DNA of 60,265 nt from an uncultured Oscillospiraceae bacterium. GTDB taxonomy: Bacteria; Bacillota; Clostridia; Oscillospirales; Oscillospiraceae. Below the pieces are notes generated by a model, which did not search any database, was not told the DNA's origin, and worked only from the letters and a program-made list of their open reading frames with translations. The translations under genes and the position numbers were made by a program. The DNA lies in contig CATABD010000005.1 of the NCBI GenBank assembly GCA_949494735.1, forward strand, positions 1 to 60,265, written 5' to 3'. Numbering within the stretch: the first letter of the stretch is position 1; every line of letters starts with the position of its first letter. Of the stretch, positions 1 to 60,265 are shown in pieces.

Positions 1-789
1 TCCCTCTGGCTGCGGCGGCGCAGAAAACAGCCCGCCCCGGAAGGGCTCCTGTGGAGCGGGAGCGTAAGCGTGGAAAAGCTCCATGAACAGGGGGCCCGGC
101 CAGGGCAGCAGGACTGCTTCTTTGTCTCCCCGGCGGAGGAGGGCGCCGGGCTGCTGGCAGTGGTTGCCGACGGCATGGGCGGCCTGTCCGACGGGGACAA
201 GGTGAGCCAAGCGGCGGTATCCGCCATGGCGCAGGGCTTTTATTACGTCCGGGGCACCCCCCAGCAGGTGCTGCTCCAGCTGGCCCAGCGGGCCAACGGG
301 GCGGTAAACCAGCTGCTGGGGGAGGACGGCGCATACCGCAGCGGCTCCACCCTCACGGCGGGGCTCATCCGGGACGGCGCGTTCCACTACCTGTCTGTCG
401 GGGACAGCAGAATCTGCCTCTACCGGCAGGGGGAACTCTATCAGCTCAACCGGGAGCATGTCTACCGCAGCGAGCTGTATGTCAATTACGTGAATGGGGA
501 AGAGACGCTGGACGGGGCGGCCGCCCATCCCAAGGGGGCTGGGCTGACCAGTTTTCTGGGCATGGGGCGGCTCAAATATATTGACCTGCCCGCCCAGCCT
601 GTCCCCGTGCGTCCGGGGGACCGGTTCCTGCTGATGAGCGACGGGGTCTACAACGCCCTCACCCCCGGGGAACTTTCCGCCGCCCTGGACCAGGGGGCGG
701 GACAGGCGGCCCAGGCGATAAACGACGCCATCCGGGCCAAGGGATATCAAAACCAGGACAACTACACGGCGGTGATTTTGAACTGCTGA
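1..789 (+). CDS. PP2C-family Ser/Thr protein phosphatase (5' end outside window)
   Basis: Metal-dependent PP2C phosphatase, expected to remove phosphate from Ser/Thr residues placed by the kinases encoded downstream. The metal-binding motifs are visible in order: ADGMGG, GDSR, MSDG and, near the end, QDNYTAV. The reading frame stays open to base 1, and the residues before the GTG at 70 (a basic LWLRRRR stretch) look like the cytoplasmic end of a membrane anchor. I therefore treat the gene as truncated by the window edge rather than starting at GTG 70, which has no clear ribosome site. It is followed 22 bp later by a second PP2C gene, in an apparent operon with protease-FHA and kinase genes. 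Family call is firm; substrate is inference. Confidence 0.85.
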   Translation, partial: SLWLRRRRKQPAPEGLLWSGSVSVEKLHEQGARPGQQDCFFVSPAEEGAGLLAVVADGMGGLSDGDKVSQAAVSAMAQGFYYVRGTPQQVLLQLAQRANGAVNQLLGEDGAYRSGSTLTAGLIRDGAFHYLSVGDSRICLYRQGELYQLNREHVYRSELYVNYVNGEETLDGAAAHPKGAGLTSFLGMGRLKYIDLPAQPVPVRPGDRFLLMSDGVYNALTPGELSAALDQGAGQAAQAINDAIRAKGYQNQDNYTAVILNC

Positions 790-811
790 CCGATTTGATG
801 GGGGGACATCC

Positions 812-1528
812 ATGCTGGATATCGCAACCTACACAGACACAGGCGGGCGGACGCGGAATGAGGACACGGTTCGGTACGCGCTCCGGGACGGGGACAGGCT
901 GTGCCTGATACTGGCCGACGGCCTGGGCGGGCATGGCGGCGGAGAGCTGGCCTCTTCGGCGGCGGCGGAATGCGTCTGCACCCTCTGGGACGGGCGGGCG
1001 GACGCGGAGGGCCTGAGATCCCTGGTCCGGGAGGCCAACCGCAGGGTATTGGCCCTCCAGACCCCGCAGTGCGCCATGAAAACCACGGCCGCGGTACTCA
1101 CCCTGGCCGGCGGCCGGGCCGTATGGGCCCATGCGGGGGACTCCCGGCTGTACTATTTCCAGGACGGCCGTCTGGCCTTCCAGACCAGGGACCACAGCGC
1201 GGCCCAGCTGGGGGTGCTTCTGGGGGACATCACCCCGGACCAGATTCGCTTTCACCAGGACCGCAGCCGGGTGCTCCGGGCCCTGGGCCAGGACGACGAG
1301 CTGACCGTGGAGACCGGCCAGCGTGAGCTGGGCCCCGGCAGCCATGCCTTTCTGCTGTGCAGCGACGGTTTCTGGGAATATGTTCTGGAGCAGGAGATGG
1401 CACTGGATCTGGCCAAGGCCGCAGGCCCCGGGGACTGGCTGGAGCGGATGCGCCGGCGGCTGAAAGAGCGCATACCCGCCGACAATGACAACAATACCGC
1501 CGCCGCAGTGTGGGTGGACGGAGAATAA
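812..1528 (+). CDS. PP2C-family Ser/Thr protein phosphatase
   Basis: Complete 238-residue soluble PP2C phosphatase. The classic motif series is present: TRNEDT near residue 15, ADGLGGHGGGE around 35, HAGDSR about 105, CSDGFW about 180 and the C-terminal DNDNNTAA that supplies the last metal ligand. A G-rich ribosome site precedes the ATG. This is the PrpC/Stp1 type that opposes PASTA-like Ser/Thr kinases in Firmicutes; here the likely partners are the two kinases at 2909 and 4051. Two adjacent, clearly different PP2C genes suggest separate targets or one membrane-bound and one soluble enzyme. Confidence 0.9.
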   Translation: MLDIATYTDTGGRTRNEDTVRYALRDGDRLCLILADGLGGHGGGELASSAAAECVCTLWDGRADAEGLRSLVREANRRVLALQTPQCAMKTTAAVLTLAGGRAVWAHAGDSRLYYFQDGRLAFQTRDHSAAQLGVLLGDITPDQIRFHQDRSRVLRALGQDDELTVETGQRELGPGSHAFLLCSDGFWEYVLEQEMALDLAKAAGPGDWLERMRRRLKERIPADNDNNTAAAVWVDGE

Positions 1529-1541
1529 GGAGGAAGTCAAG

Positions 1542-2912
1542 ATGAAACGAAGGACATTGGCGCTTCTTGCCGGGTTGATTTTGCTGGCCGGGACGCTGTC
1601 CGGCTGCGGCTCCAGGCGGTTCACCGTGGAACAGGCCCAGCGCGGCGTGGTGCGGGTAGCCCAGATGGTGCGCATGGACATCTATGCGGTGGAGGACGGC
1701 CAGATCACCGGGCAGATCGCTTCCAGGGAGGGGATCTTGGGCGGCACAGGCACGGCCTTCGGCGTGGGCAAGGCCGGCCAGCCCACCGATACTTTTGTGA
1801 CCAACCGCCACGTGGTATCCGACCATGTGGGCATATTGGAGGTGGATGCCGAGGGAAACCCCAGCGTGGTCTATCAGAACACGGTCACCGCCATGTATAT
1901 CCTGCTGGACGACTATTCCTATAACTCGTCCACCGGGCTGGACACCAGCCGGGCGGTGCCCTGCACCATCGTCTACGCGGCGGAAGAGCCGGGCCCGGAC
2001 CTGGCCGTACTCAAGGCCGCCGAGCCGGTGAAGGACCGGATTGCCCTGTCCCTGCTGGACCCGGCGGGCAATGTGCGCCCCGGCGACACCATCTATGCCC
2101 TGGGCTTCCCGGGCAGTTCGGACGACATCACCTTCGACCCGGAAAAGCAGGTGGACAAGCTGCTGGCCGGTATTGAGAGCATGACGGTGACCAAGGGCTC
2201 CGTCACCCTGCTCAGCCGGGATGTGGAATCGGGCACAGACATTATGCAGCATGACGCGCAGACCAACAGCGGCAACTCCGGCAGCCCCCTGATTACGGAG
2301 GACGGCGCCGTGGTGGCGGTACATTACGCCTCTCACCTGTCCACGGGCAATCGAACCGAAACCGTCAGCAAATATTCCGTCCAGGCAGGGGAGCTGATGG
2401 CCATCCTGGACGGTTTGAAAATCTCCTATGACGTATTCAGCCCAGGCCCCGGTCTTGCCCTGATCGCCGGGGGCGCCGTGGCGCTGGCCGTAGCGGCGGC
2501 GGCAGCCATTGTGGCGCTGGCGCGGAGAAAAAAGGCGGCTCCCGGCCCGGCGGCCCCGGCGGCAGTTCCCGCCCCCGGCGGTGCGGAGCTGCGCATCCAG
2601 GGGCAGAGCGGCGCCTTCGCCGGCCGGCGGTTTGCCATCGGCGGCCAGGTGCGCATCGGCCGCGACCCCGGCGGCAATGACCTGGTCTACCCAGACGGCA
2701 CCCCCGGCATCAGCGGGCGGCACTGCGTGGTGGCCCTCTCCGACGGGCAGGTGACGCTCACCGACCTGGGCTCCAGCTACGGCACCTTCCTGGCCGGGGG
2801 ACAGAAGCTGGCCCCCAACCAGCCCGTGACCCTGCGCGTGGGGGACCGGTTCTATCTTGGGTCTGAAAAGGAGGGCTTTGTTATCACCGGCAAAGGGGGC
2901 AGCCTGACATGA
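1542..2912 (+). CDS. Lipoprotein-type trypsin-like protease with membrane segment and C-terminal FHA domain
   Basis: 456 residues starting at ATG 1542, which has AGGAGG 6-7 bp upstream; the longer open frame to 1485 has no such site. N-terminal signal with lipobox LSGC (about residue 20), then an HtrA/trypsin-like serine protease domain with the triad visible as H90 (TNRHVV), D153 (PDLAVL) and S246 (GNSGSPL). A hydrophobic Ala/Val/Leu stretch (about 303-326) followed by RRKK acts as a stop-transfer, and an FHA domain (about 350-445) follows with IGRD, SGRH and GSSYGTF. The topology implied is protease outside, phosphothreonine reader inside. The stop overlaps the next start (ATGA), so it is translationally coupled to the kinase that could create its ligand. 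Substrate unknown. Confidence 0.88.
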   Translation: MKRRTLALLAGLILLAGTLSGCGSRRFTVEQAQRGVVRVAQMVRMDIYAVEDGQITGQIASREGILGGTGTAFGVGKAGQPTDTFVTNRHVVSDHVGILEVDAEGNPSVVYQNTVTAMYILLDDYSYNSSTGLDTSRAVPCTIVYAAEEPGPDLAVLKAAEPVKDRIALSLLDPAGNVRPGDTIYALGFPGSSDDITFDPEKQVDKLLAGIESMTVTKGSVTLLSRDVESGTDIMQHDAQTNSGNSGSPLITEDGAVVAVHYASHLSTGNRTETVSKYSVQAGELMAILDGLKISYDVFSPGPGLALIAGGAVALAVAAAAAIVALARRKKAAPGPAAPAAVPAPGGAELRIQGQSGAFAGRRFAIGGQVRIGRDPGGNDLVYPDGTPGISGRHCVVALSDGQVTLTDLGSSYGTFLAGGQKLAPNQPVTLRVGDRFYLGSEKEGFVITGKGGSLT

Positions 2913-3973
2913 CCGCAAGGCATACGGCGCTGTGCCCCAGCTGCATGACGGCGTGTGAGGACGGGGAGCGCTGCCCCCGCTGCGGCGGCAGCCTCCACCG
3001 GGAAAACCCGTCCTTTCTGCTTCCGGTGGGCGCCGTTCTGCGCAGGCCCGGGCTCCCCCCATGCCACGGCTATGAGATCGGCGCGGCGCTGGGCCAGGGC
3101 GGCTTCGGCGTGACCTACGCCGGCCGGGACGAGGCGGAGGGCCGCCGGGTGGCCGTGAAGGAGTACTTCCCCGCCCGGTGCGCCAAACGCGGGGAGGACG
3201 GCATTACGGTGGTGCCCCTGCCCGGCATGGAGGAGACCTACGAGGGCGGACGCTACAGCTTTGTCAAGGAGGCCCGGGTACTCTCCGGCCTGGAGGGGAT
3301 GCCCTCTGTGGTCCAGGCCCTGGCCTACCTGGAGACCAACAACACCGCCTACCTGGTGATGGAATACCTGGACGGCACGCCCCTGCACCGCCTGGTGGAC
3401 CCCAAGGCGGGCAAGCGCATTTCGCCGGAAACGCTGCTGCCGCCGCTGAAGAACCTGCTGTACGATATCGGGCGGCTCCACGAGAAAAAGGTGATCCACC
3501 GGGACATCGCCCCGGACAACATCATGTGGATGCCGGACGGCAGCCTGAAGCTGCTGGACTTCGGCAGCGCCCGGTCTATGGAGGACGGCAAATCCATGAC
3601 CGTGATGCTCAAGCACGGCTTCGCCCCAGTGGAGCAGTACCAGAGCCACGGCCAGGGCACCTACACCGACGTGTACGCCATGGCCGCCACCATCTACTAC
3701 TGCCTCACCGCCGTGGCGCCGGCGCAGTCCACCGAGCGGCTGCTGGGCGATGCCCGGCTGAAACGCCCCCGCGAGCTGGGCGTGGCGCTGACGCCGGAGG
3801 AGGAGGACGCCCTGATGGCCGGCCTGGAGGTGCTCCCCCAGGCCCGGCCCCAGACCATGGGCGAGTTTGCCCGGCGGCTTTTCCCGGACCTGTCCGCGCC
3901 GGAGCCCGCCCCCGTACCGGCGGCCCGGCCCGGCCTGTGGCGCAGGCTGCTGGCCTGGCTTCGGGGACGGTGA
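2909..3973 (+). CDS. Ser/Thr protein kinase with N-terminal zinc ribbon
   Basis: 354 residues. An N-terminal rubredoxin-like zinc ribbon (CxxC at 9/12 and 22/25) precedes a Hanks-type kinase domain (about 55-320): glycine loop GQGGFG at 62-67, ATP lysine K84 in VAVK, catalytic H197-R198-D199, D217-F-G219, and the conserved HGFAPVEQYQ stretch typical of this Firmicute kinase subgroup. All residues needed for activity are present. There is no membrane span, only a short basic/Trp-rich C-terminal tail (LWRRLLAWLRGR) that may touch the membrane. It overlaps the protease-FHA gene by ATGA, pointing to stoichiometric co-translation and a shared pathway. Confidence 0.9.
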   Translation: MTARHTALCPSCMTACEDGERCPRCGGSLHRENPSFLLPVGAVLRRPGLPPCHGYEIGAALGQGGFGVTYAGRDEAEGRRVAVKEYFPARCAKRGEDGITVVPLPGMEETYEGGRYSFVKEARVLSGLEGMPSVVQALAYLETNNTAYLVMEYLDGTPLHRLVDPKAGKRISPETLLPPLKNLLYDIGRLHEKKVIHRDIAPDNIMWMPDGSLKLLDFGSARSMEDGKSMTVMLKHGFAPVEQYQSHGQGTYTDVYAMAATIYYCLTAVAPAQSTERLLGDARLKRPRELGVALTPEEEDALMAGLEVLPQARPQTMGEFARRLFPDLSAPEPAPVPAARPGLWRRLLAWLRGR

Positions 3974-3992
3974 CGGGCCGTCCAAAAAGAGG

Positions 3993-4021
3993 GTGCAAAA
4001 CGGCAGTTTTTCAGGTATACT
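3993..4021 (+). promoter_or_regulatory. Possible sigma-A promoter before the second kinase
   Basis: A TATACT -10 box at 4016-4021 sits 17 bp after a poor -35 (GTGCAA, 3993-3998). It lies in the only gap in the island, so the second kinase may have its own start. The -35 match is weak. Confidence 0.35.
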
Positions 4022-4050
4022 ACAATAGAAGTGAGAGAAGGTGAGCCGGA

Positions 4051-7000
4051 ATGGAACATAAATTCTGCCCCTACTGCATGAACCCCGTAGAGGGCGGAAA
4101 GCCCTGCGGGGTATGCGGGCTGACCGAGGGAAGCTATACCCCCTCCCCCCACCACCTGCCCCTGGGCACCGTGCTCAAGGAGCGCTACCTGGTGGGCCGG
4201 GTGCTGGGCGAGGGCGGTTTTGGCATCACCTACATCGGCTGCGATTTACAGCTGGAGCTGAAGGTGGCCATCAAGGAATACTTCCCCACCGACAAGGCCA
4301 GCCGCATGTCCCAGGCGTCGCTGGATGTGTCCAGCTACACCGGCGCGGCAGGGGTCAGCTACGGCAAGGGCTTGAAAAAATTCCTCCAGGAGGCCCGGAC
4401 CATCGCCCGGATGGACAAACAGCCGGTCATTGTCAACGTCCGGGACTTTTTCGAGGTCAACCGCACTGCCTACATTGTGATGGAATATGTGGAGGGCACC
4501 ACCTTCAAGGAACTGGTGGAACAGCGGGGCGGGCGCATCCCCGCAGGGGAGCTGCTCTACCTCATTGAGCCGCTGTTCTTCGCCCTGGGCGAGATGCACG
4601 GCAACAGCCTCATCCACCGGGACATCAGCCCGGAAAACCTGATGCTGGAAAAGGGCGAGGTTCGCCTGCTGGATTTCGGCTGCGCCCGGGAGACTGCCGA
4701 TGGCGGCAACACCCTTACCATCGCCCTCAAGCACGGCTACGCCCCGGTGGAACAGTACCAGAGCAAGGGGCAGGGGCCATGGACGGACGTGTACGCCCTG
4801 GCGGCCACCATCTACTATTGCCTCACCGGCAGAAAGCCGCCCCAGGCCATGGACCGGCTGCTGGAGGACGGGCTGATCCCGCCCCGGCAGCTGGGGGTGG
4901 AGCTGACCCAGCGCCAGGAACAGGCCCTGCTGCGGGGTATGGGGGTATCTCCGCGCCGCCGTTTCCAGAGCATGGAGGAATTCCACACCGCCTTGTACGA
5001 GGGCTTTCTCCCCGGCGGTGCGGCGGGGCAGGGCCGGGAACCCGACCCCCTGCCCGCCCCGGAGGGCGGTTCGCCCGAGCTGGAACAGGCGGAAGAGGTC
5101 CCCCCAGCTCCAGGCGGCGCAGATAGAAAGCCGGCCACCCCGGCGGCGTGGCTGAGGCAAAACCGGCTGCTGGCGGGGGGCTGCGCGGCGGCGCTGGCGC
5201 TGGTCCTTCTGCTGGCGGCGGCGCTGCCCCGCCTGCTGGGGGACGACTATGAGGCCGCCCAGACGGGGGAACCGTCAAACGGGCTGGAGAGCGCCCCGTC
5301 CACCCAGGAACCCAGCGCGTCCCCCAATGTGGACAATCTGGCCCTGTTTATGGAGACGGTGGAATGGCTGCGGCTGGACGATATGGAGCTGGACGGGACG
5401 GAGCTGCGCGCCAAATTGGACGCGCTGCCCATCGACGGGCTGTTCGCCGGCGCCGTCCACGTGAATACGCTGGAGGAGCTGGACACGGCCCTGGACCGGG
5501 CGGACAGGCCCATTGTCATTGACGCCGACATAGATCTGTCCACGGAGGAGCATGGCCGGAACAACCAGGTGCCCATCCTCGTCAGCGAGGGGGTGACGGT
5601 GAGCGTCGGGTGGGACGACCAGTCCTATGAGAACGCCGCGGCGTCCGACGCCACCTGGGCTGTGAACGGGAGTATTTTCATCAACCGGGGAACCGTCCGG
5701 GGCCGGATCATCATGGGCGGCTGGGAGAGCGCCGATCCCACCAACGTACTGCTCAACTACGGCACGATCTATTCCGACCTGGGCGCGGGGTACGACTGCG
5801 ACAGCCATAATGTGGTGGTCAACCTGGGCGCCCTGTACCTCCCCAGGGCCCAATACCGGCAGACCAGCTTCTACAACCTGGGGACGCTCCTCCACGGGTT
5901 CATCGCCCCGGAGGGGGAGACGCCCCTGGTCACCACCAAGCTGGGCGGGGACTATTTCATCGACCTCATCGGGTGCTATTTCTATAACGGCGGCGGCATC
6001 GTGCTGGAGGGGCGGAACAGCGAAAAGTGGGGCAGGCTGGATGTGGCCAACGGCTCCCGGTTTGTCAACGCCGGCTCCATCCAGCTGGGAAACTACGGCG
6101 AGGTGAACAATCACGCCACCCTGTTCAACCGCGGCGAGATTGTTGCCGGGGACAACGCCGCCCACCTGTTCAATATGGGCTGGCTGTTGAACATCGGGCC
6201 GGACTGCGCCCTGGACACAGCCCGCTGCGACAATGTGGGGCTCGTCCAGGCCGGGACGGAAACCTCCATCGACCTGTCCGCCGTCCGGGACGGCGGGGGC
6301 GGCGCGGTGCTGCCCTTCCACTGGCGCGATGGGTGGGACGGTCCGGCGGACATCCGGCTCGTGTCCAGCAGCGAGGAATTCTATGCGGCCCTGGAGGACC
6401 GGAGCTGCGCGCTGATCGGCCTCGGCGACGGCGCCGCGCTGACGCTGACGGAGGATTTGATCCTCACCAAGGGCCTTGCCATCCCGGACACCGGCTCCCT
6501 CACCATGGACGGGGCCAGCCTGACGGTGGCGGGGGAGACCGGGTATCTGTGCGCCGACGGCCCCATCGGCCTGGGGGGCGGGGTGTTCACCGTCCGGGAC
6601 GAGGCGGTGGTATCGGTGCGGGGGCTGCGGGACTGCGGCGGGCTCACCGTCCGCAACCAGGGCTATCTGATGCTCCGGGAGGGCCTGCGGCCCAACGACG
6701 GCGCGGTAATCCAGCTGTCCGACGCCCGCTATCTGTCCAGCATCGGCCCGCTGGAGCTCCATGGGGCGCAGGTAAGCATTGACCGCAGCTTGCTGCGCGG
6801 CACCGGCGGGATATACCTGAATGGCTGCGCGGTGGATATTGCCCAGCACGGCGAACTCCTGACGGATGGCTGCGGGGTGCATTTCGATGGGGACACCGTG
6901 ATTACCAACTACGGCGGCCTGCACCTCAACGGCTGGGATACCCAGGAGCTTGCCTGTCAAACCGCCAACTACGGCGAGATGTCAACAAATTCCGAAGCGG

Positions 7001-7182
7001 TCTTCAGCGGCTCGCTGGTCAACGAGGGGAGCCTCACCATCTGGACCAGCCCGAATGATTTGGTCCGGGTGTCCGGCCGCCTGGAAAATCGCGGGACGGT
7101 GGAGTTTACAAACGGCGGAAAGTTCCAGCCCTGGGCGGCGGGGACAGTCACCGGCATGCCCCAGCAATATGTGGCGGACTGA
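4051..7182 (+). CDS. Transmembrane Ser/Thr kinase with zinc ribbon and large repeat-rich outer domain
   Basis: 1043 residues. A zinc ribbon (FCPYC...CGVC) and Hanks kinase domain (about 40-310) carry GEGGFG, K75 in VAIK, H189-R-D191, D208-F-G and HGYAPVEQYQ, so the enzyme should be active. An acidic Pro-rich linker leads to one membrane span (about 373-394). The remaining 650 residues are predicted outside and contain many short turns of the form N-x-G-T/E (NRGTV, NYGTI, NLGAL, NLGTL, NYGEV, NRGEI, NYGGL, NYGEM, NEGSL, NRGTV), the pattern of a right-handed beta-helix with Asn ladders. This replaces the PASTA sensor of usual Firmicute kinases. The ligand is unknown; glycan or wall polymer binding is inference from the fold type. 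Confidence 0.88.
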   Translation: MEHKFCPYCMNPVEGGKPCGVCGLTEGSYTPSPHHLPLGTVLKERYLVGRVLGEGGFGITYIGCDLQLELKVAIKEYFPTDKASRMSQASLDVSSYTGAAGVSYGKGLKKFLQEARTIARMDKQPVIVNVRDFFEVNRTAYIVMEYVEGTTFKELVEQRGGRIPAGELLYLIEPLFFALGEMHGNSLIHRDISPENLMLEKGEVRLLDFGCARETADGGNTLTIALKHGYAPVEQYQSKGQGPWTDVYALAATIYYCLTGRKPPQAMDRLLEDGLIPPRQLGVELTQRQEQALLRGMGVSPRRRFQSMEEFHTALYEGFLPGGAAGQGREPDPLPAPEGGSPELEQAEEVPPAPGGADRKPATPAAWLRQNRLLAGGCAAALALVLLLAAALPRLLGDDYEAAQTGEPSNGLESAPSTQEPSASPNVDNLALFMETVEWLRLDDMELDGTELRAKLDALPIDGLFAGAVHVNTLEELDTALDRADRPIVIDADIDLSTEEHGRNNQVPILVSEGVTVSVGWDDQSYENAAASDATWAVNGSIFINRGTVRGRIIMGGWESADPTNVLLNYGTIYSDLGAGYDCDSHNVVVNLGALYLPRAQYRQTSFYNLGTLLHGFIAPEGETPLVTTKLGGDYFIDLIGCYFYNGGGIVLEGRNSEKWGRLDVANGSRFVNAGSIQLGNYGEVNNHATLFNRGEIVAGDNAAHLFNMGWLLNIGPDCALDTARCDNVGLVQAGTETSIDLSAVRDGGGGAVLPFHWRDGWDGPADIRLVSSSEEFYAALEDRSCALIGLGDGAALTLTEDLILTKGLAIPDTGSLTMDGASLTVAGETGYLCADGPIGLGGGVFTVRDEAVVSVRGLRDCGGLTVRNQGYLMLREGLRPNDGAVIQLSDARYLSSIGPLELHGAQVSIDRSLLRGTGGIYLNGCAVDIAQHGELLTDGCGVHFDGDTVITNYGGLHLNGWDTQELACQTANYGEMSTNSEAVFSGSLVNEGSLTIWTSPNDLVRVSGRLENRGTVEFTNGGKFQPWAAGTVTGMPQQYVAD

Positions 7183-7189
7183 CAAAACA

Positions 7190-7225
7190 AGAAAGCGCGC
7201 CCCCGGCCTTTTGGGCCGGGGGCGC
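7190..7225 (-). terminator. Rho-independent terminator between convergent genes
   Basis: A 12-bp perfect GC stem (7197-7208 with 7214-7225) and a 5-nt loop. On the minus strand it is followed by a T-rich run (TTTCTTGTTTTG), so it best serves the leftward gene; the stem can also stop the kinase operon. Confidence 0.7.
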
Positions 7226-7233
7226 CGCGCTGC

Positions 7234-8358
7234 TCACGACGGCTCCGCGCTTCTTACATCGGCGTACAGCGCCTCGATGACCTGCTCCATCCGCTCGCTC
7301 ATGGGGTGGTCCCCGTCGGCGGTGATGGCGTAGAGCACCAGCCAGTCGGTGGCGTTGCGGGGGTCCAGCGGGGGCATCCCGCAGTCGGCCAGGATGGCGT
7401 TGAGGCAGTACCAGTGGTCCTCCAGCCGCTCCTGGGGGGAGATGTAGTCCTCGTCCAGCTCGCTGTACTCCCCGTCCACCACGTTCTCCGTGATGACATA
7501 CAGCAGGAGCAGCAGCTTGCGGGGAACGTCCTCCCGGCGCAGGCGGATGTTTTTCAGCGCGGTGGTGTTGGGCCAGTTGCGCTTGATGAGCTTCTGCACC
7601 ACGGAGTAGCCCTCCCGCTTTTTCCCCGACGGCATTTTGAGGGACAGGTACTGCTCCATCACCGCCTCCATGGAGTAGTCCGGCTCCTGGACGCCGTTTA
7701 CGGCGGAGGCGGGGGTCATGAGCTGCGCCAGGTACTTGCTGAAATAGGTATAAGCCCGCAGGTGGAACACCCCGAAGCTGTCCAGGTTGCGCAGGTAGCA
7801 GGCCCGCAGGTCGTCCACCGTGCGCACCTGGAGGAACTCATTCTGCATATCCCGGGTCAGGTGGCCGCCGGTCCCGGCCGGGGGGCTGTCCAGCCGGGGC
7901 GCGGGGGGCAGGGTCTCAAAAAACGCCCGGGCCTGGCCATAGCTCCTGCCGGTGCGCAGGAACCAGGCGTATACCGCCTCCCGCCCGTCCCGGTAATGGA
8001 TGGCATAGCCCGTGCACAGCCCCAGCAGGTAGCCCGCCTGCCGCTCGGACAGAGACAGGGCAAAGGCGATGTGGAGGATATCCTCCCGGCTGGTGGGCTG
8101 GCTGCGCCCGGCCGCCCAGTTGCGCACATTTTTGGCGATGGCCTCCGGGTTCCCCTCCCTGGCGTCCCGCTGGAACGCGGCGGTCAGGCGGGGCACCAGA
8201 TCCGGCTGCGGATAGAACTCCCGCAGGGTGTCGCAAAACGTGCGCAGGACAATCCTCCCGTCCCGGAGGTACTGCGCCGCCATGGCGGGGGTCATGTCCT
8301 GGGCGCTGAGGCGGTCATATTCTGTTCTCGAAAGGGTGGTCAGTTCAATGCCGGGCAA
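7234..8358 (-). CDS. Conserved protein of unknown function beside the kinase island
   Basis: 374 residues from a TTG start with GGGAGGG 7 bp upstream and a very strong promoter (8424-8452). I do not recognise a named family. What can be seen: a mostly helical, soluble, Arg-rich protein without signal peptide or membrane span. Residues about 65-115 (EAIAKNVRNWAAGR... SREDILHIAFALSLSERQAGYLL) resemble a Cro/C1-type helix-turn-helix in which the layer of conserved hydrophobics is kept. The position convergent to the kinase/phosphatase genes suggests, but does not prove, that it is a regulator or a phospho-substrate of them. Confidence 0.6.
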   Translation of the reverse strand: MPGIELTTLSRTEYDRLSAQDMTPAMAAQYLRDGRIVLRTFCDTLREFYPQPDLVPRLTAAFQRDAREGNPEAIAKNVRNWAAGRSQPTSREDILHIAFALSLSERQAGYLLGLCTGYAIHYRDGREAVYAWFLRTGRSYGQARAFFETLPPAPRLDSPPAGTGGHLTRDMQNEFLQVRTVDDLRACYLRNLDSFGVFHLRAYTYFSKYLAQLMTPASAVNGVQEPDYSMEAVMEQYLSLKMPSGKKREGYSVVQKLIKRNWPNTTALKNIRLRREDVPRKLLLLLYVITENVVDGEYSELDEDYISPQERLEDHWYCLNAILADCGMPPLDPRNATDWLVLYAITADGDHPMSERMEQVIEALYADVRSAEPS

Positions 8359-8423
8359 AACAGTTCCCTCCCGCAGTACGGTTTCGTTTCTGGCGAAAAA
8401 TCGCCTATTATCTGCCGAAAGGT

Positions 8424-8452
8424 ATTATATACTGTTTTGGACGGACTGACAA
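8424..8452 (-). promoter_or_regulatory. Sigma-A promoter for the 374-residue unknown protein
   Basis: On the minus strand: TTGTCA (8447-8452), 17-bp spacer, perfect TATAAT (8424-8429). Start of transcription is expected about 55 bp before the TTG start codon. Confidence 0.75.
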
Positions 8453-8460
8453 GGGGAATA

Positions 8461-11400
8461 TCACAAGCCGTCCCAACGGCCCGGGGAGGGGCCTTCGCCA
8501 TGCCCCTCAGGCTGCGGGGCCCCGGCAAACGGCCGTCCGGCCGTTTGCGCCAGCCCCTGATATCGGTTGTTCAGGCGGATCAATTCCAGCTCAAAATCCT
8601 GACGGTTCTTTTGGTTGATGGTCTCCAGAATCATCCCGGCGAAAAAGGATTGAATCGCCCCGATGGCGGTGAAGCCGCACACAATTAGCGTGGGCAGCTT
8701 TGGGACCTGCCCCGTCTGCATGTACAGCAACAGCACCGGGACAAAAAACGCCAGGGCCAGCGCCATCAGGACTGCCGCGCAGGTGCAAAAGAACGCGTAG
8801 GGCTTGTAAATCCGAAAGAGCCTGCAAATGGTGCGCAGCACCTTCGCACCGTCTGAGAAGGTGTTGAGCTTTGACGCGCTGCCCTCCTGGCGGTCCCGGT
8901 ACGGGACGACCACATTCTCAATCCGCATATTCTTGTCAACCGCATGTATGCTCATCTCCGTCTCCAGCTCAAAGCCCCTGGAAAGGACCGGGAAGCTCTT
9001 GACAAACTGATAGCTGAACGCCCGGTAGCCGGTCATAATATCGCGGATGTCGCTGTGAAACAGGAGGTTGACGCACCCGCGCACCAGACTGTTCCCAAAA
9101 TTGTGGAAGGGCCGCTTGTTTTCCTGAAAGTATGTGGAGGACAGCCGGTCCCCCACCACCATGTCGGCCTGCCGCAGCAGGACCGCGTCTGCCATCTCAC
9201 GGGCGTTTTCCGCCGGATAGGTGTCGTCGCCGTCCACCATAAGGTAACACTCCGCGTTGATTTCCCGGAACATGCGCCGGATCACGTTTCCTTTTCCCTG
9301 CCGGCGTTCCCGCCGGACAACGGCCCCGGCACGCCGGGCAATTTCCCCGGTGCCGTCCGTAGAGTTGTTGTCATAGACGTAAATCACGGCTTCCGGCAGC
9401 TCCCGGCGGAAAGCGGCCACCACCTTCCCGATGGTCCGGCCTTCGTTATAGCAGGGGATCAGCACCGCAATTTTATCCATGCCCCGGCCCTCCACCCGCG
9501 CGCCCCCGCCCGCCCCAGGGAGGGCTTCTGCCGCATACGCCGCGTCCCGGCCCGCAGGCGGTTTTGCCGCGCCCCCTGCCGGGGGCTCCGCCGCATCCTC
9601 TCCCGGGGGCTCCGCCGCAGGGGGTTCCGCCCCCGCCGGCACAACCTGCCGCCGCCCGCCGCCGTCCTCCCCGCCGCGCAGGAAGACGCTGCAAAACGCC
9701 AGCGCCAGCGTCAGAACCTGCACCGCCGATATGTACCGGTAGCTCTGGTGGTACAGCACCAGGGCGAGCCCCGCGATCTGCCCCAGGAGCGGCGCCGCCG
9801 CCCAGAAAAAGCGTTTCATCCGGTTCCCCCACCAGAACACGCCCAGCGCCATCAGCAAGATCAGATAGGCCCCCGACCGCCACAGCAGCATGTCAAACAC
9901 GCTGTTTGCTTCGGTGCTCATCGTCCCCCGGTAGAGCTCCGACAGCCGGGAGTGGTTGTAGTATGGCACTCCCGGCTCCATCGGTCCGAAGTCAAAATAC
10001 TCCGCGATTTGGTTTTCCTCCCAGAGGACCACATCGCAAAAACCCTTTGTGTTGAAGCTGTCCGGCGGCTGGCGCACATCCCACAGGAGGTCTGTCCCGT
10101 CCAGCCGGTCCTTGACCACCACATCCGGGTACTTGCACAGCGCCTCCAGGTATACGGAAAAGGCCTGCCCGGCGGTGATGTGCGCGGGATCAAAGGGGTA
10201 CTCGTCGGAGAGCTCCCCGCGGCCCCAATAATAGGGATCATGGCCCATATACCTGTCATAGTAGTCTGCCCACTGGTCAAGGGGCAAAACCGACTCCATC
10301 ACCGCGGTGCTTCCGGCGGAAAGGGCCAGCCCCTTATTGGCGCACGAGGCGGCGGCGCAGAGCATGGTGGTATAGGGGCTCATCATCACGTCCCGCGACA
10401 CCCGGAACAGGGAAAACACCGGCCCCTTATATACGGCGGCCAGCAGCACGCCGCACAGGCACACCGCCGCCAGCCGGAGCTTTACCTGGGGGAAATGGCG
10501 CAGGGTAATCCACGCGAACAGCAGCAGGACCGCGGCAAAGGGCACGACGCCGTTGTGCCGGAACGCATAGATCAGAAACAGGGACAGCGCCAGCGCTCCC
10601 AGGAACCGCCACCTCCGCAGCTCCTCCAGGTTCAAGGCCAGACGGACCAGCAGGTATGTCCCCCACAGCAGCGCCAGCGTGTACGGGTAGTCCTTCAGCG
10701 GGGTAATCCCGAAAACCACCAGATTGGGCAGCAGGCCGAACCCGGCGCCCAGCACCGCCAGCGCCTGAAAGGGCAGCCCGCGGTCATAGCCCAGCATCAA
10801 AAATTCCGTGCACAGCAGGGCAAAGAAAAACAGCTGCACGGCCACAAGGGCCCCGGCATGGGGGCAGATGTCCAGGACCACCCGGAACAGTATGGCGTTT
10901 ATGGCCGGGTGCCAATCCCAAATGGTGTCATGCGCCACCGCCTGAATCATCAAATCAATACTGTCCGTCGCAAACCCGCCCGGCCAGAAGTTCCAGAGGA
11001 CAACCGCCTGGCATGCGCACAGGACTGCCAGCAGCCCCCAAAAGGCCAGGCGGCGGTAGGCGGGCCCGTTTCCGGGACTGCGGAGGGATGCCAGCCATTC
11101 CAGCCCAAGGAGCAGCAGATAAATCACGGGGATGAACCAGACCGTCCCCAGCGCCACATAGAAGGCCCCCTCCGGGGAAAAGTGCACCCGGGTATTTCCG
11201 TCCAGGAAAAAGCGCTGGCCGAAGGACGCCAGGGAGGCATACAGCGCGATTGCCGCCACCAGGGCGGTTTTGCCCCGGGTCCTGTACTTTTCCAGAAGGC
11301 GGCGGCCCAGGCCGGAGGGCAGGCACAGCCAGGCGCCCGCAGTGAGCAGGGCCAGGAACCCGGCCGTAACCCCGTCCGGCCCGATCTTTGGGGAGGTGAA

Positions 11401-12297
11401 GAACAGCAGGTAATACGCTGCCGCCAAACCGGCCGGAAGTGCCAGCCTCCTGCCTGATCTCAGCAGCAGGGAGGAGGCCGGAGCGCCCCGAAGGCCCTTG
11501 TCCTCCAGGAACAGGAGAAGCTCCGCCCTCAGCCGGCTTCTTTGCCAGGCCAGCCCGGTGGCGTGGAACAGGATCAGGCAGGCCGCGCCGAGAACCGGCA
11601 GGAGCCCGGCGCCATACACCAGCAGCTCCAGGGGTGAATACGCCCGGCGGCAGTCGACGGGGATGTCGGCATATTCCACCGCCTCCCCCTCGCCCCACTC
11701 GGGGCAGCGCAGATCCCACGTGCCGCCGCTTCCAGCGGAGGACTCAATGGCAACGCTGCCGGCATAGGGGGTGTACGGAAAGCCAAGGCGGACCTGCTGC
11801 GCGGCAAAGCGCATGGTCAGGCGGTTTGCCACCCCATCCTCCTCAGGCCAGATCATGAAGTTATCGTACTCTTCCCGGTACAGCCAGCCGGAATTTTCCA
11901 ACACCTCCGCCTGCGCGACTGGGATGTTCTCCCCGTCTACCACCACATCGCACAGGCATATCTCACCGGCAGTCTTGGCAATGAGGGTGATATACGTCTC
12001 CCTCTGGGGCGGGAAAAAGGCAGTTCTGCATCCGGCCAGAATCAAAATGGCGGCAGCGGCGGACAGCAGCGCCACCCAAGGCGCCGGCGCTGATTTGAAA
12101 AGCCGTCCGGCAGCGTACAAAAGGGTCCCGCACACAGCCAGGGCGCACCCAAACGCGGCCAGGCGCAGCCACATAAAATTCAGCGGGTACAGGTTGTCCA
12201 CATAAGCCGTCAGGCAAAGGCCGGCAAGCACGCAGGCCGCCCCCTTCAGCACCTTTGCCCGCACCGGGTCCGCAAGCAGTTTTTTCAGCGCGCTCAT
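8461..12297 (-). CDS. Fusion of DUF6020/GT-C-like membrane protein with DPM1-like GT2 glycosyltransferase
   Basis: 1278 residues starting at ATG 12297 (GGAGGAG about 7 bp upstream; ATGA overlap with the flippase gene); the longer open frame only reflects overlap with that gene. Residues 1 to about 860 form a multi-span membrane protein resembling DUF6020/GT-C glycosyltransferases, with the ATDSIDL and DWHPAINAIL segments typical of a first outer loop. After a low-complexity Pro/Ala/Glu linker (about 870-935) comes a GT2 domain (IPCYNEGRTIG, DNNSTDGTG, DGDDTYP) with two C-terminal spans, as in polyprenyl-phosphate sugar synthases. One chain would thus make a lipid-linked sugar inside and use it outside. 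An internal ATG at 9480 has a modest AGGG site, so separate expression of the GT2 part is possible. Confidence 0.8.
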   Translation of the reverse strand: MSALKKLLADPVRAKVLKGAACVLAGLCLTAYVDNLYPLNFMWLRLAAFGCALAVCGTLLYAAGRLFKSAPAPWVALLSAAAAILILAGCRTAFFPPQRETYITLIAKTAGEICLCDVVVDGENIPVAQAEVLENSGWLYREEYDNFMIWPEEDGVANRLTMRFAAQQVRLGFPYTPYAGSVAIESSAGSGGTWDLRCPEWGEGEAVEYADIPVDCRRAYSPLELLVYGAGLLPVLGAACLILFHATGLAWQRSRLRAELLLFLEDKGLRGAPASSLLLRSGRRLALPAGLAAAYYLLFFTSPKIGPDGVTAGFLALLTAGAWLCLPSGLGRRLLEKYRTRGKTALVAAIALYASLASFGQRFFLDGNTRVHFSPEGAFYVALGTVWFIPVIYLLLLGLEWLASLRSPGNGPAYRRLAFWGLLAVLCACQAVVLWNFWPGGFATDSIDLMIQAVAHDTIWDWHPAINAILFRVVLDICPHAGALVAVQLFFFALLCTEFLMLGYDRGLPFQALAVLGAGFGLLPNLVVFGITPLKDYPYTLALLWGTYLLVRLALNLEELRRWRFLGALALSLFLIYAFRHNGVVPFAAVLLLFAWITLRHFPQVKLRLAAVCLCGVLLAAVYKGPVFSLFRVSRDVMMSPYTTMLCAAASCANKGLALSAGSTAVMESVLPLDQWADYYDRYMGHDPYYWGRGELSDEYPFDPAHITAGQAFSVYLEALCKYPDVVVKDRLDGTDLLWDVRQPPDSFNTKGFCDVVLWEENQIAEYFDFGPMEPGVPYYNHSRLSELYRGTMSTEANSVFDMLLWRSGAYLILLMALGVFWWGNRMKRFFWAAAPLLGQIAGLALVLYHQSYRYISAVQVLTLALAFCSVFLRGGEDGGGRRQVVPAGAEPPAAEPPGEDAAEPPAGGAAKPPAGRDAAYAAEALPGAGGGARVEGRGMDKIAVLIPCYNEGRTIGKVVAAFRRELPEAVIYVYDNNSTDGTGEIARRAGAVVRRERRQGKGNVIRRMFREINAECYLMVDGDDTYPAENAREMADAVLLRQADMVVGDRLSSTYFQENKRPFHNFGNSLVRGCVNLLFHSDIRDIMTGYRAFSYQFVKSFPVLSRGFELETEMSIHAVDKNMRIENVVVPYRDRQEGSASKLNTFSDGAKVLRTICRLFRIYKPYAFFCTCAAVLMALALAFFVPVLLLYMQTGQVPKLPTLIVCGFTAIGAIQSFFAGMILETINQKNRQDFELELIRLNNRYQGLAQTAGRPFAGAPQPEGHGEGPSPGRWDGL

Positions 12298-13886
12298 TTG
12301 GAACTCCTCCGTTTCAAAGGCATCCGGGCAAGCCGGGCCCGCAGTTTTCCCACCACGGAGCCCAGCGCCCCCAGGGCGGTCTTGAATTCCCTGCGCCGGC
12401 AGTACAGCGCCAGAAGCAGCCCGTCCCCCACAACGGCGCAGATTGCCAGACGAGCGGCCAAGACCCACGGCAGCGGCCCGGACACCAGCCCGCAAAGGAC
12501 GTGCACCACGCCCCAGTCCAAGGCCAGGACGGCCAGATAACCGGCGTACCGAACGGCGAACGGCCCCACCGGTTTTTTCAGGCAGTGGCGGAAAAACAGG
12601 TAGGGATCCAGCCAGGCCGAGGTCAGCAGGGCGCTGAGCAGCGTCCCCAGGAAAACGCCGGCGATGCCGATGCGCCGCCCCAGTATGATAGAAAAAACCA
12701 GATTCAGCGCCGCCTCCGCCAGGGCCTTGTATTGATCCAGCCGGAACATGCCCAGGGCGTACCAGAAGGTGCCGATGGCGGTGCGCAGGCCATGGTAGAA
12801 GAACAGCAGGCACAGGATGCCCACCACCGTGCTGTCAAGGAGGAACTGGGGCCCGAAGCTCAGCTCGATGAAGGGCGGCAGAAGCTCGTACAGGCAGATT
12901 GCCGCGACGCCGTAAATCCACTGGGCGAGGAAAAACGCCGTCTGAAACACCGGCTCCATGGCTTCCCGCTCCCCGGTGGCCCCCAGGTTGCCCACGCTGG
13001 CGCTGATGTTCAGGAATATCCGGTCCAGCGTCTGCCGGATGAAGCTGACCACCATGTAATAGTTGGAATAGACACCCACCGCAGCAATGCCCGCGAAGGC
13101 GGAAAGGAGCAGGTTATCGGTGCTGTTGATCACGACCGCCCCCAGCTTGTGGAGGGACAGGGCCTTGATGTTGCGGTATATGGCCGTTTTCTCTGCGGCG
13201 GGCAGCTCACAGCTGTTTTTCTGCCGCAGGAAGGGATACATGTTCCCCGCACGCCGGAAAATGCACAGGTTGCACAAAACAGAGCTTAGGATTCCCGCGA
13301 TCAGGTATGCGGAGAAATTGCCCAGCGTAACCAGGATGGTAATCTGCACCGCCGTCCGCAAAATGCCGGCGGCGATCCAATAGAGGCTGATGACATACCC
13401 TCGCTGGTGCGCCGCAATCAGGCTTTGCCGGTGGGCCAGGAGATAGGAGATCACCGACTGGCCCAGATACAAAAGGTAATACAGCTTCAAATGCTCCACA
13501 TCGGAGGCATCCCCGGCAATGGTGTCCAAAAACGGCAGCATTCCCAGCCCCATCACCCCGACCGCCGCCGCGACCCCCAGATAAAGCCGCCGGTACAGCT
13601 TCATCAGCGCCTGCAGCCTGGGGATATCCCCCAGCGCCGCGGGCCGGTACAGGGCAAAGCTCATGGCGTTCGCGATTCCCAGCTCCGACAGGGCCAGAAT
13701 ACCCAGCAAATCGGCGCACAGGCCGCTCACGCCCACATAGCCGGCGCTCAGCGTACGTGTAAACATAATACGGGTGGCATAGCCCAAAACATTGGCCAGC
13801 AGCTGGGACGCCATCGCCGTCCCGACGTTGAGCGCGGAATACTCCACCCTTGTTCTCTTGGGTTCCCCAACCCCCTGCCGTTCCAT
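12294..13886 (-). CDS. Wzx/MATE-type polysaccharide flippase
   Basis: 530-residue integral membrane protein of the polysaccharide biosynthesis (MOP) family with about 14 hydrophobic segments and the usual N-terminal RVEYSALNVGTAMASQLLANVLGY region. It is expected to flip lipid-linked glycans across the membrane. I chose ATG 13886 because AGGAGGT lies 9 bp upstream; the open frame extends to 13976 but that start has no ribosome site and falls in a promoter region. Its stop overlaps the start of the GT-C/GT2 fusion by ATGA, so the two act together, separately from the PelG exporter further right. Confidence 0.85.
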   Translation of the reverse strand: MERQGVGEPKRTRVEYSALNVGTAMASQLLANVLGYATRIMFTRTLSAGYVGVSGLCADLLGILALSELGIANAMSFALYRPAALGDIPRLQALMKLYRRLYLGVAAAVGVMGLGMLPFLDTIAGDASDVEHLKLYYLLYLGQSVISYLLAHRQSLIAAHQRGYVISLYWIAAGILRTAVQITILVTLGNFSAYLIAGILSSVLCNLCIFRRAGNMYPFLRQKNSCELPAAEKTAIYRNIKALSLHKLGAVVINSTDNLLLSAFAGIAAVGVYSNYYMVVSFIRQTLDRIFLNISASVGNLGATGEREAMEPVFQTAFFLAQWIYGVAAICLYELLPPFIELSFGPQFLLDSTVVGILCLLFFYHGLRTAIGTFWYALGMFRLDQYKALAEAALNLVFSIILGRRIGIAGVFLGTLLSALLTSAWLDPYLFFRHCLKKPVGPFAVRYAGYLAVLALDWGVVHVLCGLVSGPLPWVLAARLAICAVVGDGLLLALYCRRREFKTALGALGSVVGKLRARLARMPLKRRSSK

Positions 13887-13957
13887 GGACCGTCCACCTC
13901 CTGCCGTGCTTTCCCGCCCGTTTTCCGCCTCCCCACCCTGTCCCCGCACACCTGGAG

Positions 13958-13986
13958 TTGATTTTTCCCTATCCATATACTATACT
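13958..13986 (+). promoter_or_regulatory. Sigma-A promoter for the tandem GT2 genes
   Basis: TTGATT (13958-13963), 17-bp spacer, TATACT (13981-13986), 41 bp before the TTG start at 14028. It lies in the 141-bp divergent gap with the flippase gene; I could not find an equally good promoter for the flippase direction. Confidence 0.7.
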
Positions 13987-14027
13987 GGACTTACAGCCAT
14001 TCGGCGGGGAAGCGGGGTTGGAACATC

Positions 14028-15095
14028 TTGATCTCAGTCATCATACCCATCTATAATGTGGAACCGTATCTGGGCCGCTGCGTCGACTCGGTTCTGCGCT
14101 CCGATTACCGGGACTTTGAATTAATTTTAGTGGACGACGGCTCCACCGACGGCTGTCTCCGCCTCTGTGAGCAATACGCCGGGCGGGACAGCCGCGTCAA
14201 GGTCCTCTCCCAGGAGAACCGGGGCGTCTCCGCCGCCCGGAACCGGGGGCTGGACGCCTGCCGGGGCGAGTGGGTCGTATTTGTGGACGCGGACGACTGC
14301 ATTTCCCCGGATTTCCTGGGCCTGGCCGCCGGGGCGGAGGGGGCGGACCTGCTGCTGTTCGACTTCGCCGCGAGCCGGGAGGAGCTGACCTGCGCGCCCC
14401 GCCCAGACGCGGTTTTCCGCTATGGCCGGGCAGATATGCCGGGGCTGGTGGAGCGCGTTTTGACCCCCAGGCAGCTGCGGAAAGGCGGTCAAATAAACTT
14501 TCGCTCCTCCAACGCAAAGGCGTTCAGAAAGGAGATCATCGACCAGTACGCCCTCCGCTTTGATCCAGACATCTCTTACGGGGAGGACAAGCTTTTTAAC
14601 CTTGACTATATTTTCCGTGCGGAGAGCTTCGCGTATCTCCCCGTCCCGGTCTATTTTTATGAAGCGCGTCCCGGCTCCCTGACGCATAGCTTCCGCCATG
14701 ATGCAATCAATGACCTCATCACGTTGATGGAAAAACTCCAGACGGTTTTGACGCAGCATGGCCCATCCCCAGCTATAACACTGGTCTATAACAATTGGGT
14801 ATTGGATCATATCTGCTTCGCGCTGACCGATTTGATTTTCAACCCCCCGGAACCAAGACCCCTGCGGGAACAATATGCCATGTGCGCCTGCCTCCGGAAA
14901 AAAACAGCCTTCCATCCGGCGTTAAAGCAGAATCTTTGGCTTGGCCCGCTGGAACGGCGGATTTTCCTGTTTTTCTTCCGCCTGGGGTGGTACCGTACCG
15001 CGCGTATGCTCTGCGCCGCCGCCCGCCTGCGGCGAAAGTTTCGGGAACGCACCGCATCCCTTCCAAGCAATCCGGGAAACGGGGGCGAACCATGA
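14028..15095 (+). CDS. GT2 glycosyltransferase (first of a tandem pair)
   Basis: 355 residues from a TTG start; the N-terminus ISVIIPIYNVEPYLGRC begins directly with the GT-A fold. Visible motifs: VDDGSTDG, ENRGVSAARNRGLDA, and the DxD as FVDADD, then YGEDKLFN, the acceptor-side ED motif seen in EpsJ/CpsI-like enzymes. It is a cytoplasmic inverting enzyme adding one sugar to a lipid-linked glycan. Stop and next start overlap (ATGA). It is a paralogue of the next gene; the two share near-identical DNA around the GVSAARNRGLDACRGEWV coding stretch. Confidence 0.85.
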   Translation: MISVIIPIYNVEPYLGRCVDSVLRSDYRDFELILVDDGSTDGCLRLCEQYAGRDSRVKVLSQENRGVSAARNRGLDACRGEWVVFVDADDCISPDFLGLAAGAEGADLLLFDFAASREELTCAPRPDAVFRYGRADMPGLVERVLTPRQLRKGGQINFRSSNAKAFRKEIIDQYALRFDPDISYGEDKLFNLDYIFRAESFAYLPVPVYFYEARPGSLTHSFRHDAINDLITLMEKLQTVLTQHGPSPAITLVYNNWVLDHICFALTDLIFNPPEPRPLREQYAMCACLRKKTAFHPALKQNLWLGPLERRIFLFFFRLGWYRTARMLCAAARLRRKFRERTASLPSNPGNGGEP

Positions 15096-16123
15096 TATCG
15101 GTCATCATACCCGTTTATAACGTGGAGCGGTATTTAAGCCGCTGCATCGGTTCGGTGCTGCACTCTACTTACGCGGACTTTGAACTGATCCTGGTTGACG
15201 ACGGCTCCACCGACGCGAGCCCGCAAATCTGCGGGGAATACGCCGGGCGGGACAGCCGCGTCCGGCTGCTGCGTCAGGAAAACCGGGGCGTTTCCGCCGC
15301 CCGGAACCGGGGGCTGGACGCCTGCCGGGGCGAGTGGGTGGTCTTTGTGGACGGGGACGACACGATTTCGGAGGATTTCCTGGCCCTGGCCGCCCAGGCT
15401 GGGAGCCAGGGCCCCGATTTGATCCTGTTTGACTTCGCCGAGGAAAAAGCGGCCCCGGCCGCCCGGCGCCTGCCGGAGGCGATCCGCTATGGCAGGCAGG
15501 ACATGTCCGCCCTCGCCCAAAGCACCCTTACCCTCCGTCAGCTCCGAAAGCAGGGGAACGTCAATTTTCTTTCCAGCTGCGCCCGGGCCATGAAAAAAAG
15601 TGTAATCAGCCGGTACGGCCTCCGTTTTTCCGAGGATCTGTTCGGCGGTGAGGACACGCTTTTCAACATTGAGTACCTGCTCCGGGCGGAGAGCTGCACA
15701 TACATCCCCCGTGGGGTTTACCATTACAACATCCATGGGGACTCCTTCTCCCGCCGTTTCAACCCCAGGCTCCCGGACAACCACGAGCTGCTGCTGCGCA
15801 AGGTAAAACGGGCCCTGGACGGATGCGGGGCCCTCCCCGCCCTGGAAGCGGCCTATCATACCTACGCGCGGAACCTGCTGACCTCCCTGCTGTTCCGCAT
15901 GGTGTTCAGCCCCTGGAATCCGGCGTCCTTCCGGGAAAAGCGCAAAATGTGCCAACGGTTCTGGAACAATGAGATTTTCCGGCAGGCCATGGGGCGCGGC
16001 AGCCGGTACGACGCGTGGAACCAGCGGATTTTCCTCCTTCTGTTCCGGCTGGGCTGGTATGGGAGCCTAGATATCATCTGCCGCGTCCTCCACATCGTCT
16101 GGGGGCGGAAAGGGATTTGCTGA
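15092..16123 (+). CDS. GT2 glycosyltransferase (second of a tandem pair)
   Basis: 343 residues from ATG 15092, overlapping the previous stop; the frame is open further upstream only inside the previous gene. Motifs: ISVIIPVYNVERYLSRC, VDDGSTDA, ENRGVSAARNRGLDA, DxD in FVDGDD, FGGEDTLFN. Same architecture as the preceding enzyme, with a diverged C-terminal half that ends in a similar basic WYGSLDIICR helix. The pair probably adds two different sugars, the N-terminal donor-binding half being kept similar by recent duplication or gene conversion. Confidence 0.85.
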   Translation: MISVIIPVYNVERYLSRCIGSVLHSTYADFELILVDDGSTDASPQICGEYAGRDSRVRLLRQENRGVSAARNRGLDACRGEWVVFVDGDDTISEDFLALAAQAGSQGPDLILFDFAEEKAAPAARRLPEAIRYGRQDMSALAQSTLTLRQLRKQGNVNFLSSCARAMKKSVISRYGLRFSEDLFGGEDTLFNIEYLLRAESCTYIPRGVYHYNIHGDSFSRRFNPRLPDNHELLLRKVKRALDGCGALPALEAAYHTYARNLLTSLLFRMVFSPWNPASFREKRKMCQRFWNNEIFRQAMGRGSRYDAWNQRIFLLLFRLGWYGSLDIICRVLHIVWGRKGIC

Positions 16124-16146
16124 CCGGCCCCGGTCTCACCCGGCGG

Positions 16147-16773
16147 CTATTCCGCGCCGTTTAAAAAGCCCACATAGTCGAAGGCGTCCAGATACCGCCG
16201 CTTCAAAGGCCCCGGCTTGAAATTTGTCAGCACGCCCACCTCCCCCCTCTCCTCAAAGCCCCTGATGTAGCAGGCGGAATCCAGCTCCGGATAGGGCCTG
16301 TGGGTAAAGACCAGCTTGTGGGGATAGGGCAGCCGGTCAAACCGCCGGAGGGTTTCATAATCGCAGCCGTCCCGGTCCGTCGCCATCAGGATGAGGCGGT
16401 CCCAGTTGATCTTCCTTTTCCGCTCCTCCCACTTGGCGGACGCCTCCTCGAAGGAGGCATAATGGTGGAAGTTTACCCGGACGTCCCCCAGCAGGGCGGT
16501 GGGGCAGCCGCCCGGGTTCTCCCGCTCCGCAAGGGGCAGGGCCATGTACCACCGGGGATTTCCGGCCAGCTTGATGAGATCCCGGATCGGGATGGTGAGG
16601 TTGACCGTAGGCGTCAGGAATTCCAGGCCCAGGTCATGGTACATCACGCCGCCGATGCAGTTGGTGGAAAGGATGGAAAAGCCGGGGCGTTTCAAGCGCA
16701 GGCGTTTTTTCCACAGGTAGGCCCGCCATTCGCGCTCCCTCAGCGCCTGGATCAGGTTGGAAGCATCGTTCAT
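16147..16773 (-). CDS. DUF1919-family polysaccharide-associated protein
   Basis: 208 residues. ATG 16773 overlaps the previous stop (ATGA) and has GAGGTG 6 bp upstream, which decides it over the GTG 9 bp earlier. The sequence carries the family hallmarks FSILSTNCIGGVMYHDLG, FLTPTVNL and, near the middle, LGDVRVNFHHY and DRLILMATDRDGC. DUF1919 members recur in exopolysaccharide and capsule clusters and are thought to be transferases, but no reaction is established. It is the last gene of the long leftward run that starts with pelD. Confidence 0.8.
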   Translation of the reverse strand: MNDASNLIQALREREWRAYLWKKRLRLKRPGFSILSTNCIGGVMYHDLGLEFLTPTVNLTIPIRDLIKLAGNPRWYMALPLAERENPGGCPTALLGDVRVNFHHYASFEEASAKWEERKRKINWDRLILMATDRDGCDYETLRRFDRLPYPHKLVFTHRPYPELDSACYIRGFEERGEVGVLTNFKPGPLKRRYLDAFDYVGFLNGAE

Positions 16774-17888
16774 CGAAAGCACCTCATCAGCCGCCGCGCC
16801 AGATTGGCGGCGGCTTCCGCTTTTTCATAGAGGGGAAAGAACACGGCGGGCGGCAGCCCCCGGTACAGCCCCATGAATGCCCCCCGGAGCCGGGAAGCCG
16901 GCGTGGGGCCCTTCAGCCGGGGCTGGAGGGCCTCCTCCTCCCCGCATGGGAACCAGTCCAGGAATTGCCGAACCTCGGACCAGATTTCCCGGGCCTTGTC
17001 CGTATGGGCGGCCACCAAGGATATGCCCTTGCCGTCGTCCGCCTCCGGGCGGACCTTTTCAACGCCCCAGAAATCCCCCAGGGTAAAGTCGCTCCCCCGG
17101 TCCGGCGCGGCAAACCCGCAGGCATGGCAGGCGGGGCGGATGGTGAGATTGGCAAAGTACATGCCGCAGTAGAGATCCCGCCCCAGGTTCGCCGCGTACT
17201 CCCTTCCGCCGGCGGTATAGGCCCGGGTGCGGCCCCGGTCCCGGTTTCGTTTGTCCCGGAAGGAAAAGGCCGTCAGCGGCCCATGGCGGCGCTCAAGAAA
17301 CGCGGTATAGTCCCGCCAAAGGCCGGGGGAGGGCACGCCGTAGCACACCAGGTCCACCAGGACGAGCCGGGCGTACTCCCGGCCCAGGAACCGCTTCAGG
17401 GCGTATGCCTGACAGGGCGTGCCGCAGAAAAGCACCCAGGTCCCCCCCTGCAAAAGGGCCTCAACCCGGCGGTATATGCCGTCCATCCGGCTCTGCACAT
17501 ATTTTGTCCCCTTCAGGGCTTCCAGTTCCGCCATCCCCCGGGCCTCCCGGTGGACAACCTCCATGGACTTGTCAAACGCCGCGCCGAAAACCGCGCCCTG
17601 CCTCCGCAGCACATACTCCGCCAGCACGGGAAACACCCCGCCCGACGAGCTGCCCAGGCGCACCGCCTCCTCCTTGGCCCGCGCCCCGAGCCATACCCGT
17701 CCGCCGCCCCCTCCGCGTTCCCGCCCCATGGGGCACACCGCTTCGCACTGGCCGCAGCCAACGCACCGGGCCGCGTCCACCACGGGATAGCGAAAGCCCT
17801 CCCCGTCCACCGCCATCCGCACCGCCCCCGCCCGGCAGGCGTCGGCGCAGGCCGCGCAGCCGCAGCACGCTGTTTTTTCCCCCTTCAT
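16770..17888 (-). CDS. Coenzyme F420 hydrogenase/dehydrogenase beta-subunit-like Fe-S protein
   Basis: 372 residues. Two N-terminal 4Fe-4S ferredoxin motifs (C8-x2-C11-x2-C14-x3-C18 and a second CxxCxxCxxxCP around residues 42-53) precede the FrhB-type N- and C-domains, with GSSSGGVFP, KGTKYVQS, FCGTPCQAYAL, DLVCYGVPSP and DFTLGDFWG all visible. This subfamily nearly always sits beside polysaccharide pyruvyltransferases in bacterial glycan clusters, as here (ATGA overlap with the pyruvyltransferase gene). It presumably performs a flavin/Fe-S redox step on a sugar or on the ketal; true F420 use is unlikely in this organism. Confidence 0.85.
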   Translation of the reverse strand: MKGEKTACCGCAACADACRAGAVRMAVDGEGFRYPVVDAARCVGCGQCEAVCPMGRERGGGGGRVWLGARAKEEAVRLGSSSGGVFPVLAEYVLRRQGAVFGAAFDKSMEVVHREARGMAELEALKGTKYVQSRMDGIYRRVEALLQGGTWVLFCGTPCQAYALKRFLGREYARLVLVDLVCYGVPSPGLWRDYTAFLERRHGPLTAFSFRDKRNRDRGRTRAYTAGGREYAANLGRDLYCGMYFANLTIRPACHACGFAAPDRGSDFTLGDFWGVEKVRPEADDGKGISLVAAHTDKAREIWSEVRQFLDWFPCGEEEALQPRLKGPTPASRLRGAFMGLYRGLPPAVFFPLYEKAEAAANLARRLMRCFR

Positions 17889-19054
17889 TCTCTCCCCCCG
17901 AAGATATTGTCCAGCAAAAACGCGCCCGATTCCCGGGCTTCCGCCGCGGTTCTCTCTCGGACCGCCGCCCAGTCCACAGGGGCGTCAATGTCCCCGCCGG
18001 TCCGGCACAGCCGGTCCTCCAGGCCGTGCAGCCGCAGAACGTTCGCCAGCCGGGCGTTCAGCCTGCTGTGGGCAAAGGCCAGGAACCGCTTTTGATAAAG
18101 GATGCTGAAAGCCGTCCCGTGGAAGGAATTGGTCACCACATAGGCCGCGCCGTGGATATAGCCCAAAAACTCCGCGGGCCCGGCGGCGGCGTCCAGCTCC
18201 GCGGGGGGGCCGATCCGCGCCTCGTCCAGCTCCACCACCCGCAGCCCCGTCCTCCGGGACAGCTCCCGCACATAGGCGGCCATATGGGCGTTGCGCTCTG
18301 TGGCATAGGCCAGGATGTAATCCGGCCGGGCGGGGAGGCGCTCCACCTCCTGCCACGCGCCCTCTTTCAGGAGAAACACCGGGTCCAATACCGCCGTGAC
18401 TTTTCCCTGGTAAAAGCGCTTGACATAGGGCACGGCCTCCGCCTCGCGCAGGGAGACGGCGTCCACATTTTGGAGCAGCCGGGCAAATTCCCGGTCATGC
18501 CCGGGGGGGAGGGACGCGCCGCCCAAGCTGGCGGCATAGGCAATGACCCGCTCCGTCCGTCCGTTTCGGAACCCGCCGAAGTAGGCCGCCCGCAGCCCGG
18601 AGGTGATGTTGGGATTCCAAATCTGGTCGCTGCCCAGGATATAGATCCCGTAAGGCAGCCTCCCCAGGCTGGTGGAAAATCGGAATTTAGGATGCCGGAT
18701 ATCAATCAAATATTCCCGGCGGAATCGGGCCATATTGGCCCGCCGGGCGGCATATTCCCTGCGTATGAGCAGGCGGCGGAGCAATATCAGGGGCGAACCC
18801 AGCAGGAGCCGAACCCACCCCCGCCACCCCGACGCCGGCCAATAGGGCAGCCACCAGTGCCTGCCCGTCATATAAAACGGGGCGTAGCGGACAATGTCGG
18901 CCCGAACGCCGTGCTCCCGCAGAAACCGTTTCAGCCCATATGCCTGGAGCATTGCGCCGAAATTGTCGGAACAGTGGAAGGTGAGGATGCCAACCTCCCC
19001 CATATGTCCCGCATTCCCGGCGTCCGCCGGGCGCCGCTTTGGCATGTTTGGCAT
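17885..19054 (-). CDS. Polysaccharide pyruvyl transferase family protein
   Basis: 389 residues. Expected to transfer pyruvate from phosphoenolpyruvate to a sugar, forming an acidic ketal on the polymer. Seen: VGILTFHCSDNFGAMLQAYGL at the start of the domain, ILGSDQIWNP near 115 and the active-site region VTNSFHGTAFS near 310, all typical of PF04230. I chose ATG 19054 (CAGGTG 7 bp upstream); a nearer ATG before GEVGIL is the alternative. The open frame extends to 19321 but that part has no ribosome site and low-complexity content. It forms a three-gene coupled block with the Fe-S protein and DUF1919. Confidence 0.85.
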   Translation of the reverse strand: MPNMPKRRPADAGNAGHMGEVGILTFHCSDNFGAMLQAYGLKRFLREHGVRADIVRYAPFYMTGRHWWLPYWPASGWRGWVRLLLGSPLILLRRLLIRREYAARRANMARFRREYLIDIRHPKFRFSTSLGRLPYGIYILGSDQIWNPNITSGLRAAYFGGFRNGRTERVIAYAASLGGASLPPGHDREFARLLQNVDAVSLREAEAVPYVKRFYQGKVTAVLDPVFLLKEGAWQEVERLPARPDYILAYATERNAHMAAYVRELSRRTGLRVVELDEARIGPPAELDAAAGPAEFLGYIHGAAYVVTNSFHGTAFSILYQKRFLAFAHSRLNARLANVLRLHGLEDRLCRTGGDIDAPVDWAAVRERTAAEARESGAFLLDNIFGGRE

Positions 19055-19137
19055 TTTCAGCACCTGCCGTTCCTTGAATATCACCATTCGCCGCATGATA
19101 TGCGGGGCTTTCCAACGGGCGCGCACTGTTGAAAACA

Positions 19138-19157
19138 CCGTCCGGCGCGCCGGACGG
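19138..19157 (-). terminator. Intra-operon GC palindrome, possible attenuating terminator
   Basis: A perfect 20-bp palindrome lies in the 161-bp gap between the DUF4832-type gene and the pyruvyltransferase gene and is followed on the minus strand by TGTTTTC. A second small hairpin (CCGCAT-gat-ATGCGG, 19091-19105) lies closer to the start codon. Together they may lower expression of the last three genes of the run. The T-tract is short. Confidence 0.45.
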
Positions 19158-19215
19158 CGTATCCCAGGAAATCCGCCCGTCCCTCCCCCCGGCAGCCCGC
19201 CGCGGAAATGCACCG

Positions 19216-20505
19216 TCAATTGCTTTTCAGCCACCCCAGCCGCACCGAACCGGCGGCGCCCCGGTTGGCAAACCGTATGGTCTGGCCGTCCTGCCCCCGC
19301 CGGAGCGCCAGCGACAGGCAAACCGGCGCGCCCGGCTTATCCTCAAGCGGCAGCGGGACAACCAGCTTTACCGTCCGCCCGCCATGCCATGCGCGCACGT
19401 CCGCGTCCAGGCGGAGCTCCTGTGCGCCCCCGCCTTCCCGCTCCATTACCAAAAAGCAGTCCGTATCCCTGCACACGCCGGAAAAGCCCTGGTTCTGAAT
19501 CACAACCCGCAGCGACCTGCCCGCCTTTTTTGCGTCCCGCACCACAAAGCGGGGCCCCAGGCGGCGTCCGATGTAGTCATATCCGTTGATTCCTTGCCAG
19601 CACCCCGGTATGTCCACCGTCTCCCGCTTCCAAAAATCCAGCTGCTTCTTGTGGTGGGCGCTGTTTAAATAGCAGGCGTGGAGCTTTTCCAGCTCCGCCG
19701 CCGCCCGCATGCAGCCCACCGGCGCGGGGGCGGCCACCGCTTCCCCGCCCACCGGCTTTCCCCCCATTGTCCGGCTCTGCCACTCCACTTCCTCGCCCCT
19801 TCCCCAGCGCCCCGCTTCGTCGGCCCGCTTCCCGCAGCGCGCGCCATAGGTCCCCAGATCCGTATCCGACCCGAACAGCCCGTCGTTAAAGAGGGTCAGC
19901 TTCTCTTCCAGCCCAGGCTCTCCCGCCAGCCGCGCCATCACGCCGCGCCACTGCGCCGGCGTTCTCACCGCCAGGAAGCAGCTTCCCCCCGCGGCGCGGT
20001 GCAGCGACAGTACCAGCCGCGCCAGGGCGGGCCCCGACAAGTGCCTTGAGCCGTGCATCTCCCCCCAGTTTCCCACAAAAACCCCCTGGAGGGTCAATAT
20101 ATACGGCGCGCAGGCGCGGATCAGCGGTCCCACCTGCTCCATATGCCTATGAATCAGCTCCTCGGATTCCGGCTCCCGCGCCAGCCCCTTCCCCTCCAGG
20201 TCATACGCGATCCGCAGGATAACCTGCTTCCCTGCGGCGTGGAAGCACGCTAAGATTTGCTCCATGTGCCGCAGTATTCCGGCCGTCAGCTCCTTTTCCC
20301 GGAAAAAGCCGATATGGAACTGCACCAGCGCCAGCCTCTCCCCGCCGCTTTCTTCCAGGCTGCCGGCCAGCGCCCGGACGTCCAGCGGCGGAAAAACCGT
20401 TCCGGCCGCCTCTTTCAATTCAAACGGATAGATGCGGTACCACCCGCAGTCCGGGTTTGCCAACGGCTCCGCGCTCTCCGCGTAATCTTCTTTATAAAAT
20501 CTCAT
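19216..20505 (-). CDS. DUF4874/DUF4832-type protein, predicted TIM-barrel glycoside-hydrolase-like
   Basis: 429 residues from ATG 20505 (GGTGGAAG directly upstream); an open frame to 20604 overlaps the neighbouring gene. Visible family features: NPDCGWYRIYPF at the start, LVQFHIGFF, a GKQVILRIAYD strand, TLQGVFVGNWGEMHGS with an acidic GNWGE that resembles a TIM-barrel catalytic strand, and a C-terminal Ig-like domain with RSLRVVIQNQGFSGV. There is no obvious signal peptide. In the Pel context it might stand in for the hydrolase part of PelA, which I do not see elsewhere, but that is inference. Confidence 0.75.
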   Translation of the reverse strand: MRFYKEDYAESAEPLANPDCGWYRIYPFELKEAAGTVFPPLDVRALAGSLEESGGERLALVQFHIGFFREKELTAGILRHMEQILACFHAAGKQVILRIAYDLEGKGLAREPESEELIHRHMEQVGPLIRACAPYILTLQGVFVGNWGEMHGSRHLSGPALARLVLSLHRAAGGSCFLAVRTPAQWRGVMARLAGEPGLEEKLTLFNDGLFGSDTDLGTYGARCGKRADEAGRWGRGEEVEWQSRTMGGKPVGGEAVAAPAPVGCMRAAAELEKLHACYLNSAHHKKQLDFWKRETVDIPGCWQGINGYDYIGRRLGPRFVVRDAKKAGRSLRVVIQNQGFSGVCRDTDCFLVMEREGGGAQELRLDADVRAWHGGRTVKLVVPLPLEDKPGAPVCLSLALRRGQDGQTIRFANRGAAGSVRLGWLKSN

Positions 20506-20535
20506 CTTCCACCCCCGGCGCCGCAGGCGCCGCCC

Positions 20536-20567
20536 CGCCGCTGCGTCAACGCGCCGCTGCGTCAACG
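20536..20567. repeat. 16-bp tandem duplication at a stop codon
   Basis: CGCCGCTGCGTCAACG occurs twice head to tail (20536-20551, 20552-20567). The second copy, as read on the minus strand, holds the TGA of the GT2 gene at 20562. Probably replication slippage. Confidence 0.85.
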
Positions 20568-21323
20568 CGCCGGCCGTGACCGTTTTTCCAGTTTTACCCG
20601 CCACACCACCGCCGGGATCTCAAAGCACATCCTGCACATATACCATGCTGTCCGAATCCCCCGGTGCATACTGCGCCCTTCCTTCCTGGCATGCATTACC
20701 GCCGGGATTTCCGCTACGCGGAATCCGAGAAGGAGCATTTGTATCACCATATTGGCGTCCGGGTATTTGTCGTCGAAATGTCCTTTCTGCCCATAGTAGG
20801 TGAAGGCCCTCCTGCTCAGGCCCTGCAGGCCTGTCGTCGGGTCCGCGATCCGCCGCTTCGTTATGGCGCGGATCAGAAAGCGAAACCAACCGAACGCCAC
20901 CCGCTTCAAAAAGATCACCGGAAATTCCGCGCTTCCCTCCATAAAACGGGAGGCCAGCACGATATCGGGATGCTCGCCGCCGTCCCCCTTCTCCCGCAGC
21001 CGTTGAAAGACCGGCGGGATATTGCAGGCGTCATGCTGGCCGTCCCCGTCCATCTGGATCACATAGCGGTAGCCGTTGTCTATGGCGTACCGGTAGCCGA
21101 TCTGCAGGGAGGTCCCATAGCCCATCCGCTCCATATTGGTCAGCATATGTACCGGCCACTTCCGGATCTCCTGGGCCGAGGCGTCGCTTGAGGCGTCGTT
21201 GATTACCAGGATATCCGCCATATCCTGTATCCGCCGCAGCGCCATCTGCCCCAGAACGCTCCCAATATTTTCTTCCTCGTTGTGCACAGGTATCAGCACC
21301 AGCAATTCCTTTCGTTCCTCCAT
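20562..21323 (-). CDS. DPM1-like GT2 glycosyltransferase
   Basis: 253 residues. Motifs of the dolichyl/polyprenyl-phosphate sugar synthase group: LIPVHNEEENIG, INDASSDAS, IQMDGDGQHD (DxD), ASRFMEGS and DPTTGLQGLSRRA. It lacks C-terminal membrane spans. Such enzymes usually work with a small DUF2304 membrane protein, and the very next gene downstream in the run carries a DUF2304-like N-terminus, a consistent partnership. Likely makes a lipid-phosphate sugar for the Pel-linked pathway. Confidence 0.85.
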   Translation of the reverse strand: MEERKELLVLIPVHNEEENIGSVLGQMALRRIQDMADILVINDASSDASAQEIRKWPVHMLTNMERMGYGTSLQIGYRYAIDNGYRYVIQMDGDGQHDACNIPPVFQRLREKGDGGEHPDIVLASRFMEGSAEFPVIFLKRVAFGWFRFLIRAITKRRIADPTTGLQGLSRRAFTYYGQKGHFDDKYPDANMVIQMLLLGFRVAEIPAVMHARKEGRSMHRGIRTAWYMCRMCFEIPAVVWRVKLEKRSRPAR

Positions 21324-21338
21324 AATCCCGCGCCGGTT

Positions 21339-22859
21339 TTATCCTTTCTGCCCCCACAGTTCTTTCCATGAATCCCTGTGGCAGATGCCACAGGGATTCA
21401 TGGAGCCCGCGCGGGCTCCCAACTCCCGTCTCAATTTCCCGTCCCCCGCAAGCCGCTCGATGCAGTCCGCCAGCGCACGCGGGTCAAACGGGCACAGCAG
21501 GCCGTCCCATCCGTCCACAATTTCATCCCGGTTGCCGGCGCAGTCCGAAACAATCGCGGCGCAGCCCAGCGCCAGGGCCTCCTGGAGGGCGATGCTCCTT
21601 CCCTCAAAGCGGGTCGCGTGCACATAAATATCCGCCTGCGCGTAGTAGGGGTAGGGGTTTTCCACCGCCCCCAGCAGGACAAAATCCTCCCCGAGCCCCA
21701 GCCTTGCCCGCTTCCGTTCCAGGGCCTTGCGCTCCTCGCCCTCGCCCAGCACGTACCAGCGGGCCGCAACCCCCCTCCTTTTCAAGAGGTCCATTGCCTC
21801 CAGCGCCATATCGTACCCCTTTTGATAGGTAAGCCGCCCCACGCTCAGCAGCCGTTTGCCCTGGTAGCCGTCCGAAAACCCGGGGCCCTGCCCGGCCCGC
21901 TCCCGGGCCCCGGCCAGGTCGATCATATTCGGGAAAACCTTCAGCCGGGGGGCATGCTCCGGGTAAAGCGCCTCAAAGCTCCGTTTCACCTCTTCTGAAA
22001 CGGCAAAAATCGCCGAGAACGCTTCCCAGCAATTCTGATCCATCTCCCGGGTATATCCGGCGCTCCCATAATCCACATGGACCAGCGCCGCCTTCCGTTC
22101 CGCCCTGACATAGTCCGCCACATAATAGGCTGCGCCCCCCTCCATCCAGGCCACCGCCATGTCAAAGCCCGCCGGGAATCGCGAGGCCCCCTCGGCCATC
22201 GTCCGCCAGAGCAGCTTGTCCGGCTGAATCCGCCCCGTTCGGCGCATCGCCGCCAGCGCGCGGGCCATATACCCCGCCTTACGGCACAGCCCCCCATTTT
22301 TTACGAAGGCCTTGAGCACGCCGCCAACGATCCTCCGCCGTCCCCTCCGGGACAGGACGGACATCGTGCTGGGATGGCGGTTCAGCACAGTTACGTAATC
22401 CGGGACCTCTCCAAACAGCTCCCCCTGGCCGATCAGCGCGTAAAGGAACACCTGGTAACCGTCGTCGTGAACGCCCCTGAGCACCTGCATCAGCAGGGTT
22501 TCCGCCCCCGCCCTTCCCAGGGTATTCACCACAAACAGCAGGCTTTTCTTGCCGCCCATCCGCAGGGTCCGCTCCATACGGCGCTCCCGCCGCCGTTCCC
22601 ACGCGGCCGACAGTTCCATGCTGCCCCAAAGTCCCAGGCAGGCCAGAAAACTTCCGCAAACCAGAACCATCCACGCCGTTTCCGCCTTCAGCCCGCTGAG
22701 CAGCCCCCTTACCGGCGGCAGGGCTTCCGCCAGGACAAGCAGCGCCCCGATCCCGCCCCACAGGGCGCAGAGGTCGGCATCCAGCCGTCCTCCGGCCCGG
22801 AGCCGCACGCCGGCCGCTATCAGAGCTATTCCAATGGACGGCATCACTGCAAACACCAT
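21339..22859 (-). CDS. DUF2304-like membrane domain fused to a GT4 glycosyltransferase
   Basis: 506 residues. Residues 1-95 have three hydrophobic segments in the order and spacing of DUF2304 proteins. From about 100 a GT-B/GT4 enzyme follows: FVVNTLGRAGAETLLMQVL at its start, LVHVDYGSAGYT, FAVSEEVKRS, LLSVGRLTYQKGYDMALEA, VLGEGEER, and the donor-binding ATRFEGRSIALQEALALG with the E-x7-E pattern. DUF2304 is normally a free-standing protein next to DPM1-like enzymes, so this is an unusual fusion. The last 20 codons lie in a long DNA hairpin (21365-21404) and may be a later addition. Confidence 0.8.
   Translation of the reverse strand: MVFAVMPSIGIALIAAGVRLRAGGRLDADLCALWGGIGALLVLAEALPPVRGLLSGLKAETAWMVLVCGSFLACLGLWGSMELSAAWERRRERRMERTLRMGGKKSLLFVVNTLGRAGAETLLMQVLRGVHDDGYQVFLYALIGQGELFGEVPDYVTVLNRHPSTMSVLSRRGRRRIVGGVLKAFVKNGGLCRKAGYMARALAAMRRTGRIQPDKLLWRTMAEGASRFPAGFDMAVAWMEGGAAYYVADYVRAERKAALVHVDYGSAGYTREMDQNCWEAFSAIFAVSEEVKRSFEALYPEHAPRLKVFPNMIDLAGARERAGQGPGFSDGYQGKRLLSVGRLTYQKGYDMALEAMDLLKRRGVAARWYVLGEGEERKALERKRARLGLGEDFVLLGAVENPYPYYAQADIYVHATRFEGRSIALQEALALGCAAIVSDCAGNRDEIVDGWDGLLCPFDPRALADCIERLAGDGKLRRELGARAGSMNPCGICHRDSWKELWGQKG
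21365..21419. repeat. 18-bp-arm hairpin plus adjoining 18-bp palindrome inside a coding end
   Basis: Arms 21365-21382 and 21387-21404 are perfect inverse complements around a 4-nt AGAT loop. The overlapping stretch 21402-21419 is a second perfect palindrome (core GCCCGCGCGGGC). Both are within the 3' end of the DUF2304-GT4 gene, encoding its C-terminal residues. It resembles a REP/miniature palindromic insertion, or an RNA processing or attenuation site between this gene and the GT2 gene downstream. Confidence 0.85.
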
Positions 22860-22899
22860 GCGACCCGCTTCCCTTTCCCGATCTGCACGGGCGGCCCTT

Positions 22900-23811
22900 T
22901 CACGGCCATCTCCCGCCTCCGGCCAGGCACAACCGCCAGAGCGCCCTCACCGCCTGATCCCACTTCCCCGTGCTCCGCGCCAAGTCCAGCCGCCTGCGCA
23001 GCTTCCATTGCAGCAGCCGTTTTTCCGACGGTTTGTCCTGAATGGCGCATATGGCGGCGATGTCATCGACCAGCCGTTCAAACCCCTCATACCGTTCCGC
23101 CCTCTCCCGCTCCGACAAGGCCCGCCTGGAGCTGCTCCCCTCCCGCACCGCCACCTCATAAAGCTCCCGCTGGACGGTGGGGCATTTGTAGCGGTACAAA
23201 AACGGGAGCAGCATCTGGAAGTTTTGCCCGACATCGTATTCCGGGATCCTTTTTTCGGGATAGATTTCAAAAAAGCGCTGCGATTTCAGCATGTAACAGC
23301 CGCAGCACACAAAGGTTTTCCCCTCCAGCACATCCCAGAACAGCTCCTCCTTTGCCAGCTCCCCCCGCCGTTCCTGCGCCTTCGCCGGCAGGCCGGTTTT
23401 ATCGTCAAAATAGGAGGGCAGGGACCGGACGCAGCTGTAAGCGGGGTTTTCCAAAAGGAACCTCACCCTCGCCTCTATGGACTCCGGGGCCAGCCTGTCG
23501 TCGCCGTCCGGCCAGACCAGGTATTCCCCCCGTACAAGGGGCAGGCCCCGGTTCAGCGCCGCCGAGGCGTTTTTGTGCGGCGCCCGTATAATCTCATACC
23601 GGTATCCCTTCCGGGCAAACTGCTCCCGGTAGCGCTCCGCGGCCAAAACCGTGCGGTCCTCCGACCCATCGTCCACCAGGATCATCTCCACACGGGGATA
23701 CGTCTGGTCCAAAACGGACTGAAGCAGCCTGGACACGTATTTTTCCCCGTTAAACACCGGGGTGACTACAGATACCAGGCCTTTCCCGTATATCTGCGGC
23801 TCGTTTCCCAT
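22900..23811 (-). CDS. GT2 glycosyltransferase
   Basis: 303 residues from ATG 23811; the open frame begins at 23943 inside the upstream gene. Motifs: VSVVTPVFNGEKYVSRLL, VDDGSEDRT, NASAALNRGLPLVRGEYLVWPDGDD (DxD as DGDD), and a Cys-rich FVCCGCYML that replaces the usual acceptor loop. The ribosome site is weak: a G-rich run lies about 13 bp upstream. Cytoplasmic sugar transferase of the extended pel run. Confidence 0.8.
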   Translation of the reverse strand: MGNEPQIYGKGLVSVVTPVFNGEKYVSRLLQSVLDQTYPRVEMILVDDGSEDRTVLAAERYREQFARKGYRYEIIRAPHKNASAALNRGLPLVRGEYLVWPDGDDRLAPESIEARVRFLLENPAYSCVRSLPSYFDDKTGLPAKAQERRGELAKEELFWDVLEGKTFVCCGCYMLKSQRFFEIYPEKRIPEYDVGQNFQMLLPFLYRYKCPTVQRELYEVAVREGSSSRRALSERERAERYEGFERLVDDIAAICAIQDKPSEKRLLQWKLRRRLDLARSTGKWDQAVRALWRLCLAGGGRWP

Positions 23812-23860
23812 ATCAGCTGCAAATCCCCCTCCTCCCCGCGCCGTCCTTGGCGGCAGGGGC

Positions 23861-26074
23861 CTACCGCTCCCCCGCCAGGGCCAGGTTGCAGGGATTTTCC
23901 AGGTTCTGCTCCAAATGGAAGCAGATAAAGCTCTCGTCCTCATAATAGACTTCCATCTGGTCCGGGTATGCCTCCATCAGGCGCACGCACTGTTCATACG
24001 CCCTGGATTCCAGCACCTCCCGGTTTTCCAGCCTCGTATATTTCAGCCAGCTGTCCGTCTCCGTAATCTCCCGCCCGGCTTTGCCGTGGGATATCTCCGA
24101 CGCGATCACATGCGGCGCCTGGCTGACCCGCCAGGAGAGCACCGTCTCATACTCGCTGCGGCTGGCCTCGGGATACTTCTCCTCCCCCAGCCAGGCGGGG
24201 CCCTGGGCGAAATAAAGCTGGGCATAGTAGAGCGGCTTTTTCTCCACATAAAAGAAAATATCGTCCAGCCAGAGGTAGTAATCCTCTTGCTCCACATCCG
24301 CCAAAAAGTTCAGCAATTCTATATGCAGGCCCTTTTCAATCATCTGGTACAGCTCATCGGTGGTTGATACGATCCCGTAGGTATGGGGCCGGAAGTTTTC
24401 CATAATCGTGCGGGTCAAGGCCACGGCCTGGGGATAGCGGGACAGCTCGTAGTACAAAAAGCCGTGATAATTCCCGGACAGGCGCACCACGGCGTAGATC
24501 CCCACCGCCGCCAGGACGGCCGCCTTTCGCAGCGCCTTCCCGCCATAGCGCCCCTCGGCCAGCGCCCCCGCGACGTCCAGCGGAACCAGCGCCGACGCCA
24601 GGGTCAGCGGATGTCCGATGGCGCCGAAGCGGCCCTCCGCGATAATCTGCGGCAGGCCCATATACGGCATGGCATAGGTCGCCACGTATATCACGGACAT
24701 CAGAACCATCGGGATATATCCATACCCCGCCCCCTGCGCCCATTCGGCCCCCCGGATTTTCCCGGCCAGGCAAAGCGCCAGGACGGCGCAGCTCAGCCCC
24801 AGGAGCAGCGCCCCCCGGCCCGCCCCATAGAGCTTCGCGTAGCCGTTTTGGTAAATGCCCCCCCGGCCGGCTTCCCGCGCCGTTTCCGTCCCCTGGCCCG
24901 GCTCCGCCGCCCCGTTCGCGGCCTCCAGCCGCTCCTGGTTTTCCCTCGCGCTATCCCCGCTCAGGGTGCTCAGCGCCCAGCCAATGGAATCCTGGAACGG
25001 AATGCCCGAGGCCAGCGCCCACGCCATGGGGGCCGCCGCGATCAACAGGCTGCACAGCGCCGCGGCGGCCAGCGGCAGCAGGCGGCTGGGGCAAAAGACC
25101 TTCCGAACCGCGCACAGCGCCACCGGGACGCACACAAGGAAGGCCATAATGGCCGTATAATAGTGGGTAGCCAGCATCGCCGCCAGGGCAAGCATAAATA
25201 CAGTCAGGTTTTCGTTTTTCCAGCAGGCCCGGGCGCCCCTGCCCTCAGGCGCCTCAGGCGTCCCCTTTATGTACCGCATGAGGAACAGGGCGCACAGGAA
25301 CACATACGGCAAGCCAAACTCCATGGGAAGCGTGTACTGCAGCCTGGACATGGGCGTAATCATCTCCGCCCCCCTCACATCCAGGGTCAGGAACAGGAGC
25401 AGGGCCAGGGCCGGCGTATACCGCCAGTGGAATATTTCCCGGAGCAGGCAGCCGGCGCACGCCAGGAACACCACCATGTGGACGCACTGGAGAAACCGCA
25501 GGCCGCTGAACACCGAAATTCCGAACAGGGCCTTCAGGCAGTAGATAAAGCAGTGCATGGCCTCCGGGTAAATGCCGCCGCTGTACACTTCCCCCTGCAT
25601 AAGCCCATAGATCCAGGAGTGGTGTACGTACAAATCCCCAAACCCATAGCAGGAGGCCTGAAACGCCCCGTAGGTAAAATATACCGCGCCAAACAGCAGC
25701 GTGGCCGCCCACAGCTCCTTATATACGGCGTCCCCCCTCCCCAGGGATTCCAGCACGCGGCACGGGAACCGCCCCGCCCTCTCCAGCAGGCCCTGCCTGC
25801 GGGTCCAGACCAGGCGGGCGGCGGATGCCACGAATATCCCCGCCAGAATCAACGCCGTCAGAGGCATACTTAAAATGTGAAGAAGTCCCAAACCCAGCAC
25901 CAGCCCGTTCAGGCACACCGGAACCACCGCAACGCAGAAACCAAAGCGGTACACCGGCGGTTTCTGGCGCAGGTGCCCATAAAACACAACGTGGGGCCAC
26001 GCCAGCATCAAAAAAGCATATCCCAACAGGACTTTCCCATATTCACCTGCCTCATAGAGGACGTCGATGGTCAT
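23861..26074 (-). CDS. Large multi-span membrane protein, GT-C-like, of the pel run
   Basis: 737 residues with about 12-14 hydrophobic segments in the first 560 residues and a soluble C-terminal part of about 180 residues. Between spans is a long outer loop with YGFGDLYVHHSWIYGLMQGEVYSGGIYPEAMH, which recalls the acidic first loop of GT-C glycosyltransferases. No specific family is certain. Its ATG overlaps the pelG stop (ATGA), so it is co-translated with the exporter. A role in polymer modification or ligation at the outer face is inference. Confidence 0.7.
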   Translation of the reverse strand: MTIDVLYEAGEYGKVLLGYAFLMLAWPHVVFYGHLRQKPPVYRFGFCVAVVPVCLNGLVLGLGLLHILSMPLTALILAGIFVASAARLVWTRRQGLLERAGRFPCRVLESLGRGDAVYKELWAATLLFGAVYFTYGAFQASCYGFGDLYVHHSWIYGLMQGEVYSGGIYPEAMHCFIYCLKALFGISVFSGLRFLQCVHMVVFLACAGCLLREIFHWRYTPALALLLFLTLDVRGAEMITPMSRLQYTLPMEFGLPYVFLCALFLMRYIKGTPEAPEGRGARACWKNENLTVFMLALAAMLATHYYTAIMAFLVCVPVALCAVRKVFCPSRLLPLAAAALCSLLIAAAPMAWALASGIPFQDSIGWALSTLSGDSARENQERLEAANGAAEPGQGTETAREAGRGGIYQNGYAKLYGAGRGALLLGLSCAVLALCLAGKIRGAEWAQGAGYGYIPMVLMSVIYVATYAMPYMGLPQIIAEGRFGAIGHPLTLASALVPLDVAGALAEGRYGGKALRKAAVLAAVGIYAVVRLSGNYHGFLYYELSRYPQAVALTRTIMENFRPHTYGIVSTTDELYQMIEKGLHIELLNFLADVEQEDYYLWLDDIFFYVEKKPLYYAQLYFAQGPAWLGEEKYPEASRSEYETVLSWRVSQAPHVIASEISHGKAGREITETDSWLKYTRLENREVLESRAYEQCVRLMEAYPDQMEVYYEDESFICFHLEQNLENPCNLALAGER

Positions 26075-27555
26075 GCGCCGTCTCCTGTTCCTTCCCCTTC
26101 GGACATCATCGCGGTTTTCCTGTCATAGACCTTGCCGTCCGGCTTTTCCCGGTCCTCCCGCCGCAGCATGGTGCCCTCGCAGAAGGTATATGTGCTCAGG
26201 TTCCGCTCAATCCACCGCAGCCGGGCATAGGCCAGCGTCCAGCCGGCAAACGCCCCCAGCACAATGCCCAGCCCATACCAGGTCTCCGACAGCCCCATGG
26301 AGAGGACGCTTCCGAGAAATGTCACGGCGCAAAATCCCGCGGCGGTAAGGACCGCCCCGGCAAAATCGTTGAAGTAATACAGGAAGTGCATGGCGGCATA
26401 CATGATAAACAGGATGAAGAACCCCGCAGCCAGGCAGGGGTAAATCCGCATGATGCTTCCCGCAAAGCCCAGCTGGGGCAGGATCACCACGCATAACAGG
26501 TACACCGTCACCGTTATGATGAACTGGAGCCGCACCAGATTGAGCAGCTCCTCCGACAGCTGCCGGAACATCCGGGACCCGGCCGCGTCGATGTCCCCCC
26601 ACTTGCCGCCGATCACCGCCTCCGAATAGGCCTTATATTTCTTGTTGAAGTTCATCTCTACGCTGGAGATAAAGATAATCAGGGTGGAAATATTCGTGAA
26701 TATGGCAATATAGGTGGCCATATCGTAGTTCTGGTTGCAGATAAAGCTCTTCGCCACCACCGACCTGGTCTCATGGGACCAAAACACAAAATTGTGGATG
26801 TAAAGCCCCAGCACATAGAAGAAATTTGAAGCCATCAGCTTCCACCATTTTTTGCAGTAAACAAACACCAGCTTATACTGCCCGCTGTTTTCCGGGAAAT
26901 AATTTTTGAGCGCCGTGTATTCCAGAATTCCGATCAGCAAAAAACCAACGGCCAGAGCCGAGAGCAGGCTGTAGGTCACCTCCACATGCAGCCCGTAACG
27001 CAAGAGCAGGGCACACAGGCAGGCCGCCGCCATGCCGATCAGGAAAAACAGGGATATCCTTTCATAGTCCTTGCAAACCGAGAGATAAACCATGGAATAC
27101 AGCACAAAAATCATAGCCGTATAGCCGCAATAGCCGAGAAACACGAAACCGGCCTCCACGCCGCCGGCAAAATGCACCCACAGGGAGAACACGGCCCCCG
27201 GGATGCAGCCGAACAGCAGGGTCAGCAGCAGCCCAACCTGATAGCAGGGCATCACATCCCCATACCGCTCTTCAAAAATGGCGTCCTGTACAAAGCGGGA
27301 GAGCACCGGGCTGAACAGCAGGTGGACCGCCAGCAGGGAAAAGATGAAGATGTACAATATCACACTGGAAAACAGATCCCTCGTCAGATAGCTCTCGTCA
27401 GCGAAGCCCAGCGCGTTTTCCATCACCCAAACCGACGCCACGATAAAAAGCACGGGCGCTACGGTGATGATAACGCTGTAGCCGATTCCCAAGACGTTTG
27501 CCGCAATCGACTTTTTTTCGTAGATGCGTTTTAATTTAACGCCAACTCCCGCCAT
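26071..27555 (-). CDS. pelG: PelG-like exopolysaccharide inner-membrane transporter
   Basis: 494 residues, about 12 membrane spans. The N-terminus MAGVGVKLKRIYEKKSIAAN followed by a Gly/Val/Ile-rich first span is typical of PelG, a MOP/MATE-superfamily member that exports the Pel polymer with PelD, PelE and PelF. The hydrophilic, basic C-terminal tail is also usual. The start overlaps the 3' end of pelF by 25 bp and a GGAGGGGGAG ribosome site precedes it. Position directly after pelF matches known Pel operons. Confidence 0.88.
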   Translation of the reverse strand: MAGVGVKLKRIYEKKSIAANVLGIGYSVIITVAPVLFIVASVWVMENALGFADESYLTRDLFSSVILYIFIFSLLAVHLLFSPVLSRFVQDAIFEERYGDVMPCYQVGLLLTLLFGCIPGAVFSLWVHFAGGVEAGFVFLGYCGYTAMIFVLYSMVYLSVCKDYERISLFFLIGMAAACLCALLLRYGLHVEVTYSLLSALAVGFLLIGILEYTALKNYFPENSGQYKLVFVYCKKWWKLMASNFFYVLGLYIHNFVFWSHETRSVVAKSFICNQNYDMATYIAIFTNISTLIIFISSVEMNFNKKYKAYSEAVIGGKWGDIDAAGSRMFRQLSEELLNLVRLQFIITVTVYLLCVVILPQLGFAGSIMRIYPCLAAGFFILFIMYAAMHFLYYFNDFAGAVLTAAGFCAVTFLGSVLSMGLSETWYGLGIVLGAFAGWTLAYARLRWIERNLSTYTFCEGTMLRREDREKPDGKVYDRKTAMMSEGEGTGDGA

Positions 27556-28997
27556 GCCTGCTCCCCCTCCTTTTGTTTCTGCTCCGGGCCGCTTTGCCCA
27601 AGCTCCTGGTACAGCGCCCGGTAAGCATCGTACATGCTCTCCGCCCGGTACAGGGAAGTGACCCGTCTGTAGCCGTTTTCGCCCATGCGGGCCCGCTCGG
27701 CCCCGTCGTCCGCCAAGCGCAGCAGCGCTGCGGAAATCCCGGCCACATCCATGACGGGGACCACAATTCCAGCCTCGCCAAAGCCGTCGGATTCCCCAAG
27801 GATCAACCCCCTGCAGTCCCCCACATCCGTGGCGACCACAGGCTTGCCGGCGGCAAAGCTCTCCATAACGGCCAGCGGCTGCCCCTCGCTGATGCTGGTC
27901 AGGAGCATTACGTCCATCCTTCCATAGTACTCCCGCACATCAACCTTGCCGGTGAATTCAATGTCCGGAACACTCATGACCCGAACCAGCTCAAAGCACT
28001 CCTTCGCGTAGTCCTCGTCCTCCTCCCAGGGCCCCATGACGTACAGGCGCAGGGCGGGGTTGCGCTCCTTGGCAAAGCGGAAGGCCTGGATCATGGTCAT
28101 GATATCCTTTACCGGCGCGACGCGCACAACCGCCCCCACATTAACCCATCCGGCGTCCTCCTCCCCCTTCCCCGGCAGGGCTTCAAACCGCCCCACGTCT
28201 ATTCCGTTTGGTATCACCCTTGTCTTTTCCTCCGGGCAGCCCTCCTCAATCTGAAGCCCCCTGGCGTGTTCGAAGAGGCTTACCACCACGTCCGCCTTTT
28301 CATAGGCAAGGCCCGACATCTTCCGGAACTGCTCAATCCATATGTTTTTAAAAATGCCCTGCACCCACTTGGCCTTAATCAGCTCCTCTTCCCGCTCCCG
28401 GGTATAAATACCGTGCTCGGAAACCAGCATCCTGCCGCCGTGGAGGTACTTGCCTATGCTCCCCAGCACACCTGCGTAGCCGGTGCAGACGCAGTGGTAC
28501 ACATCCGCCCGGGGAAGCCCCATTTGCAGCGTAAAGAACATGGGCAGGTAGATGGAGCGCATCATCCACAGGAAATCGGTGAAAACGAGCTGGCTGTAGT
28601 AGCTCTGGTAATATTCCGTGATAATCTTCAAAAAGTCCGCACCCATCAGGATGTCATTGACCGAGGATATCTTTTCCTGGAACAGCCGGAAAATCACTTC
28701 CCACTCCACTTCCCGGTTTAGCACCAGGCTGCGCAGCGCCTGGTACTCCTTTTTGTCCAGCCGGATCCTCCCGTGCTTTCTGCTCCTCCAGTCCGCGTCG
28801 TTCAAGTAAACCTCATGCACCTCCCACACATTCCCGGGAAGCTCATACTGGAACTTTCCCCGCTGGGAGCGCTCCGCCAGAATGCTGACGATTACAAACT
28901 CATGCTCCGGAAAGGACCGTATCAGCTGGTGCGTCCAGGTGGATACGCCCCCGACAACATATGGGTAGCTGCCTTCCGCAACTATACATATTTTCAT
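27531..28997 (-). CDS. pelF: PelF-like GT4 glycosyltransferase (Pel polymerase)
   Basis: 488 residues from ATG 28997, with AGGAAG 7 bp upstream; the frame is open to 29126 without a start signal. The N-terminal KICIVAEGSYPYVVGGVSTWTHQLI is the PelF signature (DUF3492 region), followed by SEHGIYTREREEELI, RVIPNGIDVGRF, VNVGAVVRVAPVKDIMTMI and the GT4 donor site TSISEGQPLAVMESFAAGKPVV. PelF is a cytosolic UDP-sugar glycosyltransferase that polymerises amino-sugar residues of Pel. All catalytic landmarks are intact. Confidence 0.92.
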   Translation of the reverse strand: MKICIVAEGSYPYVVGGVSTWTHQLIRSFPEHEFVIVSILAERSQRGKFQYELPGNVWEVHEVYLNDADWRSRKHGRIRLDKKEYQALRSLVLNREVEWEVIFRLFQEKISSVNDILMGADFLKIITEYYQSYYSQLVFTDFLWMMRSIYLPMFFTLQMGLPRADVYHCVCTGYAGVLGSIGKYLHGGRMLVSEHGIYTREREEELIKAKWVQGIFKNIWIEQFRKMSGLAYEKADVVVSLFEHARGLQIEEGCPEEKTRVIPNGIDVGRFEALPGKGEEDAGWVNVGAVVRVAPVKDIMTMIQAFRFAKERNPALRLYVMGPWEEDEDYAKECFELVRVMSVPDIEFTGKVDVREYYGRMDVMLLTSISEGQPLAVMESFAAGKPVVATDVGDCRGLILGESDGFGEAGIVVPVMDVAGISAALLRLADDGAERARMGENGYRRVTSLYRAESMYDAYRALYQELGQSGPEQKQKEGEQAWRELALN

Positions 28998-29038
28998 CTT
29001 GTCACTTCCTTTTTCCGCCGTTGCCGCAAGGCCCTTTG

Positions 29039-30853
29039 TTACCCCCGCGTACTGTTTTGCAGCGTGATTACCACGTTTTCCTCCGTCGCCTCGATGAGGT
29101 ACGCGCCATCCTCCAGCAAGGTCCACTGGCCGCCCTCTACCGCGCGGATCCGTTTCCCCTCCCCCCTCAGGACAAACCAGGCCGGGGAACCCGGATTTTC
29201 AAGCTCCAGGTAAACTGTGTTCCCATCAATCCGCTTGCCGTAATCCAGCGCGAGGAATGCGCGGATCCGCTCGTCGCTTTCCGACACGGTGGTCCCTTCA
29301 AAATTCTCATAGCCTTTAAAGTAATTTTGCAGGTTCCAACCCAAATTAGAGCTCATCTCATTCAGCGCGTCGCCGCTGTCCGGGTACGCAATCCACTCCA
29401 TGTCCACCATGACGCTGGTATAGCCCAAAGCCGTCTCCACACATTTCGCCAGGAAATCCTGGCCGTAGGTATAGTGGACGCCGTCGGCCAGCAGCGCCTG
29501 CCTGGTCACATTCTCATTCAAATACCCAAAGACATCCAGCTCCCCGCCGTATTGGGAGACGACCGTCCGCACCGACTCCAGCAGCCTGTCCTGCAATTCC
29601 ACCTCCAGGGTATGTCCCTGCGTGCTGTAGAAGGAGGTAAAGCGGTAATCCGGCAGGGTCCCCTCCATAAACCACCGGTCCTCCAGCAGCTTCTGCTCCA
29701 GGGGCGTATCGGAAATGCGGCCGCCCGACAGCCCCACCTCCGCGCTCTCCTCGTTCAGCCGCTTCATGTAATATAAAAGCTGCTCCTGCTCCGGGAGGTT
29801 TTCATCCTCGTAATCATACTGCGGCGCCAGCATACAGGTCAGGCCCAGCGCGTTCTGCCTGTACGCGGCGATGAACACAGGCCATACCCTGTCGCGGAAC
29901 AGCCGGTCAAGGCCCTGGCCGTAAAGGCCCTGGATTTCCGCCTCGTTCTCCCGGGCCAGCCCGGGGTAGTTGACGGCCACCAGGTTCTGGGCGTTGACCA
30001 CCGGATAGATCTCGCAATCCTTTCCATCCGCCCAGATGGCGGACAAAAGCCCCAGGCCGCAGGCCCCCTCCATATAATCGCCGTTTACCACATAGGTGTG
30101 CGGTTCTTTTGCCGGGGTCCGCCAGATCACGGCGGGCAGCTCCTCCGCCTCAAGGCTTTCATCCTCCAGGATCCCCCGCATATAGGCTTGCGCATCCTCC
30201 GCGAGCACATACCAGGGAAAGGTCAGCTCCATGTCCTGGCGCCGTTCGTTTTCCTCCTCGTCTATGCTCCAGTACTCCGCCCCGCCGCCCAGCAGGAATC
30301 CATCCTCCAGGCGAAGGCCCTCCACGGTGGTCTCTGCCGCCCGCACCTGGGAAATCCCAAAAAGCCCGCGCAGTCCCGCGCTTTTTCTGATAAGCTCCGC
30401 CTCCGGGAGGCCGCAGAAAACCAGCCTGCCGCCCTTGCCGGCGCCTGCCTCCAGGCAGCTCCACGCCGCCTCGTCCCCCCAGTCAATGTCCTCGGAATGG
30501 ACGCTCACCGTTCTCTCCGGGTATGCGGCCAGGGCCCCCGCGCTCTCCCGGTAGTCCTCCAGCGTCTCGCAGCCCATGAAGTTCTGCTTTGTGTAGACAG
30601 CCCACTGCCGCGTAACCTCAAAGGCGGACGCGTCCCTGCTCCCGATATACACGACCATCCCCCGGGAGCTGTCCGGGCTGTCCTCGTCCAGCGCATACAT
30701 ATCCGACTCCTTGGGCAGCTCCTCCAGATTCCGGACAAAGCTGTTTTCCTCATAGTGGTTCCAGCGCTCCAGCATCACGTTGGTCATCTGGAACATCAGC
30801 AGCACAACGCCCATCACTATGGTGATTGAAAAATAGTTCCACCGTGATATCAT
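29039..30853 (-). CDS. DUF2194-type membrane-anchored outer protein of the pel locus (PelA-like position)
   Basis: 604 residues with one N-terminal membrane anchor (about 7-28) and a large extracytoplasmic part. It sits where Gram-positive Pel loci place DUF2194/PelA-like proteins, which are proposed polysaccharide deacetylases. Candidate acidic/His landmarks are DVFGYLNENVTRQ, HYTYGQDFL and VMVDMEWIAYPDSGD, and a C-terminal beta domain resembles a carbohydrate-binding module. A canonical NodB HxxxH motif is not seen, so catalytic activity is uncertain. ATGA overlap with the pelE-like gene shows tight coupling. Confidence 0.72.
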   Translation of the reverse strand: MISRWNYFSITIVMGVVLLMFQMTNVMLERWNHYEENSFVRNLEELPKESDMYALDEDSPDSSRGMVVYIGSRDASAFEVTRQWAVYTKQNFMGCETLEDYRESAGALAAYPERTVSVHSEDIDWGDEAAWSCLEAGAGKGGRLVFCGLPEAELIRKSAGLRGLFGISQVRAAETTVEGLRLEDGFLLGGGAEYWSIDEEENERRQDMELTFPWYVLAEDAQAYMRGILEDESLEAEELPAVIWRTPAKEPHTYVVNGDYMEGACGLGLLSAIWADGKDCEIYPVVNAQNLVAVNYPGLARENEAEIQGLYGQGLDRLFRDRVWPVFIAAYRQNALGLTCMLAPQYDYEDENLPEQEQLLYYMKRLNEESAEVGLSGGRISDTPLEQKLLEDRWFMEGTLPDYRFTSFYSTQGHTLEVELQDRLLESVRTVVSQYGGELDVFGYLNENVTRQALLADGVHYTYGQDFLAKCVETALGYTSVMVDMEWIAYPDSGDALNEMSSNLGWNLQNYFKGYENFEGTTVSESDERIRAFLALDYGKRIDGNTVYLELENPGSPAWFVLRGEGKRIRAVEGGQWTLLEDGAYLIEATEENVVITLQNSTRG

Positions 30854-31770
30854 GACACCCTCCCACGGCTGAAGATCCGGATGATCTCCAGCGTCTCGCT
30901 GTTTACCACAACGTTCGATTTCTTCAGCTCATCCATGGTCTGGAAAAACTCGTCCCTCCGCATCAGGGTGAAATACAGCTTCAGCCTGCAGGTATAGGCG
31001 GGGAGCTGGTCCGGGTACTGCCGCGCCAGGCGGCCGCACCATTTTTCGGCCGGCTCCGTATCCCGGACCTCCAGCAGCCGCAGGCAGACGCTCTCATAGC
31101 GTCCGGGCGTGAGCCTGGACGCGTTTTTCTGATAAAGCTCCTCCGCGGCGCGCTCCATGATATGGACAAAGCGGTTCTGCTCCAGGTCGGAGAAAACCTG
31201 CTGGCGCAGGACCCCGTCCATATAATCCAGCAGCTCCTCCTCCGCCCCGGTTTCCTCCGGGGGCTCCTCCTCCAGCTTTCGCAGCATTTTGCTGACGGTG
31301 ATGCGGAAATCGTTCAAAATGCTGCTCAGGGCGGACGCGGCGTAGTGCGCGGTCTCGGAGTCCTTCGCGCCAAGCGCCGTGGAAACCGCCGCCAGCGATT
31401 CGCTGATGTCCCCCTTAATCACGTTCATCATCGCCAGGCGCTGGTTTTTATGGTCGTCCACCAGGACGGCCTCATCCAGCGGGAGGATGTTTTTCTCCCG
31501 GTTCTCATCCGCTTTCAGCTGCGTTTTAACCCGCTCCTTGCCAAAGACCACATCCTTCAAATCAATCTCCATCCCCGGCGCCGCTTTGCACAGCAGCCAT
31601 GACAGGAGATAAAACGCAGCCCCGACAACCGGGCAGAGCATCATGACCCCAAATCTGGCCCAGCACTGCTTCGCGCCCCTCGCCTTGCCCCAGATCAGGC
31701 AGCACCCAGCGCCCACAGCATTTATAACCAGCAGTATTAAGACGATAAGCTCTCCTTTTGCCAGTCCCAT
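30850..31770 (-). CDS. pelE: PelE-like membrane protein with helical repeats
   Basis: 306 residues. Two N-terminal membrane spans (about 7-27 and 40-60) are followed by a cytoplasmic, helix-rich region with TPR-like pairs. The stretch DDHKNQRLAMMNVIKGDISESLAAVSTALGAKDSETAHYAASAL reads as consecutive short helices, with the ETAHYAASAL element recognisable in PelE proteins. PelE bridges PelD and PelF at the membrane. It is located between pelD and the DUF2194 gene, with a gap of 2 bp and an overlap of 4 bp respectively. Confidence 0.8.
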   Translation of the reverse strand: MGLAKGELIVLILLVINAVGAGCCLIWGKARGAKQCWARFGVMMLCPVVGAAFYLLSWLLCKAAPGMEIDLKDVVFGKERVKTQLKADENREKNILPLDEAVLVDDHKNQRLAMMNVIKGDISESLAAVSTALGAKDSETAHYAASALSSILNDFRITVSKMLRKLEEEPPEETGAEEELLDYMDGVLRQQVFSDLEQNRFVHIMERAAEELYQKNASRLTPGRYESVCLRLLEVRDTEPAEKWCGRLARQYPDQLPAYTCRLKLYFTLMRRDEFFQTMDELKKSNVVVNSETLEIIRIFSRGRVS

Positions 31771-31772
31771 AA

Positions 31773-33947
31773 CTACCGCACCTTCCTCAGACAGGTCTCA
31801 TAGCCGATCCCGCGGATACGCCTTCTCACGTCTTCGGATTTTTCCTCATTTGTATTGGCCAGCAGCACATACAGCTTCCCATCGTCCAGCATCCCAATGT
31901 AATCCGTCTGCCGCACGGCCTTCCCTAGGTCGCGGCCCGCTTTCGCGTAAGTTTCCTCGCCGGCCCGCACCTCCAGCAGCACGCACTCCGTAAGCCCCCG
32001 GTTCCCGGCGTCCATAAACGCATTCACCAGCGCGCCGAACGCCTCCGGCTGCAAGGTGTTTGTCCCCTCCAGGTAGCGCTGTTCCTTCAGCGCCTCCAGA
32101 TAGCGCCTGGCCCGGACGACCGAGTTCTGAATCAGCGCGCCCGCAATCATAAGCCGGTTCGCCTCGGCCAGGTTCATGCGCTGCCAGGGGATCCCCCACA
32201 CCATGAATATGAACTGCATTTCGTCCTGCACAAAGACGGCGCTGGCCATCATGGGAAGCGTTTTGTCCATGTTGTGGTTGATAAAGACCCTGCGCTCCTT
32301 CAGCGTCTCATACAGCTCCCCCGAGCCGGCGTAGGCGTAAGAGTCCCCCAGCTGCCTGGCCTGGGCGGATGTGGCGGAGAAAAGCCGCGCGTATCCCTGG
32401 TTGGCTACAAGGTAGACGGCCACCTCCCGGCTGTCCATCAGCTCCTCCAAAACCTCGGCCGCGTAGAACAGGACCTCCTCCGGCGCGTACTTTTCCAGCC
32501 GGGAGGTCAGCTCGTAAATCCGGCCGAGGCTCTCCCGCTGGTTTACCAGCTCCGTCTCAAAGCCCTGCTTCATCCTCACGTTGCTGTCGTTAATCTCCTC
32601 GATGTTCTTCACGCGCTTTTGCAGGAACAGGATCTCCTCCCTCTGTTCCTCCCGGATGTGGTGCATACGGTCCCTCATGATGCCCACCGCCATACCCACG
32701 ATAAAGAGCTGGGCTGTCCACACGTAGGTATTGTAATCCAGCAGCACCTCAAACCCGCTGCGTCCCGAGGTCTGCTGGAAGAAGTACCCCAGCACCGCCA
32801 GCAGGGCCGACAAAATCGCCTGCTGCTGCCCGTGCATCAGCGCGAACAGCAGCACATACAGCAGGAAGAAGTCCAGCCTTCCAAAATACCGGCTGCCCGC
32901 CACCTGGCTGCTCAAAAAGCCGAAAAGCACACAGCAGATCACGTTTTCCACAAAGGGGAATATGCTTCTAACCACCGCGCCCAGGCTCTTTTTATTGCCG
33001 CCGCCCGGCTCCCCGGGATCTATGTAGGAGCTTTTTCCGCGTTCCATAAAGCGGATAATCTCCCTTATTTCCTCCCGGTAGCCCGTGACGGCGCTGAGCC
33101 CGAACTCCCCGGTAAACCTGCCGGCGTCCAGCACCCGCCGCCTGTCCCGGCCGGCCTCCTGCTCCAGCACCTCAACGGGGACGCCCGCTTCCCCGGCGAT
33201 GATCCGCGCCAGCTCCAGCTCGCTCAGTTCCTCCATGGAAGACAGGTGGTATTCGCTGTACGCATGGCTCCCGGCGGTCATCACGGCATAGATAAACGCC
33301 GCCGCGTCCTTTACGTGCAGCATGGAAAAGATGTCCTTGCCGGAGGCGGAAATGGTCCCTGTCTTTAACGCCTCCAGGCACTTGGTGAAGCAGATATCCC
33401 CTTCCCTCTGCCCCTTTCGCGGCATACCGTAAAGGTGGTCAAGCCTCAGTACCACAATGTCCTTTCCCTGGGTTTTCCGGCAGTTTTCGCAGATTCCCTC
33501 CCCCTGCATAACGGCCATCGCCCGGTAACCGTCCGGCGCAGGCGCCGCGTCCTCCCCCAGGCCGCCGGGGCAGGCGTTCCCGCTGCTCCCGTAAATTTCA
33601 TCAGAGGAGAGGTAGATAAAACGGCCGTTGGCGGACGAGGCGTACACAGAAATTATATTCGCGATGGACGCCGTATAGCGGGACAGCTCCCGGCTTCCCT
33701 TTTCCTCCCATGCGAAGCTGGTATCCTGGGCGCCCATAAACAGCACGGCATCCGGGTTGATCCCCTGCATGACGTCCTTTATGCTCTCATCCTGATAGGA
33801 AAAACTGTATTTTTCAAAAGCGCGCCTATAGGCGGAGGAATCCTTCCCCCCCTCCATAAGCACATAGGATTTGTGGCCGTTTTTATTCACGGTATCGACC
33901 ATGGTATCCATGAGCTGGCTGGGTCCGCCCACCAACAGTATATTCAT
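31773..33947 (-). CDS. pelD: SDR-PelD fusion: c-di-GMP receptor of the Pel system
   Basis: 724 residues. The ATG at 33947 is chosen because AGGAG lies 9 bp upstream; the ATG at 33956 abuts it. Residues 1 to about 300 are an extended SDR (nucleotide-sugar epimerase-like) with LSSDEIYG and DHLYGMP but a degenerate Rossmann loop (GGPSQLM) and Y141xxxA145 in place of YxxxK, so it is probably not an active epimerase. Four membrane spans (about 330-440), a coiled coil, a GAF domain (about 490-620) and a GGDEF-like domain follow. The latter has R679-QT-D682, an RxxD I-site, and exactly five residues later DDGKL instead of GGDEF: no cyclase activity expected, c-di-GMP binding kept. First gene of the operon. 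Confidence 0.88.
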   Translation of the reverse strand: MNILLVGGPSQLMDTMVDTVNKNGHKSYVLMEGGKDSSAYRRAFEKYSFSYQDESIKDVMQGINPDAVLFMGAQDTSFAWEEKGSRELSRYTASIANIISVYASSANGRFIYLSSDEIYGSSGNACPGGLGEDAAPAPDGYRAMAVMQGEGICENCRKTQGKDIVVLRLDHLYGMPRKGQREGDICFTKCLEALKTGTISASGKDIFSMLHVKDAAAFIYAVMTAGSHAYSEYHLSSMEELSELELARIIAGEAGVPVEVLEQEAGRDRRRVLDAGRFTGEFGLSAVTGYREEIREIIRFMERGKSSYIDPGEPGGGNKKSLGAVVRSIFPFVENVICCVLFGFLSSQVAGSRYFGRLDFFLLYVLLFALMHGQQQAILSALLAVLGYFFQQTSGRSGFEVLLDYNTYVWTAQLFIVGMAVGIMRDRMHHIREEQREEILFLQKRVKNIEEINDSNVRMKQGFETELVNQRESLGRIYELTSRLEKYAPEEVLFYAAEVLEELMDSREVAVYLVANQGYARLFSATSAQARQLGDSYAYAGSGELYETLKERRVFINHNMDKTLPMMASAVFVQDEMQFIFMVWGIPWQRMNLAEANRLMIAGALIQNSVVRARRYLEALKEQRYLEGTNTLQPEAFGALVNAFMDAGNRGLTECVLLEVRAGEETYAKAGRDLGKAVRQTDYIGMLDDGKLYVLLANTNEEKSEDVRRRIRGIGYETCLRKVR

Positions 33948-34184
33948 TTTATTCATCTCCTACATTTTTATTGGCATTCTCAACCACGGCCCAAGCGGAA
34001 CCGCAAAAAGCCGGAACGAGATTCCCCCTGTGGCAGAAAAGCGGGATCGCTCCCTTCAAAAAATAGAAAACGGCTGGCATCCCTGTCCCAGACGGCCCCC
34101 TCCTTTCCAGACACTCCCCTATGTATTTCCCAGCAAGCCCCGCAGGGGCTCTTCCCGGTCCGCCCGAATGCGGCAGATATACAC
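33948..34184 (-). promoter_or_regulatory. pel operon 5' leader outside the invertible segment
   Basis: 237 bp between the left inverted repeat and pelD. I find no good leftward sigma-A promoter in it, so transcription should depend on the switch. It contains a stable hairpin AGCCCC-gca-GGGGCT (34136-34150) and G-rich stretches on the RNA-like strand. No c-di-GMP riboswitch signature was recognised. Confidence 0.5.
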
Positions 34185-34206
34185 GACGGAATAAACAGTA
34201 TGGGAC
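34185..34206 (+). repeat. Left inverted repeat of the pel switch
   Basis: Starts GACGGAATAAAC and ends ATGGGAC; perfect 22-bp inverse complement of 34483-34504. Likely recombination site. Confidence 0.95.
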
Positions 34207-34276
34207 AGCCTTCTTAAAAACCGGGGAATTTTTATTCTCCAAATGCGGAAATAAAATCAAAAAAAGCACGGAAAAC

Positions 34277-34314
34277 AGGACCGCAAAAAATCTGCTTTTG
34301 CAGTCCTTATTTTT
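34277..34314 (+). terminator. Terminator inside the invertible segment, upstream of its promoter
   Basis: Stem AGGACCGCAAAA (34277-34288) with TTTTGCAGTCCT (34296-34307), one mismatch, then TTATTTTT. On the other strand the stem is followed by GTTTTCC and later T7, so it may work both ways. Being upstream of the promoter in either orientation, it would insulate the switch from read-through. Confidence 0.65.
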
Positions 34315-34359
34315 CATGCTTTTTGCACCAAACAGGAAAAATATGGGGGATAAAGGTTC

Positions 34360-34388
34360 TTGCATTTGCTTACGGCCTATGCTATAAT
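34360..34388 (+). promoter_or_regulatory. Sigma-A promoter inside the inverton
   Basis: TTGCAT (34360-34365), 17-bp spacer, perfect TATAAT (34383-34388). In this orientation it fires toward the right repeat and then antisense through the recombinase gene. No comparable leftward promoter is present in the segment or in the pel leader. Confidence 0.85.
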
Positions 34389-34428
34389 CCTAATCGACAT
34401 TGGAGTGCGCTTATATTTTGGACTGGAA

Positions 34429-34443
34429 TGTTTATTCCGTCTA
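34429..34443 (+). repeat. Third partial copy of the switch repeat
   Basis: TGTTTATTCCGTCTA is repeated directly at 34492-34506, where it overlaps the right inverted repeat; spacing 63 bp, six helical turns. Possibly an accessory recombinase-binding site or a remnant of an earlier boundary. Confidence 0.85.
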
Positions 34444-34482
34444 TCTGGTTTTGGCTGGAAATTGCCCGGTTTTCGAGGGTCC

Positions 34483-34504
34483 GTCCCATACTGTTTATTC
34501 CGTC
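34483..34504 (-). repeat. Right inverted repeat of the pel switch
   Basis: Begins GTCCCATACTG and ends TATTCCGTC; perfect inverse complement of 34185-34206. Ends 3 bp from the recombinase stop codon. Confidence 0.95.
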
Positions 34505-34507
34505 TAC

Positions 34508-35353
34508 CTACATAAGCAATTGCAGCCGTTCCAGATCCCGCGTGTGCTCCAGGCCGGTGGAGCGCAGGTAGATCCGGGTGGTCTCAATGGAACTGTGGCC
34601 CAGCACGTCCGCCAGCTTTACAATGTCCCGGCACACCCGGTAAAAAACCGTGGCAAACAGATGGCGCAGGTTGTGGGGAAACACCTTGGACGCTTCCACC
34701 CCCGCCGCCGCGCACAGGCCCTTCATCTCCCTCCAGATTTGCTTTCTGGACAGGCTGGCGCCGTCTTTGGTGAGAAAAATCTCGCCAGAGGCGATTTTTT
34801 GTTTTTCAGCGTATTTGTTCAGTTTGCGGCACAGCTTCCCCGGCAGCAGAATCACCCGCACCTTCCCCTTCAGGCTGATAACCGCCTTTCCGGCCCGGGC
34901 AGCCTCCACGGTGAGGCAGCGCACCTCGCCCACCCGGATCCCCGTGGAGCAGATGGCCTCCATCAGCAGCCCCAGCCTGGCCTTTCCCTGGCTGTGGGCA
35001 GTTTTCAGCAGGCGCAGGTATTCTTCCTTCGTCAGGGACCGCTCCTGCTCCCGGAACACCCGCCGCTGGATCCGGAGCAGCTTCACGCGGCAGTCGTCCC
35101 ATTTCATAAACCGAAGGAAATTATTGACCGCGCACAGCTTGGCGTTCACCGTGGCCGGGGTCAGGTTCTTTGACATCAGTTCCCCCTTCCAGCCGATTAC
35201 CGCCTGCTTCGTCACGCCGCCCCCCCTGAGCCAGCAAGAGAATTCCCGCACATTGTGCAGGTACTTTTCGATGGTAGCCGCACTGCGCTCGTCCTCCATA
35301 AGATGGCCCCTGTAGTCTTTCAGATGCGCGCCCGCTATCCTGCGTCCGTTCAT
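34508..35353 (-). CDS. Tyrosine site-specific recombinase (likely invertase of the pel switch)
   Basis: 281 residues, XerC/D-like. An N-terminal SAM-like core-binding domain (about 10-95) and a catalytic domain carry the full set of active residues: R in STGIRVGEVR, K in the SLKGKVRVI hairpin, H-x-x-R in FPHNLRH, H in LGHSSIETT and the nucleophile Y in TRIYLRST. There are no other mobile-element genes nearby, so it is more likely a dedicated invertase than a prophage integrase. The ATG at 35353 has a poor ribosome site; an internal ATG at 35299 has AGGGG about 8 bp upstream and is a possible alternative. Confidence 0.9.
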   Translation of the reverse strand: MNGRRIAGAHLKDYRGHLMEDERSAATIEKYLHNVREFSCWLRGGGVTKQAVIGWKGELMSKNLTPATVNAKLCAVNNFLRFMKWDDCRVKLLRIQRRVFREQERSLTKEEYLRLLKTAHSQGKARLGLLMEAICSTGIRVGEVRCLTVEAARAGKAVISLKGKVRVILLPGKLCRKLNKYAEKQKIASGEIFLTKDGASLSRKQIWREMKGLCAAAGVEASKVFPHNLRHLFATVFYRVCRDIVKLADVLGHSSIETTRIYLRSTGLEHTRDLERLQLLM

Positions 35354-35443
35354 AAATATGATAGCCCCCTGTCTTTTTGGATGCCGCTATTTTACCACGG
35401 ACTGGCAAGACCTGCACCATTGCCTGCCAATCAAGCCCGGGCG

Positions 35444-35477
35444 CAGCCGGGGCCCTTTTGCCCGGCGCTGTTTTTTT
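35444..35477 (+). terminator. Rightward terminator beyond the recombinase gene
   Basis: Stem GCCGGG (35446-35451) with CCCGGC (35461-35466), extendable by CAG/CTG around a 2-nt bulge, followed by T7 (35471-35477). No rightward gene ends here. It is placed to stop the transcript that the switch promoter would send antisense through the recombinase gene in the OFF state. Confidence 0.65.
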
Positions 35478-35487
35478 GCTTCCCCCC

Positions 35488-35516
35488 TTTACGTCCATAA
35501 AATGATGTGATATAAT
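35488..35516 (+). promoter_or_regulatory. Promoter for the DUF1836 gene
   Basis: TTTACG (35488-35493), 17 bp, perfect TATAAT (35511-35516); 48 bp before the ATG at 35564. Confidence 0.6.
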
Positions 35517-35563
35517 TCCCTGTACTAGATTGGACGGGCCCGATACGGATTGGAGGAACCCCC

Positions 35564-36097
35564 ATGGAGGAGTTGGCCGAACTGAAGCAGCAGCTCACCC
35601 AGCAGCGCCCCGCCGGCTGGGACGACCTGCCCGACATCCCGCTGTATATGGACCAGGTGGTGGGCTATCTGGCCCGGCAGATGGTGAGCATGGGGGAGGG
35701 CGACGCCCTTACCTCCGCCATGATTAACAACTATATCAAGGACGGCCTGGTGGAGCGGGCCAACGGCAAAAAATACGGCCAGGAGCATCTGGCCTACCTC
35801 ACCGCCATCACCGCCCTGAAGCAGGTGATGAGCGTGCGGGAGATGAAGGTGCTCACCACCGTGGGCCGGGAGCTGCGGGCGCCCCAGCGGCAGTACGAGT
35901 ACTTCTGCCAGTACCTGGACCAGGCCATGACGGACGCCGCCGCCGGCATTGACGAGGACACCGCCGACCAAGACCTGCCCAAGCTGGTGCTTGAGCTGGC
36001 TATGCGCAGCTATGCCAGCGGGCTGGCCTGCCACCGGGCCCTGGCCATCCTGGCCCAGCGCACGGGGCACGGGGACCTGCTCAAAAAGAAGAAATGA
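35564..36097 (+). CDS. DUF1836-domain protein, probable MerR-like DNA-binding regulator
   Basis: 177 residues with TTGGAGG 9 bp before the ATG. The family core is clear: LPDIPLYMDQVVGYL, LTSAMINNYIKDGLVERANGKKYGQEHLAYLTAI and LKQVMSVREMK. The INNYIKDGLV...KKY part has the look of a winged helix-turn-helix recognition helix and wing. DUF1836 proteins are widespread in Firmicutes, usually next to DegV genes as here. No target is known. Confidence 0.85.
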   Translation: MEELAELKQQLTQQRPAGWDDLPDIPLYMDQVVGYLARQMVSMGEGDALTSAMINNYIKDGLVERANGKKYGQEHLAYLTAITALKQVMSVREMKVLTTVGRELRAPQRQYEYFCQYLDQAMTDAAAGIDEDTADQDLPKLVLELAMRSYASGLACHRALAILAQRTGHGDLLKKKK

Positions 36098-36148
36098 TCT
36101 CCGGCTCCGGCCGGTCTCATGATATTTGAATTTTGGAGGAATTTGACC

Positions 36149-37024
36149 ATGAACGACTATATTATCATCACCGATTCGTCCTGCGACCTGCCCGACAGCC
36201 TGGTGAAGGAGCTGGAACTGACCATACTCCCCCTGGCCTTCATCATGGACGGCAAGACCTATCGGAACTGGCCGGATAACCGGGACATGTCCCCCGACAC
36301 CTTCTATAACAAGGAAAAGGAGGGCCTCATGGCCACCACCAACGCCGTCAATGTGGAGGAGGCGGCCCAGGCAATTAAGGAGGCGGCCCTCCAGCAGGGG
36401 AAGGACGCGCTGGTGCTGGCCTTCTCCTCCGGGCTGTCCAGCACCTGCGGCGCGTTCCAGATTGCCGCCCAGGAGCTGAGCGAGCAGTATCCCCAGCGCA
36501 AAATTTACGTGGTGGACACCCTGTGCGCCTCCCTGGGCCAGGGGATGCTGGTGTACCAGGCCGCCAAGCTCCGCCGGCAGGGCAAGACCATCGAGGAGGT
36601 CCGGGACTGGGCGGAGGAAAACAAGCTGCGCCAGTGCCACTGGTTCACCGTCAACGACCTGTTCTTTTTGAAGAAGGGCGGACGGGTGTCCGCCGCCACC
36701 GCCGTGGTGGGCACCATGCTCCAGATCAAGCCCGTCCTCCACGTGGACGACGAGGGCCACCTCATCAACGTGGCCAAGGCCAGGGGCCGCAAGGCGTCCC
36801 TCACCGCCCTGGTGGACAAGGTGGGGGAGCTGGCCGACGACCCCGCCTCCCAGACCATGTTCATCAGCAACAGCGACTGCCTGGAGGACGCGCAGTTTGT
36901 GGCCGACGAGATCAAAACCCGCTACGGTGTGAAGGAGATCATCATCAACTCCATCGGGCCGGTGATCGGGGCCCATACCGGGCCGGGGTGCGTGGCGCTG
37001 TTCTTCATGGGCAAGCACCGGTAA
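36149..37024 (+). CDS. DegV-family fatty-acid-binding protein
   Basis: 291 residues from ATG 36149 (GGAGG 9 bp upstream); the frame is open 30 bp further without need. DegV/FakB fold: TDSSCDLPDSL at the start, the ligand-site SSGLSSTCGAFQIA, and a C-terminal IGPVIGAHTGPGCVALFF, which holds the conserved acyl-carboxylate His-Thr-Gly element. FakB proteins present fatty acids to the kinase FakA for phospholipid synthesis; no FakA is in the window. Confidence 0.9.
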   Translation: MNDYIIITDSSCDLPDSLVKELELTILPLAFIMDGKTYRNWPDNRDMSPDTFYNKEKEGLMATTNAVNVEEAAQAIKEAALQQGKDALVLAFSSGLSSTCGAFQIAAQELSEQYPQRKIYVVDTLCASLGQGMLVYQAAKLRRQGKTIEEVRDWAEENKLRQCHWFTVNDLFFLKKGGRVSAATAVVGTMLQIKPVLHVDDEGHLINVAKARGRKASLTALVDKVGELADDPASQTMFISNSDCLEDAQFVADEIKTRYGVKEIIINSIGPVIGAHTGPGCVALFFMGKHR

Positions 37025-37099
37025 ACTCCCCGCCGGGTGCGATCCACATCCCGCGCCTGGGTGGGCGGACCGTTTGTCCTTTTTTGAATGCCGCGAATC

Positions 37100-37136
37100 A
37101 CCAGCCGCTTCCTGTGGAGGCGGCTGGTTTTTATTT
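37100..37136 (+). terminator. Terminator of the DUF1836-degV unit
   Basis: Stem ACCAGCCGC (37100-37108) with GCGGCTGGT (37120-37128), followed by TTTTTATTT. Confidence 0.85.
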
Positions 37137-37161
37137 CCCCAAAATTTTTTGCTTCCCCCTC

Positions 37162-37210
37162 TTGACAAGTCCGTGTATAGCGTCTATACTGTGTATATCG
37201 TATATATACA
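37162..37210 (+). promoter_or_regulatory. Promoter with two GntR-type operators
   Basis: TTGACA (37162-37167), 17 bp, TATACT (37185-37190). A palindrome GTATAG-cgt-CTATAC (37175-37189) overlaps the -10 box, and a second, TGTATAT-n5-ATATACA (37192-37210), covers the start region. This is the layout of a YtrA-type autorepressed operon. Confidence 0.85.
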
Positions 37211-37230
37211 AAATATCAATGAGGTGCACC

Positions 37231-37605
37231 ATGGACATCATCATCAGCAATTCCTCCGGCGTGCCGATCTATGAGCAGATCGTGCGCCAGCTGAAGGGGC
37301 TCATCCTTTCAGGCGGGCTTCCCGAGGGCGCGGCCCTGCCCTCCATGCGGCTGCTGGCCCGGGATCTGCGCATCTCCGTCATTACCACCAAACGGGCCTA
37401 TGAGGAATTGGAGCGGGAGGGCTTTCTCACCACCGTCCCCGGCAAGGGCTGCTTCGTGGCCGCCCAGAACCGGGAGACCCGCCGGGAGGCCGTGCTGTGC
37501 CAGATTGAGGAGCACCTGTCCCAGGCGGTGGACGCCGCCAGGGCGGGGGCCGTGGGGCTGGACGAGCTGTCCGAAATGCTAAACACGCTGTATAGTGAGG
37601 AGTAG
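37231..37605 (+). CDS. GntR-family (YtrA subfamily) transcriptional repressor
   Basis: 124 residues. Short YtrA-type GntR: winged HTH (IYEQIVRQLKGLILSGGLPEGAALPSMR, ISVITTKRAYEELEREGFL, VPGKGCFV) followed by only one dimerisation helix rather than a full effector domain. It is co-transcribed with an ABC transporter pair, 2 bp before the ATPase gene. It probably represses its own operon through the palindromes at 37175-37210, released by cell-envelope-active compounds as known for YtrA relatives. Confidence 0.92.
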   Translation: MDIIISNSSGVPIYEQIVRQLKGLILSGGLPEGAALPSMRLLARDLRISVITTKRAYEELEREGFLTTVPGKGCFVAAQNRETRREAVLCQIEEHLSQAVDAARAGAVGLDELSEMLNTLYSEE

Positions 37606-37607
37606 TT

Positions 37608-38456
37608 ATGACAAATTGTATTGAAATCAAGGGGCTTGTCAAGGAGTACAAGACCTTCACCCTGGGGCCCATCGACCTGAAGGTGCCCGGCGGGTCCATC
37701 ATGGGCCTCATCGGGGAGAACGGGGCGGGCAAGACCACCCTCATCAAGTCCATGCTGGGCGTCACCCGGCCCACCGCCGGGGAGGCGTCCCTGCTGGGGA
37801 CGGACCCGGACCGCGCGAAAGAGGACATCGGCATCGTGCTGGACGACTGCTTCTTCTCCGAATACCTGCGGGTGAAGGATGTGGACAGCGTGCTGCGCCG
37901 GGTGTTCAAGGGCTGGGACCGGGGGCTGTTCCGGGATTACCTGGACAAGTTCGGCCTGGCCGGGAGCAAAAACATCAAGGAGCTTTCCCGGGGCATGCGC
38001 ATGAAGCTGTCCCTGGCGGCGGCGCTGGCCCACCGGCCCAAGCTCCTGCTGCTGGACGAGGCCACGGCGGGGCTGGACCCGGTGGTGCGGGAGGAAATTC
38101 TGGACGAGTTCTTGAACTTTGTCTCCGACGACGACCACGCCATCCTCATCTCCAGCCACATCACATCGGATCTGGAGAAGGTGGCGGACTACATCGCCTA
38201 TCTCCACCAGGGAAAGCTGCTGCTGTGCGACGAAAAGGATAGATTGCTGGAGAGCTACGGGCGGCTGGTGTGCGCCAGGGAGGAGCTGGACCAGGTGGAC
38301 CGGGGCTATCTGGTGGCCGCCCGGAAGAGCCAGTATTCCACCGAGGCCCTTATCCGCCGCAAGGGGGACTTCAAGCGGCTCTACCCCCGGCTGGCGGTGG
38401 AGCCGGTGACGCTGGACGAGCTGATGGTATTCGTGGTAAAGGGGGAGCAAGCATGA
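37608..38456 (+). CDS. ABC transporter ATP-binding protein (YtrB-like)
   Basis: 282 residues. Walker A GENGAGKTTLIKS, Q-loop region, a variant signature LSRGMRMKLSLAAALAHRP, Walker B LLLLDEATAGLD and the switch His in LISSHIT are all present. Partner permease follows with ATGA overlap. An exporter-type ATPase of the two-gene GntR-linked class, presumably for lipid or peptide stress. Confidence 0.92.
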   Translation: MTNCIEIKGLVKEYKTFTLGPIDLKVPGGSIMGLIGENGAGKTTLIKSMLGVTRPTAGEASLLGTDPDRAKEDIGIVLDDCFFSEYLRVKDVDSVLRRVFKGWDRGLFRDYLDKFGLAGSKNIKELSRGMRMKLSLAAALAHRPKLLLLDEATAGLDPVVREEILDEFLNFVSDDDHAILISSHITSDLEKVADYIAYLHQGKLLLCDEKDRLLESYGRLVCAREELDQVDRGYLVAARKSQYSTEALIRRKGDFKRLYPRLAVEPVTLDELMVFVVKGEQA

Positions 38457-39106
38457 CCGGCCTGATTTTGAAGGATTTCCTTATTCTGCGCAAAACCCTG
38501 CGCAGCTATCTGATGATCCTGGCAATCTACGCGGCGGTGGCCTTCTCCGGATTCTGGCAGGCGTCCTTTGTGAGCGGCTTCATGATGGTGATGGTGTCCA
38601 TGCTGCCCATGAACGTGTTCGCTTACGACAAGCAGTGTAATTGGGACACCTACGGCCTGTCCCTGCCCATAGGCCGCACCAGGACCGTGGCGTCCCGGTA
38701 TCTGGTGGTGCTGATCCTGGTGGCCATGGCCGGGGCCCTCACCATCGCCATGGGGGTGGCCATGAACCTGGCGGGCCGCATGGAGGAGAGCCTGGGGGAG
38801 TACCTGCTCACCAGCGCCGTCTTCGTGGTGTTTGCCACGGTAATCAACGCCATGATGCTGCCCCTGCTGTACAAATTCGGCTCGGAGCGGGCCCGGATGA
38901 TGCTGTTCGGCGTCATGGGTATCATTGCCCTGCTGGTGGTGATTTTCCTGATCCCCCTGGGGGGCCTGGACTGGCTCCAGTCCCTGGGCACGCCCACCAT
39001 GGAGCAGGTGGCCGCCGTCCCCGCCGTGGCGGTGGTTTCGGGGCTGGTGCTGCTGGCCCTGTCCTTCCTGCTGTCCCGGCATTTCTACGGGGCCAAAGAC
39101 GTATAG
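38453..39106 (+). CDS. ABC-2-type transporter permease
   Basis: 217 residues from ATG 38453, with six hydrophobic segments. The N-terminal GLILKDFLILRKTLRSYLMIL and the MLPMNVFAYDKQCNWDTYGLSLPIGR motif are characteristic of the ABC2_membrane_2 family that pairs with YtrA/YtrB-like proteins. Completes a three-gene operon. Confidence 0.9.
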   Translation: MTGLILKDFLILRKTLRSYLMILAIYAAVAFSGFWQASFVSGFMMVMVSMLPMNVFAYDKQCNWDTYGLSLPIGRTRTVASRYLVVLILVAMAGALTIAMGVAMNLAGRMEESLGEYLLTSAVFVVFATVINAMMLPLLYKFGSERARMMLFGVMGIIALLVVIFLIPLGGLDWLQSLGTPTMEQVAAVPAVAVVSGLVLLALSFLLSRHFYGAKDV

Positions 39107-39118
39107 CCCCAATTTCCC

Positions 39119-39181
39119 TTGCATTTTCTCCCAACAGCATATATAATGAAATGGCTTCCTTGTGGAGGCCATTTCATTATA
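39119..39181 (+). promoter_or_regulatory. Promoter merged with a long hairpin
   Basis: TTGCAT (39119-39124), 17 bp, TATAAT (39142-39147). The -10 box is the outer end of an 18-bp-arm inverted repeat (39142-39159 with 39164-39181, TTGT loop, one T-G wobble). The hairpin could end the ABC operon, serve as an operator, or shape the 5' end of the next transcript. Confidence 0.7.
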
Positions 39182-39207
39182 CACAAGATATGGTAGGAGG
39201 TATCCCC

Positions 39208-40275
39208 TTGAAACGAACCCTCAGCCTCTTTCTGGCCCTGCTCTCCGCCGGGCTGCTGCTGTGTTCCGGCGTACATACCGCCTGGGCCGCCCAGCCCCCG
39301 GCCGGCAGCGGCAAGCCCTATTCCATCATGGTCAACCGAGCCCAGAGCACCGTCACCGTCTACGGGCTGGACGAGGACGGCGGGTACACCGTCCCCGTGA
39401 AGGCCATGGTGTGCTCCACCGGGCGCGAGGGCCATGCCACCCCCACCGGCACCTTTACCATCGGCGGGCGGTGGACCTGGGTGCACATGTTCGACGGCTC
39501 CTACGGCCAATACTGTACCCAGATCAAGGGGAATATCCTGTTCCACTCGGTATGCTACACCGAAAAAGACCCCTCCACCCTGATGACGGAGGAGTATAAC
39601 GGCCTGGGGGCCCCGGCTTCCTTGGGCTGCGTCCGGCTCCAGACGGCGGACGCCAAGTGGATTTACGACAACTGCGCTCGGGGCACCAAGGTCACCATCT
39701 ATGACGGCGGCGACCCCGGCCCCCTGGGCAAGCCGGACAAGCTGGTGCCCCACATCTCCGAGGAGGCGGCCAACGGCTGGGACCCCACCGACCCCCGGGA
39801 GGACAACCCCTGGCACGCCCTTCTCTCCGGCCAGGGGGAAACCGCCCCCCGGCCCGAGCCGCTCCCCGCGGCCCAGTCGGTGTCCTGCGCCCTCATGGCC
39901 CAGGCCCTGTATACGCTGTCCGGCGAGGGCGGGCCCGTCAGCGACGCCCAGGCGGTAGACTGGGCCGCAGGCCACCGCCTGCTGGACGGCGTGGCGGGCC
40001 AGGACTTTGACCCCTCCGCCCCCATCACCCGGCAGGAGCTGGTAACCATGCTGTACCGTTATGAGACGGAGTATCTGGGCCGCGCCATCCGGCCCTCCGG
40101 CAGCCTGGCCCGCTTTTCCGACGGGGCGGGGGTGCATACCGCCGCCCGGGACGCCATGCGCTGGGCGGTGGGGGCCGGCCTCATCCAGGGCGCCTCGGAG
40201 AACGCCCTTTTGCCCGCGCACTATGTCAGCCGCACCCAGATGGACATCATTCTCCAACGCTACCGCCGGCTTTGA
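39208..40275 (+). CDS. Secreted L,D-transpeptidase (YkuD) with C-terminal SLH-type repeats
   Basis: 355 residues from TTG 39208 (TAGGAGG 7 bp upstream). Signal peptide with AWA-AQ cleavage near residue 28. The YkuD domain (about 35-180) contains ILFHSVCY and, 28 residues on, SLGCVRLQ, together giving the catalytic His and Cys of the HX14-17[ST]HGChN-like motif in its variant form. Residues about 215-355 hold two SLH-like modules (ALMAQALYTLS..., ITRQELVTMLYRYE, ARDAMRWAVGAGLIQG). Forms 3-3 peptidoglycan cross-links or anchors proteins, and is held to the wall by SLH binding to pyruvylated polymers. Confidence 0.88.
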   Translation: MKRTLSLFLALLSAGLLLCSGVHTAWAAQPPAGSGKPYSIMVNRAQSTVTVYGLDEDGGYTVPVKAMVCSTGREGHATPTGTFTIGGRWTWVHMFDGSYGQYCTQIKGNILFHSVCYTEKDPSTLMTEEYNGLGAPASLGCVRLQTADAKWIYDNCARGTKVTIYDGGDPGPLGKPDKLVPHISEEAANGWDPTDPREDNPWHALLSGQGETAPRPEPLPAAQSVSCALMAQALYTLSGEGGPVSDAQAVDWAAGHRLLDGVAGQDFDPSAPITRQELVTMLYRYETEYLGRAIRPSGSLARFSDGAGVHTAARDAMRWAVGAGLIQGASENALLPAHYVSRTQMDIILQRYRRL

Positions 40276-40283
40276 CGGACATA

Positions 40284-40444
40284 AGAAGCTATACCAATAG
40301 CCGAAGTATTCAGAATTGCGAACCAAAACCGCTGCTGGCAAGGCAAAAAATCGCAGAAATACTTTATGTATTTCAAGATTGTTTAACGCGGCCGGCGACG
40401 GTTTTGGCCGCAAGGAGGGTATTGAGGCTACTGGTGCAGCTTCT
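40284..40444. repeat. 161-bp MITE-like element with 19-bp imperfect terminal inverted repeats
   Basis: Left end AGAAGCTATACCAATAGCC (40284-40302) and the inverse complement of the right end (40426-40444) match at 17 of 19 positions. Inside are further inverted pairs (CCAAAACCG/CGGTTTTGG, GAAATAC/GTATTTC). It has lower GC than its surroundings and no coding capacity, and lies between a stop codon and a terminator. Confidence 0.65.
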
Positions 40445-40446
40445 AA

Positions 40447-40474
40447 GAGCGCCCCCGCGAAAGCGGGGGCGCTC
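40447..40474 (+). terminator. Strong hairpin terminator
   Basis: Perfect 12-bp stem GAGCGCCCCCGC/GCGGGGGCGCTC with GAAA loop, followed by CTTTGCTTTC. Ends the L,D-transpeptidase unit and faces the convergent XRE gene. Confidence 0.8.
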
Positions 40475-40482
40475 CTTTGCTT

Positions 40483-41208
40483 TCATGATGCGGTTTTCTC
40501 CCTCCGGGCCCTCCAGCCCCTCCAGGCCAGCCGGGCAGTGAGGACAGGCAGGGCGATGGTGAGCGCGCTCAGCGCCCCGTAGGCCAGCAGGAGCAGCAGG
40601 ATCATCAGCAGGATGCTGCCCCCCAGCGCCCCGTCCGCCATCAGCCACCTCCAGGACATCGCAAGTCCCGTAAAGGGCTGCCACGCGCCGATTACCGGGC
40701 CCATGATGGCCGGGGTGCACAAAAACATCCAGCCCAGCGCCCACGCCAGCCAGCCCAGCCCGAGGAAGGGGTGCTTTTTTGCCAGCAGCAGGGGCAGTCC
40801 CGCGATAAGTACCACAAGTCCTATGAGAAATGTCTCGTTATCGGCCCTGGCCGCCGAGATCAGGCAAAGCCCCGCGCCCCCCGCCGCGCAGACCACGCCC
40901 AGGATCTGGGCCGCGGTGAGGCACCTCCGGGGCCGCTCCACGTAGATGATCTTCGCCTCCGGCTCCGCCGCCGGGGTGTCCGCCCGTTCAGGGGCCGCTC
41001 CGGCGGGCGCTTCCCCGTCACGCACCAGCTGGTCTACCGTCACGCCGAACAGGTCGGCCAGCCGGATGAGTTTGTCCAGCTCGGGCACCGACTGGCCCGT
41101 CTCCCACTTGCTCACCGACTGCCGGGACACCTCCAGCCTGTCTGCCAGCTCCCCCTGGGACAGGTTTTGCCCGGTCCGCAGCTTTAAAATCTTTTCCGCC
41201 AAGCTCAT
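40483..41208 (-). CDS. XRE-family regulator with C-terminal membrane spans
   Basis: 241 residues from ATG 41208 (GGAGG 8 bp upstream); the longer open frame to 41349 lacks a start signal. N-terminal Cro/C1 HTH (LAEKILKLRTGQNLSQGELADRLEVSRQSVSKWETGQSVP) followed by an acidic linker and about four membrane spans. Such one-protein membrane-bound regulators in Firmicutes sense envelope state directly. No target gene is apparent nearby. Confidence 0.88.
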   Translation of the reverse strand: MSLAEKILKLRTGQNLSQGELADRLEVSRQSVSKWETGQSVPELDKLIRLADLFGVTVDQLVRDGEAPAGAAPERADTPAAEPEAKIIYVERPRRCLTAAQILGVVCAAGGAGLCLISAARADNETFLIGLVVLIAGLPLLLAKKHPFLGLGWLAWALGWMFLCTPAIMGPVIGAWQPFTGLAMSWRWLMADGALGGSILLMILLLLLAYGALSALTIALPVLTARLAWRGWRARREKTAS

Positions 41209-41233
41209 CGGCGCCGCCTCCCTTCTGGGCCCT

Positions 41234-41262
41234 ATTCTAACGGTTTCCCAGGAAAAAGGCAA
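41234..41262 (-). promoter_or_regulatory. Promoter of the membrane-bound XRE regulator
   Basis: Minus strand: TTGCCT (41257-41262), 17 bp, TAGAAT (41234-41239). Confidence 0.6.
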
Positions 41263-41379
41263 CCAATCGCCCTTGGAAATTTTAGCAACCGGCGGTTGCA
41301 TCGCCGGGGCAAGCTCCGCTTTCCCCACCCCTTTCCCCCTCAAAGCCAAAGGGCGGCTTTGAGGAAGCCCCGGCAGACT

Positions 41380-42381
41380 TCACCGCCGGAGCCGCAGGTC
41401 GTCCCCGTAGAAGGTGAGCTCCTGGTACAGCCCGCCGATGCGGGAGGCCAGCTGGGGGGTGTAGCGCTGGGCGATGTGGTCCATGGACAGGTTGGTGGAG
41501 ATGATGGTGTGCCGCCCCGCCTGGAGGCGGCTGTTCACCACCTCATACAGCGAGGACTGGGATAGGGGGGTGGTCAGCTCGCTGCCCAAATCGTCCAGGA
41601 TCAGCAGGTCGCAGCCCAAATAACGCCGGGTGTCGTCCCGGGCCTGGCGCTCCTCTCCGGCGTCCCGGGTGAAGCGGCGGGTCTCAAAGGCGGAAAACAG
41701 GCGGATGGCGGTGTCGTATACCACAGAGTACCCCCGCTGGGACACCTCCCGGGCGATGCAGCCGGACAAAAAGGTCTTGCCCAGCCCCGTCCCCCCGGAC
41801 AGCAACAGGTTTTTCAGCGGATAGCTTGGGAACTGCCGGGCATAGCCCTTGCACGTTTGAACTACCACCTCCATCTGCTCCCGCGGTGAGCATTCCTCCC
41901 CTATCATACATTGATTGCGATACACATCTAACCGTAGGCGGGCAAAGTCTTGTTCATCGGTAAGGTTCAGCAAGGCGGTGAGGGCACGGAGCTGCTCCTG
42001 GGCGCACAGCCCCTTCAGGCAGGCGCACATGCCCCCGGCCGTCCACCCCGTGTCCCCGCACAGGGGGCAGGCCGGGGTGCTGTCCAGGGCGTCCGGCCCG
42101 TGCCCCAGCCGCGCCAGCAGGGCGGCGCGCTCTTCCTGAAGGGCTTCGCTCCGGGCCCGGATGGCGGCAATCTCCGGGCCGTCCGGGGCTACCGGCGTCC
42201 CCCCGGTGGCCAGCCTCGCCAGGTCGGCCATGGACGACCTCAGCGCGGCGTCCAGCTCCCGCAGCCGGGGTTCCCTGGCGTACAGCTCCCGCTCCAGGTC
42301 GTAGCGGCGGCGCTCCCGCCCCTCCCGGCGGCGCTCCAGCCGGGCCAGGGCGCGGCGCATAACGGTGGGCTCGTAGGACAT
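41380..42381 (-). CDS. DnaC/DnaI-like helicase loader ATPase
   Basis: 333 residues. A long N-terminal coiled coil, a zinc site (CPLCGDTGW...CAC, about 112-130) and an AAA+ domain with Walker A SGGTGLGKTFLS, Walker B LLILDDLGSE, sensor ISTNLS and the Arg finger region SRIGG. It loads the replicative helicase during initiation or restart. The DnaD-like gene lies directly upstream (one base between stop and start), so the two form a primosome operon. Confidence 0.9.
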   Translation of the reverse strand: MSYEPTVMRRALARLERRREGRERRRYDLERELYAREPRLRELDAALRSSMADLARLATGGTPVAPDGPEIAAIRARSEALQEERAALLARLGHGPDALDSTPACPLCGDTGWTAGGMCACLKGLCAQEQLRALTALLNLTDEQDFARLRLDVYRNQCMIGEECSPREQMEVVVQTCKGYARQFPSYPLKNLLLSGGTGLGKTFLSGCIAREVSQRGYSVVYDTAIRLFSAFETRRFTRDAGEERQARDDTRRYLGCDLLILDDLGSELTTPLSQSSLYEVVNSRLQAGRHTIISTNLSMDHIAQRYTPQLASRIGGLYQELTFYGDDLRLRR

Positions 42382-42382
42382 G

Positions 42383-43348
42383 TCAGCCCTCTCCTTTCTT
42401 CTGTTCCTCTAGGAACTGTTTCAACCACTCATTATTTTTCCGTACACGCTCTTGGCTGGGCTGGAAGTCCCGGGGCTGGGCCTTGGCCGGGGCGGCCTGC
42501 CGCCGGGGGGGCTTGTCCCCCTCCTCCACCTGCTGGGGCGTTTTATACCCCGCCTGGTGCCAGGAGAGCAGGATTTTGTTCATGTACGGCCAGTTCATGG
42601 CCTTTTTCTGGTAGACGGTGCGCTCGTAGGCCATGCGGATAAGCTCGTCGCTCACCCCCATATCCACCCAGGCGGCGATGTACTCCCGCTCCTTTTCCAC
42701 CGCGGGGCGGCGCTCCGTCACCCCCACGGCCTGGAGGATGGCCCATTCCCGGCCGTCCACCGCCTCCTGGCGGCGCAGGTAGTCCTCCGCCCGCTCCAGG
42801 GTGTCCAGCCCCAGCCGCTTCCACTGGAAGGCGGTGCGCTGGATGGCGGGCATCCGGGGACAGGCGGCGGGGCTGTTCTTTGCCCGCCGCTCCCGGCGGA
42901 TGGCCCAGCCGGTGAGCTGTATGATTACCTCCGGCGGCAGGCCCAGGTGGTCGTAGATGGTGTAGGCGCACCGCAGGTCGCTGTCGGTGAACACCCGGCC
43001 CAGCATCCCCTCCAGCTCCCGGCACAGCCCCTGGAACTCCGATTCCCCCTCCAGGGCGGCGGCCACGTCCCCCCGGGTGTACTCGGGGGGGCGGTCATCC
43101 CGCGCAGGGGGCGGGGGAGGGGCGTCCTGCCGGGGCCGTACCAGCCCCAGTTCCCCCAGCCGCGCCCAGGCGGGGCGCAGGCGGGCCTCCTCCCAGCGCA
43201 GGCGGGCGGAGACCTTGGACTGGTCCCCGCCGCACTCCAGAAGGGCCAGGTATAAAAGCGCCCCGTCCCCGTCGCCGGACTCCACCAGCAGCCGGGCGGC
43301 CTGGGCGGACATGGACAGTATTTCGTTGGGCAGCAGCAGCGGGGTCAA
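42383..43348 (-). CDS. DnaD-domain primosome protein
   Basis: 321 residues from a TTG start (AAGGTGG 8 bp upstream). N-terminal winged-helix-like region, then two DnaB/DnaD C-terminal modules (about 95-165 and 175-270), the second ending in the YMNKILLSWHQAGY motif (YxxxIxxxW) that binds ssDNA. The C-terminal basic/Gln-rich tail likely contacts DNA. Works with the DnaI-like loader. Confidence 0.88.
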   Translation of the reverse strand: MTPLLLPNEILSMSAQAARLLVESGDGDGALLYLALLECGGDQSKVSARLRWEEARLRPAWARLGELGLVRPRQDAPPPPPARDDRPPEYTRGDVAAALEGESEFQGLCRELEGMLGRVFTDSDLRCAYTIYDHLGLPPEVIIQLTGWAIRRERRAKNSPAACPRMPAIQRTAFQWKRLGLDTLERAEDYLRRQEAVDGREWAILQAVGVTERRPAVEKEREYIAAWVDMGVSDELIRMAYERTVYQKKAMNWPYMNKILLSWHQAGYKTPQQVEEGDKPPRRQAAPAKAQPRDFQPSQERVRKNNEWLKQFLEEQKKGEG

Positions 43349-43401
43349 GGGCCATCCACCTTCTCTCGTTTCATAGGGCTTCTATTCTACCTGATTCCGG
43401 C

Positions 43402-43438
43402 AAAAAAATCAACCGCCCCGCCAAATCTGGCGGGGCGG
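43402..43438 (-). terminator. Terminator of the small zinc-ribbon gene
   Basis: Stem CCGCCCCGCC/GGCGGGGCGG (43413-43422, 43429-43438), followed on the minus strand by TTGATTTTTTTG. Confidence 0.85.
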
Positions 43439-43444
43439 CCGGTT

Positions 43445-43651
43445 TTACGCTCCCTCTTTCAGCTTGCCCACGTCGTCCAGATAGATGGACACCTCGCCGC
43501 ACGCCGGGCAGACGGCCACCCGGGGCTTTCCGATGCGCCCGCTGAACAGCTTGTTCTCCTGGGTGGACAGCACCACGCCGTAGCCCGCGCCCTCCACCTT
43601 CACCGTGCAGCCCTCCTGCATTTGGGCGCCGCACCTGAGACAGTTTCGCAT
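43445..43651 (-). CDS. Small zinc-ribbon protein
   Basis: 68 residues. CLRCG at the N-terminus and CPACGE near residue 48 form a four-Cys zinc ribbon around a beta-rich core with VKVEGAGYGVVLS. I chose ATG 43651, 8 bp after AAGGAGG, over ATG 43657, which is only 2 bp away from it. Conserved small clostridial protein of unknown role. Confidence 0.7.
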   Translation of the reverse strand: MRNCLRCGAQMQEGCTVKVEGAGYGVVLSTQENKLFSGRIGKPRVAVCPACGEVSIYLDDVGKLKEGA

Positions 43652-43698
43652 TGCCATAGCCTCCTTGTTTGTGGTTCTCCCCGGTCTCCCGTTTCACA

Positions 43699-44499
43699 CT
43701 ACAGTTTTCCGCCGGGCCTGCCCAGCTTCAGGCACCAGTAGGAGTACACCGACTGGCCCACGCCCCAGATGACGCAAACCGCCAGGACGGGCAGGAACCC
43801 CCAGTCGAAAAACATCCCGCCCAGGAGGAACACCAGCCACAGCGCAAGGCAGGCCTGGGACACGGCCTGGTACGCCTTGTAGGCGCACTGGCCGATGACC
43901 GCCCGCTCCGCCTCGTCGCAGCTGTCCAGCCACTTCTTCTGGAACTTGGTGTCGTACACCGAGCCGTGCTTTTCCGGGTTGAGGGTCTTGGTCAGATCCA
44001 CCAGCTTCTGCTGGAGTACCACACACACCGCGAAATGGGCCAAAAACGCGCCCAGTCCGCTGAAAAACATCTGGGCCGGCATCATCCGGGGCGTCCCCGC
44101 GTCGTTCACAAAGTCGGCGGTCATGGCCGCCAGCAGGAACAGGTTGGCGATCAGGGCCAGCCCGGTGATCCAGACGCACACGGCCAGCCTTGCCTCGATC
44201 TCGCTGCCGACGGACTCGTCCTCCCCGTCCCAGGCGGAAAGCTGCTTTTTCGCGCCGAAATAGATGGGCAGGCAGATTGCCAGCTCGAGCAGGGGCAGGG
44301 CGACGAGCAGCGGGGCCGCCGCATACCGGGTAAACCACGCCCCGGCGGCGGCCAGGGCGTCCCGCAGGTTTTCCACCCTCAAAAAGACCAGGGCCAATCC
44401 CAAGGCTACGCCCCCCACAAGGGACAGCGTTATAATCAGGGCAAATTTGGGCAGGGCCTTTTTATTTTCCCGCCTGGCCGCGTCGTTATTGTCTTTCAT
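43699..44499 (-). CDS. DUF3169-family membrane protein
   Basis: 266 residues, six or seven hydrophobic segments, and the family-type central motif LNPEKHGSVYDTKFQKKWLDSCDEAERAVIGQCAYKAY, here split by spans. DUF3169 proteins are paired with a small XRE regulator, exactly as here: the regulator gene overlaps by 14 bp upstream. Function unknown, possibly envelope stress or immunity. Confidence 0.85.
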   Translation of the reverse strand: MKDNNDAARRENKKALPKFALIITLSLVGGVALGLALVFLRVENLRDALAAAGAWFTRYAAAPLLVALPLLELAICLPIYFGAKKQLSAWDGEDESVGSEIEARLAVCVWITGLALIANLFLLAAMTADFVNDAGTPRMMPAQMFFSGLGAFLAHFAVCVVLQQKLVDLTKTLNPEKHGSVYDTKFQKKWLDSCDEAERAVIGQCAYKAYQAVSQACLALWLVFLLGGMFFDWGFLPVLAVCVIWGVGQSVYSYWCLKLGRPGGKL

Positions 44500-44701
44500 C
44501 GTTCTCCCCCTCTAAACTGAAAATGTCCTCCACCGTCACCCCGCAGATTTTCGCCAGGGTGAGGGCCAGCGTCACCGACGGGGAGTAGTCCCCCCGCTCG
44601 ATGAGGCTGATGGTCTGCCGGGACACCCCGGCCAGCCGCCCCAGCTCCTGCTGGTTGACGCCCAGCGCCGCCCGGCGCTCCTTCAAGCGGTTTTTCAGCA
44701 T
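44486..44701 (-). CDS. Small XRE-family repressor
   Basis: 71 residues, an HTH and little else (NRLKERRAALGVNQQELGRLAGVSRQTISLIERGDYSPSVTLAL). GGAGG precedes the ATG. It probably binds the three 21-bp repeats at 44932-44994 and represses its own three-gene operon. Confidence 0.9.
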   Translation of the reverse strand: MLKNRLKERRAALGVNQQELGRLAGVSRQTISLIERGDYSPSVTLALTLAKICGVTVEDIFSLEGENDERQ

Positions 44702-44716
44702 GGCCGCGCCTCCCGC

Positions 44717-44920
44717 TCAGTTGGACGCCTTCCCCGGCTCAGAGGGCTTCTCCTCCGAGAGGATTTTTTCACAGCCGCGCCGGAGCCAGCCCTTCTCCCC
44801 GGCCATGCGCTCATGGGCCTCCCGGATCCCGTTGCGCACCGCCCACTTGACCACGAAGTACAGCGCGCACAGCACAATCAGCGCCGTGCCCCCGCTCACA
44901 CCCAGTTCATTCCAAAGCAT
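44717..44920 (-). CDS. Small single-span membrane protein
   Basis: 67 residues with one membrane helix (GGTALIVLCALYFVVKWAV) and a charged cytoplasmic tail. ATG 44920 is 8 bp after GGAGG; ATG 44926 is too close to it. First gene of the XRE/DUF3169 operon. No known family. Confidence 0.7.
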   Translation of the reverse strand: MLWNELGVSGGTALIVLCALYFVVKWAVRNGIREAHERMAGEKGWLRRGCEKILSEEKPSEPGKASN

Positions 44921-44931
44921 CGTCATTTCCT

Positions 44932-44994
44932 CCTGACAGTTTTCTTTGTCGTTCTGACAAGCTCTTTTGTCGTTTTGACAACTTTATTTGTCGT
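44932..44994 (-). repeat. Three contiguous 21-bp operator repeats
   Basis: Each unit on the minus strand reads ACGACAAA-n5-YTGTCA-n2: a GACAA/TTGTC dyad repeated every 21 bp, two helical turns. Units at 44932-44952, 44953-44973 and 44974-44994. They fill the transcribed leader between the promoter and the ribosome site, overlapping the latter. Confidence 0.85.
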
Positions 44995-44998
44995 CCAG

Positions 44999-45027
44999 AG
45001 AATACCACAGCCGGGAGGCGCTGTCAA
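44999..45027 (-). promoter_or_regulatory. Promoter of the XRE/DUF3169 operon
   Basis: Minus strand: perfect TTGACA (45022-45027), 17 bp, TATTCT (44999-45004). Confidence 0.8.
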
Positions 45028-45073
45028 GGGGTGTTGCGCAAATTTTTCGAAGTTGTTAAATTTTCCCCGGGGC

Positions 45074-45102
45074 TTGTCAGATCGGGTCGAATTATGTAAA
45101 AT
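45074..45102 (+). promoter_or_regulatory. Promoter of the SLH-GH25 gene
   Basis: TTGTCA (45074-45079), 17 bp, TAAAAT (45097-45102), 43 bp before the ATG; divergent from the XRE operon promoter. Confidence 0.7.
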
Positions 45103-45144
45103 GGTAGGCACGACACCAACACCCCCGGGAGGAAAGGAGACCCC

Positions 45145-46536
45145 ATGAAAAAACGCATTGCAGTCCTGTTCCTGGCCCTTGTGCTGGCCTTCAGCTCCAG
45201 CACCACCGCCCTGGCCGCCGAGGTATCCCCCTTTAGCGACCTGCACCCGGAGCACTGGGCCTATCCCTACGTCTCCGCCCTGCACCAGGCGGGGGTGGTG
45301 GGCGGCTATCCCGACGGCACCTTCCAGGGGGAAAACGACGTGACCTGGGGGGAGGTCTTCAAGCTGCTGCTGCTGGCCGTGGGCGTGGAGGAGCCGGAGC
45401 GGGACCCGGAAAAGCACTGGGCCTACCCCTACATCCAGCTGGCCCTGGACAACCGTCTGGTCTATGCCTTTTTGGAGGAGTACCTGGACGCCGCCCCCGC
45501 CCGGCTGGACGTGGCCCGGATGGCCGCCCGCGCCCTGGACCTCACCGACATCTCGGGGGAGAGCCCCTATACCGACTGCGCCGACGGCTACGTGGTGGAG
45601 CTGTTTGAAAAGGGTATTATGAACGGCACTGTGGAGGCGGACGGCCTGCGGTATTTTTACCCCGACCGGCCCATCTCCCGGCAGGAGCTGTCCGCCGTGG
45701 TGTGGCGGATGATGAACGTGGACTACCACGAGGGGATGTTCTATTTCCGCAACTACTGGCTGGACGGGCTGGAGGGGGTCCCCCCCATCGCCTACGCCCC
45801 GGAGCAGTTCGTCAAGAACGAGCTGGGCCGGCTGGACTACACCGGCGGCTACTACACCCGGGGCATCGACGTGTCCGGCCACAAGGGGGAGATCGACTGG
45901 AACGCCGTGGCGGCGGACAACATTGACTTCGCCATCATCCGGGCGGGCAACCGGCTCTACGGCAAGGACGGCTCCGGCGCGGTGCTGGAGGACTCCTGGT
46001 TCGACAAGAACATGCAGGGGGCCATCGCCGCCGGGCTGGACGTGGGGGCCTACTTCTTCTCCAACGCCATCACCCTGGAGGAGGCGGTGGAGGAGGCCGA
46101 CCTGCTCATCTCCAAGCTGGAACCCTACCGGCAGTACATCACCTATCCCGTGGTGTGCGACTGGGAGTACCTGGGGGGCAATAAATCCCGGGCCTACGGG
46201 GTGGACGCCAGAATCATCACCGACTGCGTGGACGCCTTCTGCCAGCGGGTGGCTGCGGCGGGCTACCAGCCCATGTTCTACTTCAACGACTACTGCGGCT
46301 ATGTGAAGTTCGACCTGAGCAAGCTCACCCAGTACCCCTTCTGGTACGCCGAGTACGCCGACGCCCCCGATTTCCGCTACCACTTCCAGATGTGGCAGTA
46401 CTCCTCCAAGGGCAAGGTGGCGGGCATCGGCTCCGACGTGGACATGAATTTGTGCTTTGTGCCCTGGCCCGGCGCCACCCGGGTCCCCGGGATGGTCCCC
46501 GCACCCGCCCCAACCCCGTCCCCCCTGGGGGGCTGA
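45145..46536 (+). CDS. Secreted GH25 lysozyme-like muramidase with N-terminal SLH repeats
   Basis: 463 residues. Signal peptide cleaved near ALA-AE (about residue 25). Residues 28-195 carry three SLH-like modules (FSDLHPEHWAYPYVSALHQAGVVGGYPDGTF, KHWAYPYIQLALDNRLV, YVVELFEKGIMNG plus ISRQELSAVVWR). Residues about 235-445 are a GH25 domain: RGIDVSGHKGEIDWNAVAADNIDFAIIRAG, GAYFFSNA, PVVCDWEY with the catalytic Asp/Glu, and MWQYSSKGKVAGI near the end. Cleaves glycan strands while tethered to the wall by SLH. Confidence 0.92.
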   Translation: MKKRIAVLFLALVLAFSSSTTALAAEVSPFSDLHPEHWAYPYVSALHQAGVVGGYPDGTFQGENDVTWGEVFKLLLLAVGVEEPERDPEKHWAYPYIQLALDNRLVYAFLEEYLDAAPARLDVARMAARALDLTDISGESPYTDCADGYVVELFEKGIMNGTVEADGLRYFYPDRPISRQELSAVVWRMMNVDYHEGMFYFRNYWLDGLEGVPPIAYAPEQFVKNELGRLDYTGGYYTRGIDVSGHKGEIDWNAVAADNIDFAIIRAGNRLYGKDGSGAVLEDSWFDKNMQGAIAAGLDVGAYFFSNAITLEEAVEEADLLISKLEPYRQYITYPVVCDWEYLGGNKSRAYGVDARIITDCVDAFCQRVAAAGYQPMFYFNDYCGYVKFDLSKLTQYPFWYAEYADAPDFRYHFQMWQYSSKGKVAGIGSDVDMNLCFVPWPGATRVPGMVPAPAPTPSPLGG

Positions 46537-46554
46537 CACCCCGAAAGACCACAA

Positions 46555-46589
46555 GGGAGGCATGGCCTGACGGCCATGCCTCCCCTTTT
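46555..46589 (+). terminator. Terminator after the GH25 gene
   Basis: Perfect 13-bp stem GGGAGGCATGGCC/GGCCATGCCTCCC with TGAC loop, followed by CTTTTCG; sits between convergent genes. Confidence 0.85.
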
Positions 46590-46598
46590 CGTCCCCTG

Positions 46599-47561
46599 TC
46601 ATCCCAGATACCGCGCCAGGTACTCCTCCACCTTTTCCATGTAGAGGGCGTACATGGCGTTGTCGTTTTGCAGCCCGTGGCCGGAGTGCTCAAACACAAG
46701 GTACTCGTGGGGGACGCCGTGCCCGGTGAGCGCCGCGTCCAGCCGCCTGGAGGCGGCAAACGCCTGCACCCTGTCCCACGCCCCGTAGGCGTGGACGGAG
46801 GGCGGACTGTTCTCATCCACCCACATGGCCGCGGAGATGTCCTTCACCGCGTCCAGGTAGGAGCCGTCCGCCAGCATGTCCGCCGTGATTTCTTTCCCGG
46901 ACATGGCATAAAACAGCCCCGCCATCCCGCTGTAGTCCCCACTGGGATCCACGGCCTTGGGATGATGGGGGTCGGCCCCCATATTGATCCAGTCCTCCAG
47001 GTAGAAGCAGGACGGCCCCACCGCCCCGAATACCAGCTTTACCGGCACAGGCGACGTACCCGCGTCCCGGTAGGCGTACAGCATGGCCAGCGTGTGGCCC
47101 GCCGAGCCCCCCGCCGCCGCCATCCGGTCGATGGGATAGCCCAGCCGTTCCGCCTCTGCCAGCACAAAGGGGATGCTGTCCCGGATCTCCGCCGACTGCG
47201 TATACACGTTGGCGTCCGGGTGGGCCTCGCCAAACAGGGTATAGTTGATGCCCGCCGCCACATAGCCCTTGGAGCACAGCCACTTGAGCATCTCCCCGTC
47301 GCCGCTCTTGTCGCCGCCGGTGAACCCGCCCGGATGGAGGTACACCACCAGGCCGTAGCTCTCCCTGCCCGCATCCGCCGGGAGGTAGAGGTCGAACCTG
47401 TTGGCCTCGCCCTCCCCATAGGGCAGGTCGGTGTGGATGGTTCCCACCGTGCCGTCCCACTGGACCGTATACTTCCCGCCGGTGGGGTCATAGGTCATTT
47501 TGAACAGGGCGGACGCGGCAAAGGCCGCCAGGAACGCCCCCGCATAGATAAAGCCCCACAT
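46599..47561 (-). CDS. Membrane-anchored alpha/beta hydrolase (esterase/lipase family)
   Basis: 320 residues from ATG 47561; the open frame to 47747 is a shadow over a smaller gene. One N-terminal span (FIYAGAFLAAFAASALF) places the enzyme outside. Hydrolase motifs: oxyanion loop YLHPGGFTGGDK, nucleophile G-G-S-A-G-H, late acid in VHAYGAWD and His in FEHSGHGL. Resembles BD-FAE-type carbohydrate esterases. Divergent from a TetR regulator that likely controls it. Confidence 0.85.
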   Translation of the reverse strand: MWGFIYAGAFLAAFAASALFKMTYDPTGGKYTVQWDGTVGTIHTDLPYGEGEANRFDLYLPADAGRESYGLVVYLHPGGFTGGDKSGDGEMLKWLCSKGYVAAGINYTLFGEAHPDANVYTQSAEIRDSIPFVLAEAERLGYPIDRMAAAGGSAGHTLAMLYAYRDAGTSPVPVKLVFGAVGPSCFYLEDWINMGADPHHPKAVDPSGDYSGMAGLFYAMSGKEITADMLADGSYLDAVKDISAAMWVDENSPPSVHAYGAWDRVQAFAASRRLDAALTGHGVPHEYLVFEHSGHGLQNDNAMYALYMEKVEEYLARYLG

Positions 47562-47593
47562 GACCCGTCCCCTCTTCCGTGTTTTTTCCCCGC

Positions 47594-47728
47594 TCACAGG
47601 AAATTCCCCCCAAACAGCGTGCCGCCCAGCAGCAGGTTCAGCGCCGCCCGCATCGCCAGGCGGCCCAGCGCCGCCCCCGCCAGTATTACCGCGGCCAAGA
47701 TGACGAGCCGTTTTCGCGTCAGTGTCAT
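47594..47728 (-). CDS. Possible 44-residue membrane microprotein
   Basis: ATG 47728 to TGA 47594. Sequence begins MTLTRKRLVILAAVILAGAA and continues as one Leu/Gly/Ala-rich membrane helix with positive N-terminus. A GGAAT/AAGGA ribosome-like run lies about 9 bp upstream. First in the transcript from the TTGACA promoter at 47796-47824, 32 bp before the hydrolase gene. Supported only by composition and position. Confidence 0.45.
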   Translation of the reverse strand: MTLTRKRLVILAAVILAGAALGRLAMRAALNLLLGGTLFGGNFL

Positions 47729-47754
47729 GGCGCCCATTCCTTCCCAATCAGTTC

Positions 47755-47824
47755 TTGACTTTTTGCCGCGGCAGGTGTAGCATCATGATGCGGCAAGTGT
47801 AACACTTGCATTGGAATCTGTCAA
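47755..47824. promoter_or_regulatory. Divergent TetR/hydrolase control region
   Basis: Leftward: TTGACA (47819-47824), 17 bp, TACACT (47796-47801). Rightward: TTGACT (47755-47760), 17 bp, TAGCAT (47778-47783). A perfect palindrome GCAAGTGT-a-ACACTTGC (47793-47809) covers the leftward -10, and GCATCATGATGC (47780-47791) covers the rightward -10. Likely TetR operators. Confidence 0.7.
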
Positions 47825-47867
47825 GCAAACCGGAAAAATGCTACAAAAAGGGGTCAAATGTAGCGCC

Positions 47868-48371
47868 ATGAATAACGCGGAGCGAAACACCTACGTTAAG
47901 CGGCAGCTCACCGCCGCCCTGCTGGAGCTGCTGGAGGAAAAGGAGCTGCGGGATATCTCCGTCAGCGAGATTGCCGCCGCGGCGGGGGTCCACCGGGTGT
48001 CCTTCTACCGCAGCTTCAACGAGAAGGAGGACATCCTGCGGGAGCACATGAACGCCACCTACCGGCGGTGGGAGGGGGCGCGCGTCCCGTCCGGGGAGCC
48101 GGCGTCCGAACAGGAGGCCATCGTCGGCCTGTTCGCCTATATGGTCCGCAACGGGGCGTTCTACCGCCTGCTCTACCGCCGGGGGCTGTTCCACCTGTTC
48201 AAGGAGGTGCTGCTGTCCAACGTAGGACCCAGGCCGGAGTTCTCCAACCACGCCGCCTATGCCACCGCCTTTCTGGCCAACGGCATTTACGGCTGGATCG
48301 CGGAGTGGGCCGCCCGGGGGATGCAGGAATCCCCGGAGGAGATGGCGGCGCTGCTCCGGGAGAGGCTGTAA
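47868..48371 (+). CDS. TetR-family transcriptional regulator
   Basis: 167 residues from ATG 47868; earlier in-frame starts lie in the operator region. N-terminal TetR HTH (YVKRQLTAALLELLEEKELRDISVSEIAAAAGVHRVSFYRSFNEKEDIL) with a C-terminal TetR_C-like helical domain (FAYMVRNGAFYRLLYRRGLFHLF, FLANGIYGWIAEWAARGM), as in DhaS-like regulators. Probably represses itself and the divergent hydrolase. Confidence 0.9.
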   Translation: MNNAERNTYVKRQLTAALLELLEEKELRDISVSEIAAAAGVHRVSFYRSFNEKEDILREHMNATYRRWEGARVPSGEPASEQEAIVGLFAYMVRNGAFYRLLYRRGLFHLFKEVLLSNVGPRPEFSNHAAYATAFLANGIYGWIAEWAARGMQESPEEMAALLRERL

Positions 48372-48408
48372 AACGCGCCCTCCCCATATGGTTGGGGCGG
48401 GCGCGTTT
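48371..48408 (+). terminator. Terminator between convergent genes
   Basis: Stem AAACGCGCCC (48371-48380) with GGGCGCGTTT (48399-48408) plus inner CCCC/GGGG; T-rich on both sides, so bidirectional. Confidence 0.75.
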
Positions 48409-48414
48409 GCCTTC

Positions 48415-49335
48415 TCATCCGATGAACTCGTGGAGGAGGGAGCCGGGCAGAACCAGTTGAGGGTCGATGGTCTCGAAGCGGTCCAGGGCGGCCACCAGCT
48501 CCAGCAGCTCCCCACGCCGCTGGTTTTTCTCCGGCACCGCCGCCATGAGGGGCCTGGCGTAGCAGGCCATCACCGGGACCTCGTAGGCCAGGGCGGTGTC
48601 GAACTTGATGTGGGCAGTGTCCTTGTAGGGGGAGATGTACAGTTTCTCACCCCGGCGCACGTTGGCCCACATGTCCAGGGTGCCCCCCACGTCGGTGCCC
48701 CGGAAGTTGTAATCCCGCACCGCCCGCCGGGTAAGGCGCAGCCAGGTGCGCTTGAACATCACCCTGCCGTCCTCCCCCTTGACGTCGCTCCGTGCGGAGA
48801 CGTACAGCCGGGTGGCGTCCGGGTGGCGGCTGGTGAGCTGGGTGTTCAGGGCATGGATTCCCTCGAAAATGGCCACCTCGTCCGGCCCCAGCTTCAGCGG
48901 CCTGCCCCGGCTGTCGTTGCGCATCTGCCGGGCAAACTCGAACTTGGGCACCAGGATCCACTCCCCCCGGGTCAGCTTGGCAAAGTGTTCGTCCAGCAGC
49001 TTCAGATCCATCATCTCCGGGGACTCGTAATCAATGGCCCCGCCGGGGGTGCGGGGCGTGCACTCCCGGTCAGGGCGCATGAAGTAGTCGTCCATGGACA
49101 CCGCGTGGGCGCGCACCCCCCGGCGCTCCAGCTCCTGGCTGAGCTTTTCCGCCGTGGTGGTCTTGCCCGAGCCGGAGGGGCCGGACAGCAGCACCACCGG
49201 GCTCTTCTTCATATTCCCGCAGATCTTCTCGGCGGCCCAGGCGATTTTGTCCTGGTAGCCCCGGTCACACTCCGCCATGAAGCCTACCGGGTCGCGCCGC
49301 ACGGCTGCGTTGATGTGGGAAAGTCGATACGCCAT
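48415..49335 (-). CDS. Uridine-kinase/phosphoribulokinase-family nucleoside kinase
   Basis: 306 residues, GGAGG 7-8 bp before the ATG. A P-loop (GPSGSGKTTTAEKL) at about 50, SMDDYFMRPDRECTP, GGAIDYESPEMMD, IFEGIHALN and the lid region RLTRRAVRDYNFRGTD place it in the uridine kinase-like clade that has an extra N-terminal helix of about 40 residues. Substrate may be uridine/cytidine or another small ribonucleoside. Confidence 0.88.
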   Translation of the reverse strand: MAYRLSHINAAVRRDPVGFMAECDRGYQDKIAWAAEKICGNMKKSPVVLLSGPSGSGKTTTAEKLSQELERRGVRAHAVSMDDYFMRPDRECTPRTPGGAIDYESPEMMDLKLLDEHFAKLTRGEWILVPKFEFARQMRNDSRGRPLKLGPDEVAIFEGIHALNTQLTSRHPDATRLYVSARSDVKGEDGRVMFKRTWLRLTRRAVRDYNFRGTDVGGTLDMWANVRRGEKLYISPYKDTAHIKFDTALAYEVPVMACYARPLMAAVPEKNQRRGELLELVAALDRFETIDPQLVLPGSLLHEFIG

Positions 49336-49387
49336 GGCGGCGCCTCCTTAAACAGTTGGTATAACGGCCAAAGGGGCTGACGCCCCG

Positions 49388-49924
49388 TCATAGGCGCAGT
49401 TCCATCTGCACGTCCCAAGGTTCGGCGGCGGCGTGATGGGCGTCCGATTCCTCCGCCTCCACGCAGCCCAGCGCCCGGTAGGCGGCGACCACCTCCGCCG
49501 CCGAGTGGGCGGAAATGTAGAGCTTTTCCGCCCCCGCCTCCCGGGCTGCGGCGCAGGCCAGACGGAACAGCGCTCCGCCCACGCCCCGCCCCCGGTGCGG
49601 CTCCGACACATAGAACAGCGCCAGGTCAGCGTACTGCCCACGGCTGCCCAACCGCTCCCCGGCCAGGGCGGCGAAGCCCACAACCTCCCCGCCGGAAAAG
49701 GCCCCGAAGGCCGCGCCGCCGCCCTCCACGGCGCGGAGCACCTGCGCCGCCATATCCCGGCGCTCCTCCGGCCTCCAGTCCTCGATATACTCCACCGGGC
49801 GCAGCTCCAGCGCCCCGCCCACCCGCCGCCAGCACTCCCTCACATGCTGGCGGCGGACAAATTGATCCAGTGAACGTATTGTAAAGTTTCCCGCCCCCAG
49901 CGGTTCGTATGCCATTTCATCCAT
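49388..49924 (-). CDS. GNAT-family acetyltransferase
   Basis: 178 residues. The N-terminal 45 residues are a helical extension; the GNAT core has ADLALFYVSEPHRGRGVGGALFRLACAAAR (acetyl-CoA loop RGRGVGGA), LYISAHSAAEVVAAYRALGCVEA. Target unknown. Lies upstream of the uridine-kinase-like gene on the same strand. Confidence 0.88.
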   Translation of the reverse strand: MDEMAYEPLGAGNFTIRSLDQFVRRQHVRECWRRVGGALELRPVEYIEDWRPEERRDMAAQVLRAVEGGGAAFGAFSGGEVVGFAALAGERLGSRGQYADLALFYVSEPHRGRGVGGALFRLACAAAREAGAEKLYISAHSAAEVVAAYRALGCVEAEESDAHHAAAEPWDVQMELRL

Positions 49925-49933
49925 CCTGCGCTC

Positions 49934-51925
49934 CTATGCCCGCCGGAATTGTTTTTCCAGCTGCTTTTTCGTCAGCTCAATGGCCACCGGCCTGCCGTGG
50001 GGGCAGTACTTCACCGCCCCGCTCATCACCAGCCGGGCCACCTCCTCCAGCTCCTCCCGGCCGCTGCGCCAGCCCCCCTTGATGGCCGCCTTGCATGCCA
50101 TGGTGTGGAGCAGCTCGTCCCGGGCGGACGAGGGGTCGGCCGCCCCGGCCAGCCTCAGCCGCCGGGCCAGCCCGCCCAACGCCTCTTCAATATCCCCGGC
50201 GTCCAGGTAGTCTGGCGCGGAGCGCACCGCCAGGGCGTTCCCGCCGTACTGCTCCACCTCAAAGCCAAACCGGGCCAGCAGCTCCCCCTGCCCCAGCAGA
50301 ATCTCCAGCTCCTCCGGCGGGGGCGCGAGGGTTACGGGGGTGAGCAGCTCCTGCACCATGGGCTGGTAATCCTCCGCCTTGAGCCGGTCGAAGTTGGCCC
50401 GCTCGTGGGCGGCGTGCTTGTCGATGAGCAGCGCCTTGTCCCCCTGCTCCACCACCACATAGGTGCGGAACAGCTCCCCCCGGACCACCCAGGGCTCCTC
50501 CTCCGGGGCGGGGGACGCTTTTTCCTCCGAAGCGGGCTGGATGGGCGCGGGGCCGCCTTTTTCCGCCGGAGCGGGCCCCCGGGCGGGCTGCTCCTCCCGG
50601 ATTGGGGCTGGGGCGGGCCGTCCCGGCTCCGCTTTTGCCGGGGGCGGGCCTTTTCCCCCGGCCCGGGGCTCCGCCCGCACCTCCGGCAGGGGCTCCACCC
50701 ACTGGAAGGGGGAGTCCGCTTTCCCCCGCCCCTGGGGCGCGGGGGCCGGTTTGGCCGGGGCGGGCGGCTGGGGCCGGACGGCGGGCTCCGCGCCCCCCAG
50801 GGGCTTGAACCGGGCGGCGGGCATGAACTGCGTCCCCGCCAGCGTTTTCGCCCCGTCGTTCAGCGGCAGGCTGGCCTGGTTGGGTGTCACCGTGTCCGAC
50901 GGCTTCACCCCCGGTATGGCCGCCTGGGGCCGGGTGTGGTCCCGGTCCAGCGCGGAGAGCACCGCGTGGTACACCGCGGCAAACACCGCCTGTTCCCGCT
51001 GGAACTTCACCTCGGTCTTGGTGGGGTGGACGTTCACATCCACCTGGGCGGGGCTGACGGCGAGGTGGATGACGCAGCCGGGGAATTTGCCCACCATCCT
51101 CTGGTTCTTATAGGCCTCCTCCACAGCCGCCGTCATGAGCCGGCTCTTGACATACCGGCCGTTGACGAAAAAGTGCTGGTAGCCCCGGCTCCCCCGGCAG
51201 CAGGCGGGCAGGGAGGCGAACCCCTCCACGTCCATCCCCTCCCCGCTGCCCTTTACGGGGAGCAGGCCCAGGGCGATGTCCCGGCCCATGACGGCGTAGA
51301 CGGCGCTTTTGAGCTGCCCGTCTCCGGGTGTGAGCAGCTCCTGCTTCCCGTCCCGGATGAACTTCACCGACAGCTCCGGGTGGGACAGGGCGGTGCGCTG
51401 CACCACCGCGAACACGGCGGCCCCCTCCGCCGTATCCTTTTTCATGAACTTCAGCCGGGCGGGGGTGTTGTAAAACAGCTCCCGCACGGTCATGGCCGTC
51501 CCCTTGGGGCAGCCCGCCTCCTCCCGGCCCACCACCTCCCCCGCCTCCACGGCGAGGGCCGTGCCCAGCGCCTCCCCCCCGGTGCGGGTGAGCAGCTCCA
51601 CGCGGGACACGGCGGAGATGGCGGCCAGCGCCTCCCCCCGGAAGCCCAGGGTGCCGATGGCCTCCAGGTCCCGCTCGGTGGAAATTTTGGAGGTGGCGTG
51701 GCGCAGGAAGGCGGTGGGGGCCTGGTCCGCCGGGATGCCGCAGCCGTCATCGGTCACCCGGATGAGGGACATGCCGCCGTGGGCGATCTCCACCGTGACG
51801 GCGGACGCCCCGGCGTCGATGGCGTTTTCCAGCAGCTCCTTGACCACGCTGGCCGGGCGCTCCACCACCTCACCGGCGGCGATGAGGTCGGCCACATGGG
51901 GGTCCAGTACTTGAATATTGGGCAT
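49934..51925 (-). CDS. mutL: DNA mismatch repair protein MutL
   Basis: 663 residues from ATG 51925 (GCGAGG upstream). GHKL ATPase motifs NAIDAGA, DDGCGI and GFRGEALAAISAV; a long Pro/Ala-rich linker (about 380-475) and a C-terminal dimerisation/endonuclease domain with LLIDKHAAHERANFDRL (a DQHAxxE-type metal motif with K in place of Q) and the terminal CPHGRP. mutS is not in the window. Confidence 0.95.
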   Translation of the reverse strand: MPNIQVLDPHVADLIAAGEVVERPASVVKELLENAIDAGASAVTVEIAHGGMSLIRVTDDGCGIPADQAPTAFLRHATSKISTERDLEAIGTLGFRGEALAAISAVSRVELLTRTGGEALGTALAVEAGEVVGREEAGCPKGTAMTVRELFYNTPARLKFMKKDTAEGAAVFAVVQRTALSHPELSVKFIRDGKQELLTPGDGQLKSAVYAVMGRDIALGLLPVKGSGEGMDVEGFASLPACCRGSRGYQHFFVNGRYVKSRLMTAAVEEAYKNQRMVGKFPGCVIHLAVSPAQVDVNVHPTKTEVKFQREQAVFAAVYHAVLSALDRDHTRPQAAIPGVKPSDTVTPNQASLPLNDGAKTLAGTQFMPAARFKPLGGAEPAVRPQPPAPAKPAPAPQGRGKADSPFQWVEPLPEVRAEPRAGGKGPPPAKAEPGRPAPAPIREEQPARGPAPAEKGGPAPIQPASEEKASPAPEEEPWVVRGELFRTYVVVEQGDKALLIDKHAAHERANFDRLKAEDYQPMVQELLTPVTLAPPPEELEILLGQGELLARFGFEVEQYGGNALAVRSAPDYLDAGDIEEALGGLARRLRLAGAADPSSARDELLHTMACKAAIKGGWRSGREELEEVARLVMSGAVKYCPHGRPVAIELTKKQLEKQFRRA

Positions 51926-51947
51926 AGCGCCTCGCTTTCTCCGCCCC

Positions 51948-51976
51948 TTGACATTTGGCGGCGGCAAGAGTATACT
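51948..51976 (+). promoter_or_regulatory. Consensus sigma-A promoter
   Basis: Perfect TTGACA (51948-51953), 17 bp, TATACT (51971-51976); drives the 73-residue gene at 52007. Confidence 0.85.
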
Positions 51977-52006
51977 TTACAATGATTAGGAAGGAGGGAA
52001 GCGCCC

Positions 52007-52228
52007 ATGGTAAACGGAGTCGGACGGCAGGCGGGCGCCTATCCGGCGGCCTCCGGCGGCAGGGCCCCCGCCCTGGACGGCCAGGGGCGGGGCGGGAAGG
52101 AGCTGACCACCGTCACCACCCACTGCGATAAAGACCACCGGCACACCCCAAGCTGCCCCCACACCGTCTATACCAGAACGGTGGACGAGGCCCAGCGCCG
52201 GGGCGAGTACATCGACCTGTACGCATAA
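52007..52228 (+). CDS. Small conserved protein of unknown function
   Basis: 73 residues; strong promoter, AGGAGGG ribosome site and its own terminator show it is a genuine single-gene unit. The C-terminal half (TVTTHCDKDHRHTPSCPHTVYTRTVDEAQRRGEYIDLYA) is polar with two Cys and four His that could bind a metal; the N-terminal half is Gly/Ala-rich and flexible. No family recognised. Confidence 0.75.
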   Translation: MVNGVGRQAGAYPAASGGRAPALDGQGRGGKELTTVTTHCDKDHRHTPSCPHTVYTRTVDEAQRRGEYIDLYA

Positions 52229-52239
52229 CGGATATCCCT

Positions 52240-52269
52240 GCGGGGGCGCGTCTGCGCCCCCGCTTTTTT
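52240..52269 (+). terminator. Terminator of the 73-residue gene
   Basis: Perfect 10-bp stem GCGGGGGCGC/GCGCCCCCGC, GTCT loop, then TTTTTT. Confidence 0.92.
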
Positions 52270-52284
52270 GCGTCCCGCAGGGCG

Positions 52285-52719
52285 CTACACCTCAAGCAAT
52301 ATGGTGATGGGCCCGTCGTTTTGGGAGAACACCTGCATCTCGGCTCCGAACTCCCCGTGCTCCACCCGGAAGCCCCTCTCCCGGCAGGCGGCCATAAACC
52401 GCTCATAGAGGGGGACGGCCAGCTCCGGCTTGGCCGCGTGGGAGAACCCCGGGCGGCGGGAGGAGGTGTCGGCGTACAGGGTGAACTGGCTCACCACCAG
52501 CAGCGCGCCCCCCACGGCAGCCAGATTAAGGTTCATCTTACCGTCCTCGTCGTCAAAAATGCGCAGGCCGCACACCTTATCGGCCAGCTTGTCGGCGCTG
52601 GCCTGGGTGTCCTCCGGGCCCACCCCCAGCAGCACCAGCAAGCCCGTGTCAATGGCCCCGTTTATCCTGCCGTCAATCTCCACACGGGCGTTTTTCACCC
52701 GGGTCACCACCGCGCGCAT
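52285..52719 (-). CDS. dtd: D-aminoacyl-tRNA deacylase
   Basis: 144 residues, full length for Dtd. Catalytic motifs SQFTLYAD and the cross-subunit Gly-cisPro region NDGPITI are present. Here the usual GFxxA element reads RRPGFSHAAKP. It removes D-amino acids and glycine mischarged on tRNA. GGAGG 7 bp before the ATG. Confidence 0.95.
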   Translation of the reverse strand: MRAVVTRVKNARVEIDGRINGAIDTGLLVLLGVGPEDTQASADKLADKVCGLRIFDDEDGKMNLNLAAVGGALLVVSQFTLYADTSSRRPGFSHAAKPELAVPLYERFMAACRERGFRVEHGEFGAEMQVFSQNDGPITILLEV

Positions 52720-52782
52720 GGCGGCACCTCCTTATTGCCTGTTTTCTGTCATTATACACGGAAAAGGCCCTGCTGTCACGCC

Positions 52783-54165
52783 CTATTTCCCCACGCAGAA
52801 CCGCTCGAAAATCCGCGCCGTCACATCCTCACGGACTGTCCGGCCCGTCAGCTCGCCCAGGGCGGCCATGGCCTCCTCCACGTCGGCCACCACCGCGTCG
52901 GGGGGCATACCCGCCCCCAGGGCCTGCGTCCCCCGGCGCACCGCCCCAAGGGCCCGGCCCGCCGCCTCCGCCTGCCTTGCGTTGGTGAGCATGGCCCCGG
53001 CCTGCACGTTCTCCGGCGCGGGGAACAGCGCCGCCACCGCCTCCTCCAGCCCGGTCAGCCCCTGGCCGGTTTTGGCGGACAGGGAAACCATGGCGGCGGG
53101 GGCGTTCTCCGGCTGCGCGGCGCTCCACAACGCGCAGGGCCCCGTCAGATCCCGCTTGCTCACCACCCAGATCCAGGGCTTTCCCAACGAAGACGCCAGC
53201 TCCAGCACCTCCGCGTCCTCCGCCGTAAAGTCCGCCGACCCGTCGGTGACGGCCAGGATCAGCTCCGCCCCCTCCATGGCGGCGCGGGCGCGCTCCACCC
53301 CCAGCCGCTCCACCGCGTCCCCCGTCTCCCGCAGCCCCGCGGTGTCGATGAGCCGCAAAAGGACGCCGCCGAAGCTCAAGCGCTCCTCCACCGTATCCCG
53401 GGTGGTGCCGGGTATGTCGGTGACAATGGCCCGCTCCCGGCCCAGCAGGGCGTTGAACAGGGTGGACTTGCCTGCGTTGGGCCGTCCCACGATGGCGCAG
53501 GGTGCCCCCTCGTTCAAAAGCCGCCCCCGCCGGTAGGTGGCCGCCAAGGTGTCCAGCTTTGCCGCCGCCCGGCCCAGCGCCCCGGCCAGCTCCTCCCGCT
53601 CGAAGGGCTCAATGTCCTCGTCCGGGTAGTCCAGTACCGCGTGGAAGTGGGCACACAGGTCGGCCAGCTCCCGGTAAACGCCGTCCACCGCCCGGGCCAG
53701 CGCCCCCCCCAGCTGGCCCGCCGCCTGATAGACGGCGGCGGGGGTCTCGGCGTGGATCAGGTCGGCCACCGCCTCGGTGCGGGTCAGATCCAGCCTGCCG
53801 TTCAAAAACGCCCGCCGGGTGAACTCCCCCGGCCCGGCCTGCCGCGCCCCGGCGCTGAAAAGCGCCTCCAGCCCCAGGGCCAGGGCGGCGGGGGAGCCGT
53901 GGCACTGCAGCTCCGCCGTGTCCTCGCCGGTGTAGCTGCGGGGGGCCCGGGAGACGGTGCAAAGGCAGCGGTCAATCACCGCCCCGTCCCTGTCCCGCAG
54001 CGCGCCGTACACCAGCGCCCGGTCGGGCCGCTGGGACATGGGCCCGCCGCGGAAGGGGGTGAACACCTTGTCCACAGCGGGGACGGCCCCCGGCCCGGAT
54101 AGGCGGAGTATGCCGATGGCGGAGGGGGCCATGGGGGTGGCGGCGGCGGCGATGGTATCGGTCAT
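52783..54165 (-). CDS. mnmE: tRNA uridine-5-carboxymethylaminomethyl modification GTPase MnmE
   Basis: 460 residues. N-terminal folate-binding domain (IAAAATPMAPSAIGILRLSG, YTGEDTAELQCHGSP, GPGEFTRRAFLNGRLDLTRTEAV), G domain with G1 GRPNAGKST, G2 TTRDTVEE, G3 DTAG, G4-like SKRD, and the C-terminal FCVGK catalytic Cys motif. It modifies U34 of several tRNAs with MnmG, whose gene is not adjacent here although the two are often neighbours near the origin. Confidence 0.95.
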   Translation of the reverse strand: MTDTIAAAATPMAPSAIGILRLSGPGAVPAVDKVFTPFRGGPMSQRPDRALVYGALRDRDGAVIDRCLCTVSRAPRSYTGEDTAELQCHGSPAALALGLEALFSAGARQAGPGEFTRRAFLNGRLDLTRTEAVADLIHAETPAAVYQAAGQLGGALARAVDGVYRELADLCAHFHAVLDYPDEDIEPFEREELAGALGRAAAKLDTLAATYRRGRLLNEGAPCAIVGRPNAGKSTLFNALLGRERAIVTDIPGTTRDTVEERLSFGGVLLRLIDTAGLRETGDAVERLGVERARAAMEGAELILAVTDGSADFTAEDAEVLELASSLGKPWIWVVSKRDLTGPCALWSAAQPENAPAAMVSLSAKTGQGLTGLEEAVAALFPAPENVQAGAMLTNARQAEAAGRALGAVRRGTQALGAGMPPDAVVADVEEAMAALGELTGRTVREDVTARIFERFCVGK

Positions 54166-54232
54166 GTGGGTTCACCTCACACTTGGTTTGGCCCTATCTT
54201 ACCACAGCCCGCCCCTTCTTTCAATGCGCGCC

Positions 54233-54262
54233 TTGCGTCCCCGGCCCATTTTGTGGTATACT
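54233..54262 (+). promoter_or_regulatory. Promoter of the SecB-like gene
   Basis: TTGCGT (54233-54238), 18 bp, TATACT (54257-54262). Confidence 0.55.
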
Positions 54263-54293
54263 ATGATAAAATCCAACAATGGAGGTATTTCCC

Positions 54294-54704
54294 ATGGCGG
54301 AACTTACCATGCTCTCCTACAAGCTCCAGGACCTGCAATTTTTCAATAAGCTGGACGCGCCGGGCCAGATCCAGCTGGAAAACAATTTTTCCTTCTCCGT
54401 GAACTATAACCGGGACAACACCCGCTGCATGGCCAAGCTCTACCAGTGCGTGAAGGACAAGACGGACAGCCCCGACCACCGTTTTTTCGTGTCGGTGGAG
54501 CTGGCGGGGATTTTCGAGGTGACAGGCCCCCTCACCGACGAGGACAAACGGGACTTCCACGTGGCCTGCTACCAGCAGCTCTTCCCCTACGCCGAGCTGA
54601 TTGCCAAGCAGACCTGCGCCGCCGGGGGTATGCCCAACTTCCTTCTGCCGCGCCAGCGGATGAGCCGGGACAACGTGGTGGTCAACCGGCCCGCCAACGG
54701 CTGA
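54294..54704 (+). CDS. SecB-like export chaperone
   Basis: 136 residues. ATG 54294 is preceded by GGAGG, which overlaps an upstream in-frame ATG at 54279, so the later start is used. The SecB fold signature is seen in the second half: RFFVSVELAGIFEV, then a helix ending LFPYAELIAKQTCAAGGMPNFLLP, comparable to the ILFPYARE...FPQLNL end of proteobacterial SecB. Could serve Sec export or, as with SecB-like proteins elsewhere, a toxin-antitoxin system, but no toxin gene is adjacent. Confidence 0.72.
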   Translation: MAELTMLSYKLQDLQFFNKLDAPGQIQLENNFSFSVNYNRDNTRCMAKLYQCVKDKTDSPDHRFFVSVELAGIFEVTGPLTDEDKRDFHVACYQQLFPYAELIAKQTCAAGGMPNFLLPRQRMSRDNVVVNRPANG

Positions 54705-54707
54705 AAA

Positions 54708-54749
54708 AGCGCTCCCCGCCTATTTGGCGGGGAGCGCTCTTGTTTTTTT
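54708..54749 (+). terminator. Terminator of the SecB-like gene
   Basis: Perfect 13-bp stem AGCGCTCCCCGCC/GGCGGGGAGCGCT, then CTTG and T7. Confidence 0.92.
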
Positions 54750-54759
54750 GGGGGGGCGT

Positions 54760-55022
54760 CCAGCTTTTTGTCACGCTGCGAAGCGGCCAGGACGCTCGGG
54801 CGCTTTCGCTATGATTCAGGCAAAACCCGATCCCGCCTTGCGGGCTCTGGGCTTTTGCCCTCACTCCGCTCCAAGCTCCCTCGCTGTCCGCTTCTCCGCG
54901 CCCAGCTTTTTGTCACGCTGCGAAGCGGCCAGGACGCTCGGGCGCTTTCGCTATGATTCAGGCAAAACCCGATCCCGCCTTGCGGGCTCTGGGCTTTTGC
55001 CTTCACTCCGCTCCAAGCTCCC
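54760..55022. repeat. Tandem 142-bp-period repeat in a 476-bp non-coding stretch
   Basis: 54760-54880 and 54902-55022 are about 121 bp long and differ at one base. A third, degenerate start (CAGCTCTTTGTCACGCT) appears near 55042 and short AAGCTCGCGCTCAGCTC echoes run to 55190. Open frames across it (both strands) repeat the same peptides and have no ribosome sites, so I regard them as non-coding. Nothing else is seen in 54750-55180. Confidence 0.9.
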
Positions 55023-55180
55023 CTGCGCGGCTATCCTCGCGCTCAGCTCTTTGTCACGCTCGCTTTGGGCGCGCTTTCCGGCCCGGCTTCCCTCCGGCTC
55101 GGGCTGGTCTCCGGGCCGCTTTGCGGCCCTGCGCTCGCCCTCGCTCCAGTCCATCCGGGCCGGCGCGCCTAAGCTCGCGC

Positions 55181-55576
55181 TCAGCTCTTCTCCTCAAACA
55201 CCGCGCCGCAGGAGCGGCAGTGGACGGTGATGCGCCCCTTTCCCCGGGGCACCCGCATCTGCTGGCCGCAGTTGGGGCACTTGAAGTAGCGGTGCTCCCT
55301 GTCGTGGGCCCGGGCGCGGAAGGTGCTCCACCGGCGCAGCGCGGGCCGGACGGCCTGAAGGAACCTGGCGTTCTCCGCCCGGCGGCGCTCCAGGTTCCGG
55401 GACAGGGAGCGGTACAGGCTGGCAACCACCAGGATCAGGGCCAGCAGCTCAAAAACCAGCATCCTGGTGAACAGGAACACCACATAGAGGATCACGTACA
55501 GGGCGATGAGCAGCAAATTCAGCTGGTCGCCCCCGTAGCGCCCGGTCATGAATCGGGTCATATAGCGGCGGATCAT
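55181..55576 (-). CDS. Membrane protein with C-terminal zinc ribbon
   Basis: 131 residues; GGAGGTGAGC precedes the ATG. A hydrophobic hairpin (about 20-58) is followed by a basic helix (YRSLSRNLERRRAENARFL) and a zinc ribbon FKCPNCGQQMRVPRGKGRITVHCRSCGAVFEEKS. Conserved in clostridia, role unknown; the ribbon resembles those of RNA- or DNA-binding proteins. Confidence 0.8.
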   Translation of the reverse strand: MIRRYMTRFMTGRYGGDQLNLLLIALYVILYVVFLFTRMLVFELLALILVVASLYRSLSRNLERRRAENARFLQAVRPALRRWSTFRARAHDREHRYFKCPNCGQQMRVPRGKGRITVHCRSCGAVFEEKS

Positions 55577-55625
55577 GGGCGCTCACCTCCTACGGGGACC
55601 GGGTTCCGGGATTTTGAATAGTTCT

Positions 55626-55654
55626 ATGATAGCGCTCTGAAATGTCCTAGTCAA
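55626..55654 (-). promoter_or_regulatory. Promoter of the zinc-ribbon membrane protein gene
   Basis: Minus strand: TTGACT (55649-55654), 17 bp, TATCAT (55626-55631). Confidence 0.7.
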
Positions 55655-55725
55655 TGGGGTAACCGTAAACAAAATGTGAATTTCTGCCGTCCCGGCCCCT
55701 CCCAGGAGGTTTTTCCTTGTGCCTA

Positions 55726-55779
55726 TTGACAAACTCGATATTCGAGAATATAATAGGGGCAAAATACTCGAATATCGAG
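55726..55779 (+). promoter_or_regulatory. Consensus promoter with two PadR-type operators
   Basis: Perfect TTGACA (55726-55731), 17 bp, perfect TATAAT (55749-55754). Palindromes CTCGATATTCGAG (55734-55746, between the boxes) and CTCGAATATCGAG (55767-55779, downstream) are 33 bp apart, three helical turns. Strong promoter under tight repression. Confidence 0.9.
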
Positions 55780-55793
55780 AATGGAGGCGACCC

Positions 55794-56108
55794 ATGCCAC
55801 GCGCAAAATTTCAGACCTTGACGGAGCAGATGTTCTACATCCTTTTGTGCCTGCGGGAGGAGTGTTATGGCATGGACATCCTGGACAAGGTGCCCGCCAT
55901 CACCCAGGGGCGGGTGAACGTGGGCTCCGGGACGCTCTATAACCTGCTGGAGCAGTTTGCGCAGGCGGGGATGATCCGGGCGACCCGTGTGGAGGGGCGC
56001 AGGCGCAGCTACCTGCTGACGGATTTCGGCCGGGATATCCTGCGCCGGGAGTATAATCGTATCCGCGCCCAGGCGGAGGACTACCGCCTGGCCTTTGGAG
56101 AGGAGTGA
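55794..56108 (+). CDS. PadR-family transcriptional repressor
   Basis: 104 residues from ATG 55794 (GGAGG 7 bp upstream). Winged HTH: LTEQMFYILLCLREECYGMDILDKVPAITQGRVNVGSGTLYNLLEQFAQAGMIRATRVEGRRRSYLLTDFG, with one C-terminal dimer helix (PadR-s2 type). It precedes a DUF2812 gene, its usual partner, and likely binds the two CTCGA palindromes. Confidence 0.92.
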   Translation: MPRAKFQTLTEQMFYILLCLREECYGMDILDKVPAITQGRVNVGSGTLYNLLEQFAQAGMIRATRVEGRRRSYLLTDFGRDILRREYNRIRAQAEDYRLAFGEE

Positions 56109-56113
56109 GGGAA

Positions 56114-57145
56114 ATGAAAGAGACCAAACGCCGCGTGGAGCTGTTTTCCTTCTATGACCGCACCGGGTTGGAGGCCCACCTGGCCCGGATGGCGGGGCGG
56201 GGCTGGCTTTTGGAGAAGATCGGGGCATTCCTGTGGACCTACCACAAAATCGAGCCCAGGCAGCTGGCCTTTTCCGTGTGCTACTTCCCCAGGGCCTCCC
56301 AGTTCGACCCCGAGCCCAGCCAGGAGCAGCAGACCTTTTACGAGTTCTGCGCCCATACCGGCTGGACGCTGGCGGCGTCCAGCGCCCAGCTCCAGGTCTT
56401 TTACAATGAGCGGCCCGACCCCATCCCCATCGACACCGACCCGGCGGTGGAGGTGGAGGCCATCCACCGCGCCATGAAACGGGGTGTCCTGCCCTCCCAG
56501 GCGCTGCTGCTGGGGGTGGCGGTGCTCAACGGGGCTCTGTTTGTCACCCGGCTGCTGGGCGACCCCATCGGCGTGCTGGCCAGCGCCGCCAACCTGTTCA
56601 CCGGGCTGTGCTGGGTGCTTATCATCGCGCTGCTCGGGGTGGAGTGGGCCGGCTACTTCTCCTGGCGCCGCAAGGCGGTGCGGGCGGCCCAGCGGGGGGA
56701 GTTCTGCCAAACCCGCAGCCGCCGCAAGCTCCAGATCGCCTCCCTGGTCCTCCTGACCATAGGACTGGCCTATTATATCCTGTCCGTCCTCTCCTCCGGC
56801 AGCCGGATGATGGTCACCCTGATGGTTTTGATGTTCTGCGTCTACATCCCGGCGGTGTTTTTGCTGGTGTTCAACATCAGGGGGCTGCTCAAACGCCTGA
56901 AAGCCCCCGCCGGGGTGAACCGCGCCGTCTCCATCGCCGCCAGCCTCGTCCTGTCCCTGGCCATCCTGATGGGCATCACCTTCGGCACCTTTTACGCCTA
57001 TGGCCGGGGCTGGCTGTCCCGGGATGCGGACGCGGCCTGGCTGCCCCTGGCGGTGGATGAGCTGACGGGCGCGGAACGCCAGGACTATATCAGGGCAAGC
57101 CTCACGGACCAATCCCTTCTGCTGGCCCGGTTCACCGCGCAGTAG
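56114..57145 (+). CDS. DUF2812 membrane protein, N-terminal part, cut by an in-frame amber codon
   Basis: 343 residues from ATG 56114 (GGAG upstream); a GTG at 56105 overlapping the PadR stop is possible. An N-terminal DUF2812 domain (RVELFSFYDRTGLEAHLARMAGRGWLLEKIGAFLWTYHKIEP, CYFPRASQFDPEPS) is followed by five or six membrane spans and an outer part. The frame ends at TAG 57143-57145 after ARFTAQ, but the same frame continues for 118 codons with family-like sequence. The truncated product keeps all membrane spans and loses the end of the outer domain. Confidence 0.8.
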   Translation: MKETKRRVELFSFYDRTGLEAHLARMAGRGWLLEKIGAFLWTYHKIEPRQLAFSVCYFPRASQFDPEPSQEQQTFYEFCAHTGWTLAASSAQLQVFYNERPDPIPIDTDPAVEVEAIHRAMKRGVLPSQALLLGVAVLNGALFVTRLLGDPIGVLASAANLFTGLCWVLIIALLGVEWAGYFSWRRKAVRAAQRGEFCQTRSRRKLQIASLVLLTIGLAYYILSVLSSGSRMMVTLMVLMFCVYIPAVFLLVFNIRGLLKRLKAPAGVNRAVSIAASLVLSLAILMGITFGTFYAYGRGWLSRDADAAWLPLAVDELTGAERQDYIRASLTDQSLLLARFTAQ

Positions 57146-57502
57146 CACCCCCGGCGGGGGGCGGAGCGCTATACGCAGCTGCCCTCCCTGGAGTATACCG
57201 TCACCCTGGTGAAGGCCCCCTTCCTCTATGACCTGTGCAAAAGCTCCCTGCTCCACGACCGGGCGGAGCGCTGGAACCGGGACATGCCGGAGGGCAGCTG
57301 GTATTTTTACGAACCGGCGGACCCCGCTCCCTGGGGGGCGGCAGAGGCGTACCAGTGGACCAGCCGAACCTCCGGCCCCTGGAACACCTACCTGCTGTGC
57401 TACCCGGACCGCTTTGTGGAGATCGAGTTCGACCTGAAGTGGACCCCCACCCCTGCCCAGATGGCCCTCGCGGGGGAGCGGCTGGGCCGGGACGCGGTGT
57501 GA
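57146..57502 (+). pseudogene. C-terminal remnant of the DUF2812 protein behind the amber codon
   Basis: Same frame as the preceding CDS: it resumes HPRRGAERYTQLPSLEYTVTLVKAPFLYDLCKSS and ends at TGA 57502. KAPFLYDLCKSSLLH and WTYLLCYPDR-like segments are what DUF2812 proteins have at their C-terminus. No ribosome site supports separate translation (an ATG-less start; GTG 57209 is unsupported). A single C-to-T change of CAG to TAG would explain the split. Confidence 0.7.
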
Positions 57503-57510
57503 TTTTCCCG

Positions 57511-57546
57511 TTGCGGCAAAGCCCCCGGCATGGTATACTTGCCGCA
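57511..57546 (+). promoter_or_regulatory. Promoter with flanking inverted repeat
   Basis: TTGCGG (57511-57516), 17 bp, TATACT (57534-57539). TGCGGCAA (57512-57519) and TTGCCGCA (57539-57546) form an 8-bp inverted repeat across the boxes, a possible operator. Confidence 0.6.
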
Positions 57547-57569
57547 GAAACAAAAAGGGGGAATCCCAA

Positions 57570-58058
57570 ATGGCCCGCATCGACAAGACTAACTACTATC
57601 TGGACATCGCCGGAACCGTGCTGGAGCGGTCCACCTGCATGCGTCGGCACTATGGGGCCATCATCGTGCAGGACGACGAGATCGTCTCCTCCGGCTACAA
57701 CGGCGCCCCCCGGGGGCGAAAGAACTGCGGCGATCTGGGCTACTGCGCCCGGGAGGCGCTGAACATCCCCTCCGGGGAGCGGTACGAGCTGTGCCGCTCC
57801 GTCCACGCCGAGGCCAACGCCATCATCTCCGCCCCCCGGCGGGAGGTGCTGGGGGCCACGCTGTACATGGTTTGCAAGGACCCGGAGACGGGGGCGCTCA
57901 TCCCCGGCTCCACCTCCTGCTCCATGTGCCGCAGGCTCATCATCAACGCGGGCATTTCCCAGGTAATCATCCGGGACACCCCCACGGACTACCGGGTGGT
58001 GGACGTGGAGCGGGAGTGGATCGACCGGGACGACTCCATCCCGGAGGCGGCGCAATGA
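57570..58058 (+). CDS. Deoxycytidylate-deaminase-family protein (ComEB-like)
   Basis: 162 residues. Zinc deaminase motifs: HAEANAI (catalytic Glu) and PGSTSCSMCRR (two Cys ligands). Extra N-terminal Cys/His sites (CMRRHYGAIIV, NCGDLGYC) are as in dCMP deaminases. Feeds dUMP for thymidylate synthesis. The stop overlaps the apbE start (ATGA). Confidence 0.9.
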   Translation: MARIDKTNYYLDIAGTVLERSTCMRRHYGAIIVQDDEIVSSGYNGAPRGRKNCGDLGYCAREALNIPSGERYELCRSVHAEANAIISAPRREVLGATLYMVCKDPETGALIPGSTSCSMCRRLIINAGISQVIIRDTPTDYRVVDVEREWIDRDDSIPEAAQ

Positions 58059-59083
58059 GGCGTACCCCCGGCGCGTTTCACGTGAAACGCGTGTTTGCCT
58101 TGCTTCTGGCCCCGCTCCTGCTCCTGCCGTACGGCTGCGCCCCCGCCCAGCCCCTGGAGCGCACCTTTTTCGCCATGGACACGGTGATGACCCTGCGGCT
58201 GTACCAGGGCGGGGACGGGAGCCTGCTGGACCAGGCGGAGGCCCGCGTGCGGGAGCTGGAGGGGCTGTGGTCGGTGACGGACGGGGCCAGCGAGATTTCC
58301 ACCCTGAACCATGACGGGTCGGCGGAGCTGTCCCCGGAGACGGCAGACCTGCTGCGCACAGCGCTGGGCATGTGTGAGCGCACCGGCGGCGCGCTGGATA
58401 TCTCCACCTATCCCATACTGCGGGCCTGGGGCTTTACCACCGGGGAATATGCCGTGCCGGAGGAAGAGGAAATCGCCGCCCTGCTTCCCATGGTGGACTA
58501 TACCCAGGTCATGCAGGATGGGACCTGCGCCTCCCTGCCGGAGGGTATGGAGATCGACCTGGGCAGCGTGGCCAAGGGCTGCGCTGGATGGCGGCTTGCT
58601 CATTTGCTGAAGGAAAATGGCGTCACCTCCGCCCTGCTGGACCTGGGGGGGAACATCCAGACTGTGGGGGCAAAGCCGGACGGCTCCCCCTGGCGGGTGG
58701 CCATTCGGAATCCGGCGGGTGAGGGGAACGTGGGCGTGGTGGAGGTGGTGGACCAGGCGGTGGTCACCTCCGGCGGGTACGAGCGGTACTTTGAGGAGGA
58801 CGGGGTGCGCTACTGGCACATCATCGACCCAAAGACCGGCGCGCCGGCCCGCAGCGGCCTGGCCAGCGTCACCGTGGTGGGGGAGAGCGGGCTTTTATGC
58901 GACGGCCTTTCCACCGCCCTGTTTGTCATGGGGCGGGAGGGTGCGCTGGAGCACTGGCGGCAGCACCGGGATTTCGAGGCGGTGCTGGTGTCGGAGGACG
59001 GCTCGGTGACCATCACCGCCGGGCTGGAGGGGCGCTTCACCCCGGCGGACCCGGCCCGGCCCCTTACCGTGGCCCGGCCTTGA
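58055..59083 (+). CDS. apbE: FAD:protein FMN transferase ApbE, lipoprotein
   Basis: 342 residues from ATG 58055 with GGAGGCGG upstream. Signal with lipobox-like LPYGC near residue 28. ApbE landmarks: FFAMDTVMTLRLY, EISTLNHDG, GGALDISTYPIL, EIDLGSVAKGCAGWRLAHLL, ALLDLGGNIQTVG, HIIDPKTGAPA and CDGLSTALFVMG. It attaches FMN to Thr/Ser of flavoproteins such as Rnf or Nqr subunits outside the membrane. Codons 7-12 lie in a parS-like site. Confidence 0.93.
   Translation: MRRTPGAFHVKRVFALLLAPLLLLPYGCAPAQPLERTFFAMDTVMTLRLYQGGDGSLLDQAEARVRELEGLWSVTDGASEISTLNHDGSAELSPETADLLRTALGMCERTGGALDISTYPILRAWGFTTGEYAVPEEEEIAALLPMVDYTQVMQDGTCASLPEGMEIDLGSVAKGCAGWRLAHLLKENGVTSALLDLGGNIQTVGAKPDGSPWRVAIRNPAGEGNVGVVEVVDQAVVTSGGYERYFEEDGVRYWHIIDPKTGAPARSGLASVTVVGESGLLCDGLSTALFVMGREGALEHWRQHRDFEAVLVSEDGSVTITAGLEGRFTPADPARPLTVARP
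58072..58091. other. parS-like ParB/Spo0J binding site inside apbE
   Basis: The core GTTTCACGTGAAAC (58075-58088) equals the inner 14 bases of the consensus 16-bp bacterial parS; only the two outermost bases (C and G rather than T and A) differ. The palindrome extends to 20 bp. Confidence 0.8.
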
Positions 59084-59108
59084 CAGGGCGGGGGCCGAAT
59101 GCTATCAT
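59080..59108 (+). promoter_or_regulatory. Promoter of the double-GNAT gene, overlapping the apbE stop
   Basis: Perfect TTGACA (59080-59085), 17 bp, TATCAT (59103-59108); the apbE TGA is inside the -35 box. Confidence 0.75.
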
Positions 59109-59172
59109 AAAAGCTGCGGGAGACTGCGGGCGCTGGTTCCGATGGGGGCGCCCGGGCTCCGGCGGCTTTTAT
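59107..59172 (+). terminator. Long leader hairpin before the double-GNAT gene
   Basis: Outer stem ATAAAAGC (59107-59114) with GCTTTTAT (59165-59172), extended by GC/GC and GGAG/CTCC, and an inner hairpin GGGCGC/GCGCCC (59128-59133, 59148-59153). May end the apbE transcript and form the first leader structure of the next one. Confidence 0.55.
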
Positions 59173-59208
59173 TTGCCCTGAAATCTGACACGAAGGAGCG
59201 TGGTTTTT

Positions 59209-59247
59209 ATGAAAACAAACCGTGAGTGGAGGGACCACGGCATCTGA
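59209..59247 (+). CDS. Predicted 12-residue leader peptide
   Basis: ATG 59209 after AAGGAG (about 9 bp upstream), encoding MKTNREWRDHGI and ending at TGA 59247. The last codons and stop lie within the loop of an adjoining hairpin (59227-59254), the arrangement of ribosome-mediated attenuation. Confidence 0.5.
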   Translation: MKTNREWRDHGI

Positions 59248-59262
59248 CCCTCCAATATTTTT
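59227..59262 (+). terminator. Attenuator hairpin
   Basis: TGGAGGG (59227-59233) pairs with CCCTCCA (59248-59254), followed by ATATTTTT. A competing pairing CGTGGT (59199-59204) with ACCACG (59234-59239) can form instead. Confidence 0.5.
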
Positions 59263-59276
59263 AGGAGGATGTCAAA

Positions 59277-60227
59277 ATGAGCGAAATCACCGTCAAAGAG
59301 CTGACCACACAGGAGGACACCGCCCGCTTTTGGGAAAAGCTGCACGCCTATTTCCGTCGGGATCTGTTCCCCCAGGGGGAACCCGGCCGGGAGCAGGCGC
59401 TGGACTACTTCCTGGGGGAGGAGTACCGCGCCGTCATGGAGAAGCACCGCACCCGGCCGGTAGACCCGCTGTGCTTCCTGGCCTTTGGCCGGGGCGGCGC
59501 GGACATCGGCTTCGCCATCCCCGCCTTCTACCCCAGCGAGGACGGCAAATGCTTCATTATGGAGTTCTGGGCGGAGCCGGAGTTCCGGGGCGGCGGCACG
59601 GGCGCGGCCTGCGCCCAGGCCCTGCTGGGCTGGGCCCGGGACCGGGGCGCCGCCTACTTCGAGCTCAACGCCGACGGGGAGCGCCGCAGGCGCTTCTGGG
59701 CGCGGGCGGGCTTTGTGCCCAACGGGGTGGACGAGTGGGGCAACCCCTGTATGCTGCTGCCGCCGGAGGAGGCGCTGCCCCTCCGGGTGGAGCGGCTGAC
59801 AGATCCGGACGGCCCGGAGCTGGGCTGGCAGTGGCTCAAGCTGGAAAACAGCTTCTTAGCCGAGATCGGCGAGGGGCCGCTGACCGGGGAGAAAAAGCAG
59901 CGGCTGGCCGCCGCCGTCCGGGAAGGGCGGATCGCCTTCTTCCTGGCCCTGCGGGGGACGCGGGCGGTGGGGATGTGCTCGGTTTCCCCCTGCTTCTCCA
60001 CCTTTGCCTGCGGTGAAACCGGGGTGTTCGACGACTTTTACGTGGAGCCCCCCTTCCGCCGCCAGGGCGCGGCACGGCTGCTGGCCCGGGCGGCCCAGGG
60101 CTGGTGCCGGGAGCGGGGGATGGCCAGCCTGACGGTGGGCTGCTCCGCCGGGGACGTGGGGATGTACCGCGCCCTGGGCTTCGCCCTGGAGCTGGGGGCC
60201 ATGCTGGCCTGCCCGCTGGAGGGCTGA
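59277..60227 (+). CDS. Two-domain GNAT acetyltransferase
   Basis: 316 residues, AGGAGG 7 bp before the ATG. The N-terminal GNAT module (about 1-165) has EFWAEPEFRGGGTGAACAQALLGWARDRGAAYFELNADGERRRRFWARAGF; the C-terminal module (about 168-316) has FDDFYVEPPFRRQGAARLLARAAQGWCRERGMASLTVGCSAGDVGMYRALGF. Both acetyl-CoA loops look usable. The regulated leader upstream suggests induction, perhaps by a translation inhibitor that it acetylates; this is inference. Confidence 0.88.
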   Translation: MSEITVKELTTQEDTARFWEKLHAYFRRDLFPQGEPGREQALDYFLGEEYRAVMEKHRTRPVDPLCFLAFGRGGADIGFAIPAFYPSEDGKCFIMEFWAEPEFRGGGTGAACAQALLGWARDRGAAYFELNADGERRRRFWARAGFVPNGVDEWGNPCMLLPPEEALPLRVERLTDPDGPELGWQWLKLENSFLAEIGEGPLTGEKKQRLAAAVREGRIAFFLALRGTRAVGMCSVSPCFSTFACGETGVFDDFYVEPPFRRQGAARLLARAAQGWCRERGMASLTVGCSAGDVGMYRALGFALELGAMLACPLEG

Positions 60228-60265
60228 CGGCGCGCCTGCAAAAACAGACCGGGGGCCCCGCGGCA

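Follow-up and report, generated by a model that had tools for sequence, protein, structure and literature searches.

Locus organization upstream of the Pel cluster

The window analysed here, a stretch of 60,265 nucleotides from an uncultured Oscillospiraceae bacterium, carries a Pel exopolysaccharide cluster of 13 contiguous minus-strand genes, which runs from 33956 to 16147 (17.8 kb) and whose far end meets convergent plus-strand glycosyltransferase genes. Between the first gene, pelD, and a tyrosine recombinase gene on the same strand lies a short segment bounded by inverted repeats. The features are the following:

34508..35353, minus strand: tyrosine recombinase, 281 aa (PF00589 and PF02899), its gene ending 3 bp from arm A
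34483..34504: arm A, 22-bp inverted repeat on the recombinase side, 100% complementary to arm B
34429-34446: internal third site A', a direct repeat relative to arm A (17 of 18 bases)
34360..34388, plus strand: predicted promoter TTGCAT-17-TATAAT, its -10 preceded by TG; as sequenced, it is directed away from pelD
34277-34307: hairpin with T-rich tails on both strands (z -3.2 on the plus strand, -4.8 on the minus strand)
34185..34206: arm B, 22-bp inverted repeat on the pelD side
33957..34184, minus strand: non-invertible leader before pelD, 228 bp
31773..33956, minus strand: pelD, with an N-terminal SDR (epimerase-like) domain and an RQTD motif
30850..31770, minus strand: pelE-like gene, assigned from position and conservation, without a Pfam match
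29039..30853, minus strand: DUF2194 gene, presumably in place of pelA-DA
27531..29126, minus strand: pelF (NF038011, 374.5 bits, cut-off 100)
26071..27555, minus strand: pelG (PF16933, 430.7 bits, cut-off 29)
16147..26074, minus strand: eight accessory genes

The identity of the Pel locus is given by pelF and pelG, both above their family cut-offs, and gene order and conservation fit pelD, pelE and a pelA-type deacetylase. The accessory genes encode a 737-aa protein without a Pfam match, three glycosyltransferases, DUF4832, pyruvyl transferase, FrhB-like and DUF1919 proteins, and several of them, together with the pelE-like and DUF2194 genes, are also found beside Pel in other genomes. In the C-terminal part of PelD, RQ(T/S)D is present in all four aligned sequences, with R682, Q683 and D685 invariant; the RxxD of the degenerate GGDEF domain is what we take to be the c-di-GMP site of PelD. 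When the PelD alignment was used for a profile search of the PDB, matches were confined to the SDR part. The window's PelD retains RQTD, and control by c-di-GMP need not be absent. SDR-PelD and DUF4832 are described for clostridial Pel loci in the relevant passages of PMC7112168, and the domain make-up of the SDR-PelD in the window matches the one given there for clostridial PelD. Near the contig start (1485-7182), a gene for a trypsin-like/FHA protein and a gene for a 1,043-aa protein kinase were observed.

The initial annotation had described an 18-kb Pel operon, which holds for the contiguity, common strand and length of the genes, with one single transcript being presumed. Such a 17.8-kb transcript is unproven because terminator-like matches inside the pel genes exceed expectation, 35 being observed against a shuffle mean of 17.6 (both strands).

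With 276 nt between them, the arms delimit a segment of 320 bp (34185-34504) with a GC content of 41%, compared to 64% for the contig. They form the sole 16-mer-seeded inverted pair spaced 30 to 4,000 bp in the whole window, and no further copy of the arm sequence with up to 3 mismatches is present in the 3.18-Mb assembly (84.9% complete). Their inverted-repeat score is 22; among 640 dinucleotide shuffles of regions upstream of Pel loci, none scored 16 or more and two reached 14. The previously claimed perfect 22-bp repeats, and the placement of the segment between the recombinase gene and pelD, are borne out by these coordinates. On the target strand, the order is recombinase, arm A, A', backward-facing promoter, hairpin, arm B, leader and pelD. 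The internal third site and the hairpin were missing from the first account of the locus; A' represents a possible additional crossover site, and the hairpin, matched on the minus strand by a terminator scan, is a predicted two-way terminator. Elsewhere in the window, a direct repeat of about 100 bp, with copies 142 bp apart, is located at 54760-55019.

The predicted promoter proved to be the top sigma-70-like site of the segment, with a simple weighted score of 12.9. This score was equalled by 6 of 1000 dinucleotide shuffles of the segment, and also by 23 of the 375 tiles of 320 bp across the window. Because its -35 fits the consensus in just three of six bases, the promoter is missing from a stricter scan. 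Its direction, away from pelD, is in accordance with the OFF state assigned to the assembly. The leader contains no sigma-70-like site above 5.3 toward pelD, so the statement that pel has no other usable promoter stands for sigma-70-like matches in the leader; inside the cluster, one weak minus-strand match is found at 29842-29813. Over the 19-kb stretch, promoter matches numbered 5, with 5.5 expected. A riboswitch in the leader was rejected, as no Rfam match at the gathering threshold was obtained for the window or for the Pel loci L098, L099 and L113. Another 23 Pel loci show no clear switch, and the top site in the 400 bp upstream of pelD has a score between 8.5 and 16.5 in these, with a pelD-facing site of at least 9.96 in 22 of them; with 400 bp scanned there against the 228-bp leader here, and no shuffle control, this comparison is a contrast and not a test.

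The recombinase family and inversion in its members

The initial description of a complete recombinase gene 3 bp from the repeat is supported by an intact frame and by the preservation of near-invariant residues. Among 88 relatives, R140, K164, H227, R230 and H253 are conserved at 1.00 and Y262 at 0.99, and these six are presumably the expected catalytic residues. Based on sequence, the adjacent recombinase likely acts on the arms. A relative (E 1e-40 or better) is present in 79 of 300 genomes of the window's family, its own included. The sequence cluster of the window's recombinase has 9 members, located on 4 contigs. A second recombinase of the window's own genome, 61% identical, is found at G000:C131:5985-6800; its gene breaks off where the contig stops, 2 bp beyond residue 277 of 281.

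The counts of repeats and promoters use matches that extend to residue 255 with an identity of at least 40%; where downstream stretches were identical, a single one was retained, so that L098 was merged into its twin L077. The 90 loci examined, window included, represent a part of all matches, and 75 of them were testable, having at least 400 bp after the recombinase stop. Inverted repeats directly past the stop were found in 62 of the 75 testable loci (58 with a score of at least 14), compared to 19 of 390 random places (7 with such a score); the remaining 13 loci are devoid of them. Two 7-bp half-sites 4 bp apart, ACRRAAT-4-ATTYYGT, give the best fit in 60 of 62 left arms, and at least 12 of 14 consensus matches are reached by 51 left and 53 right arms. 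Since the best of 20 shuffles also reaches 12 of 14 in 13 of 62 cases, this motif should be regarded as a consensus and no strict rule. The best promoter between the arms faces away from the target in 32 of the 62 segments, toward it in 14 and in an unclear direction in 16, and in 41 segments no more than 2 of 40 shuffles were equally good.

The scan of genes following these segments covered 47 of 58 first genes (11 longer than 1,100 aa were excluded) and one farther gene in L052, giving 48 genes. A DUF4379 (treble clef) gene follows the recombinase cassette in 10 of them (for example L050, L060, L061, L074 and L151), in L061 with a gene for a 3,893-aa fibronectin type III repeat protein after it. 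SLH proteins account for five of the 48 and a helicase-family match for one, and the segment L051:1017-1282 lies 8 bp before an 848-aa reading frame with a helicase-like start. At L046:3127-3999 and L068:12305-13645, the first gene past the segment shows weak similarity to phage integrase families, a hint that recombinases may occur there in pairs.

Segments of this recombinase family do invert, since two copies in one genome (L164 and L166 in G270) hold one segment both ways between collinear flanks. The recombinase side is collinear at 94.5% (910 bp) and the target side at 91.7% (720 bp), while the 188-bp segment between them is 97.3% identical in opposite orientation. The same pattern of inversion between collinear flanks occurs at 81% in two copies of genome G080 (L144 and L145). 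In genome G284, an 18-bp arm (17 of 18 bases alike) forms the end of two contigs, one with the recombinase and one with pelD, and no other copy of this arm with up to 2 mismatches is present in that assembly. Such ends are as expected if the reads held both orientations, other causes of the break being possible. In addition, for 14 of 81 minus-strand matches the recombinase 3' end is no more than 500 bp away from a contig start, compared to 2 of 68 for the 5' ends of plus-strand matches (p 0.004); within 120 bp the values are 7 of 81 and 1 of 68, with a p of only 0.054. Among plus-strand matches on contigs of known size, 7 of 40 end within 120 bp of the contig end. For the window's own species one orientation was seen, and both orientations are shown in homologous segments of relatives.

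Pel loci associated with probable invertible segments

PelG is uncommon in the window's family, being present in 6 of 300 genomes, its own included. A scan of a species-level genome collection with a PelF alignment (one genome per species, many of them metagenome bins) gave 42 loci; of the 37 in which pelD could be placed, 31 offered 400 bp or more of upstream sequence. Most of the 31 lack a switch. A same-strand recombinase of the window's recombinase family, inverted repeats and pelD follow each other in order in four of these 31 other Pel loci (L098 from genome G234, L099, L101 and L106). The broken arrangement in G284 (L111) is a further Pel locus, its contig ending at the arm. Counting the window, there are five Pel-linked segments; their best promoter is directed away from pelD in two, toward it in one (L099) and is unclear in direction in two. 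An internal third site is present in four of these five, compared to 6 of 62 segments overall, in a count that skips copies within 45 bp of the arms; doubled arms occur in a few other loci.

Not all arrangements of this kind have a single promoter. L101, and apparently also L135, have promoter-like sites facing out at both segment ends; therefore, inversion would be no clean on/off event there. L135:1-1080 is a scrambled scaffold of the same kind, with promoter-plus-site units in tandem and at both ends. Considered as proof of both orientations, it is ambiguous, as it contains an N and a recombinase fragment and has the same 103 bp at both segment ends. The 14-bp, AT-rich repeat of L096 was not supported as another switch, and in L112 an inverted repeat with a score of 18 lies upstream of Pel.

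A maximum-likelihood tree was built from 88 recombinases that start by residue 30, have at least 44% identity and are free of internal stops; its bootstrap was not fully settled (correlation 0.984, with 0.99 wanted). The recombinases of L101, G284, L099 and G234 form one clade (100/97), that of L106 falls into a remote clade, and the window's recombinase joins neither, which puts Pel-linked recombinases in three places of the tree. Supported branches force three changes of the Pel label, and none of 200 bootstrap trees has a single change. In principle, a single gain together with two losses would also account for three changes.

A second kind of likely invertible segment was found before pelD in Lachnospiraceae (L095:2951-5000, L113:3390-5009, L094:4349-4743 and L110:1-453). 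In Schaedlerella arabinosiphila DSM 106076 (L095), a 383-aa tyrosine recombinase with PF00589 and a different N-terminal domain is encoded upstream of pelD. Its gene, together with a promoter-like TTGAAA-17-TAATAT, is enclosed by sites resembling GTCGCAGAGTGTCCTACTCTGCGAC. In a Lachnospiraceae MAG (L113), this block is inverted (1,410 bp aligned, 74%) and the pelD flank is collinear. The promoter-like site scores 12.2 in both loci; it points toward pelD in L113 and in the other direction in L095. The MAG of L113 has another Pel locus (L094), where a 395-bp segment has the same type of site and an away-facing promoter but no recombinase; in L110, the end of the recombinase and a comparable site lie at the edge of a contig. 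At least two unrelated recombinase types are thus linked to inverted segments before Pel, the orientations in L095 and L113 being opposite. As a separate observation, a 59%-identical relative of the window's recombinase lies near pelD in S. arabinosiphila on the other strand (L095:2126-2953), with no repeats past its stop.

Promoter inversion as a proposed control layer for Pel

Pel is a widespread biofilm polymer, and its output is usually explained by c-di-GMP. With considerable confidence, we read the 320-bp promoter segment as a predicted ON/OFF switch of the 17.8-kb Pel cluster, likely flipped by the adjacent recombinase. The enzyme would pair arm B with arm A or with the internal site A', and either the A-B or the A'-B inversion would turn the promoter toward pelD, with a resulting leader of roughly 340 nt. 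Whichever way the segment lies, the hairpin would separate the recombinase gene from pel and block read-through. As a result, pel would be silent in the OFF state, with the promoter then directing antisense transcription of the recombinase gene, and no Pel would be produced by OFF cells at any level of c-di-GMP. In ON cells, polymer synthesis would remain subject to c-di-GMP through PelD, and inversion would thereby add an all-or-none transcriptional layer above it. The proposal of phase variation made at the outset gains comparative support from the repeats in 62 of 75 loci, from the L164/L166 pair and from the recurrence before pelD; for the window itself, flipping is predicted.

Several other explanations of the structure were considered. 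The segment may invert while a second promoter also drives pel, so that inversion would tune the amount of Pel or, through antisense transcription, the recombinase. The promoter-like sites at both ends in L101, the weak match inside the cluster and the limitation of the scan to sigma-70-like consensus sequences speak in favor of such an arrangement, yet the fixed leader holds nothing above 5.3 toward pelD, whereas 22 of 23 switch-less Pel loci have a pelD-facing site of at least 9.96 within 400 bp (a figure without shuffle control), and we consider it unlikely. Flipping mainly by another recombinase of the cell is distinctly improbable: the family has a common site consensus and a 61%-identical enzyme is encoded on G000:C131, but the gene of this enzyme runs off its contig, beyond which its own sites would lie, the arm sequence is unique to the window's locus, and an intact gene ends 3 bp from the arm.

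The switch could also be inert, once invertible and now fixed, its arms and recombinase no longer working together. The single orientation seen for the species would fit this, as would the second half of the arms, which deviates from the family consensus (ACGGAATAAACAGTATGG). However, drift would be expected to destroy arm identity, and the arms are perfect over 22 bp, with the recombinase frame intact and its near-invariant residues kept, making an inert switch very improbable. Finally, tyrosine recombinases integrate elements too, and dispersal of the family over 79 of 300 genomes could suggest that the repeats are a scar of integration or transposition, with no switch involved. This reading was rejected, and its probability is minimal: the repeats are inverted, 62 of 75 loci have them beyond the 3' end of the gene for the recombinase, and homologous segments face opposite ways although their flanks are collinear.

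Beyond this locus, Pel looks like a repeated target of promoter inversion in clostridia, because of its recurrence, the three tree places and the second recombinase type. With moderate confidence, we propose that Pel in gut clostridia has been repeatedly put under inversion control, through at least three captures by one dispersed family of cassettes made of a recombinase and a flip-promoter, and through another by an unrelated recombinase inside its own invertible segment, and that Pel is a bet-hedged, phase-variable trait.

An invertible promoter with a recombinase beside it is a known kind of switch. In the sections of PMC5903667 and PMC9286219 that concern Clostridioides difficile, switches are inverted-repeat segments upstream of surface or c-di-GMP genes, and those of cwpV, flgB and pdcB, with RecV, resemble the present one in clostridial tyrosine-recombinase inversion of a short intergenic segment. 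They differ in that RecV, as described there, serves several switches with targets other than Pel, whereas here the recombinase gene lies 3 bp from an arm and the target is Pel. Promoter inversion at polysaccharide loci is shared with the Mpi system of Bacteroides fragilis; according to the corresponding part of PMC5903667, however, the serine recombinase Mpi acts on thirteen or more regions, with capsules as the product, in contrast to the synthase-dependent Pel polymer. The hCom2 survey describes inverton groups 139 and 145, which belong to Firmicutes_A and have genes for tyrosine-type recombinases in their vicinity. Group 139 is mostly Firmicutes_A, and could be a candidate for the window's recombinase family; in the survey text on the two groups, Pel or Oscillospiraceae did not appear, one word match to "pel" aside (PMC11892184, relevant passages). 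The Gram-positive pelDEADAFG locus in Bacillus cereus shares PelD, PelF, PelG and the gene order, and the control given for it in the main text is c-di-GMP, where the terms "recombinase" and "phase vari" are absent (PMC7112168).

The initial annotation knew of no inverton on Pel, and correspondingly no report of Pel under inversion or phase variation was found among the papers listed from the open-licence literature. The novelty lies in Pel being the target, in the recurrence of this placement and in a second type of recombinase. If a promoter flips before the whole cluster, each population would contain Pel-plus and Pel-minus cells ahead of any signal. The presence of unrelated recombinases before the same genes would argue that heterogeneity in Pel is itself selected, and phage, immune recognition or mucus attachment may be the source of such selection. 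Among named strains, such arrangements are present in Schaedlerella arabinosiphila DSM 106076, with the second kind of segment, and in Pseudoflavonifractor sp. 524-17, with the first.
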